Assembly (NCBI GenBank): GCA_963930775.1
Contig: OZ005699.1
Coordinates: 7,957,501 to 8,021,500, forward strand
DNA length: 64,000 bases
Origin: Cliona cf. orientalis
Taxonomy: Eukaryota; Porifera; Demospongiae; Clionaida; Clionaidae
Direction: 5' to 3'
Shown piece by piece: positions 1 to 64,000 of this stretch. A program made the translations under genes and the position numbers. Position 1 is the stretch's first letter. Each line of letters begins with the position of its first letter. The notes under the pieces are model-generated. The model had not been told where the DNA came from and did no database searches. It worked only from the letters and a program-made list of their open reading frames with translations.

Positions 1-235
1 TAATTTCATCATAGATTACACCACAATTACCTCATAACCACAGAAAAGTAAATTGCTACTGGGGAGATAATGAAACTTGACACATGCCCAGTAGCTACAT
101 AATGGTTTATATGGTAAAGGTCGTCACCCTGACAATCTTACCCGAAACCCAACCCCTAACCCCTCACATGCATGGGCTTTCTCTAGACTTCCTTTTGTGT
201 GCATGGCTATAAGTTTATAAACTTTAGAAAATTAT

Positions 236-591
236 GCACCTGTCAAAGGTATCCCCCACTATCCCCCTCCCGTGCAAAACCAAGGGGTATCAAGGGGTTT
301 TTGCAAGAGAAGCTGGACCTACGGTGGGGCATTTGATTTTTCCGTGCACTATACATAAACTATTCGTAAACTAAAGGGTGTGGCTCAAGAGACTGATTGC
401 CACGTCATAACAGAAGCAGCCTGAATGCAATCAAATCCCCTATGTTCCCCTAGGACACACTTGGTACTGAATAGGGGATTTGATTTCAAATATTGCTCCG
501 ACCCTGGGGCAATTGAAATGATCGTCAAATCCCCTAGTATGCCCCTACTTGGAGCGGGAGGGGGATACTGGGGCATACCGTTGACAGGTGC
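236..591. repeat. Inverted-repeat element (MITE-like)
   Basis: The 36 bases at 236-271 and 556-591 are near-perfect inverted copies (left arm begins GCACCTGTCAAAGGTATCCC). Between them lie further inverted motifs built on AAATCCCCTA. No transposase is present, so this looks like a 356 bp non-autonomous DNA element. The flanking target duplication is not clear. Confidence 0.6.
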
Positions 592-697
592 ATTAGTGGA
601 AATGCTGCTTAATTGCAATTGTACATAGCTACCAAGAGGTCCCCGTGACAAAAAACACTCTCTCTGCACCACATCACACCCTGTCATTGATTATATT

Positions 698-1085
698 ATT
701 GCAACTCCCTCACCTAATACTATGCCCTCTCATAATACGTACTCCCCTCAGACTCTATTATCCAAAAGGTTGTAAGAACTTCTTTTCTACAATGTACCAA
801 CAACCAACTCACTTCTTAGCAACTTAGACAACCCAGATCTCCCTCGGGTGACGATACAGATCGTTAAACTTCCTGGTCTATTTATTAGCTATATCAAGTA
901 TGTTGACCATCTTTACCCACAACCACTCGGGACATGAATCATGTATTATAGATTGACAACCTATACCTACTTGGGACCTACACAGTATTATGACATTGTG
1001 CATGCGCTTCATGATCCTGCTGGTACGTAACAAATATTGTTGATCCTGTATCATAAGAAGTCTATGTATGATCCGGCACCACCCT
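698..1085. repeat. Segmental duplication, copy A
   Basis: This stretch, starting at TTGCAACTCCCTCAC, is repeated at 2183-2577 in the same orientation with substitutions and small indels. The two copies flank a GC-skewed minisatellite. No coding potential is convincing. Confidence 0.7.
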
Positions 1086-1535
1086 GCCTAATTATCCCAA
1101 TCACAACCACCCTCTTCCCAGTCCCACACACACAGCACCCTGCCTAACCCCCCCCCCCCACACACACACACAGCACCCTGCCTAACGCCACCCCAATCCC
1201 CGCCCACACACACACCCCACCCCAATCCCCTCCCCCAACACACACACAGCACCCTGCCTAACCCCACCCCAACCCCCCCCACAACACACAGCACGCTGCC
1301 TAACCCCATCCCAATCCCCTCCCCCCCCCACACACACACAGCACCCTGCCTAACGCCACCCCAACCCCCGCCCACACACACCCCACCCCAATCCCCTCCC
1401 CCAATACACACACAGCACCCTGCCTAACCCCACCCCAACCCCCCCCCCCCCACAACACACAGCACGCTGCCTAACCCCACCCCAATCCCCCCCCCCCCCC
1501 CCCCCACACACACACCACCCTGCCTACGCCCAGCT
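1081..1535. repeat. C-rich minisatellite
   Basis: Tandem array of imperfect units of roughly 50-65 bases built from CACAGCACCCTGCCTAAC plus CCCCACCCCAATCCCC and CA runs. It includes homopolymer C runs of about 10-18 bases. The minus strand reads as a glycine-rich open frame only because of this composition. Confidence 0.9.
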
Positions 1536-2182
1536 TATACATGACCTTGACCATGCCTGCATATTTTATTAGTAGCCGCATGCATGTGCAAACACAATTA
1601 AGTGGGCATGGCCACAACCGCATGCCCGGGGGCGTTAGTTCGAGGCAGAAACATGAAAAAGCAGTCCCTGGCTTGGTTCTGCTGCTTATTAATCGATCCC
1701 CTATCTCGAAATCTGTCGTGAAAAGTGAGTCGATCGTGTCAATGTCACCAAGAGGTGTCACTCCAAAAAAGGCCGCCCTTGATTTAGTAACTGCACTCAA
1801 CCAAGGTTGAAATTGATAGGAGCTACGGCTGGTATTCAAATAAATACAGTGATTATATTATTCTTTACCATAATTTAGATCTACACTTGCTTTACTATTG
1901 TATTTTTAACACTAGTGTATTCATACATTGTAGTACACTACATACTGGCAATCAATTCCTTGATTCGTAGACATCTTGTACTCAGATATATGCAAAAGTG
2001 CACTAGCTGACCTTCTTATACACTGCATAACAGCTATGGTCGCTATGAATTAGATATCATTTACCATGACAGCGTTGTTAGTCTCTTTTGTTGATGCTAG
2101 ATAGATAACTGTCTATGTGCAATCCTGCACCCTCATGCTTACATCACTACAGCTGCCATTCACACTTTGTCATTGTCTATAA

Positions 2183-2577
2183 TTTGCAACTCCCTCACAC
2201 AATAATATATGCACTCTCACATGTCTCAATAATGTATATTAAATCCACGGCTTTTTATTAATCCAAAAGCTTGTAAGAACTTCTTTTCTATAATGTACCA
2301 ACAACAAACTCACTTCTTAGACACTTAGACATCTTAGATCTCCCTCACAGCATAGATATGTCAGGTGACGGTACAGCTTCCTAGTCTATATCAAGTACAT
2401 GTATGTTGACCATCTTTACCCACTATCACTTGTATTATAGATTGACGACCTATACCTATCTGGGACCTATATGCACAATATTATGCGCATGCGCTTCATG
2501 ATACGGCCCTAAATCCAGTATCTAGACAAATATTGTAGACACTGTATCATAAGAAGTCTATGTACGATCCCGCACCC
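2183..2577. repeat. Segmental duplication, copy B
   Basis: Direct repeat of 698-1085. It ends about 85 bases before the first leader exon at 2661, so it may include promoter sequence of that gene. The stretch 1536-2182 between minisatellite and copy B shows no recognisable gene. Confidence 0.7.
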
Positions 2578-2660
2578 TACTGTTTCTCGGTACACAACGG
2601 GTTCTATATCCGTTGAATGTTTATTATGAACTTCTGTAAGTGATCGTGAGCTGCGTGGCC

Positions 2661-5600
2661 ATGATGGACGCCGCCGATCTCCAGGAAAACTATGGCACGG
2701 CAAGTTCACCCAATAAGGTGAGTGATTTCTCACCACTTATCACACTATCGGCCGCTGCCGGGGAGATCGCGATCGTATGTTTTTCGTTCCTTGCTTACAT
2801 ATTATTTTATTAAAATATTGATGTTGTCTCCCTGATGGCAGGTTGATATCCTCCACCCCTGTGTTGAACTGAAGTGGAGGGAGTGCAGGAGTCTGCCTGC
2901 GCGTATGAGTGATGCTCAGGCAGTGTGGCTGGGGGACAAGCTCTATGTGGGGGGAGGACGGACATCAAGAAGTGGAAGAGATATTGCCAAACTCTACATC
3001 CACACCCCTAACACTGATACATGGAGTCATATCGACACTCCTGTATATTACTTTTCCCTCATCACCTACCACTCCCAGCTCGTGCTGGTGGGTGGGAGGG
3101 AGTTTATTGGTGAGTACAAACATGGGACAGTCACTAATAAACTGTGGACATTAACTGAACATGGTCCATGGAGGGAAACTCTTCCTCCCATGATAATAAG
3201 ACGTTCTAAAGTATCAGCTATGGAATTTGCAGACAACATTTTAGTAGCTGGTGGAGAGGATAATAATTGGAGAAATGTTGACATTGTTGAAATCTACAAT
3301 GGTCATCACTGGACTAAAGCACAGTATCTACCTAAACCATACACAAACATGAAGTCCGCTGTCCTCAATGGGCGCTGGTACCTGATGGGAGGGGAGGGAC
3401 TAGAAAAGAAGGTCTACTATGCCTCACTGGACTCACTTGTAGCCAGCTGTCGATCCAGTGAGAAACCTCCACCTTCTGTATGGAAGAGACTTCCTGATGT
3501 CCCTCATGACCATTCCAGCACAGCAGTGTTTGGAAATAGACTGATTGCTGTAGGAGGAGAATACCCATCCAGCTCATCCATCCATGCCTACTCCCCTCAC
3601 ACCAAGTCCTGGGTACATGTTGGGGACATGCCTGTTAGACTTGACTCTACTTGTACTGCAGTCCTCCCCACAGGAGACTTGATGGTGATAGGGGGATGGA
3701 GTAACACATCCATGGAGTCACATGTACACAAAGCAAGCTTAAAATTTAATGGTAATAGTGAGCTGTAATGACATGTATGCACTTTCTTGTTTACATCAAA
3801 AGTTAAACACTAACTACATAATTATGTAATTATTATGTATGGGGAATCTATTGTTAATATTGCTGGTTAGTACAATTTTATTTTTTTTTTATTTTGCAGT
3901 GGTATTTACAGATGGCCACTTCACTATGGATATTCTTTCTCAACTTGAGCGGATTGGCATCAGACCTTTACGAGAGCTTGAGGCTTATAAAAGCCAACTT
4001 CAGTCTGTGATTGGAATGGACGAAATTGTCCTTTCCATAGTCAATTCATTCTCACTTCTGGAGATGTGGGTACAAGGACGTGCTAGCCTTCGTCCTACAT
4101 GGAGGCACTTTTTCTGGACCCTGAGAGAGATAAAGCTGAACCATCTTGCCGATCAGATAGAGGCCTCTCTCAGTGTAGTGACAATTGAGCAAGCAGCAAT
4201 AAATGGGGGAAGGGAGGAAGGCAACAAACAAGAACAAGGTGAGATTATGTAACGCAGCTAACTGAATAGTTTCTCCCAGGAATACTTACTGCACTAGACT
4301 GTGTGCATGCACAAGTGGTGATTGATCATGCAGTTCTATATAACATAATACGTGTGTCTGTACAAAAATGCCCAGATCAGCTAGGTATCAAAATCATCAG
4401 TACAAAACCGTCATGCAACAAGCGTGGGGTACATAAAACAAAATTATATGTGTGAGCTGGAGTACATTACAAGGAGTGTGCAACACACACAGTAGTAGTA
4501 CAAAATTTAATATCTCTTTATATCACAACCACCCTTATACATGGGCCTGAATATCATTAAAGGGTACTTGAGTTGCAACCACTGAGTTACATTCTGTATA
4601 GCTGCAGTGGCAGCAAGTTACTGATAGGACAGTGAAGACACAACATTCATGGCTTCTAGGTTTTTGTGGTTGTGTGTTAATGATATTCTGTGACGTTAAG
4701 TTATAGTTATAGCATGGGGCCAGGGATTTATGGCAGTAAACCGACCCGAGTCCGAGGGCATAGCCTGAGGACATGCAAGGGCGATTTACGTCGCCATAAA
4801 TCCCTGGCAACCGTGCTGTAACTATTATGTATCCCACCTGATTGGCTAAAAGTCACGCGCACCGTAGTCTACATGCATAGCAACAACCGTTCTAACCTAG
4901 CAACAACACTTCTGAACAGAAAGATAGTTGCACAGAAAACAAACCAGCAAAGAAACAGCGGATGACAGATGGCTTGAGTCACGGAACCATGGCTAGTTGA
5001 ATCCTTCAGCTTTCCGTGAATAGAACAGTCCTGTCGGATATATATCTGGAAAGAGATGATTATACTACTACTGTGTGTGTTGCATACTCCTAGTTATGTA
5101 CTCCTGGTGTGAGTGATCTAGGGAGCTCTAAGTAGGATGGGGCGAACCCTTCATAGTGTATCATCAAGGGCTTATTGAGCCACCATAGGTGGCAAGAGGG
5201 CATGTAACTTGCATAGTGCTTACATAGACAGCAAAGTCCTAATTCTAATTGTTTAGGGTATACATTTGTACCTGATTTTATAACGACCTCTACACTTCCA
5301 TGCTAAGCCTTTGTTGGCAGCACCAAAGATCCAGAAGGCAATATCGATCATTGATACAAGTGAAAACGAGGCTATACTCGAGTCAATGATCAGAGACGGT
5401 GGTGGTGACAAACGGCTCTGAGCTGACAAAACACCATCACACACTGTTACAGTATCAGACAAAGCTGGGGTCATGAGATGTCGAAGGTCTTCATTCTAAG
5501 GTAGTCTTTGATACAACAACAAAACTAGAAACTTACCTGATCGCTTCTGTCTCCGTCATTGGGCAATAAAGTGAATGGGAGCTTACAATATTGAACAACA

Positions 5601-8600
5601 ATCTGCTCGTGTGATCTATTTTGTTACTGACACTTGGCAGTGTTATGAACCTCCTGAAAGTACCATGACAGCCTCTAGCTCTTCTTTGTTGAATCTCAAA
5701 AAGATCTGGCTGACAAATTGTCAAACAAAATTTCGTGGCTAGTTTTAAAGTAGTAATATATAGGATTTTGCCGTCTATGTGCGTTGCATGACCTCTCATC
5801 ACTCTATAACCCCTTGGTATCATACAGCTACTCTCATACTAAATTGTATTCATGAATGCGCAAGTCATGCACATATGTTGATACATACACATACTTGATA
5901 ATCACCATAACTCCCTACAAAAGAGGGGTGTACGTTTACATGTGTACATAGTGCATACGTATGGCTGGTATTGTATGTACCGTAGACTCCCTGTCAACTT
6001 CATCTCTGTGACTGAAGCATCAAATGTAGACCTTGTATACACTATACCGGGTATTGATGACCATTTACCACGTGCATCATACAGCTACTGGAATTTGTCA
6101 TGCTGTATAAAGGATGCATAATGAATTTTAAATCTCATGTGCTCAGTACCTCATCCTTACTTTTCGGTCACAGTTGCGAAAGTTATAATCCAGATTAGTG
6201 ATAATTACTGATAATTAATTAAGTTGTAATTGGTAAGGGTGTCATGGATTTAGCTAAAGGAATATTTATACAAGTATAAAAACAATTGAATAAAATTGAA
6301 GGATGAAATAAGGATAGCAGGGTCAAAAAGTACACATTATAGCGAGAAGCGGACAACCTCTCTATAGCGGACAAGTGCTGTGTGTAATACCGATTGAATT
6401 TAGCATAGTTATAGTACATTAGTAACCTGCGAGAAGCGGACGCTTCTTGATTCCGGACAGTGGACAAGATCCAAGCTCCCAGTGTGACTTTTCCTCTAAA
6501 TAGCGGACATCTGGAAACCACGCCCTTAAATTAACGATGCCACACCCACCTTTGCCGCAATATAGGCGGTCGCGATATTATGCCGCATGCGCGATAATAC
6601 AGATAACGATTTTGGAGTAGCCAGTACTTCAGAAACAAAAAAATTCAGTCTGTGCTATGTTGATACTGAAAACAGAACATACCAACCACTTGATTATCAT
6701 CTCTACAGCTCTTATCATGCATTTCAGTGCATTTACTAACTTGTTAAGGATAATATAATCAAAATGGATTGAAAAATCATGAACCTCTGAGATAGGGACA
6801 ACCTCCGAGCAAAGGACAAGAGGCCCGTTCCCAAAGTGTCCTTTGTTCGGAGACTCGACTGTATATTCAAACCCCCTCAACAACGGACACCCCACTATTC
6901 TGTACAACGGACACTTAGCTATTTTTGTCCCGTTTGAGCCTGCGTATAACGGACAGTTAGGCCATACCTACCATTAAAATCGGTCGGTTTCACCAAAAAT
7001 TAATATGTATCATATTCATGCTTAGGAGCTATCAGTTGATAGATCTCTCATCAATAATATTATGGTCTTTTTCGTCGTCCACAGTAGTGCTTTATCATGG
7101 CTAGCCGCAATTGTAGGAGGGGCATGGTCAAGTATTAACCCCTGAGCTAAGGACACCTCGCTAAGCGGACAAAATTTTTTGTCCCAATGGTGTCCGCTTT
7201 AGAGGAGGAATTCCACTGTATTATGATTGATCTAGCGGAGCACTAGCGCTGCACGCGCTAGCGAGTAGCTCGCCTATGCCTAGCGCCTGGCCTTTTAGGA
7301 CTGGGCTAGGGCACTATCACATGACTTCATCATAGCAACACAACTGAGCATGCGCATTATATCATAAAATGGCATATCAGACACACCCAATAATTGTCAA
7401 TGCACCATACACACCCACTATCACTTAACTATCAAGATAACGCGTGTCACTGCACTGCACGCTACAAAATGTAATGGATTTATACTGGAACTAAGATGGG
7501 AGGTGGAGGCAGTCTTGAGCTAGCCCAAGAAACTAGAAAGAAAGAAAGATTGACAAATGGCTATTTTTCTGAACATCTGCTTCTGGCATATACAATGGTT
7601 TTGATGAACGATCGTGGTCTCGATAGATAGATATTTTGCTGGTGATTCTGACTTTGACACTTAAAATTTTCAAAAAAATTTAATTATCTGTTTTCAGATA
7701 TTTGGGTGTTTGTAATGTATTATATATATGGGAGTGTCCATGCCATCCATACTTACTTACAACTCTATGATACAAGACAGCATACAATATAGTTATGAGA
7801 GGTAGCAAGCTATGCTCTCATGTCTCTTTGCTTCAATACGTACATGGTCATGCTACTACATCTATAAAGGATGTATGATGATTTTGGTTTATGTTAATCA
7901 TATATAGAGACTATAATTACTGCTAAAGAGGAGAAGCACATTGCTGCTGTGCAGAAGGCCATGGAAGAGAGAGGAATGCTAGATCACACCATAGTCCATG
8001 GTGTGTTTGTAGGCCCTGCTCGTTCTGGTAAAAACTCCCTCATGGAACGTCTTCTCGGCCGAATGCCCTCCTCTGTGTCTCCAAGCACTGGTGTGGCAGA
8101 GAGTGTCGTACAAGTGAAGGTAATACAAAAATCAGCTACATTTGCTGCAAATGTAGAAGAATCAATTTGGTCCGAAATGGACGAAGATGATGAGGCAATT
8201 AAGTTAATGCTAATTAACAGTGAATTACAAAACGAAATACAAATACCAATCTTTCAAGTAGAAGACACTGTTGAAATAGTTGGCTCTGAAACCAGATATT
8301 CTGAAACTACCATTTCTAATACCGACTCAGATTATAGTCAAAATGAATTGGTGGTAGATTCAGAATCAAGTGAAGACTGGTATGAGGCTCAGTCAACCTT
8401 CACTGACGATCAACAAGCAGTTGATCCGGAGTCGACCTCCTTTCAACCATGCCCTCAGTTTTCACATTCTTATGTTTCACCCATAGAAATTGTCATAAAA
8501 GCATTAAAGAAAAAGGGCAGCGAGGGTCTACAAATACTTCAGCAACATTTCCATACGACGTGGTCCCTTTACCTCACAAATACAGGAGGCCAGATGGAGT

Positions 8601-10510
8601 TTCAGGAGGTTTTACCACTCCTTGTGTCAGGTCCATCCATGTTTTTCTTCACTTTTCGTCTTGATCGAGATCTCGATAAGTCTTATGCAATTGAGTATGA
8701 TCTTTCTGATGGAACCCGTGCCAAGCCTTACACATCCACCCTCACTACATTAGAGGGTATCCTCCAGACATTAGCTAGTGTGTCTGCAATGGGTATGTTT
8801 ACATATCAGGGCCTACAGAAAAGAACTGTAGCTCTGAGACCTAAAGTACTCCTTGTAGGCACTCATAAAGATAAACTAGATACTAAGAAAGCTAGTAAGC
8901 GTATCACTAAAATTGATAAGCAGCTTCAAGAAATCCTTGAGTCAACATCACACTATAAAGATTTAGTTGAGTTTGCCTCACCAACTCAACTTATTTTCAC
9001 GGTTAACAATTTTTCTGACAGTGATTTAAATATTCGTTCAGCTTTTGAAAGAGTAGTAGTAAGAGATGAATTTCGAATGACCTCTCCTTCCCACTGGCTC
9101 ATCTTTAGCCTTGCTTTGAGAAAATTAACATTTGATGTTATCAGTTATGACCTCTGCTTGAAGATTGCTAGGCAGTGTGGACTTGCTGACAATGAAGTTG
9201 ACGAAGCACTTCATTTTATTCACTCAAAAATGGGTTTGATTCGCTATTTCCCATATGAAGATGTTAAAAATTTTGTTGTAATTCATCCTCAGCATCTTTT
9301 TGATAAGGTCACAGAACTTATTGTCAATACATTTACTTTTGAAAAAGCTGGTAAGCAAAAAACGGATGAATTTAATGAAAGAGGTATATTTTCGTTGGTT
9401 GAATTTGAAAATATCTATTCTAGAAGTAACTCTGATATTAAAGCTTTTCAATTTTTGAAGCTACTTGAAAAACTTCGAATCACTGCTCCATTTCGCTTGA
9501 AAGGAAACGTAATGTACTTTTTCCCCTGTGTACTTGCCCATGTACTAACTTTCAAGGTTTCAACGTTTCTCAAGATGTCACAAAAGTGGAAGGCAGCTGG
9601 TATACCTCAATTGCTTGTTATTTTTGAGTGTGGCTACTGTCCCAAAGGACTCCCTGGAGCTCTTATCAGCTACCTCATGGCAAATGAAATGAGGTCATCA
9701 TTTACTTGGAATCTTCGCCATGACAAAATATTTTGCAATCAAGTCTCCTTTGTAGTAGGTCCCCTAGACACGGTGGTATTGGATATCCACTCAACTCATT
9801 TGACGATCTCAATTACTATTGATAAGTCTATTGCACGTGATGCACAATGTATGCCTTATAAAGTGTGCTCTGTAGTACGTGAAGCAGTAGAAGCTGGTAT
9901 TAAGCAAGTAACATCAAGCATAAACTATGTCAATGCTAACCATTCCTTGACATTTCATTGTAAATGCAACAGTGATCATCCTGCTGAGTTGAAGTTTGTG
10001 GGTTGTACCCCACATAACATGTACTGTAGCAAAACCAAGAAGACATACACATTACCAAAAGGTCATGAACTCTGGCAAATATCTCGCAAAGAAGAATCAT
10101 TTCATCAACAACAAATTCAATCAGTTGGCTCTGTAAAGTCTGGTAGTGTACCAGAACCTGGGAATTTATGTGAAATTTCTCCAGCTGTGTATCCACAACG
10201 AGGGCAGACCGTAAAGCTGTCTGATGACCATCATGCTGTCCTGCTTAAACAACTGACCAAGCATAGTAGAGATTGGAAGGTGATTGGCTCATGCTTAGGA
10301 TTTTCTTATGGTGAACTAAATGACATTGAAGCGAGACCATTCCTACAGCCAGGTGCACCCACTAGTTGGCTTAGTGCCATGCTGGCACAGTGGCTCCAGT
10401 GGGCTCCCGGGGACAGTCGAGGGAGTACCAGCTTTGCTACTCTGAAAGCTCTTAAAACTGCTCTAAATGAAGCCTGTCTAGGGGCTACTGCTCATGATCT
10501 AGGAGTTTAA
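2661..10510 (+). CDS. Kelch / death-like / Roc-COR / death-domain protein, copy 1
   Basis: Model of four exons: 2661-2717, 2842-3757, 3900-4238, 7908-10510, giving 3915 nt and about 1304 aa in one frame. Residues about 20-325 hold six kelch blades (each with a GG doublet, e.g. VGGG, LVGG, VAGG). Residues about 340-437 resemble a death-like domain (LLEMW...LADQIEASL). The last exon has a Roc GTPase: P-loop GPARSGKNS near 473, NTGGQ near 662, THKD near 756. A COR domain follows, then a cysteine-containing post-COR region, then a C-terminal death domain (about 1214-1304). About 110 acidic, Ser-rich residues split the Roc domain. The two death-fold modules suggest a DAPK1-like intracellular signalling role, by inference. 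An alternative kelch-exon donor at 3752 keeps the same frame. The splice from 4238 to 7908 is inferred: its phase and the same exon order recur in all three copies. Confidence 0.78.
4703..4825. repeat. Palindromic MITE
   Basis: Inverted arms of about 30 bases (left ATAGTTATAGCATGGGGCCA, right its complement with a few changes) surround a GC-richer loop. The whole folds as a hairpin with CCAGGGATTTATGG at the stem top. It lies in the copy 1 intron and has no obvious counterpart in copies 2 or 3. Confidence 0.65.
6215..7220. repeat. Pieces of a pogo/Tigger-like non-autonomous element
   Basis: Recurrent motifs such as AGCGGACA, AACGGACA and GTGTCCGCTTTAGAGG ending in TCCACTGTA resemble ends of pogo/Tigger-type DNA repeats. 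Several inverted copies are scattered here, so the region is probably a nested or rearranged cluster. Exact boundaries cannot be set by eye. Confidence 0.4.
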
Positions 10511-10844
10511 CTGACTCAAAACTGTTCATCTCAGAGACTCTATAATTATACCATGACATTGTAAAAGAAGATTAAAATACTAAGGCGCGGATAACGAATT
10601 TGAAGCTCTTAAGCTATAGTACTATATATAATGTCAAGTTGTCAAAATGGGACAACTCGGTGTTGATGACCCTTCTCAGGATGTAAGCATTCAAGAAAGC
10701 AGTAATAATCATTTGAAGGTAACGGAAATTGTGAGAAGAATACCATCACTTTCAGTTACAGAGGTTCAACCTATAAACTTGAATCAAATCCAACATTAGC
10801 TTTCAAACATCACGTAAGCTCTTGTCCCTTGGCTTCCTCACTTT
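10511..10844 (+). other. Spacer between copy 1 and its decayed partner
   Basis: Sequence after the copy 1 stop. Parts recur at 26251-26440 in unit 2, showing that the pair of genes was duplicated together. No gene of its own is seen. Confidence 0.6.
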
Positions 10845-12068
10845 TTTAAGGTCATGCTAAGAAACAAGGGAAATGATGGCTTACAGATACTTCAGCAACA
10901 GTTTCAGAATACCTGGTCACTCGATCTCACAAATACTGAAGGCCAGATGGAATTTCAGGAGGTCTTATACCCATACTAGTATCTGCATGGGCCCTCCGTG
11001 TTTTTCTTTATATTTTGGCTTGATAGACATATTAATAAACATTTTATGATAGAGTATGACCTCTGTGATGGAACTAAAGCAGAGCCGTACAAGTCTACCC
11101 TCACTACAGTAGAGGGTCTACTCCAGACATTGGCAACAATTGCTGCCATGGGTACGTTTGTCTACAAGGGCTTGCAAAAAGGTGAAGCTTCCCTTAGACC
11201 TAAGGTGTTTATTGTGGGTACGCACAAAGATAACTTGGACAGAGAAATGGTAGAAACTAAAATTTCTGACATAGACCAGCAGCTTCAGGAATTATATAGT
11301 CCACTGCCCATTACAAAGATTTAGTGGAATTTGCTTCTCCAGAGCAACTAATCTTTACTGTTAATAATTTTTCCGATAATGAATCAGGTTTCAATGACAT
11401 TCGTTCATCTGTTGAAAGAGTTGTAGGAAGAGACGAATTCCAAATGACATCTCCTGCCTGTTGGCTTAGAGAGAGACGCCTCGTCATCAATTATCACTGA
11501 GGTGTACCCCAGTTCCAAGTTTTATCGTTATTTTTGAGTGTGGTTACTGCCCTAAGGGTCTACCTGGAGCTCTAATTACGTACCTAATGGCAAACGAAAT
11601 GAAATCAAATTTACTTTGGACACTTGATGATGAGAGTATATTCAGGAACCAAGTGGCCTTTAAAGTTGGTCCAGTCGATACTGTGGTGTTCAAGATCCAG
11701 CCTACTTATTTGGAAATTGTCTTCGTTCCAATGGATTTTCAAGGACGGCATTCAAAGTGCCCTAAACAGCGGGTATGCTCAAGTATTTATCATGTAGTTG
11801 ACGCTGGAATCAAACAAGTCATAGCTGATATAAACAATGTCAATGCTCAGCATTCATTCACATTCCTTTGTGGGTGCCAAAATGATCACCCTGGCAAGCT
11901 AGAACTGCTAGATGGTGAACCGTTTTGTCTATCATGCTGTAAGACTGGTAAAAAGTACCCTCTGCCTTCTGGCCATGAACTCTGGCAGAATAATTTAACA
12001 GACATTGAATCAGAAGATACAACGCCATTAGAACATCCACAATCAGAGAACTCTACAGGAGGTAGGTT
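10845..12068 (+). pseudogene. Decayed second Roc-COR gene of unit 1
   Basis: Clearly related to the Roc-COR exon next door: the switch region (NTEGQ in place of NTGGQ), the THKD motif and the post-COR region (CPKG, HELWQ) are all recognisable. It is broken. The reading frame shifts near 10970 and near 11300, and the COR domain is missing at a junction near 11467. The P-loop end is absent. An open stretch of 166 codons at 11587-12087 covers only the post-COR part. It probably belonged to a gene with separate linker exons and a death-domain exon downstream (12159-13613). Confidence 0.8.
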
Positions 12069-12158
12069 ACCAGCTAAGCTAGGTTAACTTGATCCTGAGG
12101 TTAATTCACATGACATTGTCTACTACATGTATACTTGTGTACATATATGCAGCAGTAG

Positions 12159-12775
12159 GTGACCTCCATTCAGTCATGCCATTGGTGCCTCAACAGTCAC
12201 AACCAGCTCTTTATCCTTATCAATCTGGTTTAGGAACTCCAAAAGGTGACTCTTCAATATCAAACATTTTATCTTATGTAGCTACATGTTCAATATCATC
12301 TGATTCTATTGTTGTCACACACTGCAGGTCAACAATACATCCCACAGACCCACTTCACTACCAGGGGAATGCCAACTGGCTACATTCATCCTCAGCAAAG
12401 GATTATGGCTCAACCATATACCACAGTGACAGCTCCAGCTCAACCATTTGCAGGTAGATAACCACCTCTTATGTTATTAAGCATGCTGTGTAGTATTACT
12501 GCTACATGATTTCCAGGTTTTCCTCAAGGAGGGATCGTGGTACCAAGCTTTATCCTCCTTCACTCCCATCCATTTATGGGGCCAGTACTCGTAAGTATTG
12601 AACTGGCTGCTTGTATGCATGCACAATGGTAACATCTTACACCCACTCTGTACAGGGTATCCAGCTTTTTCTCAAGATACCGGTACCAGTAGTGCTACTG
12701 GGGCACCTTTAATGCCTCAAAGCGTCAGTTACCCTGCTCGAGTCCAGCATCCTACACTCTTTGGTGCTCACTCAG
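12159..12775 (+). pseudogene. Pro/Gln-rich linker cassette exons of the decayed gene
   Basis: Four exon-like blocks lie between AG and GT signals: 12159-12245, 12328-12453, 12517-12590 and 12656-12775. Each starts with the last two bases of a glycine codon, so they are phase 1 at the start; blocks 1, 2 and 4 also end in phase 1, while the third ends at CTC before GTAAGT in phase 0. They encode low-complexity sequence rich in Pro, Gln, Tyr, Met and Thr. Relatives occur in unit 2 (23114-25560 and 26638-27090). They appear to have linked COR and death domains. Confidence 0.6.
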
Positions 12776-13318
12776 GTTGGTCTGTTTTGACATCTAGCTA
12801 GTCGCTCTCATACCTTTATAGGGAGTGCTGCAGTCACAAATTTCCTCCAAGTTTATATGTGCATGATTAAGAAAGCTAATGTCTGGGCTAGAATTGTTTT
12901 TAGCACCTTCTTGATAAAAAAATTTTCACTATATATCAACCAGGCTATCCACAAATATCACATGTTGTAGCCTCTAACGCTCAGTGGTCAGAGACATAGC
13001 CTCTTGTGTCTCAAGGTCAAATTGTTTCCACTCATCTTCCATGACTGACAGATGGACACTACATAATAGTATGTTGGTTTTGTATATTCTATGAAGCCGC
13101 GAGTAAAATTGCAAAACCAACATTTAACTATCAATTTTTAGTAGCAGTCACTACTGACCCATTAACATACTAATGACCCTCTATCACCTCGAACTATCCA
13201 ACAATTCGGGGTTGAAAATTATGTTGCTATAGTAACTGCTATCAAATAACTTTAATTGTGTAAGATATACAATCATACTATAACTGAAATTCCTAATAAA
13301 GCACTTCAACTATCATCA

Positions 13319-13613
13319 GCAGTCACTGAGTGAACCTGGAAGACTAACTCAATATCATCTTGGTGGCTTGGTTGACCAACTCTCACAGCATGCTACCAAG
13401 TGGAGGGATATTGGAACTCACCTTGGATTTCTTCCTGGAGAGCTGTCGAACATTGAAGCTAGTCCAAACCTCATACAAGGTGCACCAGTAAGCTGGCTTA
13501 GTGCCATGCTAGCACAGTGGCTACAGAGAACCAGCTCTGCCACTCTGGAAGATCTCAAAACAGCTCTCGGTAAAGCTGGACTAGCAGCAGCTGCTCATGA
13601 TCTGAAGCTCTGA
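13319..13613 (+). pseudogene. Death-domain exon of the decayed gene
   Basis: An open frame from about 13335 to the stop at 13613 encodes a death domain (LVDQLSQHATKWRDIGTHLG, then WLSAMLAQWLQ and LAAAAHDLKL). It matches the C-termini of copies 1 and 3. The acceptor seen in the relative at 25735 (AATAG) is AATAAAG here, so splicing is doubtful. A second decayed copy lies at 28186-28410. Confidence 0.65.
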
Positions 13614-13995
13614 CTCATACTAATTTGTTATTATTCAAAAAAATTAACGTCATTTTTCATGCTGTTGCGTCTTCTTTCTTCACGCCATTAATTTTTTTAT
13701 TCATCTTTCATAATCTTCACTTAAACAGCACAATTTGAGTGTGAGTTGAAATGCTGCTCCATATTATGGAACTTGGTAAGTACATGCACTTTGTTGGTTG
13801 TACGTGTGCACACCTTATACCCATACACATGTACATGTACCCACATACACAGGATGTTATGGTTTGTGAGGGTGAGGTCTCTACTTCATCAGCCAGTGTT
13901 ACTGTGGTTTACACTGATCACCAGTTAGGGGATTACCTTCCAAGATTATCTTTGCTGCACACCTAGTGAGAGGAAATACAGGGTTTGTGGTCTCT

Positions 13996-14030
<35 letters not shown>

Positions 14031-14455
14031 GCACACCACAAGTACAATGTACATTCCCTTTGTGGTCTCTCATGTTAGGTCAATGGACTGGGCCCACACC
14101 AAAATACTTGTACACATGTAACCAGCAGCCCGCAGTATTTTTGTGGGGAACATGATGCACTTCTGAGGCTGCACAGTATAAATGACTGAAAAAGGTGTAT
14201 ATAATAATTTGCACACACACATGCACACACACACACAAGCATCTATACACAAAAACACATGCACATAGTAGTGACATACAATGTTATTCTCTCTCTATCT
14301 CTCATGTATATATACACACACTGATCATAATGTACGCATTCCCTCCCATGCCCATTCTTGGCATGTGCATACATTCACTTCAGTAGACTTGTGTGTACTG
14401 GAAGCTGATTGGAGACACTGTATTGGGCTAACAGAAGCTGGTCTCTCTTCCAGCA

Positions 14456-14590
14456 GGTGTTAGTAGGACATTGGAGAAGAAGAGAGTAGGGATGCTGGAG
14501 GTTTCCTTCAAAGCAACTAATATGGAGTGGTCCGGGGGAAGGAAGGTGTGCCGGCGGGCAGGGGATGCTATTGAAGCATTGGAGTTGTGA
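14456..14590 (+). other. Candidate conserved exon, unidentified
   Basis: After a CTTCCAGCAG acceptor-like site an open frame runs to TGA at about 14590 (motifs LEKKRVGMLEVSFKATN, then EWSGG and CRRAGDAIEALEL). The unit 2 copy differs here mainly by a silent ACT to ACC change, although the surrounding DNA has many differences. Another exon-like island (QEDVLCLTNWLNK, before GTGAGC) lies near 14780-14817. I do not recognise the family. It may be a remnant of a neighbouring gene swept into the duplication. Confidence 0.3.
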
Positions 14591-15044
14591 TGACAGCAGC
14601 TGAAGGTTAGTTGTAGTGTTGATGTCATCAGTATGTACAGGCTCTCCCTCCTCCTCCTACAGACTACGATGGATGGACAGACTCAGTTTCATGGAAGGGA
14701 TGAGATAACTGGACATCTCTCTATATAGAATCTGACTTCCACCTCATAATATTATAACATGACCATGACCATGTTTAGCAGGAAGATGTGCTGTGTCTGA
14801 CTAACTGGCTGAACAAGGTGAGCCCTTAGCTTGTTTGGTCAATGGACTTCTATACCCACACCAAAATACATGCACACTCGTGACCACCAGCCCACAGCAT
14901 TTTTGTGGGGAAAATGCTGCCCTTTCTGAGGCTGCACTGTGTAAACTGCTGAAAGAGGCACAGGTGTACATTTATGTGCACACACCACACAAGCACCTAG
15001 CACTACAAACATAAACACACACACACAGTATATGTAGTTTAGTA

Positions 15045-15102
15045 CTAGCCTCGTCCCCAGGCTCCCGTTGACAAAGATCCGGGAGCCTGGGGACGAGGCT
15101 AG
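15045..15102. repeat. Foldback hairpin, 23 bp perfect arms
   Basis: The arm CTAGCCTCGTCCCCAGGCTC continues to 15067 and is mirrored perfectly at 15080-15102, with a 12-base loop. Decayed relatives with the same ends occur at 20661-20720, 23239-23326, 24535-24622 and 29859-29916. Confidence 0.85.
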
Positions 15103-15954
15103 TTTAATACATGTACATGACATGGTCGAGTGCACCCCTATTGGTGTTGTATTACTGTCCATGGCCCCCTTTCATCGTCAGGCTACTCTATAGATGATCA
15201 TCGACACTAATCCCATAGCCATCTATAAAGCTATGATTACGTACTATAATAGGGAATTACAAACAAACAATATACACACGTGCATGTGCGCTCTCTCTTT
15301 CATTAAGTTATGCACACGTTTATTTTGGTAAAATTTCCCAGACCAGGTCTGCTTTTGATATCAGCCTGTCTTATCCATATTCCTGGCTTGAACTGGATGT
15401 CATTGATTCCTCCTGACTCAATCAAACATTGCCGGTAAGTTCTAGTACATGTATATACATTTTCCTTGCTTCAATTCTCTGATTGGTGTCAGTCCCATTC
15501 CCATTTCCCAATCTAGCTATTTTCCCTAGTTTGGAGGTTATTGATGTTGTAATTCTCTCCACAGTTATATACCAGACATGGATTGAACTTTGAACCCAGC
15601 CGCCATCAAGCACTGATGAACTTCTTCACAGTAACTGTTGTATATACCGGTAGCTGATGTAGTTTTAGTCAGTAGGAAGAGATGATGCTTTTTTTTATTC
15701 CTCAGGGCACATAATATTATATGCATGGCACTAATTGATCATGATTCTATATAGACCCTAATAATTATTGTTAGCCGCTATATATAATTTTCTGACTTAC
15801 TGTATTTCAAGATATCAAACACTTTTTTAATACTTAATGTACCTCTGCTCTAATTTGCTGTAGCCAAGACATCAACCATAATTATTATTGTCTTCATTAA
15901 AAAAAAATTACTGCGTGTTTCTTAGCGCAATGCATGCAGAGCTCAATTTTTTTT

Positions 15955-15963
15955 GCTGACTCA
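15955..15963. promoter_or_regulatory. Possible bZIP/Maf-type site upstream of copy 2
   Basis: TGCTGACTCA sits about 90 bases before the copy 2 start codon and again about 45 bases before copy 3 (30974-30983). It contains the AP-1 core TGACTCA. Copy 1 lacks it. Binding is inferred from the motif alone. Confidence 0.3.
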
Positions 15964-16048
15964 TGGTATTTTCACCACAGTGACTGTGATACACAATGGC
16001 TGTTGAATGTTCCATGAACTTCTGTAAGTGATCGTGAGCTGCGCGGCC

Positions 16049-19000
16049 ATGGACGCCGACGATCTCCAGGAAAACTATGGCACGGCTAGTTCAACCAATA
16101 AGGTGAGTGATATATCACGACTTATCACAAATTTAATATTATAAACTATCCGCTGTCAGGGAGATCGCGATCGTGTTCGTTCATAATTTGTTGCATATTA
16201 TATTGTTGCATGTCAGGTTGATATCCTCCACCCCTGTGTTGAACTGGAGTGGAGGGAGTGCAGTAGTCTGCCTGTGTATACGCGTGATGCCCAGGCAGTG
16301 TGGCTGGGGGACAAGCTCTATGTGGGGGGAGGAGAGACATTAGAAAGTAACAGAGATGTTGCCACATGCAGGCTCTACATCCACAGCCCTACCACTGATA
16401 CATGGAGTCATATCAACATTCCTGTATATTTCTTTGCCCTCATCACCTACCACTCCCAGCTCGTGCTGGTGGGTGGGAAGGAGTTTGTTGGTGAGCGTAA
16501 AGATGGGCCAGTCACTAATAAACTGTGGACATTGACTGGACGTGATCAATGGAGGGAAACTCTTCCTCCCATGACAACAAAACGTTGTAAAGCATCAGCT
16601 GTGGAATTTGCAGAAAGTATTTTAGTAGCTGGTGGAGAGAATGTTAATGTTGTTGAAGTCTACAATGGTCATCACTGGGCTGAAGCACAATGTCTACCTC
16701 GACCATGCTATCATATAAAGTCCACTGTCCTCAATGGGCACTGGTACCTGATGGGAGGGGTGGGACAATTAGGGGAGGTCTATTATGCCTCACTGGACTC
16801 ACTTGTAGCCAGCTGTCAACCCAGTGAGAAACCTCTACCTTCTGTATGGAAGAGACTTTCTGGTGTCCCTCATGCACGTTCCAGCACAGCAGTGTTTGGA
16901 AACAGACTGATTGCTGTAGGAGGATACCCAGACAGCTCATTCATCCATGCCTACTCCCCCCACACCCAGTCCTGGGTACATGTGGGGGACATGCCTGTTG
17001 GACTTTTCTCTACTTGTACTGCAGTCCTCCCCATAGGAGACTTGATGGTGATAGGGGGGAGGAGTGAGACATTCATACAGTCATGTATGCACAAAGCAAG
17101 CTTAAAATTCAATGGTAATAGTGAGCTGTAATGACGTACAATGTCATGTTAGCACTCGTTTATAAAGTGATCACTAACTACACAATTGTATTATTATAAT
17201 AATTATTACATGTGGGGAATCTGTTGTTAGTATTGCCGGTTAATACAGATATTATATATATATACATGTACATGATTAATATATGGGTTTTTTTTATTTG
17301 CAGTGGTACTTACAGATGGCCACTTCACTATGGTAACTCTGTCTCGACTTGAGCTGATTGGCATCAGACCTTTTAGAGAGCTTGAGGCTTATAAAAGCCA
17401 ACTTCAGTCTGTGGTGGGAATGCATAATGTTGACCTTCCCATAGACAATTCATCCTCACTTCTGGAGATGTGGATACAAGGATGTGCTAGCCTTCGTCCT
17501 ACATGGAGGCACTTCTTCTGGGCCCTGAGAGAGATAAAGCTGAACCATCTTGCCGATCAGATAGAGGCCTCTCTCAGTGGTCAACAAGAACAAGGTGAGG
17601 TTATGTAATGGTTTCTCCCAGGAATGCTTACTGCCCTGTGTGCATGCACAAGTAGTAAAGTGATCAGTTCTACATGTATATTTCTGTTGTCTATTATTAC
17701 AAAAATGGCCAGATCTAGAGATTCAGCTAGGTATCACAGTACGAAACTGTCATGTATACGTGTGCGGGGTATGTACATGTATGAGTGATCTAGTTACTAA
17801 AGAGTATTCATGAATGAACAAGTCACACACATGTATTTATACATACTTTGATACTTAGTGGTTTTAATTACCCCAACTCCATACAAGAGAGGGATATATG
17901 TGACCGTATCTGACAAATTAAACCTGGCATATGGGATCCGTGTGCTTTCGCGCAATGCGCGTTTTTAGTACCTCAAGTCAAAAAATGTCGAAGTTGAGTT
18001 TTTGTCATATTCATGCCAAAGAACCTTTCTTTGCCGTTGTCTACGGAGGCTAACCGTAAGTTACAAAGGCGAAATAAACCTTCATTTTGACCTACCTAGT
18101 CTGTACAGCTGCCATACACGGAGCTCGTTGCTATGGGCGCTAATTAGAATTCTCTACCTAGATACAGCTAGATTCATTGAACTACTGTACGTTTGCTTAC
18201 CTTCTTAGCTTCTTGGGCATCGAAGAATAATCAGCTGTCATTGTCAACAACGAAATTCAACTCTTGCTCGATCTTTACGTTCATTTCGAATGGCTCCGCC
18301 CAGGTCCATTTAATTATTGATTTCCGGGTCATGCATAGTATGTGGAAACGCCATACGCATGCATAGCAACACCTTTGGACCGTAATTTCTCGATTATTGG
18401 GGGTGTGGTGTGATCGTAAACAAAGCGCTGTATCTCCACAACGAAGCGCACAGTCGGTCTGAAACTTGAATGCGGGTTAGCTCTATGGTAGAGCTTATCA
18501 ACCATACATAAAACTCAACTTTCACAAAAAATCCCATATGCTGGGTTTTCTCGGAGATGGTCACATAATATGACATTGTTTACATTATATTACTGTAAGT
18601 ACTGTGACTGAATATAAACGTATATTATGTGCACTATATTGACGATCTTTTACCACATACATCATTACACTACTGGGGACATAGTCATACTAAATCATAT
18701 ATGTCACTTTGGATTACTCAGTAGCTACCTCATCCTTATTGCATGGTCAGTTGCGAAAGTTATAATCCAGATCAGTGACCATATGGCAGGTAATTTTCGT
18801 GGAAAGTCCGAAAAGGCCCTCAAAATTAATTTTTGTGGTTTTAAATTCATGACAGCAACCAGTCCAGGGGCGTGGCACTGCTACACAAGTGATGATGTAA
18901 TCAATACACGCAGTCGCGATCTTCTTTGTTACTAAGCCATACCTTAGACAAATAGCTAGCATGAGATAGAAGAATATTAGTGTCGAAGACGCTATCAGCT

Positions 19001-22000
19001 GGATGACAATGGTTACTGTTGCTTACTAACACTAGGAAGTGTTGGCCGTACTGCCACGATGTTTGTGGCCACGCCCATCATCATCGCTCGGACTCGCATA
19101 ATACCATATCACCGTAGGCATTCATTTTCGTGGGTGGGAAAATTTCGTGACTGCCAAGTCAACCACAAAAATAATGAAAATTAGCACCCCATGAAAATTA
19201 CCCGCCATATGGTAATCAATTGAGTAAGGGTATCATGGATTTAGCTAAAGGAATGTTTTTATTATGAAAAACTTGACTAGTAGTTCCTTTGTGCATAATA
19301 TGGTAAAGGTCGTCAATATAGTACCTATACAGTCTATAATATTATACAAGCCACATAGATACCAGCACCTCAATCGCAGATATGGAGTCTGAGACTGACT
19401 CTCGACCTCGAAAGTGACAGCTTTGATCACAGGAGATGAACTTGACGGCACTGTATAGCTTCCAAACATCAGGTTGGTCACGGCATGGCACGCAGCGTGC
19501 TACGTATAGCACAATGCTAACTTTATTTGTCCACAGGATTACGTCAGCTAAGAGAAGGTATGAAGTTCGGCCAGCAGTACTAGTGTATTTGCTGGATACA
19601 GGCTTTAGATTCTCTGCATACTAAGGCTTACCGATTTTCAAGTCTTAGAAAGGCTCCATTGAGGCTCTTAATATTACATCATAGGTTTCATCATAAATTA
19701 CACCGGCCATATAATTATCTCATAACTACTGAAAAATAAAACTACTGGGGAGATGGCATACAATAATTGGGGTATGTGAGCCTGAGCGAGCCCCACACTA
19801 ATTATAATCAGTCCTATGAGAAAATCACTCTACTTATGTACGTATGTAGCAATACGTCGGCCACATGTTCGCTAGCTCACAGTGCATGCGCATAATATTG
19901 CGGTAAAGATCGTCGTGCTAACTCTGAATATAGCTCACCAAAAGATGCAGCTCGCGTCCAGCTCGAGTAGACGGCTAGAAAACAAGCGAAGGTATCAGTA
20001 CACACAAAAAAAGTTTCTACAGCAACAAGGCCATGTAGTGTAAGTCTAGGTATGATCTAATTTCTGTAATCGGCTACGAACGCGGGTCCAAGCTAGCTAG
20101 CTATAGCTAGCTATAGCTGCCCAGACAATTCTGTAGCCTCATAGGGGCCAAAGCTCCCGACATACTGGGAATGTAGTGCACTATTAAACTATACATTTTC
20201 CCTCCTTTCTTGATCTTTATGGCTACAATAGACTGTGCTCAGTTAATCATGATAGCTATAGCTACTTGCATGTACATGTACTTTGGATCGAAGATAGTAG
20301 AGGGGGCAACCCTTTACTATGCGGTGAGCGAAAGCTCGCCCCCTCAATGGTTTACATCACCCTAGTATTATGGTTACTGTAAGTACCGGTACTAGAAATA
20401 AATGCATGCTATTAATACGAGTTGCTTTGTGTTTGCACAATTTAGTAGCGCAATAATTCAATTGCACGTGTATTATTCTAATTGACGCCCATTCACGTTA
20501 GTCCATACCCACTGCATGCTACAGTGCCATGCACACACACAGTGCACTCTAGGGACATGGCTCTCCTCTCCTGTATTTTCTGCTATTCAGAATATCTGAC
20601 ATTTGTTCCTGGTGTTATAACTTGGAGTCAGATATTACACCTGCATGTATGATAATTTTTAGCCTCATTCCCAGCTAGACCCCTCCCTGCATGGTAAGGA
20701 GGGGCCTGGGGATGAGGCTAGATAATTTGACAGTTCATATGCATGAACTTGGTCTATTTATATGTATTATAATCCTTGTTTGAGAAGACATCACATTCTT
20801 AAGAAGTACATCTATAGAATTATGAGAAATCACAAAGATTAACATTTCTAGTACTACTGTCACTATGAGAGGTTGCTAGCTATGCTCTCATGGCTCTTTG
20901 CTGACTTTTTACAATACATGCATGTAGAACTTGTCATGCTGCTGCATCTATAAAGGATGTATGATGATTTGGTATATATTAATCACAGAGACTGTATTTA
21001 CTGCTGAAGAGGAGAAGCACATTGCTGCTGTGCAAAAGGCCATGGAAGAGAGAGGAATGCTAGATCACACCATAGTCCATGGTGTGTTTGTGGGCCCTGC
21101 TCGCTCTGGAAAAAATTCCCTCATGGAACGTCTTCTCGGCCGAATGCCCTCCTCTGTGTCTCCAAGCACTGGTGTAGCTGAAAGTGTAGTACAAGTTAAG
21201 GTAATACAAAAATCAGCAACATTTGCTGCAAATGTTGTCGAGTCAATTTGGTCAGTAATGGACTATGACGATGAGGCAATTAAGCTAATGTTAATTAATA
21301 GCGAGTCACAAGATAGAATAACAATACCAACTGACTCTGAAGATCAGTGCTTTGATGCTCAATCTAGCTTATCATCTCACCAGAATCCACCAGCGCATGA
21401 AGTAGCACCTTCCACAGATTTATCTCAGGATTACACACAAGTAGAAGATAGAAAGGAATCAGCGATAACAACAACCGTGGTTCTGCCATCCACCAATAGA
21501 TCGCACTGTCAGCTTCCTGACTCGTACGTTCCTCCTATTGAGATTGCAAAGGTGGCATTAAGGAAGAAAGGAAAGACAGGCTTAGAGGTTCTTCAGCAGC
21601 ACTTTCAGAAGACATGGTCACTATACCTCACAAACACTGGAGGCCAAATGGAGTTCCAGGAGGTCTTGCCACTCTTAGTATCAGGTCCCTCCATGTTCTT
21701 TTTCACCTTTCGCCTTGATAGAGATCTCAATGAACGTTATGAAATAGAGTATGATCTTTCTGATGGTACGAAAGCAGAGCCGTACATATCAACCCTTACA
21801 ACAGTGGAGGGGCTCTTGCAGACATTGGCCACCATTGCCGCTATGGGTACATTTGTCTATGAGCGGTTACAAAGGAGAAAAGTACCCCTTAAACCAAAGG
21901 TATTCATTGTGGGCACACACAGAGATAAATTAGATGAGGCAACAGCTGATGCTCGCATTTCCAGCATAGACCAGGAGCTTCAGGAGGCAATTAAATCCAC

Positions 22001-23042
22001 TGCACATTATAAAGACTTAGTAGAATTTGCCTCTCCGACACAATTAATGTTTGCCGTTAGTAATTTTTCAGAGAGTGAATCTGAATTTAAAGTCATTCGT
22101 TCAGCTGTTGAACGAGTTGTAAAGCGCAATGAATTTGAAATGACTTCTCCTGTTCACTGGCTGATCTTTAGCCTTGCCCTGCGAAAACTAAAATCTTTTG
22201 TGATTGCTTATGACCTCTGCTTGGAGATTGCTCGGCAGTGTGGCCTTGCTGATGATGAAGTTGATGAAGCACTTCATTTCATTCACTCTAAGATGGGGTT
22301 GATCCGCTACTTCCCATATGAAGGTATTAAGGATCTAGTAGTCATTCATCCACAATTTCTGTTCGATAAGGTGACAGAACTTATTGTTGATACTTTCACA
22401 TTTGAAAAGACGACTAAACAGACTATGGATAACTTCAAGCAGAAGGGAATTTTTTCTTATAGTGAATTTGAAACAATTAGCTCTAAAACGAATACCAGCA
22501 TGAAGACATATAAATTTGCTAAACTTTTAGAGAGTCTACGGATTGCTGCTCCATTTCAAATGGAGGAAGAACAAAAATATTTCTTTCCCTGTGTTCTTGC
22601 TCATGCTGCAGAAACTGCAATTCAGCAATTGATGCTTACAGCCACTCCAATACCACAGCTGATTGTTACGTTCGAGTGTGGATACTGTCCCAAGGGTTTA
22701 GCTGGAGCTCTTATCAAGTACCTGATGGCAAACGAGATAGAATCGTGCTACACCTGGGAGATCTATACTGATAAGATCTTTAGGAATCAAGTATCATTTC
22801 ATGTGGGGCCTCTAGATACGATAGTACTTAGAATTACACCAACATACTTGGAGATCGTTTGCATCCCAGGCAAACTTCCAAACCGCAACAAGAAATGTCC
22901 ACTTACAGAAATTTGCACCGAAGTCCGTAAAGCAGTCGAGGCTGGTATTAAGCAAGTAACATCTGATATTAACTATGTGAAAGCTCAACATGGTCTAACA
23001 TTCCGTTGCGAGTGCAAAGGATGGTGCAGGTGGTGGAGGTAG
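16049..23042 (+). CDS. Kelch / death-like / Roc-COR protein, copy 2, truncated
   Basis: Four-exon model: 16049-16102, 16217-17120, 17304-17594, 20989-23042, giving 3303 nt and about 1100 aa in one frame. Kelch, death-like, Roc (GPARSGKNS, NTGGQ, GTHRDKLD) and COR parts follow copy 1 closely. Two shorter stretches differ: the death-like exon lacks the acidic tail, and the insert inside Roc is reduced. After CECKG, at about 23020, the frame passes into WCRWW and a stop. The remaining post-COR residues and death domain are missing. Every GT near that end would splice in phase 2, whereas the cassette exons behind it need phase 1, so they cannot be joined in frame. The protein probably ends at 23042 without a death domain. 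Confidence 0.72.
17897..18567. repeat. Inverted-repeat DNA element, 671 bp
   Basis: Ends are TATGTGACC and its complement. The arms extend about 40 bases with gaps and share GCATATGGGAT and GTTGAGTTTTT. No transposase is visible inside. The element is absent from the corresponding introns of copies 1 and 3. Confidence 0.6.
18778..19213. repeat. Inverted-repeat element (MITE), 436 bp
   Basis: Left end ACCATATGGCAGGTAATTTT and right end its near complement, with further pairing around TTTTTGTGGTT. In copies 1 and 3 the flanking sequence (CAGTGA, then TAAGGG and ATGG) is continuous or differently filled, so this is an insertion private to unit 2. Confidence 0.7.
20661..20720. repeat. Foldback hairpin with GAGGCTA ends
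   Basis: AGCCTCATTCCCAG and CTGGGGATGAGGCT face each other across a short loop, with a GGGAGGGG-type inner stem. Same family as 15045-15102. Confidence 0.65.
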
Positions 23043-23113
23043 GTATTTAATAATAATGGTTATTATGGTACAGGCATGCATGTAATGATGACTTTTATTT
23101 TACTCATAAACAG

Positions 23114-25560
23114 CCACCAGTGGTATTCCTTTAAGTATCCCTGCGCTGCAACAACAGTTTCAGCCGCTTCGACCTCAGACTGGTACAGGAACTCTACCAG
23201 GTGATGATGTGATTTGATGGTCATCTTTTGCATAATCACTAGCCTCTTCCCCATTTGCCTCAATCTTTTTCAACACACGCAAGAGAAAGAATTTCAAAGT
23301 GATCAGGGCGACTGGGGATGAGGCTACATACTGTAAATCGCAAATATTTCGATATTAAAATATTTTCGGATAGCATGGCTTGTGCGAAAATTCAACGCAC
23401 AAAATACATGCGCAATATTAACGACAATGCGGTACAGGGTCGTTTGTCCGAAAATTATTTAACGCGAAAAATTATCGCATGAAATATTTTAGACACGAAA
23501 TAATCGCAATTTACGGTAGTTTCATAATTTAATTATTCTCTCTCTTGTGTACTTATAGGTCACATGGTATACAGTCCATACCCCATGTTCACTAACAGAA
23601 GTTTACCTACTGGTCATAATGTTATTATGCCACCGTATGGTTATCCACCAGTCCTCATGCCTCCACAGCAAGGGACTGCAGCTCAACCACATGCCATGAT
23701 GGCATCTTCATTTATGCCAATTGGAGGTAATTAGCACTTGTATGCATGCATAATGATAACATCTTACACCCACTCTGCATATAGGCATCAGGTATCCAGC
23801 TTATTTTCAAGATACTGGTAGTGCTACTGGCGCACCTTCAATGCCTCAAAGTGTCGGTTACTTCACTCAAGTTCAGAATCCAGCACCCTTTGGTGCTCAG
23901 TCAGGTTGGTCTGTTTTGACATCTAGCTAGATGCTCTCATTAGCTTCATGGGGAGTGCTGCAGTCACAGACTTCCTCCTTTATGTGTGATTAAGAGTATA
24001 ATGTTCTCTAGTTGGAGAGAGAGGGAGAGTGCCCTACTTTGTATACCTTAGGGCTACGATTATTTGCGGGTACAAATATTAGCTGATTTTGAAATAGTGC
24101 GTTCAGCCATACCACCTAATGCGACATTTCCTATAAGGTCATGAACTCATGCAACAGCTGTTACAGTGTATATATCCCCTATCTCTCTCCTTGGTGCATG
24201 TGATTAAGAAAAGTATTGTCTGGGCTAGACTGAATTGTTGTTTTCAGCACTTTCTTGGGTAAAAAATCACTTTACACCAACCAGCCTATCCACAGAGATT
24301 GCCTGTTGTAGCCTCTAATGCAAGTGGTGGAGGTAGGTATTTAATAATAATGGTTATTATGGTACAGGCATGCATGTAATGATGACTTTTATTTTACTCA
24401 TAAACAGCCATCAGTGGTATTCCTTTAAGTATCCCTGCGCTGCAACAACAGTTTCAGCCGCTTCGACCTCAGACTGGTACAGGAACTCCACCAGGTGATG
24501 ATGTGGTTTGATGGTCATCTTTTGCATAATCACTAGCCTCTTCCCCATTTGCCTCAATCTTTTTCAACACACGCAAGAGAAAGAATTTCAAAGTGATCAG
24601 GGCGACTGGGGATGAGGCTACATAGTTTCATGATTTAATTATTCTCTCTCTTGTGTACTTATAGGTCACATGGTGTACAGTCCATACCCCCAGTTCACTA
24701 ACAGAGGTTTACCTACTGGTCATAATGTTATTATGCAACCGTATGGTTATCCACCAGTCCTCATGCCTCCACAGCAAGGGATTGCAACTCAACCACATGC
24801 CACGATGGCATCTTCATTTATGCCAATTGGAGGTAATTAGCTACTTGTATGCATGCATAATGATAACATCTTACACCCACTCTGTATATAGGCATCAGGT
24901 ATCCAGCTTTTTCTCAAGATACCGGTAGTGCTACTGGGGCACCTTCAATGCCTCAAAGCGTCAGTTACTTCACTCAAGTTCAGAATCCAGCACCCTTTGG
25001 TGCTCAGTCAGGTTGGTCTGTTTTGACATCTAGCTAGATGCTCTCATTAGCTTCATGGGGAGTGCTGCAGTCACAGGCTTCCTCCTTTATGTGTGATTAA
25101 GAGTATAATGTACGTTCTATAGTTGGAGAGAGGGAGAGTGCCCTTGTATACGTTAGGGCTACGATTATTTGCGGGCACAAATATTAGCGGATTTTTGAAA
25201 TAGTGCATTTAGCGGGTACTCATTTTAGCGATTTTTATTCTATTTATTCGAAAATGTTGAAATTTTTAGGTGCAAATATTAGCGAAAATCGGGTAAATCG
25301 CTGATTTCACTAAATTAAGTGTCCTTAAGGTACCCTAGTGTAACATGAAGTCATGACCTTTTGCCATACCACCTAATGCGACATTTCCTATAAGGTCATG
25401 AACACATGCAACAGCTGTTACAGTGTATATATCCCCTATCTCTCTCCTTGGTGCATGTGATTAAGAAAAGTATTGTCTGGGCTAGAATTGTTGTTTTCAG
25501 CACTTTCTTGGGTAAAAACTTTGCACTATACACCAACCAGGCTATCCACAGAGATTGCCT
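23114..25560 (+). other. Tandemly duplicated phase 1 cassette exons
   Basis: Two copies of a 1.29 kb module each hold four exon-like blocks: 23114-23200, 23559-23726, 23785-23904, 24285-24332 and 24408-24494, 24665-24832, 24892-25011, about 25541-25600. The first seven start and end in phase 1, so any number can be added without changing frame; the last ends in phase 2 at its visible donor. Products are rich in Pro, Gln, Tyr, Met and Gly (e.g. YGYPPVLMPPQQG). They sit where a linker between the COR and death domains would be. The copy 2 Roc exon can no longer splice to them in frame. Whether they are transcribed is unknown. Confidence 0.6.
23331..23516. mobile_element. 186 bp MITE with TA target duplication
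   Basis: Inverted ends CTGTAAATCGCAAATATTTCG-like and CGAAATAATCGCAATTTACGG flank an AT-rich body, between TA at 23329-23330 and TA at 23517-23518. The second copy of the surrounding module has the empty site (GGCTACATAGTTTCAT, TA at 24623-24624). Confidence 0.88.
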
Positions 25561-25735
25561 GTTGTAGTCTCTATTGCTCATCAGTGGTAAGAGACATAGC
25601 CTCTTGTGTTTCAAGGTCAAGTTACCTTCAATTACTGACAGATTGACACCACTTAACTACAAATCATTTAGCGGATGTAATGGTTGTACACATGTAATTG
25701 CACAATATAATCATTTATAACTGAATTCCTAATAG

Positions 25736-26250
25736 AGCACTTCAGCTACCAGCAGCAGTCACTGAATGAACCTGGAAGACTAACTCAATCCCATCTTGGG
25801 ACGCCGCCACCAAAAAGATTTTGTACTGAAGCCGATCGCCAATTCAACCAGATACAAAAGCACAGTTGCTGTACAAAACTAACTGAATCTCATCATGGTG
25901 GGAATTTATGTGAAGTTTCTCCAGCAGTACATCCACAGCCAGGGCAGACTGAAAGGCTGACTGATGACCATCATGCTGTCCTGCTTAAACAACTGACCAA
26001 GCATAGTAGAGATTGGAAGATGATAGGCTCATACTTGGGATTTACTTCTGGTGAACTAGATAACATTGAAGGAAAGCCATTCCTACTGCAAGGTGCGCCA
26101 ACTAGCTGGCTTAGTGCCATGATGGCACAGTGGCTACAGTGGGCTCCAGGGGACGGTCGAGGGAGTACCAGCTTTGCTACTCTAAAAGCTCTTAAAACTG
26201 CTCTAAATGAAGCCTGTCTAGGAGCTACTGCTCATGATCTAGGAGTTTGA
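25736..26250 (+). CDS. Stranded death-domain exon, unit 2
   Basis: After AATAG an open frame starts in phase 1 and runs 171 codons to the stop at 26250. A low-complexity lead (SLNEPGRLTQ) precedes a complete death domain (LLKQLTKHSRDWKMIGSYLG, WLSAMMAQWLQW, ACLGATAHDLGV). It is almost the same as the end of copy 1, which has it fused in the large exon. Here it would be the last exon after the cassette array, but the upstream Roc exon is out of phase. It could survive as an exon of an unseen isoform. Confidence 0.6.
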
Positions 26251-26269
26251 CTGACTCAAAACTATTTAT

Positions 26270-27110
26270 CTCAGAGACTTGATAACTGTAAGAAGATGAA
26301 AATACTAACTTAAAGACAGATAATGAAGTTGAAGCTGTTAAGCTAGTGCTAATGTCAAGTTGTCGAAATGGAGCCTAATCTTGAATCAAATTCAACATCA
26401 GCTATCAAACCTCACGTTAGCTCGTGTCCTCATCTTCCCGACAGGAGAAACGTATGATCTTCCCTCTGGGTATGAACTCTGGCAGATTTATAAGATCAAC
26501 AAAGCAGACAGTGGAACTACACACTCACTAGAAGAGCATTTACAGTCAGAGAATTCTGTAGGTGGTGCAGGTATGTAATATCATGGTATATATGGTACAG
26601 TTACAATACTATGCGTATTAAATTTTAAACATATAGCCACCAGTGGTATTCCTCTCTAAGTATCCCAGCACTGCAACAACAGTTTCAGCAACTTCTACTT
26701 CAGACTGGTACAGGAACTCTAACAGGTGACACTGCAGTGCCAAACACTTCATCCTACCTTGTATACTTAGCTACACATTCAATCTACTGTTGCCACACAC
26801 TGCAGGTCAACAATATACAACCCACAGACCCACTTCACAACCAGGGGAATGCCAACTGGTTATGTACCAGTGGTTCCCATACATTCTCAGCAAGGGATTA
26901 TGGCTCAACCATATACCACAGTGACAGCTCCAGCTCAACGTTTACAGGTACACACTTGTGATCATTATCAGTCATGCTGCATGCATAGTATAGATACTGC
27001 TTTTTGATTTCCAGGTTTTCCTCAAGGAGGGATTGTGGTACCAAACTTTAATTATCCTCCTTCAGTCCCATCCATTTAAAGGGCCAACACTTGTAAGTAT
27101 TAAATCTGAT
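26270..27110 (+). pseudogene. Remnant of the second Roc-COR gene in unit 2
   Basis: Sequence matches 10511-10840 of unit 1 and then jumps straight to the post-COR end (PTGETYDLPSGYELWQ at about 26430-26480). Almost all of Roc and COR is therefore deleted. Cassette exons follow at 26638, 26816 and 27015 with frame shifts and a stop in the last one. Confidence 0.65.
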
Positions 27111-27125
27111 GTAGTGTTACATCAT

Positions 27126-27326
27126 ATACGTGAAAATTTTGCTTGGATAAAAATTTCGCCAAGCCCACTTTGAATTGTAGAAAAATTTGGTACAATAAAT
27201 TTTGCCAGCGTGGTAAATATCCTCCATGCAATGTTTATCACAAAAAATTAGCGTGATAAATTTTCATCAATGCATGAGAGCAGTTGGCAAAAATTTTATC
27301 CTGGCAAAAATTTATACATATACGGT
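27126..27326. repeat. AT-rich MITE
   Basis: Inverted ends pair TATACGTGAAAATTTTGCTT with AAATTTATACATATACGGTA, and inner blocks GGATAAAAATTT and AAATTTTATCC also pair. It lies in the intron before the death-domain exon at 27380. Confidence 0.55.
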
Positions 27327-27379
27327 ATTGGATAGGTACATGTGTCTATCCACATGTACATGTACCTTTGTTTTCTCAG

Positions 27380-27756
27380 ATACTAGCGCCGGCCATTTTG
27401 CTCCTTCACAACAACCCATCAGTGTATCCTCGTCCACTGTCAATTACTCCACACATACAGTACTTACCAGTGGTCACTATGCCAGTCTAATCCAGCAACT
27501 TTCAAGTGATGCTGTCAAATGGAGGGAAATTGGAATTTATTTAGGTTTCAGTGCTAATGAATTGAACATCATTCAGAGCAAACCAGCTCTTTTCACAGAA
27601 GCTCCAACTAGCTGGCTTCAGGAAATTCTATTTCAATGGCTCCAGTGGGCTCCAGGGGACAGTCGAGGGAGCACCAGCTTTGCCACTCTGGAAAATCTCA
27701 AAACTGCTCTCAGTCGTGCTGGACTAGGAACAACTGCTCATCATTTAAAGGTCTAA
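27380..27756 (+). CDS. Death-domain exon of the second gene, unit 2
   Basis: After TTTTCTCAG an open phase 1 frame runs to the stop at 27756. It encodes a Ser/Pro-rich lead and a full death domain (LIQQLSSDAVKWREIGIYLG, WLQEILFQWLQW, LGTTAHHLKV). Its upstream partner exons are degenerate, so it is probably not expressed as a complete protein. The domain itself is uninterrupted. Confidence 0.5.
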
Positions 27757-28185
27757 TGTATGTGTGCTCATGCATAGTGAGCAGGTGTTGTGTATGTGCA
27801 TATCGTCATTCACAGAAATCTGTCATACTCTTTTATTTTCTTTATTATGGTGGGGAGCTTTAGATGATTTGGCTACTTTTCAAAAATTAATGGTACATTA
27901 AAAATCACAGTTCAAATTTAACACTATGATGCTGAGCATTCAAATCACGAATTTAATCTGCCATTGCCAAAGTTATGAATTGTGACAGTGTGTGTGTGCA
28001 TAATCATGAATTTACAGATTTTTTTTGTTTGAAATCACATACAACAAATACCCTTGATATGCACCCATTCTTTTATCATTGCTGTGTCTTAATTTTTAAT
28101 CATCACGTCCCCACTCTCAATCACTCTTCAGTCAACAAAATATTTACTCCATATGGATGCAGTCCATGGATTCCAGGGGAGAGTT

Positions 28186-28410
28186 GAGGGAGTAAGTGGA
28201 GGGATATTGGAACTCACCTCGGATTTCTTCCTGGAGAGCTGTCAAACATTGAAGCTAGTCCAAACCTCATACAAGGTGCCACCAATAAGCTGGCTTAGTG
28301 CCATGCTAGCTCAGTGGCTACAGAGAACCAGCTCTGCCACTGTGGAAAATCTCAAAACAGCACTCGGTAAAGCTGGACTAGCAGCAGCTGCTCATGATCT
28401 GAAACTCGGA
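28186..28410 (+). pseudogene. Decayed death-domain fragment
   Basis: Nucleotide match to the death-domain exon at 13380-13613. Frame shifts separate ISWLSAMLAQWLQ from its N-terminal half, and the usual stop after HDLKL is lost. Confidence 0.7.
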
Positions 28411-28806
28411 TTCAATCTCACAGTTTTATATATACTATTTTATTATCATTCAAAGAAGTTAACATCCTTTTCATATTGTTTTCTCTCCTTTTTCACGGTA
28501 TTATCACCTTTCACATTATTATTCACTTGAACAGCACAATTTGAGTGTGAGTTGAAATGCTGCTCCATATTATGAACTTGGTAAGTACATACCCTTTGTT
28601 GGTTGTATGTGTGCACACCTTATACCCATACACATGTACATGTACCCACATACACATGTTCTTCTAGCAGATGTTATGGTTTGTGAGGGTGAGGTCTCTA
28701 CTTCATCAGCCAGTGGTTGCTGTGGTTTACACTGATCACCAGTTAGGGGATTACCTTCCAAGATTATCTCTGCTGCACACCTGGTGAGAGGAAGTACAAG
28801 GTTTGT

Positions 28807-28807
<1 letters not shown>

Positions 28808-28866
<59 letters not shown>
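28808..28866. repeat. (TC)n microsatellite
   Basis: About 29 TC units, against about 18 at the matching site 13994-14030. It creates a spurious Arg/Glu open frame on the minus strand. Confidence 0.95.
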
Positions 28867-28870
<4 letters not shown>

Positions 28871-29858
28871 GCACACCACATTTACAATGTACATTCCCTT
28901 TGTGGTCTCTCATGTTAGTTCAATGGACTGGGCCCACACCAAAATACTTGTACACATGTAACCGCCAGCCCACAGTATTTTTATTAGGAACATGATGCAC
29001 TTCCTGAAGCTGCACAGTATAAATTACTGAAAGAGGTGTACATAATAATTTGCACACACACACAAGCATCTATACATGTATACACAAAAACACGTGCACA
29101 TAGTAGTTACATACAATGTTATTTTCTCTCTCATGTACACACACTGACCACAATGCACACGTTCCCTCCCATGCCCATTCTTGGCATGTGCATACATTCA
29201 CTTCAGTAGACTTGTGTGTACTGGAAGCTGATTGGAGATACTGTATTGGGCTAACAGAAGCTGGTCTCTCTTCCAGCAGGTGTTAGTAGGACATTGGAGA
29301 AGAAGAGAGTAGGGATGCTGGAGGTTTCCTTCAAAGCAACCAATATGGAGTGGTCCGGGGGAAGGAAGGTGTGCCGGCGGGCAGGGGATGCTATTGAAGC
29401 ATTGGAGTTGTGATGACAGCAGCTGAAGGTTAGTTGTAGTGTTGATGTCATCAGTATGTACAGGCTCTCCCTCCTCCTCCTACAGACTACGATGGATCAG
29501 TTTCATGGAAGGGATGAGATAACTGGACATCTCTCTATATAGAATCTGATTTCTACCTCATAATATTATAACATGACCATGACCATGTATGTTTAGCAGG
29601 AAGATGTGCTGTGTCTGACTAGCTGACTGAACAAGGTGAGCCCTTAGCTTGTTTGGTCAATGGACTTCTATACCCACACCAAAATACATGCACACACGTG
29701 ACACACCAGCCCACAGCATTTTTGTGGGGAACATGCTGCCCTTTCTGAGGCTGCACTGTGTAAACTACTGAAAGAGGCACAGGTGTACATTTATGTGCAC
29801 ACACACCACACAAGCACCTAGCACTACAAACACACACACACACAGTAGTCACTTAGTA

Positions 29859-29916
29859 CTATCCTCATCCCCAGGCTCCTGTTGATAAATATCAGGGAGC
29901 GTGAGGACGAGGCTAG
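29859..29916. repeat. Decayed foldback hairpin
   Basis: Duplicate of the hairpin at 15045-15102 whose arms have several mismatches here (CTATCCTCATCCCCAGG opposite GTGAGGACGAGGCTAG). Confidence 0.75.
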
Positions 29917-30973
29917 TTTAATACATGTACATGATATGGTCGAGTGCACCCCTATTAGTGTTGTGTTACTGTCCATGACACCTTTTCATCATCAGGCTAC
30001 CCTATTATCATCTACACTAATCCCATAGCCAACTATTACTAATTATGCCTATAAAACTTTGGTTGCTAGCAAGTAGGGAATTACAAACGAAGCATACATA
30101 CATGATATACTCTCTCTTTCATAAAGTTATACACACCCTTAAACTTTTCCCAGACTAGGTCTGCTTTTGAGATCAGCGAATCAGCCAGCTGCCACATCCA
30201 TATCCCAGGTATGAACTGGCCTGGATGATTCCTCCTGACATAATCAAACATTGCCTATAAGTTTTAGCTCTTTCTCTCCCTGCTTCAAGTCCCTGCTTGG
30301 TGTCAGTTCCAGTCCCATTCCCATTCCCCAGTCTAGCTATTGTCCCGGTTATTGATGTTGTAATTCTCTCTACAGCTTTCCCACACTACATACCAGACGT
30401 GGAGAACCCCACTGCCGTCAAGAACTAACAAACTTCTTTTCAGTAACTTCTGTTGTAGCTTTAGTTTACACTCTCATCAGAGAGAGGTGATGCTTTGTTA
30501 TTTCCTCAGGGCACGCGCTAGTTAGTATGATTTGTAGAACCTAATATTAAATTATCATTGTTTGCTCTGATTTGATGTAGCCACTTAATCAAGATATCAA
30601 CCACATTCTTTTGATACTTAATGTTACAATATTAATTATGGTGTAACTAATTAATTAATTATCTATAGGCCCTAGCATGCAGGCAATTTATAATCAGTAG
30701 GGGGCCGGTACAGCACCTATAGCTAGATCTGTGGAAGCAAGACTCTTGGTGGAAGTAGGGATTCAGATCACCAAACAATGGAGAGCCATTTCATTATGTA
30801 CCTGCTATAATATTATAGTATTAATAATATTATTGTCCTCATTAAAAAAGATTAATAATTATTATTACTGTGTGTTTCTTGTATCAATAAATTATTATTA
30901 AATTTCCGCATCAGATTCTTCCGGTCCTACAAACGCATAGGTCAAAGTCCGTGTAAGATTAAAGAGCACTTTT

Positions 30974-30983
30974 GCTGACTCAT
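30974..30983. promoter_or_regulatory. Possible bZIP/Maf-type site upstream of copy 3
   Basis: TGCTGACTCA in the same context (then TGGTATTTT) as upstream of copy 2, about 45 bases before the start codon at 31023. Confidence 0.3.
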
Positions 30984-31022
30984 GGTATTTTTATGAACTT
31001 CGATCTCGAGCTGCGTGTCCCC

Positions 31023-34000
31023 ATGGACGCCGCCGATCTCCAGGAAAACTATGGCACGGCTTGGTCACCCAACAAGGTGAGTGATATATATATTATCACG
31101 ACTAGCTTATCACAAAATTATGATTAACTATTCGCTGCCGGGGAGATCGCGGTTGTCGTTCCTTGCTAGCATTTACCGTAAAAGTTCTAATTACAGCGCC
31201 AAAAAATATATAATTCTAATCTTCGTGTGGCGCTTATATTAGAACGTTGCATTAAGTAGCCAGTTGCGCTTAGATTAGGGCGGCGCGTACTAATTAGAAC
31301 GAGCCAGCTGTGCTTAGATCGCGCCGTACCTGTACTTTAATACCGGTTATAGATATGCCGGGTGATTTTGAAGTTAGCTTCTATGCTGTGGTACGTGGCT
31401 TTCATGTGTACCAAGCTATTTGGACTCCTACAGTCGGAGAAGCACTAGCAATACAGCGAGAGCACGGTAATCCCGAAGATACTTATGCAGTGGCCGTTAC
31501 GCAGCATTTACCACATTCTAATTATAAGCGCCAGTTTAATATTTCTGACTGGAGGTTGGCGCTATATTTAGAACAGAAAAAATATGATACAATGCCAAGT
31601 GGCACTTAAATTAGAGCGGCGCTGTAATTAGAACTTTTACGGTATCTCGTTGCATGGCAGGTTGATATCCTCCACCCCTGTGTTAAATTGAAGTGGAAGG
31701 AGTGTGGGAATCTGCCTGTGGATATGCGTCATGTCCAGGCAGTGTGGCTGGGGGACAAGCTCTATGTGGGGGGAGGACTGACATCAGGAATTGATAGACA
31801 TACTGCCAGGCTATACATCCATAGCCCTGCCACTGGTACATGGAGTCATATCGACACTCCTGTACGTTACTTTGCCCTCATCACCTACCACTCCCAGCTT
31901 GTGCTGGTGGGTGGGAGGGAGTTGGTTGGTGAGGACGAAGATGGGCCAGTCACTAATGAACTGTGGACATTGACTGAATATGATCAATGGAGGAAAACTC
32001 TTCCTCCCATGGCAACAAAACGATATAGAGCATCAGCTGTAGAATTTGCGGACAACATTCTAGTAGCTGGTGGAGAGGATTATAAAGGGATAAACATTAA
32101 CATTGTTGAAGTCTACAATGGTCATCACTGGGCTGAAGCACAATATCTACCTGAACCATGCTATCGTATGAAGTCCACTGTCCTCAATGGGCACTGGTAC
32201 CTGATGGGAGGGCCGGGACAAGGAAAGAAGGTCTATTATTCCTCACTGGACTCACTTGTAGCCAGCTGTCGACCCAGTGAGAAACCTCTACCTTCTGTAT
32301 GGAAGAGACTTCCTGATGTCCCTCATGTACTTTCCAGCACAGCAGTGTTTGGAAACAGACTGATTGCTGTAGGAGGAGTACTACTAGGACACCAATCACC
32401 CAGCCCATCCATCCATGCCTACTCCCCTCATACCCAGTCCTGGGTACATGTTGGGGACATGCCTGTTGGACTTATCTCTACTTGTACTGCAGTCCTCCCC
32501 ACAGGAGACTTAATGGTGATAGGAGGGTTGGGTATCACATTGACCGAGTCGCGTGTGCACAAAGCAAGCTTTAAATTTAATGTTAATAGTGAGTTGCAAT
32601 GATATGTATGCACTCTCTTTTTTGCACTGAAAGTTAATCACTAACTACATGACAAGATTTAGATCCTACTTGTAACAAATACTGTAATCTGATTGGTTAA
32701 ACTGAAGTATCTATCCTTCATAGAAAATCATGTAAGCTCTGTAGAAAATCATGTAAATTTTCTTGCCTATGGTTAGGGTTGTTGCTAGGCAGCAGTTTAT
32801 GTATCAAGCTTTTGGGCATTGTTGCTAGGATCTAAACAGGTTAGACACTGTTTAGTTGGTTTCTACGTGATTTAGAAGACCTCAGGGCTCAGTAGAACCC
32901 TCGCTTCACTCGGGATTCTACACAGAGCCCTTCGGTCTTCTAAATCACGTAGAAACCTCCTAAATAGTGTCTAACTATTATATAGTGCATACATAGCTAG
33001 TTATGTGAATTTTGTTATAATAATTATCAGTTTAATAGTACACTTTTGTATTTTGTGCAGTGATATTTACAGATGGCCATTTCACTATGAAAACTCTTTC
33101 TCGACTTGAGCAGATTGGCATCAGACCTTTACAAGAGCTTGAGGCTTATAAAAGCCAACTTCAGTCTGTGGTGGGAATGGACAAAGTTAATCTTTACAGG
33201 GACGATTCATCCTCACTTCTGGAGATGTGGGTACAAGGACGTGCTAGCCTTCGTCCTACATGGAGGCACTTCTTCTGGGCCCTGAGAGAGATAAAGCTGA
33301 ACCATCTTGCCGATCAGATAGAGGCCTCTCTCAGTGGAGTGGCAGCTGAGCAAGCAGCAATAAGTGAGGAGACAGAGGGAAGGGAGGAAGACAACAAACA
33401 AGAGCAAGGTGAGGTTATGTAACATAGCTTACAACTGAATAGTTTCTCCCAGGAATACTTACTGCCCTGTGTGCATGCATAAGCGATAAAGTGATCAATT
33501 CTATATGTCTGTTGCCGATCAATGGCCAGATCTGGCAATTCAGCTAGGTATCAAAGTCATCAGTACAAAACTGTCATGCAACATGTATGGGGTACGTGTG
33601 AGTGATCTAAGGAGCTCTAGGGAGGATGGGGCGAACGCATAGTGTGTGTCATACTACTAAAGTGTATTCATGGATACACAAGTCATGCACATGTTTGATA
33701 ATCAGTGGTTTACCACAACTCCATACAAGAGAGGGGTGTACGTTTACAATGCATTGTATGGCTGGTATTGTATGTATGTACCGTAACTCCCTTTCAACTT
33801 CATCTCTGTGACTGAGGCATCAGCTGTAGACCTTGTATGTACTATATTGATGACCTTTTGCATCATTACAGCTACTGGGGACAGTAGAGGAGGTTGTTCA
33901 CAATTATTTTTGCAGATTTTATTATACGCATTATTCGGGGCGAGCCTGAGCGAGCCCCGAATACACGAGGTACAGGAAGCGGTTTTATATGTATATATAT

Positions 34001-36236
34001 ATGTATATATATATATTTGTATGTATGTTTGTGGGGTGATCATTTCAGTGAGGAGAGAGTTAAATTTTGAACGCGTACGGTAATGGTCGTCATGCGCATG
34101 TGCATACGCTCGCACTGTACCATCAATCTGAGAGACAACTCGAGTGTAGGCAAGGCAGAAAACTGGATGAGTGCTGTACCACTCTGGCAAGGCTCAGGTC
34201 CACGATTAACATCACTGGTAGACTCCACTTTCCTGAGCATGAAGATGACTGTATGGAGGCTTATCCCCTCAGGGCCTGGCTACAGGTACTTGGACTCATG
34301 GTCATGGCATGTAGACTATGGCAACATTACTGGACTAGCTATAGCTATTATACTAGCAATCTGTGATACTTTCACTGTTGTGGCAGCTTCTTAGTCCTAG
34401 CTATTGGGGCAATCCCATGTGCGCACGTATACCTGTGTGCTTTCAAAGAAATCTTGTGACTTTGGCGAAGGCTCGCCCCGCACAGATGATTTTCATCACC
34501 ACTAGTAATAATATTATACATTGTATTGTTTTTGCTGACTCAGCGGCTGGGTTGTGTAGGTGTCCTGTGGTAAACGCGCTCTAATTACTCCGCGTGCGCG
34601 CATGCGCAGCAGGGGGTAAAGCAATCGGTTTGTCTGTTGTCTGTTGTCTGTCCGCACAAAAATCGGCAAATCTCAACATTTAGGCAAAAGTAGGATCAAT
34701 AAATGGGTTAAAATGATGTAAGACAGCGAAAAAACACCTTCTGTCTCATTCTTAACACTAGGCAATACCCAGGGAAGCTACAAATCGTGCGAGTATGTCG
34801 GACACGCCTACTTCGGACACGCCCACCTAGTACCTCCTAAAGTCTATTGCGCATGCTCGAGCTGCTCTCTATTTCCAGGGAGTCTACTACGCATGCTCGA
34901 ACGGCTCTACAGCATACTTCCAGCTCAAAATTTGTGATCGTGGACCTCAGAAGGGAACAACAAAGTTCATGAGTGGCAAGAGATCCAGAGAAGCTACAAA
35001 TCGTGCGAGTATATCGGACACGCCCACCTACTAGGGTAGTAGTACCACATGAAGTCTATTGCGTATAATATATATACTCGAGCTAATCTAGGGAGTCTAC
35101 TGTGCATGCTCGATCTGCTCTACAGCATACTTCTAGCGCAAAATTAATGTCATTTGTGATCATAGATCTCAGAAGGGAACGAAAAAGTTCATGAGTAGCA
35201 AGAGATTAAATTTCAAAGAATAGAGGTCTCTAACAAGAGGCATGGCCATGGACGATATTGCCATGGCACGCGGGGTATGTGCTCTATGAGCTCTAGTTAG
35301 AATCTGTGACCAACCTCCTCTGGGGGACATGGTCATATTCATAGAACTTGTCATGCTAAAGGATGCATAATGTATGTAAATCACATGTCACATTGGATTA
35401 CTCATTATTTTGTTCAGTATACCTCATTCTTACTGCACGTTCACTGTTGCGAAAGCTAAATCAGTGACCATTACTGATAATTAAATAATAGTTAGAGACC
35501 GAGCCCAAGGTCTCTACGCATTTTAAGAGACCTGAAGGCTCGAGGCTGTATATAGCATCCCAAGCGAAGTGAGGGTGCTACTAAGGGCCTGAGGTCTCTT
35601 AAAAGCATAGAGACCATTGGACGAGGTCTCTAACTGATTTAGAATATAGCAACTGTAACCGTGGTAGTTGACCTGAGGACTAGGCTACTGTTGCACTGTG
35701 CATCTTTCTTTGCCCTTGGCTATACTTGTAGGTCTGTATGAAACTTGTAGGTCTCTAGAGACCTCTGAGTGTCCGATCAGATCACAGTATTAGTTATAAC
35801 TATATTCTAATTAAATTGTAATTAGTAAGGGTATAATGGGTCTAATGTTTATACTACATATGAGGGATGGCTAGCTATGCTCTCATATATAGCTCTGCTA
35901 TCTTTTTGCAATACATGTACATGTAGAACTTGTCGTGCTGCTGCATCTATAAAGGATGTATGATGATTTTGGTGTATGTTAATCACAGAGACTGTAATTA
36001 CTGCTGAAGAGGAGAAGCACATTGCTGCTGTGCAGAAGGCCATGGAAGAGAGAGGAATGCTAGATCACACCATAGTCCATGGTGTGTTTGTAGGCCCTGC
36101 TCGTTCTGGTAAAAACTCCCTCATGGAACGTCTTCTCGGCCGAATGCCCTCCTCTGTGTCTCCAAGCACTGGTGTAGCTGAGAGTGTGGTGCAAGTTAAG
36201 GTGATACAAAAATCAATAACATTCGCTGCAAATGTA
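31023..36236 (+). CDS. Kelch / death-like / Roc-COR / death protein, copy 3, 5' part
   Basis: Exons 31023-31076, 31661-32588, 33061-33408 and 35989-36236. Together with 44683-47082 they total 3978 nt, an exact multiple of three (about 1325 aa). Six kelch blades and the death-like exon are intact. The donor used by one reading of copies 1 and 2 (GGTAAT) reads GTTAAT here, but GTGAGT six bases downstream is present in equivalent form in all copies and keeps the frame; I therefore prefer it. The Roc exon is open through the P-loop (GPARSGKNS) and is then cut by a transposon right after AANV, where the frame stops a few codons into the element. As assembled, this allele cannot make the full protein. 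Confidence 0.75.
31174..31644. mobile_element. 471 bp inverted-repeat element in the first intron of copy 3
   Basis: Perfect 25-base inverted ends beginning CCGTAAAAGTTCTAATTACA, bounded by TA on both sides (31174-31175, 31643-31644). Copies 1 and 2 lack it at this position. Inside is a short open frame with a HIRAN-like look (31310-31609). No transposase was seen. Confidence 0.85.
31310..31609 (+). CDS. Small open frame, HIRAN-like fragment
   Basis: 99 codons inside the inverted-repeat element. Residues about 20-65 (FEVSFYAVVRGFHVYQAIW, then GEALAIQREHGNPEDTYAVA) resemble the N-terminal half of a HIRAN-type DNA-end binding domain. The strand pattern then runs into element sequence. The resemblance is from memory of the family. 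It may be a captured gene fragment and not a working gene. Confidence 0.35.
   Translation: MLRSRRTCTLIPVIDMPGDFEVSFYAVVRGFHVYQAIWTPTVGEALAIQREHGNPEDTYAVAVTQHLPHSNYKRQFNISDWRLALYLEQKKYDTMPSGT
32655..32980. repeat. Foldback element, relative at 60183-60300
   Basis: The right part (32840-32975) folds with about 43-base arms (TTTCTACGTGATTTAGAAGA and complement). The left part (GGTTAGGGTTGTTGCTAGGC, then GGGCATTGTTGCTAGGATCTAAAC) recurs in reverse at 60183-60300. It lies in the second intron of copy 3 and is absent from copies 1 and 2. Confidence 0.7.
33883..35323. mobile_element. 1.44 kb insertion with short inverted ends
   Basis: Left end AGTAGAGGAGGTTGTTCACA pairs with right end TGTGACCAACCTCCTCTGGG. 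Unit 2 runs straight across the site (CTGGGGACATAGTCAT). Inside are TATATA repeats, a GGGGCGAGCCTGAGCGAGCCCC palindrome-like motif split by element sequence, and a tandem duplication. No transposase is recognised. Confidence 0.6.
34774..35213. repeat. Two-unit tandem repeat of about 220 bp
   Basis: The block from GCTACAAATCGTGCGAGTAT to GGCAAGAGAT is repeated at about 34991-35213 with substitutions and small indels. Confidence 0.8.
35491..35634. repeat. Foldback element built on AGAGACC
   Basis: Starts GTTAGAGACC and ends GGTCTCTAAC, with inner arms CTCTACGCATTTTAAGAGACC and its near complement. It sits at the point where unit 2 carries the 18778 element. Confidence 0.75.
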
Positions 36237-36267
36237 CAGTACGGATCTGATGCAACTTAACACTCCC
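36237..36267. repeat. Left terminal inverted repeat of the outer transposon
   Basis: 31 bases starting CAGTACGGATCTGATGCAAC, directly after the TA target site. Confidence 0.93.
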
Positions 36268-36724
36268 TCGCGCGCGAGCTTGCAATTACTCGAGCGTAGT
36301 CACGTATGGCACCGCTCTTAGCGTTCGAGTGCCTCGCGAGGGATGGTATGAGCCCCTCCCTAACTCGCACGCGCGTGCGCTCGTACTCGCACGCGCGCGC
36401 GTGCGCGTTCGTACTCGCACTACGTATATTCGAGTGCCTAAGTACTCGATCGAGAGCTTACGTAGGCGTTGAGTGCAACAGTGCCTAATCTATTTAAACG
36501 AGCATGCGCCGTATAAAAGGGGCGTGGTCAGGCCAAAAATGTCATTCGCTAAAATTTTGAACTTACAAAATGGCTGCCTTCTGCCAAGTGACCGTTCTCG
36601 CACTTTTACACCCATAGACACACACTAACAACTGTCAAAAACGCGAATAAAAGCAAGAGCGCTCCAAATAGAACTTTTTGCACGTGTTCGCATATTATTT
36701 GTTTCGAAGCTGATCTGTGATATT

Positions 36725-39241
36725 ATGTCGAGTTCTAATTCCTCCCGAAAGCGTCATCGCTTCACTCTACAAGCGACTTTCTCGACTTACCGGGAGAAGG
36801 AAGCCTTTGAGCGTCGATTTGAGGCCGTTTGCAAGCTCCTACAACCCGTAGGAGCCCCCACTCTAGACAATCACGGTGTGTTATGCGCCTTGTTGGATGC
36901 GGTAGAACGGAATGCGAGACCACAGGACAATTCCCCGGGTAATGAGCGCGTGGAAACAAGGAGCTTTCTACGAAACAGTGGTAAGGCTGAGTATGTGCAG
37001 ACTATATATGATAGCTATGTTCAAGTGTGTATGCATCACATAGGAGTGTATGTAAGTGATGAGCACCAGGAAGACCAAGCATTGTTTGTGACCGAAGAGT
37101 GCTGTTTTTCTGACCTGGTTGAAGGACTCTGCTCCCCATGTCCCTGTGGGCTGACAATAAAGCCATGGGCTGTGGAGTCTATCAAACAGGTTACAATATT
37201 GTAGCGTCAAGTATAGCAAGCTGTTTGTCATGATCTTCTTGTCCCATAGAAAGGTCATGTGTTGCGTGTGCTGTTCTCTTGCCGCCGTTGCCATCGGCAA
37301 AGGAGGACATGGTCAAGTTCAAGAGTACTCAGTGGGCTCTACTTAGCTAATCAGAAGTAAATTTTAGTGTCGAGTAGAGTGGTTATATTACCGTTTGTGT
37401 TGTTGTAGGTTGGTTCATGGTTTCACTTGCGCTGGTGTGTTGCCTACTCAGTACATCAACTTTTCCAAGTTTTCAGGCATGGGCAGTGTTGGACATGGCT
37501 ACATCAGACAAGGTAATTGTCATGCATATACACTGGTTTATTTCAAGAATTCAATAACATTTCAGTATACAATCGCCGTGGGTACATTGGCATAGTGGAT
37601 CGTTTGGCCGAGCAATTCATGAAGAAAGCAGTGGAAGAGGTGGAGACCCTCCCAGACTATGTAACAAAGGGAGAGGTTTGTATAAACGTACATGTACATG
37701 TATACAAATGAGTGATGTTCTATGTTCACAGTGGGTCATCACTGACGCCAGACATGACTCAACTGCTAATGCCTACCACACCACTGTGCCTTGCCTTTCT
37801 GGAAGGTGACAATGCTTTTCATTGACAATACTAATTGTTTCTATTGTACCCTATGTACATACAGTACCATGAAGATTGTTGGCATTTCTACCATTTCGCG
37901 AAGTGAACATCATGTGGCCCAAACTCGTGAACTTGAATGCACTAAGGTAGTTGTGCCCCAAGTCATTGCTCGAGGTAGGTTATATACAATGTGATGTATA
38001 CTATAATGTGTTGTGTGTATGTGTATAAAATTTGTGTATGTCCATCCAGGTTTGAAAATCGTTGAGATTGCACATGATATGCAGCTTGCTGTTGGACGCT
38101 ATGTGAAGCAAGATCTCAAGCTCCTCAACTCCTTTGACACATGGCATGGTACGAAATGGATGGTATACTTTATATTTGAATTGATGCGACTACACCATTG
38201 TGTGTAGGAACCAAGAATGTTGCCAAGGAGCTCGCCAAAATCACCAAGGGCAGAGTAAGAGATCGTGATGTGACATGGTTTACTGAGCTTACGGATAAAC
38301 GTATGCCACTTGTATGTACTGTGTAGTTATGTGGATAATGTAGTGTACTTTTTCAGGAAGAAGTATTAAAATTCATCTCTACTGGGCCATGAAAAACTGT
38401 GGTGGATGTTCAGATGCTCTCCGCAAGCTCATTCTCAACATACCCAACCATTATATGGTATTAGCAGTCGTTTGTCCTACGTCATACAATATGGAAGCTG
38501 TTCACGTATATATATTTACTTACAGGGAATCCACTCTGACTGCCATCCAAGTTCGTCATGTCATGATCCTGGATACATTCCCAGTAGGCTGGAGCTCACT
38601 AACCCTCAAGCATGTCAGGCACTGCTCAAAGGTTTGAAGGACACCTACGTGTACCGCTATGCCGATGACTTCTGTCGGGTATGTATGGTTTTCACAGTCA
38701 GTCCTCTTGCAATATTTAGCTTATATTACATGTATACAGTGTCGCGACACTTACTGGGTGGAGAGTTTCAACCACCAGCTGCTCACATACTTACCGAAGC
38801 GGATTCACTTTTCCACCAGGGTGTTCAATATGAGAATGAACCTCGCAGTGATGGACTGGGTCAGATGCATGATTTATGCTGTTTGTATCTTTATATCTAT
38901 ATCGTTGTAAATTATGCAGAATGAGAATGTGAATCGCACTCATACCAGTGTACACAAGGTGAAAGACCTTCGACGACCAGACAGGCGTACACCTATGAAG
39001 GTCCTAGTGGAGAAGACGTTCAAGTTTGTTGAGCTTGTGTGGACAGCATATGTTGATGACAACAAACCCGACATCAGGTATGTATCGTACATCATCCTAT
39101 ACTTTATATATTATGTGAAAATTGTTTTTTATCTTTAGAGAGATTGAAGATGAGGAGACTGAAGATGAGGAGACTGGTGACCTAGATGGAGAAGTTGACG
39201 ATGGCACACTTTTATCCGAGGCAGAATCGGATGACGACTAA
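36725..39241 (+). CDS. Kolobok-like transposase, about 13 small exons
   Basis: Begins 36725-36980 and continues through short exons near 37031-37192, 37250-37371, 37410-37513, 37564-37676, 37731-37806, 37863-37975, 38050-38147, 38208-38299, 38356-38456, 38525-38679, 38741-38860, 38921-39077 and 39139-39241 (approximate limits). Cysteine pairs (CPCG, CRRC) come first, then WSSSR, then HGFTCAGV. The likely catalytic acidic residues are in TDARHDST, in the IAHDMQ or FDTWHG block, and in WVESFNHQ, followed by WNENVNR near the end. The C-terminus is acidic. No break was found by eye, so it could be active. The family call rests on remembered sequence patterns of cnidarian and fish elements. Confidence 0.65.
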
Positions 39242-39419
39242 GCAATTTCACAAGACTACATGTATGTATAATATTATGTCACTGACTGATATGGTGTTAC
39301 TGGCTCCACTTGCATATACTTTTGTTGCTGTTTAGGTTTATGTAATATGTATGTGCACTGACCTCACTTTCTCACCGAGTCCATACCGACCTCCTTGCCC
39401 ACAGGACAGTATTGCTGAT

Positions 39420-39600
39420 CTCATCCACACAGGATAGTGCTATGATATTCGTATTCCCCCCCCCCTGTGCTATATTATTATGATATTCGTATTTTGCCCC
39501 CCCCCCCCCCCCCCCCCCCCCCCGTGCTATGATATTCGTATTGTGTGTCCCCCCCATTACAGTGTTATGATATTCTTATTGTGTGTCTCCCCCAGCAGTT
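39420..39600. repeat. Poly-C tandem repeat in the nested element
   Basis: Units of TGCTATGATATTCGTATT joined by C runs of 6 to about 28 bases. They lie between the convergent ends of the two genes of the TTAA element. Confidence 0.85.
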
Positions 39601-39638
39601 TCCCCGGTGACTACCATAATTATATCTCTTGCTTAAAT

Positions 39639-40410
39639 TTAATCAAGTGCACTTTCAGCTTCGAAAGTAGACATATAATCTTTATATTCGCCATCATGGC
39701 TAGGATATCTTCTTCTGATTTCCTATAGACAGAAACATTATATTACCTATTTGATACAGTGCAATCCTTGCTTACTGTAATGACACATTTCGGAATTATT
39801 TCCCTCTTGTCTGCCCTTAGAGTTCTCCGCTCCTTTCTCAGGAGGTACTCCTCATCCTGGAAGACGCCGAGAGTGTTGAGCAACTTCCAAAACGCTTTGT
39901 ACAATCTGTACCGCTTCTCATCATTCGCCGGATGGGGACTGCAGGCGCCGCGCAGGAAGTCAGGGGGCAACGCAATGACGCAAGGGGAACACAAACAGTT
40001 GGGGCAATTATTCCTGCCACGAAGAATCGGACAACTGCTTGACTGCCGATAGCCTTCGGGGTGACTCGGAAAGGTAACACCTAAAGTGTCATATATTTGA
40101 GTATATTTTTACTGAGTTTGTACATGTAGCTACCTGTGCTACCCTGCTGCTGGGTCTCATTGTCAGTGGATGGTGGCTCATCCTCCTCGAGACGTACCCA
40201 TCTCAGTTGAACCGTCAAAGCAGGCAGCTGGCTTTCATGGACCATACGGTTCACACGCGATACAAAAACTTGAGGAGGAGTGTGTGTATATTCTACTTTC
40301 ACCTAGTTTTAGTAGTTTTGTGTTATGTTTATATTATTGTTCTTGGTTATATGATAGTACTGCTATGAATATCTTACTGTAATCACTCTCTTGTCAGCTG
40401 ATGAGGCCAT
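39639..40410 (-). CDS. Cysteine-cluster accessory protein of the TTAA element
   Basis: Four exons on the minus strand: 40378-40410, 40134-40302, 39776-40053 and 39639-39722. They total 564 nt, or 187 aa, in one frame. The N-terminus is variable and acidic. The conserved part is a cysteine cluster (CPNCLCSPC), then ALPPDFLRG, PHPANDEKRYRLYK and IIPKCVIT, ending EIRRRYP. I recall the same motif set in many uncharacterised, mobile-element-associated proteins of cnidarians and sponges; it faintly resembles the zinc-binding P2X7-like tail domain. Function is unknown. Convergent with the transposase. Confidence 0.7.
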
Positions 40411-40961
40411 ACTAGCGGCAGCGTGACAGGACGGTTGAAGGACTTCTGGTTTGTGTGCATGTGGCTGGAGTAAACACGTGTCTAAGCTAACAGAGCGTGT
40501 CCGATCCTGTTGCGCTTGCGTGTTGTGTAGCCTCGAAAGACAGAGAATCGCGGGCATTCTGGACTAGTTTTGAATTTGAAATTCATCCGCCATATTTATG
40601 CGCATGGTCAAGAACTTCCGGCCTGACCACCCCCCTTTTATACTCCGCCCTCATTGATCGCGATTCGCGAAAGTAACGCGTACGTACGGAATATTTATTC
40701 AACACATGCTCGTTTAAGCCAACAGCGCGCGTGCTACGCGCGTGCTAAGTCACACTCCTATGATTAGCTAACACAAGCATGGTCATGACCCTGGCACGTA
40801 AACAAGCTTCACTGAATTGTGTTGTGGTTTTGCAATGTCTTTAATTTAGATAAGAGGGGAATGTAGAGTTGTGACAAGAGCAAGACAGTACAAGTGTACA
40901 CACATTGTAGCAGCTTGTGCATGTATGGCAGTAAAGGAGCTATAATATTATACTAAAGTTC

Positions 40962-42727
40962 CTAAGCCTTGGTTTTTCTATTTAGTCTTCTATTCCCTTC
41001 ATCAATGGCAATGATACACTCAGACCAGGCCTTTTCAATCTTCTCGATTTGGTGATTCAGTGGATACATCTGAAAAGTCTTTCTCTTTACATAGTCGATT
41101 CGTATAGGATCCAACTTTGGCTTGTTACGACCGTTCACATTGCACGTAGAACGCTCTGTCTCCGTAAAAATCATTGCAACAAGCTTTTTGGCGAAGTTTC
41201 TTCTTGATATGCCACTGCTTTTCATGTCTAGAATCTTGCTGTGTTCAATATATTCTTTCTCGAGGTTGGTAGTAGCTGGATGTTCGATTAAAGATGTGGA
41301 AAGATTGGCATACCATGTGGAGGAAGGATGTGCATAGGCCGATGTTGAGAGAGGGGCTGGGGATTTGCTCATGGAGTGAGATAGAAGAGGCTGCTGAAGT
41401 TTATCCTGGCCCATATCAGGGAGGGTGGGTGTAGGCTGAGCCAGCAGACAAGGATCTACAGATGGATTTTCTGGAGGGGAAATATTTGTCTGACTTGGGG
41501 CTGACAACTGGCTCATGGCATGACCCAGCTGAACTTGAGCCTGACCCACAAGAGGTAGATTGGTCGTAGGGTGACTCGGTGGAAAAGGATCGGCTGGATG
41601 ACTTGCTGGCGGGGAAGGATCAGCTGACTGAATTTCTGGCGGAGGAATGACCGTCTGTCTTGCTGGAGGATGAGCTGGTTGCGCAGTCGACGAGTTCACT
41701 GGTTTCAGTAGACTCACTAATTGTCCTAAAGATGCCTCTACTCGATCCTGCCTCTCACTCAGATTTTTCAAAGAATCAGTGACCAAAGTCAATTTGGAGT
41801 TCATGATGTCAACTGTGCTTGAAATTGATGACAATAATTCGGATAACTTGAACTGCTGTGTAAATAAAAAAGAATATGTATACTTACCATGTACATGTAT
41901 GTGTATGTTGTTATGTAGAGTTATTTTTTGAACATGTACCTTTGTGGTGGAATGATTCTTGTCATCATAGCCATCAACATCAATGACAATCTTGTGAGGA
42001 GAAGGATGGGGGTAAACTGCATCATCGCTGTTGCTAGAAGAGAATGATAAAGATGGTAGATGACTGTCATCGGGATTGGTTTGAGGTGGCACGTCATCAG
42101 TTGCTGGAGTGGACTTAGCAACTGGAGATGTCATCTTCGCTGGTGAACCTAGTTCAAATGTGAACTGCTGTTGCTTTTTCCCCTGTTGGTGAAGTAAGAA
42201 ATGTGTGTACAGTGTATAAAAAAATTGTACATCAATGGGAATCTCTCACTCACTTTTTGAATCTGTGCCAGAGGCTTCCTGGTAGTTATCAGCTTGCGGT
42301 GCGGTGTACGTGTTTTGTTCTCCTTTGCTCTACACTGAGAACGCTTAGTCTTCTTTGGAGGTGGCGGTAGCTCGGTAGTAGCCTCTTCCTTCTCATACAT
42401 TGAGGCTAGATGCTCTTCCTCAGCTTTTTCCATTGAAGCCTTATCACCCTTGTCAATGACGGTTGCGGTCAAAAGCTCACTTCCATTCCACTTCACTTGA
42501 CAGCCATCTCCTACATTTAGGAGGTCAGGATCTACCACAACCTTCCTTGTTACAACACAGAGACATTCATCCACTTCAAACTTGACAAGAAAGTGGCTGG
42601 CACCTGAGAAAGAATGACCTTGTTTCAATCTAAGGTACAGTATAGGACAAACAATAATTTGTACCACACACACATACCGTAGGTACTCTCTGACACACAC
42701 ACACACACACACACACATACACACACA

Positions 42728-42770
<43 letters not shown>

Positions 42771-42916
42771 ATACACATCTCACCTGCTGTCAGTTTAAGA
42801 ATTGCCTGCCTATCAGTCATCTCACGGTTACGATGGTCAGGTTCAGTCACATTGGGTGGTAAAGGTGAAGTTCCACGATGGTCAGGTCGTGAATCTTGCA
42901 GGATCTCTTCAGTCAT
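40962..42916 (-). CDS. BEN-domain protein carried by the Tc1-type element
   Basis: Four exons: 42784-42916, 42254-42603, 41940-42182 and 40962-41855, giving 1620 nt and 539 aa in one frame. The N-terminus has a duplicated GTSPLPPN motif. The next exon looks like a small Tudor/SH3-like chromatin module (CQVKWNGSELLTATVID), then a basic stretch (PPPPKKTKRSQ). A short coiled segment and a Pro-rich linker follow. The last 100 residues resemble a BEN domain (RRNFAKKLVAMIF, CNVNG, KPKLDP). BEN domains bind DNA and chromatin proteins, so a regulatory or targeting role is possible. The start is uncertain because the frame is open slightly upstream of 42916. Confidence 0.7.
42692..42774. repeat. (AC)n microsatellite in the first BEN intron
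   Basis: About 80 bases of AC repeat with occasional interruptions. Confidence 0.95.
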
Positions 42917-43296
42917 ATTGGGTGGTAAAGGTGAAGTTCCACTTGATGGCTGAACTGGAGGGTTAAGAACTTGGAAGCTGGAGAGAAGGCTTGAGCACTG
43001 AAAAGGAGCAGTAACTGGAAGTTATGAACACTTCCAAAGCTTCTGACAGCTTTTATGGACTGGGTTTTGAAGGCACTTGAGAAGTTTGTACTTTGTCCTC
43101 AACTTTGATCTTGGACTCATGGTATGTACAGAAGGGCAGTACTTTGACCTTTAGACACTATGAACTACATGTACATGTATCGCTTTTCATTTGTCACTGA
43201 GACTACATGTAACAATTATTATTAATTTTGTTTCTCAACTTGTTATGTATAACAGCAAGTAATCAAACAATAATACTGCAGATACATGTACAAACA

Positions 43297-44316
43297 TTAA
43301 TACCCTGAAGGGGCTCCATTAACTTCTATTACTTTAGGTACAACTTTAAGCAGGTGGTCTATATACTTTGTACAAACTTGAGGTGTCAAAGTTTTCCAAA
43401 ACTGTTTGATCCCATCTTTCAGCTCAGGTACTGTCTTAGGTTTTGCGTATGTTCTTAGGTACTGCTTCATCGATCCCCAAACGTTCTCAATGGGGTTGAG
43501 ATCTGGACTTGAAGGTGGAGTTTTCCACCATTCGATCCCCTTGCGCTGGAAGTAATCTTGTGCCCATCGACTCGTGTGTTTAGGGTCATTATCTTGCTGA
43601 AATCTGTGTCCATCAGGATAATGACCCTCGATGAACGGTACCAGTGCCGCGTCAAGAATGTCAGTGTAGATGGTGGCATTCATTATCCCAGTGAAAATCA
43701 CGATTGCTGTAGCTCCTTTCTTAGAAATTCCTCCCCAGACATGGACCTTTGCTGGATGCTTTGGTCGGCTGCACATTCTTGCTGGCTCTCCTATTCTATG
43801 GTAAGTTACTTTTCGATGTGACTCGAGTTGTACAGAGCATTCGTCAGTCCAGATGACGTCAGAAAATTCAAGATCGTTGTTCTCGATCAATTGCCTGCAA
43901 AACTCGACTCGCTTTTCTTGATTCCTCTCGCTGATGAGAGCGCAGTACCGCGTTCTCTTGGAGATCCATCCTAGTCGAAGGCGAGCTCGCTTCACCGTGC
44001 TGACAGAAACCGACTCTAAGTCAGGATACTCTGCTAATAGGGCCGAGTGTAGCTGTCTCGAAATCATGTCGACGTTGTTGGCGACGGTGTTATCGATAAA
44101 TCTGTACTGGTCCTCGTTCAGCAACAGTGGTCTCGATCTTCGCTTTCGATCTTGTATCGATCTTGTAGCCTCGTACTTTCTACATAGGGCGTACAGAGCC
44201 ACCTTCGACACGCAGACACCTTCGTTCTCTAAATGCTTAGAAATCTGGTGAATCCCGATGCCTCTGTTCTTAAACCGCACCACCTTCGCTCGCGTCTCCA
44301 AACTCATACGCCCCAT
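43297..44316 (-). CDS. Tc1-type transposase, DD34E
   Basis: Single open frame of 339 aa, the usual Tc1/mariner length. Residues about 1-110 form two helix-turn-helix DNA-binding regions (RFKNRGIGIHQISKHLE, then STVKRARLRLGW). Catalytic residues are D158 (WTDECSV), D242 (QQDNDPKHTS) and E277 (NPIENVW), with 34 residues between the last two. WGGISKKG is typical of Tc1. No stop or frame shift, so it may still be active. It lies 364 bases from the right end of the composite element, reading inward. Confidence 0.96.
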   Translation of the reverse strand: MGRMSLETRAKVVRFKNRGIGIHQISKHLENEGVCVSKVALYALCRKYEATRSIQDRKRRSRPLLLNEDQYRFIDNTVANNVDMISRQLHSALLAEYPDLESVSVSTVKRARLRLGWISKRTRYCALISERNQEKRVEFCRQLIENNDLEFSDVIWTDECSVQLESHRKVTYHRIGEPARMCSRPKHPAKVHVWGGISKKGATAIVIFTGIMNATIYTDILDAALVPFIEGHYPDGHRFQQDNDPKHTSRWAQDYFQRKGIEWWKTPPSSPDLNPIENVWGSMKQYLRTYAKPKTVPELKDGIKQFWKTLTPQVCTKYIDHLLKVVPKVIEVNGAPSGY

Positions 44317-44649
44317 ATCAAACTTCTTTGACTCTGCTAGTACCTTTCACGATGACTTGATTCTTCTCTCTCGCTCTTACACGTCTCTGGTCGCACAACA
44401 AACTGATTTATGACACCTGGCCTGTCTCGAGCGCGAGCGCGCGCGCGAACGCTAGCAATTACTCCGCCCACTACTGTAACCCTCGAGGCCTCGCGAGCTC
44501 GGCCTCGCCCTCGCGCTCGCGCGCGCTCGAGCATGCACAACGAGTACGGAGTGCGCGAGATACTTCATACTCGCCTCGCGCTCGAGCGATGCGTGCGCTT
44601 GAACGTATGTACACTCTACTCGTACTCGTGACTCGAATGTCGAGCGCTC

Positions 44650-44680
44650 GGGAGTGTTAAGTTGCAACAGATCCGTACTG
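44650..44680. repeat. Right terminal inverted repeat of the outer transposon
   Basis: Complement of 36237-36267 with one mismatch, directly before TA at 44681-44682. Confidence 0.93.
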
Positions 44681-44682
44681 TA

Positions 44683-47082
44683 TTAGAATCAATTTGGTCG
44701 ATAATGGACTATGACGATGAGGCAATTAAGCTAATGTTAATTAATAGTGAGTCACAAGATAGAATAACAATACAGATACCTAATCTTGAGCGTGAGGATT
44801 CATCAGACAACCGTAGCACTCCTGAATCTCTTATATGTAGTAGGAATGACAATACTACAGATTCTGACTCTGATGATGAGTGGTTTGATGCCCTATCTAG
44901 CTTGCCATTGCATGACTCTGAATCAGATGATGAGTGGTTCGATGCTCCAACTAACTTATCGTTGCATGAAACTCACCAGAATCTACCAGCAAATGAAGTA
45001 GCCCCTTCCACAGATTCGTCTCAGGATTATACACAAGTAGAGGATAAAATAGAATCAGCAATAACAACAGTGGTTCAGTCACCCCCAAATAGATCACACT
45101 GTCAGCTTCCTGACTCATACGTTCCTCCTATTGAGATTATAAAGGTGGCATTAAGGAATAAAGGTAAGACAGGGATAGAGGTTCTTCAGCAACACTTTCA
45201 GAAGACATGGTCCCTATACCTCACAAACACTGGAGGCCAAATGGAGTTCCAGGAGGTCTTGCCACTCTTAGTATCTGGTCCCTCAATATTCTTCTTCACC
45301 TTTCGCCTTGATAGAGACCTCAATGAACGTTATAAGATAGAGTATGACCTTTCTGATGGTACAAAAGCAGAGCCATACATATCAACCCTTACAACATTGG
45401 AGGGGCTCTTACAGACATTGGCCACCATTGCCGCTATGGGTACATTTGTCTATGAGCGGTTACAAAGGAGAAAAGTACCCCTTAAACCAAAGGTATTCAT
45501 TGTAGGCACACACAGAGATAAATTAGATGAGGCAACAGCTGATGCTCACATTTCCAGCGTAGACCAGCAGCTTCAGGAGGCAATAAAATCCACTGCACAT
45601 TATAAAGACTTAGTAGAATTCGCCTCTCCAACACAATTAATGTTTGCTGTTAGTAATTTTTCAGAGAGTGAGTCCGATTTTAAACTCATTCGTTTAGCTG
45701 TTGAACGAGTTGTAAGACGAAATGACTTTACAATGACTTCTCCTGTTCACTGGCTGATCTTTAGCCTTGCCCTGCGAAAGCTAAAGTCTTTTGTGATTAC
45801 TTACGACCTCTGCTTGGAGGTTGCTCGGCAGTGTGGCCTTGCTGACGATGAAGTTGATGAAGCACTTCATTTCATTCACTCTAAGATGGGATTGATCCGC
45901 TACTTCCCATATGAAGATGTCAAGGATCTAGTTGTCATTGATCCACAATTTTTGTTCGATAAGGTGACAGAACTTATTGTTGATACTTTCACATTTGAAA
46001 ACACAACTAAACAAACTATGGATGATTTTAAAAAGAAAGGTATTTTCTCTCTTAGTGAATTTGAAACAATTAGCTATAAAACAAATACCAGCATTAAGCC
46101 ATATAAATTTGCTAAGCTTTTAGAGAGTCTACGGATTGCTGCTCCATTTCAAATGGACAGAGAACGAAAGTATTTCTTTCCCTGTGTTCTTGCTCATGCT
46201 GTAGAAACTGCACTTCAGCAATTAATGATTACAGCCACTCCAATACCACAGTTGATTATTACATTTGAGTGCGGGTATTGTCCCAAGGGTTTAGCTGGAG
46301 CTCTTATCAAGTACCTGATGGCAAACGAGATGGAATCATGCTATACCTGGGAGATCTATACTGATAAAATCTTCAGGAATCAAGTATCGTTTCATGTGGG
46401 GCCTCTAGATACGATAGTACTTAGAATCACACCAACATACTTGGAGATTATTTGCATCCCAGGCAGATTTCCAAACCGCGATGAGAAATGTCCACTTTCA
46501 AAAGTTTGCTCTGAAGTTCGCAATGCCGTTGAAGCTGGTATTAAACAAGTAACATCTGATATTAACTACGTGAATGCTCAACATGGTCTGACATTCCGTT
46601 GTGAGTGCAAAGGTGATCATCCAGCTTCACTTCGGTATCTGGGAACTGAGCCATACATTCTTTATTGCAGCAAAACAAATGAGCGATATCCCTTGTCTCC
46701 AGAGCATGAACTATGGCAAGTAAAGAAGCCTCAGCCCCATCATGATCCAATGCCCCCACCTCAGGCTCATGCTAAACAGCAAATGCAGCCACCAAAAACA
46801 TTTGGTACTAGTCTGAATGAAGCCGATCACCACTCTATCCTATTCAACCAGCTAGAAAAGCACAGTACTGAATGGAGGAGTATCGGCAGATGCTTAGGAT
46901 TTCTCCCCAGCAAGCTTAAGAATATTCAAGCCAAACCTCCGTTGTGGGACAGTGCCCCCAGTAGCTGGTTAGAAGAGATGCTTGTGCAGTGGCTTTGCTC
47001 TGGCACTGCAACGCTTGAGACTTTAAGGAATGCACTTTATGAAGCTGGGCTTGGTCAAACCGCCAGCAACCTCCACATTTAA
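44683..47082 (+). CDS. Copy 3 Roc-COR-death exon, 3' part
   Basis: Continues the Roc exon broken at 36236. It opens LESIWSIMDYDDEAIKLM and holds the switch motif NTGGQ, the specificity motif THRDKLD, a full COR domain, the cysteine-containing post-COR region and a C-terminal death domain (ILFNQLEKHSTEWRSIGRCL, AGLGQTASNLHI) to the stop at 47082. The acidic insert inside Roc is the longest of the three copies and contains a tandem DDEWFDA repeat. Death domain and COR sit in one exon, as in copy 1. The frame is clean for about 800 codons, so the transposon insertion is probably recent. Confidence 0.85.
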   Translation, partial: LESIWSIMDYDDEAIKLMLINSESQDRITIQIPNLEREDSSDNRSTPESLICSRNDNTTDSDSDDEWFDALSSLPLHDSESDDEWFDAPTNLSLHETHQNLPANEVAPSTDSSQDYTQVEDKIESAITTVVQSPPNRSHCQLPDSYVPPIEIIKVALRNKGKTGIEVLQQHFQKTWSLYLTNTGGQMEFQEVLPLLVSGPSIFFFTFRLDRDLNERYKIEYDLSDGTKAEPYISTLTTLEGLLQTLATIAAMGTFVYERLQRRKVPLKPKVFIVGTHRDKLDEATADAHISSVDQQLQEAIKSTAHYKDLVEFASPTQLMFAVSNFSESESDFKLIRLAVERVVRRNDFTMTSPVHWLIFSLALRKLKSFVITYDLCLEVARQCGLADDEVDEALHFIHSKMGLIRYFPYEDVKDLVVIDPQFLFDKVTELIVDTFTFENTTKQTMDDFKKKGIFSLSEFETISYKTNTSIKPYKFAKLLESLRIAAPFQMDRERKYFFPCVLAHAVETALQQLMITATPIPQLIITFECGYCPKGLAGALIKYLMANEMESCYTWEIYTDKIFRNQVSFHVGPLDTIVLRITPTYLEIICIPGRFPNRDEKCPLSKVCSEVRNAVEAGIKQVTSDINYVNAQHGLTFRCECKGDHPASLRYLGTEPYILYCSKTNERYPLSPEHELWQVKKPQPHHDPMPPPQAHAKQQMQPPKTFGTSLNEADHHSILFNQLEKHSTEWRSIGRCLGFLPSKLKNIQAKPPLWDSAPSSWLEEMLVQWLCSGTATLETLRNALYEAGLGQTASNLHI

Positions 47083-47800
47083 CAAGAGAGAAGATATTTC
47101 AACCATACCGTTTATGATCATTGTGTTATGGCTACTAGGTACCTCTCTTTACCATTTTCTTCACAGTTTCTTGGGCCTTTCGCTGATTTTCATATTTTTT
47201 TTACTGTCCTCTGCACTTCTCAAAGCTATGGATCCCATAATTTTTCATAGTCCCCCCCCCCCCCCCATGCACAGCACTGTATTTGAGAGGTTCTGTTTAC
47301 ATTTTGACTTGTCCTATATGCATCATGTGGTCAGCTTAATGCTGTCCATTACATTATTATGACAATTTCATTCACAAATTATTTTATTTGGGGGGGGGGG
47401 GGGGGGGGGGGGCAAAGATTGAATTTTTTTGGCAGGATGGTGGTTAATCCTAATTGAGTTCTTAATTCATCATACATGAATGTACTATGAATGTACATGT
47501 GCTCATTATATTATTATTATTCATGTGTAGCAGCACAAATTTTGTATTTACATACAAGAATTTTGATTCAAGTTTCACTATCAATGAGAAAATTGACAAT
47601 CATCAGTGATAATAGCACAAAAATATCATAATTATATTAATAATATTGTTATCAGCTGATTGTGGGGATTCATGGCATGCAATATTATGCATGCATGTAA
47701 TCAATCATAATAGTTATTATGCATGCATGCTAAACAAATATCAAGCATATCTACCTATAAATTGCTGCACACTGGAAGGTATTTTGTGTGTTACGTGGAT
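47083..47800. other. Spacer with homopolymers
   Basis: Sequence between the convergent ends of copy 3 and the first kinase gene. It holds a poly-C run near 47252-47266, a G run of about 22 bases near 47391-47412 and AT-rich DNA. No gene is seen. Confidence 0.6.
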
Positions 47801-50800
47801 TCACTTGTACATATTTTGCAAGTCGGTATAGAGGTTCTGAGCTAGCTCTAGTGGAGCTCCGATGACCTTTACCCTTTGGTCACAGCCCTTCAAGTCCTCC
47901 TCCTCCCAGGCAAAGAGCTCAAAGTCAGCTCGAGAGAGCATCTCCACCAACTGAGAGAAGGTTGGACGACGAGAGTTCTCTGGCTGCCTGTACATGCATG
48001 GCATTGTTATTACATAATGGATCATGTATGGTATTATTGTGTAGAGGATATGTAGTATTATGTGATTTGTGCATCTCCATATATGGAGTGTACTTATAAT
48101 ATTATGTAATGTGTATGATGCAATATGTATGATGTCATGCCATGTGCTCTGGAGCATCAGAAACTTATATAGCTAAAGAAGTGTGTGCTGAGAGTTAATC
48201 TATTAGCATCGTAGTCAACGGCACTGAAGACCGCGTAATACATGGTGGCAGCGGCGGGATCCACTATCATTTTGCCGTTAGACGTTGATAAACACTTTTC
48301 TCGCTGAATCTGAGTATGGCAAGTGCCACATACCAAGTTGTTCCTCCCCAGCCTTTCGATTTCAGCAGTCCTAACGAGTGGACACGATGGATTCGACGAT
48401 TCGAACGCTTTAGAGCAGCCTCTGGTCTCGAGGAAAAGGGAGAGGAGACTCAAGTGAACACACTCATCTACACTATGGGCGAGAAAGCCGATGACATATT
48501 TCACTCTTTTGATCTGTCAGATGAAGACAAGAAAAAGTACGAAACCGTCAAGAATAAATTCGATTCACACTTTGTCAAGAGAAAGAATATTATCTATGAG
48601 CGTGCCGTGTTTAATAGGCGCAAACAGGAAGAAGGTGAGAGTGTAGATACATTCATCACTACCTTGTATACTCTGTCAGAGCACTGCAATTACGGTGCCT
48701 TAAAGGAGGAGATGATTCGTGATCGTATCGTCGTTGGGTTACGTGACTCAAATCTTTCGCTCAAACTCCAGCTGGACGAGAAGCTGGATCTCCAGAAAGC
48801 TATCACCCAAGTTCGTGAGGCGGAGACGATAAAGCAGCAGCAGCCCACGTTAAGGGGGACACAAAAGGAGACCACAGCAAATGTGAGCAATCTCCATAAG
48901 AGGTCCACCAAGTCAAACAAGAAAGAGCAGGGACCCCATCACCGACAGGCACCAAAACAACCAGTCAACAAGACAGTATGTGGTCGATGTGGCAAATCAC
49001 CACCCCACGATCGTCAACACTGCCCGGCCAAAGACGCTACTTGTCGAGAATGCGGAAAGCGTGGACACTACAAATTAATGTGCAGATCTAAGAAAAAGGT
49101 CGGGGAGGTTTATCACGATTCAGCAAGCAACGATTACGAATGCGATGACTACGAGTATGATGACGTATTTCTCGGATCAGTGGAGACGGAACACGACAAC
49201 CCCTGGTTGATATCGCTACAGCTGGAGGGTAAGCCAGTTGAATTCCACATTGATACGGGTGCTGAAGTCAGTGTGATCCCAGAGCCTGTGCACAAGAAGA
49301 TAGGTAGTCCTCCACTCTCACCAGTCAAACAGACCTTGAGAGGACCAAGTAACGCAGTCCTGCCGGTAAAAGGGCTATTTTCTGCCATACTTAGCAGAGA
49401 CAGCCAACAGAGCAAGCAGGATATCTATGTGGCAGCAAAGCTCCATAAACCCCTCCTTGGACGACCCGCCATAGAAGCACTGGGTCTAGTACAACGAGTT
49501 CGAGGAGTACAAGCAAAGCAACTAAACCCAATTCAACAATTTCCAAATCTCTTCACGGGCCTTGGACAGCTGCAAGGCGAGTACACCATCAAGCTGCAGG
49601 AAGGAGCAAAACCGTATGCCCTCTCGACCTCACGACGCGTCCCAATTCCACTAATGAAATCTGTTAAGGCAGAGCTGGAGCGTATGGAGAAGCTCGGAGT
49701 TATTTCCAAAGTCAACCAACCGACTGATTGGTGCGCAGGAATGGTGGTCGTGCCGAAAGGCAATGGAAAGGTACGAATCTGTGTCGATCTTACTCGTTTA
49801 AATGATAGCGTTTGTAGGGAGAGACACCCCTTACCGGTTGTAGATCAAATCCTTGCCCAGCTGGCTGGTGCTAAAATATTTTCTAAATTAGATGCCAATT
49901 CAGGGTTTTGGCAAATACCCCTATCCCCCGAGTCAATCCCACTTACAACCTTCATCACACCATTTGGAAGATTTTGTTTTCACAGGTTGCCCTTTGGCAT
50001 AACATCCGCACCTGAGCATTTCCAACGCCGCATGTCTGAGCTTCTGGGCGACATCGAGGGAGTAGTCTGCATGATCGATGACGTGCTAGTGCATGGTACG
50101 ACTCCCAAAGAGCATGACGATCGCCTTTACCGAGTACTTTGCCGACTTCAGCAAGAAGGCTTGACGCTCAACAAGGAGAAATGTAAATTCTCCCAAAACA
50201 CAGTCTCATTCCTAGGCCAAGTGATTGACGAGTCTGGAGTCCGACCAGACCCCGAGAAAGTGAATGCGATCAGAAACATGCCAATTCCCAGCAACGTTGG
50301 AGAGGTACGCCGATTTCTCGGAACTGTAAACCAGATGAGCAAATTTGCTCCGAACCTTGCCGATGTCACGAAACCGATACGAGACCTGCTCGTGAAGGGT
50401 AACCAATGGGTGTGGGCCGAGCCACAACAAAGAGCTTTCAATCAGGTCAAGCAAATGCTGTCTACGAGTCCAATTCTCGCTTTATTCGATCCCCAGCTCG
50501 ACACAGTCGTATCTGCTGACGCTTCCTCATTTGGACTTGGAGCAGTCTTACTTCAGAGGCAGCCTGAGGGCCAGATGAAGCCTGTTGCCTATATTTCACG
50601 ATCAATGACCCCCACGGAGCAGAGGTACGCCCAAATTGAAAAGGAAGCCTTAGCGCTTACCTGGGCATGTGAACGTTTCTCTGATTACTTGATCGGTCTT
50701 GTATTTCACATCCAAACAGACCACAAACCACTAGTTCCGTTATTCAGCTCAAAGAGTCTTGAAGAGCTTCCACTTCGAGTTCAGCGATTTCGCTTACGCA

Positions 50801-53800
50801 TGTTACGTTACCAATTTACAATCTCACATATTCCGGGAAAGGAATTGGTCATAGCAGACATGCTTTCGAGAGCCCCAACCAATACTCCAACTGGTGCAGA
50901 TCACGTCCTCCACCAGGAAGCCAATATTTTCATTAACACCATGGTCCAGGGACTACCTGCTACTGACGAACAGTTGGAAGAAATCAAACGACAGCAGGAG
51001 GAAGATGTAGTGTGTAACCAAATCAAGCGTTATTGTCGAGAAGGATGGCCCGCAAAACAAGAAGTAGCAGGAGCCGTACAACCTTACTACTCTGTATCAG
51101 CAGAGATATCGATTGCAAATGGTCTACTCCTACGAGGGAGCAGAATCATCATTCCAGCATCAATGCGATTGAGCATGCTGGACAAAGTACACACAGGTCA
51201 CCAAGGAATCACAAAGTGCCGTGAGAGAGCCCGGCAGTCTATATGGTGGCCAGGATTGTCTCGACAACTGGATGAACTTGTTAAGAATTGCCCCGAATGT
51301 TCCAAAGTTCAAAAACAGAGAGCACAACCTTTGATCACATCCTCCTTTCCTGAGTTGCCTTGGCAAAAGGTGGCAACCGATCTGTTCGAGTGGAAACACC
51401 AAAACTACCTCCTCATTGTCGACTATTTTTCACGATACATCGAAATAGCACTATTAAAGGGAACGTCAGCTGATGAAGTTATCAGACACACGAAGAGCAC
51501 TTTTGCGAGACACGGAATCCCGGAGTTGGTGATATCAGATAATGGTCCACAATTCAGTGCAGAATCATATGCTCAGTTTGCAAAGGAGTACAACTTTAAA
51601 CATGTAACCAGCAGCCCTTACCATCCACAAGGGAATGGTGAAGCTGAGCGTGCAGTAGGTACAGTGAAAAACCTGCTGAAGAAAGAAAGATCCATATCTT
51701 GCACTTCTCTCATATCGATCGACTCCCTTACAGAATGGATATAGTCCATCGGAACTACTCATGAACCGAAAAGTACGAACAGTCGTTCCTATCACTCGAG
51801 AACAGCGGACCCCACAAGTCCCAGATATGGTAGCTCTAAAAACGAGAGAAAAACAACTCAAAGATGATCAAAAGAAACACTTCGACAGACACCACGGAGT
51901 CCGAGACCTAACCCAGTTGATGCCTGGAGATCTAGTATGGATGCCTGACCGTGAGACAGAAGCGGTGGTCGAAGAGGAAGTAGCACCACGCTCTTACAAT
52001 GTCTCTACTCCTGGAGGTACATTGCGCCGGAACAGGAGAAACCTCATACGAGTCCCAGAAGGTCCGGGCGATGGGGAACTGGAAACAAACGAAACAGAAC
52101 CAGACCAAAATAGTGGAAATCCACCAGTACGTCGAAGTAGTCGAGTGTCGCGCCCGCTAGAGCGCTTTGACCCAAGGTGGTCATAACTCTGAACAGTTTT
52201 GAACTCTTTGATTTCCCGGAAGGGGAGATGTAGTATTATGTGATTTGTGCATCTCCATATATGGAGTGTACTTATAATATTATGTAATGTGTATGATGCA
52301 ATATGTATGATGTCATGCCATGTGCTCTGGAGCATCAGAAACTTATATAGCTAAAGAAGTGTGTGCTGAGAGTTAATCTATTAGCATCGTAGTCAACGGC
52401 ACTGAAGACCGCGTAATACAGGATATATACATGATAAGTGTACCACTCTTTTTTTACATTCAAAGTATATAGCTACATATGACATTGTCAGTACTATTAG
52501 TTATCATGAGTTCAAGACATTGGTGTCTTCCCTTAGCATTAATTTTATAGCCCAAGATTAGCTCTGAAAGGGTTTTAGGATCTATACAGGTGCATGCAGA
52601 ATAATCTATATTCTCTCCATGACTTCATCTCACTTACCAACATTGTATCATGATCTTATAGAGTTCTTTTGTGAGACCAGGAGGTGGTGGGAGGCGGTAA
52701 CCTTGGTCCACCATCTTGATCACCTGTAGGAAAATGTTTGAATGTTTTAAGCCTGTACTAAATTATGTTCACTTATACCTCTGGATTAGTATAGCTTTCA
52801 AACGGTTTGTGTCCGAGACTCCATATCTCATACATGACACATCCAAAGCTCCACACATCACTGGCTGAGGAATACTTCTTGTAATGGATGGCCTATAATA
52901 TCGAGTCAGAATGGGGGAACGTAATAGCTATATTCATTAACTGAGTTATTGGAGAGTCTTGATTTCTAAAATCTCCCAATCTATAAACACTTATAATGAT
53001 TCCTACCTCAGGGGCTGTCCACTTGACTGGGATTTTCCCTCCATGTGAAATGTAGTAGCTCGCATCCGTCAAGTTTCGGGACATACCAAAATCACTGATC
53101 TGTATACAAAATTAGATAGTAATTCATAGAATATGCATGGTTATATATAATATATAACAAATGGATGGCTATGCAGTTACAATCCAAATTGAAAGTGAAC
53201 TGTTACATGTACATATAGCTAGGTCCATTCAATGCAAGAGTGTGCATGTACACGTGTTTATCTTGTGATCTTATGCCATGGTACCAAGCACTTCATTTCA
53301 CAAATGGGGGGTATATCAATCCTTTAAAAATATAGTACTAGGGTATTGGCCGTATACGCTGCATGTTCCAGGACAGATCCAAAACTTACAGTATCTATTT
53401 CAGACCATTATGGTATACAGAGTGATCAACGACAGCAACCATGTATAGCCAATTTGAACACTGTTGTATACACTTGTTGTGGTGATTTGTTGATGCCGAT
53501 CTCGTGACATTAATTTACTGTTTATAGGAATATTGTTTGATTTGAGGGAGAATTTTCATTGGGAATCACTAGACGAAAAGGAAATGTGTAGGACATGGCA
53601 AAATTTCTACACATTTCATTTATTTTTACAAAAATTCTGCCCTATCCTCTGCCAAACGTGTGTAGGAAAGGTCATGTGTTGGTAAACACGACAATGAGGA
53701 ATCTTAGTTTTGGTCCAGTGAATCTATAGTCAATAATAGTTCTGAATGTAGTGATGTTTGCCTTGATTTTTCGAGGTGGGGGGGGGGGGGGGGGGAATGG

Positions 53801-56800
53801 AGGAAGTACATGGTTGAAAATCATTGTGGCTAACCTTACATATGTGGTCTCCGGACACCAGAATGTTCCTGGCTGCCAGGTCTCTGTGGACAAAACCCTT
53901 CTTGGAGGAGAGATAGTCCATACCTGATGCAACTTGTTGACAAAACCTCAACAGCATATTTTGTTGATCCATACTTGATATTTGGGATTCACTGCATAGT
54001 GGTTGTTGTTGCTTTAGGAAACTCCTTAAATCACCTTTAGAGAGCAGTTCTAGCACAATCATTATCTGCATGATCATGATAAATGTGTGTATCATCATTA
54101 ATTTTCATAGTGTACACGTATTAAAACTGTGATCACATAGCAACCAAAGGCAAACTATCGGCCATGGGATTCTAGTGTATATATATATAGATGATCATAT
54201 AAATTATATAGGACATAGCCCAACAATGAAAGGGCATCATGGATAAAACAAATCAGCATGCGTGACCCGTGCAGTTACGATACATTCACAGAAAGGAAAC
54301 TATTGCAAATTTGTTTAGTACAGGCCAGGGAACATAGAGTGGGCTTAGTATACAAAACATACATACACAAATATGTACATACTCATGCATATATGCATGC
54401 TGCCTACACAGTGCACATAGTTGTGTTGTGTACAGGTACCGCACAGTAATGTAGGTATGGTGTACGGTATACTACTCTATTATTATTGTAATTAACCATG
54501 TGCACTATCCATGTCATTGTCTCATCCCCAAACCATCCTATAGTATAGACTTTCAATGCCCTACGGATGACTATAATAAGGATATTTTCTGTATAATACA
54601 CACAGCCACCTACCATGCATTCGTCATGACTGTTACAGATTATGAATTGTTTTGCATGACACTGAAACACCATTCCACAAATTTAAAGTTTAGGGACTTA
54701 ATTCAGTGTATAGTGATTTCTGCAACCTTGAGTTTAACTTGCATGCATAAAGAGCCTCCATGGCACCATTGTTATAGCAATGCTTACTGGTTCTCCTGTT
54801 GTGACCACACCCATCAGCTTGACGACATTGGGGTGTCTGAACTGTCCATTAATGGCCGCCTCCTGGAGGAACTTGACCTTCTCTTCCTCTGAGGCTCCAG
54901 GCTGGAGCTGCTTCACAGCTACATCCATCCCTCCCATTGGACTCTCCCACACACCTTTACTCACTCTACCAAATTCACCTGATCCCAATACACCTGTTAG
55001 CCTAATTAACATTTAAATAGAATGATGTAACAATTTATCTTTGGAACAAAGCAATAGTACAGCATAATATTCAAGCACCTTTGCCGAATAAGCAAGTATA
55101 CATAGCTATAGAGCCCTCATAAAACCTTGTGCACACTGTTAGTTTAATAATAACATCATGTATATTAATTTATTGAGGAGGTTTCACAGTCATTATGCCA
55201 CAAACTTACTTTATTTGATTAGGAGAAATCTCTCTATAACATTTCTTAGACGACAGTTGCTTGTAAATCTCATTGATACTATCAGCAGGTTCCCAGTAGG
55301 TGCTATCTGCATCATATTCATTGTTGTACTGTCTCTGTTCGCATACATGCATATACAGGTAATGCCATATAATATTATTATGCATAAAATTATAGCTACA
55401 AGGGCATAGACATATAATTCGGTTCAAAGTGGTGGTGCATGCATGGTCTTCAGGGGCTTTGTGATAACTGCACTCAAAGTGCGTGAAAAGTTTTTTATCC
55501 TATTAGTATTGTGTCCATGGTCCATATCCCATAACCATTAAATCAACAATTTCTAGCTATCATAATATTATTATACCATCCAGAGGTAGTCTGTAGTAGT
55601 GAAGCCTGAATATCAGTCCATAAGTGCTGGCTATAATTATTATTTTGCTGACTTATAATTCCATTCACGATGGAACTTGAATTTTTTGTATACATGTACA
55701 TGTAGCTAATTACATAATTTTTTTGTGACAGCCTGCCCTTGAACTAATTTTCATGATGTCTATTAAAGACTAAGATTATTGTATGGGCCCAAAACACTTA
55801 ATCTGTATGTACAGGTGTTCTGTATGAGGGAAATCATGATATTGTATTATTCAGGAAGCTCACATAATATTATAAGTCACGTATACGCAAACATGCACGC
55901 ATGCCCGCCTGCCATGGCTCTGTCTCACTTGTGCTATGGATTATTCAAGGATTAATTATCCATACAATGTCATGTAGCTAAGCATTGCCAAACATAATAA
56001 TTAATTTTTATTATTATAGTTAGCATGCTTGTACTACCCTGTGACTGATAGAGTAAATCTTATACTATAGCTAGTGGAACCTGTCTGTAAGCATATGTCA
56101 CCTATAGGCTGAAATTGATGGCTGCATTAATGAGGTGTTTATGTACGCTTTGCCACTTGATTGGAGATTGAACTATAAGTGGCTATATTAATTAAGGAGG
56201 TGCATGGCTATCATGCATGCACTATGGTAACTATATATATATACACGTTCGACCATATTACAACCTTTGACTTAAAAGTGCTCTCTTGTTCTCCCCCTGG
56301 CATTAGAGCGTGACTTTTCCCCATAGATTTTTCGCTTGGGAGGATCTTTCCTGATGATTCTTGATGGTTAATAATAATATGATCACCCTCCTTTATCTCA
56401 TCATAGTCTGGTCCTATTGCCTGTGTGTCATCTAAACCTCCATTCTCTATCCCTATTTATTATAAAACAGTGTAGCAGAGGGTAAATAAGAATGGTTGAT
56501 ATTGACGATTCAATGAACCTTGGCTGTTGTATTGTACAGGATTGGGACCGGTAGCACTACTGCCTTGGCCATAATTCTTTCTTCTCTTTCTTTGAATGTA
56601 AATCACCAAAATCACCAACAGAATGACAATCACCAACAAAATGATAACAATCAGAAATAGCACAGAACTTATTATAGCTGCTGCTAAATGCCTGGTTCCT
56701 GCATTATCATGCATGAATCACTATAATAATATTATATATTGTTATGGCTTGGTCAGTGATAATCAGTGTCTCTACATACGTATATACTATTGATGCCAGT

Positions 56801-57788
56801 ATCAGTTGAGTGTGATGTATTTGGAGTTGACAGAGATGAAGTGTAATAAGATGTGAACTGAGGTGTCGATCTTTCTGCAACTGAATTCGAACCATCTGTT
56901 TGTAAAATGAGGATTACATGTAGTTTAGTACAATGCAGTCTATAGTGCCCTCATAATAATAAAATTATTATTATCATCCCCAGACCTTCTCCAACTATGT
57001 GTAGGAAAGGACCTGGTTGTCTATATAGCTAAGTGGAAGCTATTATAATGTAGCTGCTATAATAATAATAAATAATTATTATTATAGTACTAGCCATGCA
57101 TGTATACCTAGGTTTGAATTTATCTTTGGTCTTATGAGTGGTTTTGTCATGGTTGTTTCGATTCTATCGTTGAGATCAAGAGTGGTGGTAGACTTATCAC
57201 GTTCAAAAGTGTAGCTTGTTACCCGAGATTTGATAGAATAGAGTTCAAAGTTGACATCATGTCTGTGAGGTAGCTCAATTCCAAGAATGTCCCCTGGTAG
57301 AACTTGCATAATATCATTTGGTTTGCATTCATATATACACACATCACGAAATATGTCTTTTAATGACATGCAGATAGCAGGTGACAATGAAATATTGTTG
57401 ACTCTGTGATAATGTTCAGTTATATCTTCAACTGGCCTCCAAATCTGTAGCTGCATGGGATTGGGACCTTCCTGTCTTTTCCCAACCACTGTCACTTTCT
57501 CTATAGTACCTCTGCAGGTGAAATTCATTTCAGGAATGAGCCAAATGGTATAATCAAACTTTTTGTCAATTCTGCCAACCATCTGGCCTTGATATCGATT
57601 ATCTCGTATGCGTGGGAAACCATTGAGGCACTGTAATTCTTAAATAAAAGCATGCATTAATGACCACATGAAACGCATGATCAGAACAGTTACTGTCTAG
57701 CTAGCTACTTGGAAATACCTTGCCCAGAGACCAAAACGTATACTGAAGAGAGAGAAATCAAACAGCAAAAGACGTAAGTGATGGCCAT
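47801..57788 (-). CDS. Receptor tyrosine kinase, gene 1
   Basis: Twelve exons: 57719-57788, 57108-57638, 56788-56895, 56519-56698, 56265-56452, 55210-55334, 54788-55001, 53835-54065, 53007-53099, 52779-52892, 52638-52723, 47801-47987. They total 2127 nt, about 708 aa, in one frame. A signal peptide ([20 protein letters not shown]) leads into an ectodomain I do not recognise, a Ser/Thr-rich stalk and one membrane segment ([18 protein letters not shown]). The juxtamembrane part has DYDEIKEG and DSTYWEP tyrosines. The kinase is complete: [42 protein letters not shown]. It should phosphorylate tyrosine on itself and on targets at the plasma membrane. A retrotransposon sits in its last intron. The ligand is unknown. 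Confidence 0.88.
48051..48242 (+). repeat. 5' LTR
   Basis: 192 bases preceded by GGATA. It is followed by TGGTGGCAGCGGCGGGATCC, which would be the primer-binding site; the tRNA is not identified. Confidence 0.95.
48316..51744 (+). CDS. Gag-pol polyprotein of the retrotransposon
   Basis: One frame of 1142 codons. Capsid-like region at 1-200, two zinc knuckles (about 221-255), aspartic protease with DTGA (about 313), reverse transcriptase with an IDDV active site (about 587), RNase H (SADASS, about 732), HHCC zinc-binding integrase region (about 960-995) and a D,D,E integrase core (about 1021, 1074, 1110). The frame then reaches a stop at 51744, short of the integrase C-terminus, which continues in another frame. 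Gag and pol are fused without a frame shift between them. Confidence 0.93.
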   Translation: MASATYQVVPPQPFDFSSPNEWTRWIRRFERFRAASGLEEKGEETQVNTLIYTMGEKADDIFHSFDLSDEDKKKYETVKNKFDSHFVKRKNIIYERAVFNRRKQEEGESVDTFITTLYTLSEHCNYGALKEEMIRDRIVVGLRDSNLSLKLQLDEKLDLQKAITQVREAETIKQQQPTLRGTQKETTANVSNLHKRSTKSNKKEQGPHHRQAPKQPVNKTVCGRCGKSPPHDRQHCPAKDATCRECGKRGHYKLMCRSKKKVGEVYHDSASNDYECDDYEYDDVFLGSVETEHDNPWLISLQLEGKPVEFHIDTGAEVSVIPEPVHKKIGSPPLSPVKQTLRGPSNAVLPVKGLFSAILSRDSQQSKQDIYVAAKLHKPLLGRPAIEALGLVQRVRGVQAKQLNPIQQFPNLFTGLGQLQGEYTIKLQEGAKPYALSTSRRVPIPLMKSVKAELERMEKLGVISKVNQPTDWCAGMVVVPKGNGKVRICVDLTRLNDSVCRERHPLPVVDQILAQLAGAKIFSKLDANSGFWQIPLSPESIPLTTFITPFGRFCFHRLPFGITSAPEHFQRRMSELLGDIEGVVCMIDDVLVHGTTPKEHDDRLYRVLCRLQQEGLTLNKEKCKFSQNTVSFLGQVIDESGVRPDPEKVNAIRNMPIPSNVGEVRRFLGTVNQMSKFAPNLADVTKPIRDLLVKGNQWVWAEPQQRAFNQVKQMLSTSPILALFDPQLDTVVSADASSFGLGAVLLQRQPEGQMKPVAYISRSMTPTEQRYAQIEKEALALTWACERFSDYLIGLVFHIQTDHKPLVPLFSSKSLEELPLRVQRFRLRMLRYQFTISHIPGKELVIADMLSRAPTNTPTGADHVLHQEANIFINTMVQGLPATDEQLEEIKRQQEEDVVCNQIKRYCREGWPAKQEVAGAVQPYYSVSAEISIANGLLLRGSRIIIPASMRLSMLDKVHTGHQGITKCRERARQSIWWPGLSRQLDELVKNCPECSKVQKQRAQPLITSSFPELPWQKVATDLFEWKHQNYLLIVDYFSRYIEIALLKGTSADEVIRHTKSTFARHGIPELVISDNGPQFSAESYAQFAKEYNFKHVTSSPYHPQGNGEAERAVGTVKNLLKKERSISCTSLISIDSLTEWI
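51761..52186 (+). pseudogene. Integrase C-terminal part in a shifted frame
   Basis: Carries the C-terminal integrase region ([10 protein letters not shown], then a basic RRNRRNL stretch) in a frame different from the main polyprotein. The switch point is near 51690, in an AAAG repeat, so a one- or two-base indel or a sequencing error is likely. Ends at 52186, just before the 3' LTR. Confidence 0.8.
52229..52420 (+). repeat. 3' LTR
   Basis: 192 bases with no difference found by eye from the 5' LTR, followed by GGATA. Confidence 0.95.
53573..53695. repeat. Interspersed repeat shared by the two kinase genes
   Basis: Contains AAATTCTGCCCTATCCTCTG and GTGTAGGAAAGGTCATGT. The same block in reverse orientation lies at about 60355-60475, in a different intron of gene 2. 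A poly-G run (near 53779-53796) lies next to it. Confidence 0.55.
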
Positions 57789-59425
57789 GATATTGCAAAT
57801 ATTGCCGCCTGTATATAGATAATTATTCCTGAATGTCGAGTCTACATAAATAATCAGTGCATAATAATGGCTATAAATCTCACTAGTACAACTTGTAAAA
57901 CGACCCCTACCAAGTGGAGATGAGCTGGACTGTATAGGGGCGGGGCTCGTACATCATGTTTCTATATAGCTCCCTAGGGCCTATCCACGCAAATTTGACA
58001 GTGTACTTGTTCTTGTGCTATTGAAATTCTATACTTGTGTGTATTAAAGAAATGAGACAGTTGAGAAGTGGAGTTCAGTTTTCTGCTGTAGCTTAGTAAT
58101 ACACAATCATTTATATTCACTGATAATTATTATTATTGTACAAGTATAACTTGATGGTGGGAGCAACTGAATTCACCCACCTTCAAGTGTCATTCTTGGT
58201 TTCTTCATCTTGACAATGATTTTGCCAGCCACTACTATCACAGAATATCAATTAACTATTAGGGACTTGTACTCCTACATGATTACTGAACCAGACATCA
58301 AATCCTATAATATGGTGTTTATATATGTAGCTAGCTATGTTTGCTTGTAGCATAGGCCAGGCTGGCATGGAATATTAAATAACATAGTTACTATAATAAT
58401 TATCGTCTGCATGTGTGCAGAATATATACTCAGGTAGACAGAGTACACATCCATGAGACCAGAGATAGCTACTATGGCAGCTAGCTGGAGACAATTACCC
58501 ATCTTTGGCTATCAAAGGACACCATGACAGTGTAATGTTATGATCGATGTCATGGTAGTACCGGGCAGCCAAATTAAACCATCAATTTGCATGCATATTA
58601 ATTTTGTACAGTTGTACGGATGGTAGGCATAACCATTGATGACACAAGGACAGCTCAACTCAGGAGCATCTCTGCATCCACCTTAAAAGTGAACCCAACA
58701 TCGATATCACCTCTCGCTACGTTTAGCCTCTCTGACCCATCACAACCTGAGACGATCAATTGGAAGAATTTTTGCGTACAGGCCAAGCTTTGCCGATAAT
58801 CATGGAAGCAACATTGCATGGAGTGTTCCTCTTTGGCTTACGTGCAGTCTTCCCCTGCATAGGAGGTGTGGTAAATTATTTCAATCCCATGCAGCATCTT
58901 TATATACAATAAATAAATGGTGGATTCCACTGGTGGCCATGATTGTAGTACTTTCTTTTCTTTTCCATATTCATGCTTTACAAAATCAATATTATCAGCA
59001 GTGCATGCGTCTAATTTTCGTTTCCGTGGCTGGTTCCATTTTTGTAGTTCAGATGTACATGACTTTGGTGAGCGTAATATCTTAATTCTGCAAAATTTCT
59101 TGAGTGCATAACATAGTGCACAAATATGTTTGCACCTACCAGTGGGACCAACACCAGCCGGGCACTCACAATTATAGTATGTATGACGTCTGTACCTAGA
59201 GCTAAATGATAGTTTGCATTATATAATAGGTTAAGTTCAGAGTTCATACCTATACACAATGTCATGTAGCTTAATTACTGTGTAATAGCTAAGGTCACAC
59301 AAATTAATTAATTAATTGTAATAATAATAACATTATTGTGTCATAAAAACCTTGACTTATAGTACGTTATAGCTACAGTACTGTTATATGTTGACTGAAA
59401 AGCATTAGTATCGTGTTACAGTTGT
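57789..59425. other. Spacer between the kinase genes
   Basis: Holds the 5' flank of kinase gene 1 (GGGGCGGGGC near 57941-57950 may be promoter sequence) and the 3' flank of gene 2. No coding sequence, RNA gene or clear element was found. Confidence 0.5.
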
Positions 59426-62400
59426 TCATTTGTACATATTTTGCAAGTCGGTGTAGAGATTCTGAGCTAGCTCTAGTGGAGCCCCGACGACCTTTACCCT
59501 TTGGTCACAGTCCTTCAAGTCCTCCTCCTCCCAGGAAAAGAGCTCAAAGTCAGCTCGAGAGAGCATCTCCACCAACTGAGAGAAGGTTGGACGACGGGAG
59601 CTCTCCGGCTGCCTGTATTATAATAATATTATTATTAAAACACCAATGCAAGTTACTAGCTCAGGCTATAGTGTGAAGAGCTTACCAACATTGTATCATG
59701 ATCTTATAGAGTTCTTTTGTCAGACCAGGAGGTGGTGGGAGGCGGTGACCTTTGTCAACCATCTTGATCACCTTTTAAGAAGCAATTACATGATTTCAAC
59801 CCCTTTTAATTTTGTTTTTGACAGTTACTAATTACATCTGGGTTGGTGTAGCTTTCAAACGGTTTGTGTCCGAGACTCCATATCTCATACATGACACACC
59901 CAAAGCTCCACACATCACTGGCTGAGGAATACTTTTTATAGTGGATAGCCTAATAGGGAAAGAATATCAGACTCTATAGCATAGCAGCTGAGAGTTTCAT
60001 TTTTCATTATCTAGCTAAATCATAAACACCTGAACCTTTGGGTGGGCACCTGACCATGGTTTCAACTTTGTTTTTCCTCACGCTGTACACAAAGTCATGT
60101 GAAAGAGAGCTATTGCAAATAATGGCTATATAATATATACATGCATTATGCATGTATATAATATCTATGCATGGTTAAATAGTGTCTACCAAGTTTAGAT
60201 CCTATAATAATATTATTATAGCAACAATGCCCATAAGCTTGACATATAAATTGCTGCCTAGCAACAATCCTAACCATAGGCAACAATGTTTATATGGAAA
60301 TTTTGCAGCTATTTACAAGTTTATAGTTACTGGACCAAACTAAGATTTCCTTGTGTTGTGCTTATCAAAACATGACATTTCCTGCATGTCATGCGCATGT
60401 TTGTCAGAGGATAAGGCAGAATTTAAATTAACTTGATGTGTAGAGCTCTAGAGTCCTATACACATTTCCTACATGTACACTGAAATCCATAATATTATTT
60501 TTGTCTAGTGTTATTAAATAGATACCTGCTCCTGACCATATCATGATCAATCAGATTACAGTAGCTACTTGTTACAACTAGGATCTATTATTGGCACAAG
60601 AGATGAATCAGATAATAATATTATTATTCTTTTTTTCTGCATGTATACGGGCATTACTATAAGGAATGTATACGTAAGTATCGTAATTTCACATGTAGAA
60701 GCCAGGAGGTCTATAGATATGATATTAGTGGGCTATATAGCTGTTGTAGAATTTGATATTTGATTCCTACCTCAGGGGCTGTCCACTTGACGGGGATTTT
60801 CCCTCCGTGTGAAATGTAGTAGCTCTCATCCATCAAGTTTCGGGACATACCAAAATCACTAATCTGCAAATTTTTGCCAATGGGTTGGTTATTCTCATGT
60901 TGAACAAAAAGAACGATAAAGTGAAACTGATACAATAATTATTGATGCATAAGTGGCTTTACTTCATTGTATCAGATGATTGGAAGACACTGCAGTGTGC
61001 AGAACAACATCTGATTGTATCAACTTGTACAAATACAATGTCACGTCACATGACTATTAATTATTTTCACTGTTATAGCTTATACTAGCATTCCCAACTG
61101 CAAACTGCAGTCAGATTCAACAACAGCTGCACTGAGTCACATATGGCTTGCTTGTCTTGGTCTTGGTAAACTGTTTATCATAACAATCGATATCTTACGA
61201 AAATAATAGTAACTGTTATTATTGATGAGTAAGCCATACATGAATATTATAGTTTAGAGAAAATAATATCAGAGGATCAGATGCTGCATATTCCATGAAT
61301 TTAAAGCGTTGTTGCTGAATCCTTTTTATTATTCACCAGTTTATTTAATTTAATGGTATGGAAGTTTGGAGGGGGAATTAGAGTAATCACTATGCTAACC
61401 TTGCATATGTGGTCTGAGGACACCAGGATGTTCCTGGCTGCCAGGTCTCTGTGGACAAAACCCTTCTTGGAGGAGAGATAGTCCATACCTGATGCAACTT
61501 GTTGACAAAACCTCAATAGCAGTTGTTGATCAGCAGTTGATATTTGGAGTTCGCTATTAAAAGTAAAAAAAACTCTTTCAGAGGTAATGCATGGTTAATT
61601 TACAGATATCTTACTTTGGCTGTTGTTGCTTTAGAAAAGTCCTTAAATCACCTCTGGAAAGCAGTTCTAACACAATCATTGTCTATACACATGTCATGAT
61701 GTGTACATAGGTGTGGGTGCATGTGCGTAATAGCATAGTATAGCTAATATTATTCGTGCTTTACTAACAATTCATTATTAATCTCAATGTTTATTTTACA
61801 CATCATGATGGTGAAATACACATTTGCTCTTGAATAATTTAGTGTGAATTTCTCAAACCTGTTCACACTAAATCCTGTGACAGCTAGTGCTAAGTAGCTT
61901 ACCGGTTCTCCTGTTGTGACCACACCCATCAGCTTGACAACATTGGGGTGTCTGAACTGCCCATTAATGGCCGCCTCCTGGAGGAACTTGACCTTCTCTT
62001 CCTCTGAGGTTCCAGGCTGGAGCTGCTTCACAGCTACATCCATCCCTCCCATTGGACTCTCCCACACACCTTTACTCACTCTACCAAATTCACCTGATCC
62101 CAGCACACCTGTTAGCCTATGAGGGAATTCATTATGTACATACCCTTATGATATTCCCTGCCACGTGTTTGCCCAGTGAAATTACAATCATGGAGTAGGC
62201 ATAATAATATTATGTGCCATACATCAATATTATCTATGTCCCTAGCATGTATATATATTACCATACACACTTAATTTTAAGCCTATAATAATATTATTAT
62301 AGTGATATAAGATAGCTTACTGAAGTTGATTGGAAGCAATCTCTCTGTATTTCTTGGATGACATTTGTTTGTAAAGTTCATTGATGCTATCAGCAGGTTC

Positions 62401-64000
62401 CCAGTAGGTGCTGTCTGCATCATCTTCGTAGGTGCACTGTCTCTGTTTATAATTAATGTTATGACATTGACATTGTGGTAATGTGTGCATGCCAATACAC
62501 ATATTGTGGTGTTGGAACTCAAGTGTATTATAGAGAATTAATGGGAATACTAAATTTCCACCTCATACACACCTCAACAGAGTTGTAACCCCACTGTGTG
62601 CATATGTACATGTAGCGATTTCACTCCGAGATAATATAATAATATACTGTACACCGTTTACCCCCAACCATGACCCTACTTAATAATTTTATTATACAGT
62701 ACACAAGGATTCCCCGTCCAGCTTCCTACAAACAGCTACACTGTTTAAATGGAAAACAAGAAACTCACATCTGATGGATTGTAGCTTTCATAATCCGCTG
62801 CCTGATTCATCAACTGCAACATTGTCATGCATGCATGAATAGGCCTATTATATAATTATGACATTGCATGTAGAGGGGACATGTTTATATTATTGTGGAG
62901 TAGCAAGCTTAAACGTTAAACGTAACATGTTTACATTTGTGATGTCTTCTGCCTGTTCTTCTTGTGGCATAAGAGTGAAGTACTCGTTGCTTGATTTTGT
63001 AAACTCCACAGATTTGTCTTCGAAGTGGTGGAGTGGATTTTCAGATGATTCTTCAGTATACGGCTCATCCTTTATCTCGTCATAGTCCGCCCCTATCACT
63101 CGAGCATTGTTAACGTCCAAGACTGCTCTGTGACTCATGGATCCGGAATTCGTAATAGTCTGTGCATTATGATCACCATTTGCTACACCTAGCAAAATGA
63201 TAATATTAAAATTATGGCCATGGCCAATGATATTGTTTATTCAGTGATGTATCACATCACGAAGGCTTACTTTGGTTGTAGCCATACATGGGATTGGGGA
63301 AGGTAGCATCAGTATTTGGAATATCCCAACTATTAACATTCTTTTTCCTGTACCTTCGAATAAATCTGATCACCATCAGAGTAATGATTATCATCACAAG
63401 CAATGCAATTATGATCCCTACAGCCACAATAATGTATGCATCTATGGGAAGAGTAGGATGCACCATCATAATGATTATATATTAGAATAATGTAAATTTA
63501 CCTTTTGAATCAAAGCTGGCTGCTGATGGGGACATCGACGTCAATGTTGACTCTGGAGTAGGGCATGATGTGGATTGATCGTAAGAAGTTGGTCGTGTTA
63601 TTGGATCATCTGCTATGATATGATATTCGATTAATACATACCTCCTCATTATAGCCCTCATAATAATGATGGTACCTGAATCTCCCTGGCTTATTTCAAG
63701 CATAATTAGAGGTTGCACTGTAATTATTTTGCTCATGTTGCAGAGGTCAACTGTGGAAGAGAGGTTAGTACCCTCAAAGATGTAATTCATCAATGGAGGA
63801 GCTAGGAGTGAGTTAAGTTCAAAGTCAGCGTCTTCACTAGGTGGAAGTTCAATTCCAAGTATGTCTCCACTTTTAACTGAAATCTGATTCCCACCCATTG
63901 AACAAGAGTATCGTCTATTATTTTTATAGTCACATATATCTGGTGCCAAATCTATTATTTCTTGAGATTTATGATAGATTCTGGGCATGGATGCATTTTT
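59426..64000 (-). CDS. Receptor tyrosine kinase, gene 2 (5' end outside the window)
   Basis: Exons in view: 63676 to beyond 64000, 63502-63609, 63271-63441, 62935-63188, 62769-62813, 62321-62442, 61903-62116, 61615-61682, 61400-61553, 60771-60863, 59836-59949, 59686-59771, 59426-59612. The ectodomain exon shares GDILGIELP with gene 1. One membrane segment ([20 protein letters not shown]) is followed by [21 protein letters not shown] and STYWEP tyrosine motifs. The kinase domain is nearly the same as gene 1 ([31 protein letters not shown]). Two differences: an extra juxtamembrane exon (62769-62813) and an intron within the kinase hinge region (61554-61614) that gene 1 lacks. Start codon and signal peptide are not in view. 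Confidence 0.88.
60183..60300. repeat. Interspersed repeat, relative of 32655-32850
   Basis: Reverse-oriented match to GGTTAGGGTTGTTGCTAGGC and GGGCATTGTTGCTA of the copy 3 intron element. Here the block is split by TATAATAATATTATTATA at about 60204-60222, which the other copy lacks. Confidence 0.65.

Follow-up and report, generated by a model that had tools for sequence, protein, structure and literature searches.

One exon of a tandem gene family is interrupted by a transposon of about 4.2 kb that carries, beside a Tc1-type DD34E transposase, a gene for a BEN-domain protein. We put a probability of about 0.72 on the reading that this element inserted at a TA dinucleotide within the coding exon, that BEN genes accompany the clade of transposases to which it belongs, and that the BEN protein binds the CpG-rich ends of the element to aid transposition. 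In the proposed mechanism, the transposase would cut and paste at the terminal repeats and the BEN protein, whose DNA binding is predicted, would bind the CpG-rich stretches just inside both ends. The end-bound protein may then pair the ends, keep them accessible, or control the transposase promoter. A second gene, for a chromatin-type DNA-binding protein, on a transposon of an ordinary class that has itself been hit by another element is an unusual arrangement. Within a large host family, such a hit on an exon of a single member is ordinary of its kind, and here it is a clean case, with an unoccupied site at both levels of nesting. A Tc1-type clade that keeps a second DNA-binding gene beside its transposase allows the contribution of an accessory protein to be tested directly.

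Boundaries of the insertion and the interrupted gene

The limits of the insertion are set by its ends and by its paralogues (Table 1). The terminal inverted repeats retain 90% identity when stretched to 41 bp. Such a pair is expected by chance about 4e-8 times, at equal base frequencies, in the 64-kb window (the whole stretch of DNA analysed, 64,000 nucleotides), and elsewhere in the window nothing agrees with the 31-bp end at as many as 20 bases. The TA dinucleotides at 36235-36236 and 44681-44682 therefore place the element at 36237-44680. Host flanks joined across the insertion aligned without gaps to both uninterrupted paralogues in the window, at 94% to copy 2 and 91% to copy 1. This confirms to the base the exact insertion that a sequence-only reading of this DNA had proposed from the 31-base inverted ends, the TA duplication and the two paralogues.

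Table 1. Coordinates of the host exon, the nested elements and their genes in the window
Feature	Position	Strand	Details
5' part of interrupted host exon, to left TA inclusive	35989..36236	+	P-loop by eye; acceptor AG before 35989 read in sequence
Whole insertion (outer Tc1-type element plus nested inner element)	36237..44680	.	8444 bp; inverted ends, TA duplication, empty-site paralogues
Left terminal inverted repeat	36237..36267	+	31 bp
Left CpG-rich subterminal region	36278..36493	.	CpG o/e 1.69
TTAA target duplication, left of inner element	36494..36497	.	
Inner nested Kolobok-like element	36498..40713	.	4216 bp; TTAA both sides, short inverted ends, unoccupied TTAA in C2 copy
Inner transposase gene	36725..39241	+	13 exons, 598 aa, no stop; splice model by hand
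KolX-like gene of inner element	39639..40245	-	3 exons (40134-40245, 39776-40080, 39639-39722); 166 aa; splice model by hand
TTAA target duplication, right of inner element	40714..40717	.	
BEN-domain gene	40962..42916	-	4 exons (42784-42916, 42254-42603, 41940-42182, 40962-41855); 539 aa, open; splice model by hand
DD34E Tc1-type transposase, intact	43297..44316	-	339 aa; D158, D242, E277
Right CpG-rich subterminal region, upstream of transposase	44317..44639	.	CpG o/e 1.63
Right terminal inverted repeat	44650..44680	-	31 bp, 1 mismatch vs left
3' part of interrupted host exon, from right TA	44681..47082	+	COR-A 1.2e-10; weak Death match

The joined empty site was also compared with the whole genome, where it had 12 matches. 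Nine of these span the junction, copies 1 and 2 included, two are the window's own halves, and one (C11:7938287) ends at the site. That this last paralogue had also received an insertion at the site was considered and rejected after its sequence was read: the frame is open and holds a different, slightly longer stretch with no transposon. No match spanning the empty site at 100% was found in the assembly, the best being a paralogue at 96%. The window sits within one 9.46 Mb contig (C11) which, together with the matching ends, argues against misassembly, a check raised earlier in case the two host parts lay on different molecules.

The host frame of the interrupted gene, copy 3 of the family, is clean on either side, and the claim that the empty frame can still be read stands. 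The 5' part of the exon is 95% identical to both window paralogues over 246 bases, and on the 3' side the frame stays open through 799 codons. From the left, the frame runs seven codons into the element and meets a stop at 36258; the insertion would be expected to abolish the full-length product of copy 3. The Death match in the 3' part (0.0033) falls below the cut-off. A Kelch reading frame lies upstream of the COR-A exon, and we infer that the two exons belong to one gene of the tandem family. Similarity to the 3' part was found at 56 places in the genome; apart from the part itself, nine of them reach 59-89% identity and the remainder fall below that.

A host donor at 36200 (98th percentile) and an acceptor in the right end at 44670 (92.5th percentile) are in frame by eye, and by using them the interrupted gene might still yield a near full-length protein with the element spliced out. 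We consider this highly unlikely, as the acceptor scores lower than every one of the 15 acceptors from which the score was built and the 15 modelled introns are short.

Several further observations concern the surrounding sequence. Copy 2 is uninterrupted at the insertion site, but its similarity to copy 3 ends at 23021; beyond the end of this match, 23021-25600 contains direct repeats that are 94-99% identical. The 5' part of the host exon is far more alike between copies (35859-36236 against 7794-8155 and 20864-21235) than the 3' part, with a Ks between copies 3 and 1 of 0.18 in the 5' part and 2.28 in the 3' part. This contrast is the pattern that gene conversion would give, and the transposon lies at the edge of the block. 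Downstream, an LTR-type retroelement at 48043-52420 has 200-base direct repeats at 99%, and its frame at 48316-51744 gives gag, protease, reverse transcriptase, RNase H and integrase matches.

The insertion into copy 3 looks recent, in agreement with the sequence-only reading. Decay of the 3' part of copy 3 along the entire copy-3 branch should have left about 12 stops, and none is seen; this estimate uses half of the Ks of 0.264 between copies 3 and 2, a probability of 0.037 that a substitution creates a stop, and 2397 bases. The outer element in the window is 98.0% identical to its C2 copy, gaps included; the alignment of 4232 positions contains 19 mismatches and 9 gaps. The closeness of these copies agrees with a recent insertion.

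Two nested elements and their genes

The 8.4 kb block had been taken for one transposon and is in fact a 4.2 kb Tc1-type element holding a 4.2 kb Kolobok-like one. The transposase of the outer element matches DDE_3 at 9.8e-22, above the cut-off, and Sleeping Beauty (5cr4) at 6.8e-23, with 34 residues between D242 and E277. The BEN-domain gene is on the same strand as this transposase. Its BEN domain (PF10523) was detected at 1.4e-5, with 25.6 bits compared with a Pfam cut-off of 23.2, and the nearest solved BEN domain is that of BEND3 (1.2e-6, or 7.2e-12 with a profile), BANP giving a weaker match (2.6e-4). Structure models built without an alignment were too poor for use, with a mean pLDDT of 54.5 for the BEN protein and 39.4 for the transposase. 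That the BEN gene sits in a nested element of its own was also considered and rejected, as the two sides of the gene have no inverted match of 9 or more bases.

A search of the genome for the outer-end pattern with up to three mismatches gave 10 places, three of which form end pairs: the window element and copies in C2 (4176 bp) and C13 (3630 bp). TA is present on both sides in all three, which were found without requiring it. Three relatives are also flanked by TA, but they were chosen by requiring TA and therefore provide no test. The C13 copy has lost parts of the BEN gene and has a stop within it. The end-paired copies, measured without the inner element, are 3.6-4.9 kb long with a BEN-domain gene present. 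Three places left unpaired in the search (C1:3923063, C1:11774104 and C1:13779366) have the 31-bp end at one mismatch and about 75% similarity just inside, and are perhaps short derivatives of a near family. No relative beyond this genome was found in collections of genome contigs, viral contigs and phages, which hold no animal genomes.

The transposase of the inner element has the residues D267, D332, DTWH353 and E480, assigned by eye, and its sole Pfam transposase match is Mutator-like (1.4e-6, above the cut-off). The KolX-like protein matches P2RX7_C at 2.2e-4 with 21.6 bits, below the cut-off of 23.5, and comparison with the PDB gave no P2X7 match. Both termini start AC after the TTAA and so depart from the published Kolobok ends, 5'-RR...YY-3'. 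Because the ends are AC rather than RR, we call the element Kolobok-like and do not file it as a member of Kolobok.

The outer ends and the gene models look intact, as they would if the 8.4 kb block moved as one composite unit. The further copies of the outer element make this a most improbable reading. None of those found holds the inner element, including the C2 and C13 copies and the one-ended copy C1:36770386, and the C2 copy keeps a single unoccupied TTAA at the target of the inner element. On these same observations a single 8.4 kb element was rejected. The inner family is also present elsewhere: for one 1201-base stretch of the inner element, the genome contains 19 copies at 95-100%, namely that of the window and 18 further close ones.

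BEN genes and CpG-rich ends in the transposase clade

The main reading extends beyond this insertion to the clade of the outer transposase. Genome searches matched the BEN exon at 43 or more places and the outer transposase at 130 or more. Pfam PF10523 was found at 25 genomic places, 22 of them no more than 2.5 kb from a match to a clade transposase; the other three are one place in the C1 copy of the outer-element family and two elsewhere. These two, C1:26154218 and C1:23074194, lie outside this family and more than 7 kb from any clade transposase, and are candidate host BEN genes. Among the BEN-exon matches listed, 31 of 43 were within 7 kb of a clade transposase (0.37 expected) and 12 were not. 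After the BEN searches were merged, 40 of 54 BEN loci had one of the 96 transposase loci no more than 7 kb away (0.35 expected) and 33 had one within 3 kb. As a control, the 150 DDE_3 places with the best scores were used in the same way, and 3 of the 25 PF10523 places had one of them within 7 kb. When these 150 were compared with the first 66 of the 130 matches to the clade, none coincided. Counted from the transposase, a BEN match lies within 7 kb of 41 of the 96 merged loci and none does so for the other 55. For clade transposase matches longer than 800 bp these numbers are 17 and 5 of 22, and one of the five (C4:7922427) showed weak similarity to BEN on subsequent searching.

The two genes also diverge together. 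Distances between transposases and between BEN proteins were correlated across 14 loci (Mantel r 0.838, reached in 0 of 9999 permutations), this set being what remained of 19 loci when five near copies were dropped. Several groups, judged by eye, are common to the transposase and BEN trees, some of them weakly supported in the BEN tree. Constraint on the BEN domain is indicated by pN lower than pS in 65 of 66 pairs of 12 domains, where pS is near saturation and the pairs are not independent, and in the alignment C...IDE..R.L is invariant in 8 rows. The agreement in distances and the constraint on the BEN domain therefore point to an old acquisition of the BEN gene by the transposase clade, followed by joint descent.

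BEN domains are known from host chromatin factors and binding by the BEN protein here is predicted; the gene might be a host gene picked up by chance, a passenger without a role in transposition. Against this, the association is present across many families and in three gene orders (convergent 18, tandem 18, BEN upstream 4, n=40), BEN protein and transposase diverge in step, and the domain shows constraint; we regard a chance passenger as very unlikely. Several of the tandem loci are on C6, contain stops, and may be duplicates of one another.

Both subterminal regions of the outer element are rich in CpG, with ratios of observed to expected CpG (CpG o/e, Table 1) far above the 0.45 of the window outside 36001-44700. 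The maximum per 250 bases is 41 CpG at the outer ends, the richest in the window, compared with 20 or fewer outside the element. Transposase-side ends could be identified by their CAGT start at 16 of 27 loci, several of the same family. The 260 bases just inside these ends had a median CpG o/e of 1.54 compared with 0.435 in the middle of the elements and 0.555 outside, and the end was higher in 16 of 16 cases in both comparisons. Both ends were CpG-rich in 6 of 6 end-paired copies, from three families. All six are tandem, and the far end would therefore contain no promoter for the element's own genes, making a role of these CpG-rich ends in binding likely.

The far ends also bear on a different function for the BEN protein, that of a regulator of the transposon's own promoter or a shield against host silencing rather than a cofactor of transposition. 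BANP and BEND3 are described as acting at promoters with CGCG or CpG-island sequence (PMC10206803, PMC10602864), and one CpG-rich end is on the promoter side of the transposase, where the richness could be that of a promoter island. The far end of the six tandem end-paired copies is CpG-rich as well, with no promoter for element genes, and we judge a purely regulatory or protective function somewhat unlikely.

Individual motifs within the ends, which were selected after inspection, gave a mixed result. BEND3 is reported to bind CCCACGCG when unmethylated (PMC10602864) and BANP to bind CGCG, in vitro with or without methylation (PMC10206803); neither the BEND3 nor the BANP motif occurs in exact form in the ends of this outer element. 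The sequence CTCGCGAG occurs once in each outer-element end and nowhere else in the window. The two other families for which both ends are known lack it there, and its candidacy as a BEN-binding palindrome common to the clade was dropped as unsupported in those families. When 6-mers common to both ends were compared with shuffles, one of three families was clear (0/300) and two were weaker (6/300 and 4/300). The cross-family 6-mer score between the outer-element family and C1_36.62 was as high as the scores within families.

The clade bears on the origin of the BEN domain in animal chromatin factors because 23 of the 25 PF10523 places are in or beside such elements. The domain might have arisen or spread as a transposon-borne reader of CpG-rich, perhaps unmethylated, ends, which would tie transposition to the DNA methylation state of the host, with BEND3 and BANP domesticated from such elements. 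We offer this as speculation and think it unlikely, though less so than a chance passenger.

Comparison with known systems

A literature search that covered titles and the beginnings of abstracts, with few subscription journals and with Repbase outside its scope, returned no BEN-bearing transposon. Judged by its transposase, ends and TA target, the outer element is a member of the Tc1 family, with the TA duplication, a DD34E DDE_3 transposase and inverted ends of about 30 bp. Similar to Sleeping Beauty-like members of that family, it has 31-bp inverted ends flanked by TA. It differs in content and size. Tc1 elements are described as one-gene elements with a mean length near 1300 bp (PMC7325037), whereas the end-paired copies here are 3.6-4.9 kb and add a BEN gene. 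The usual single gene in about 1.3 kb, a trait that we do not take as defining, is replaced here by two genes in 4.2 kb without the inner element.

The TBE and Tec elements of ciliates provide a precedent for extra genes, as they are Tc1/mariner elements with a DD34E transposase and additional genes, among them a zinc-finger protein in TBE (PMC7325037). They differ from the outer element in that their accessory genes are others, they are restricted to ciliates, and their inverted repeats are about 80 and 700 bp; the portion of that account on which we draw mentions no BEN domain (PMC7325037). The inner element resembles the Kol0 lineage of Kolobok in its TTAA target and perhaps in a DDE transposase with DxxH, assigned by eye, and in a KolX-like second gene. 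Kol0 ends are published as RR (PMC9587614), in contrast to the AC of the inner element, whose KolX match is just below the Pfam cut-off. BEND3 and BANP have the BEN domain in common with the protein of the outer element, BEND3 being the nearer of the two. They are chromatin factors, whereas the BEN protein described here is encoded by a transposon.
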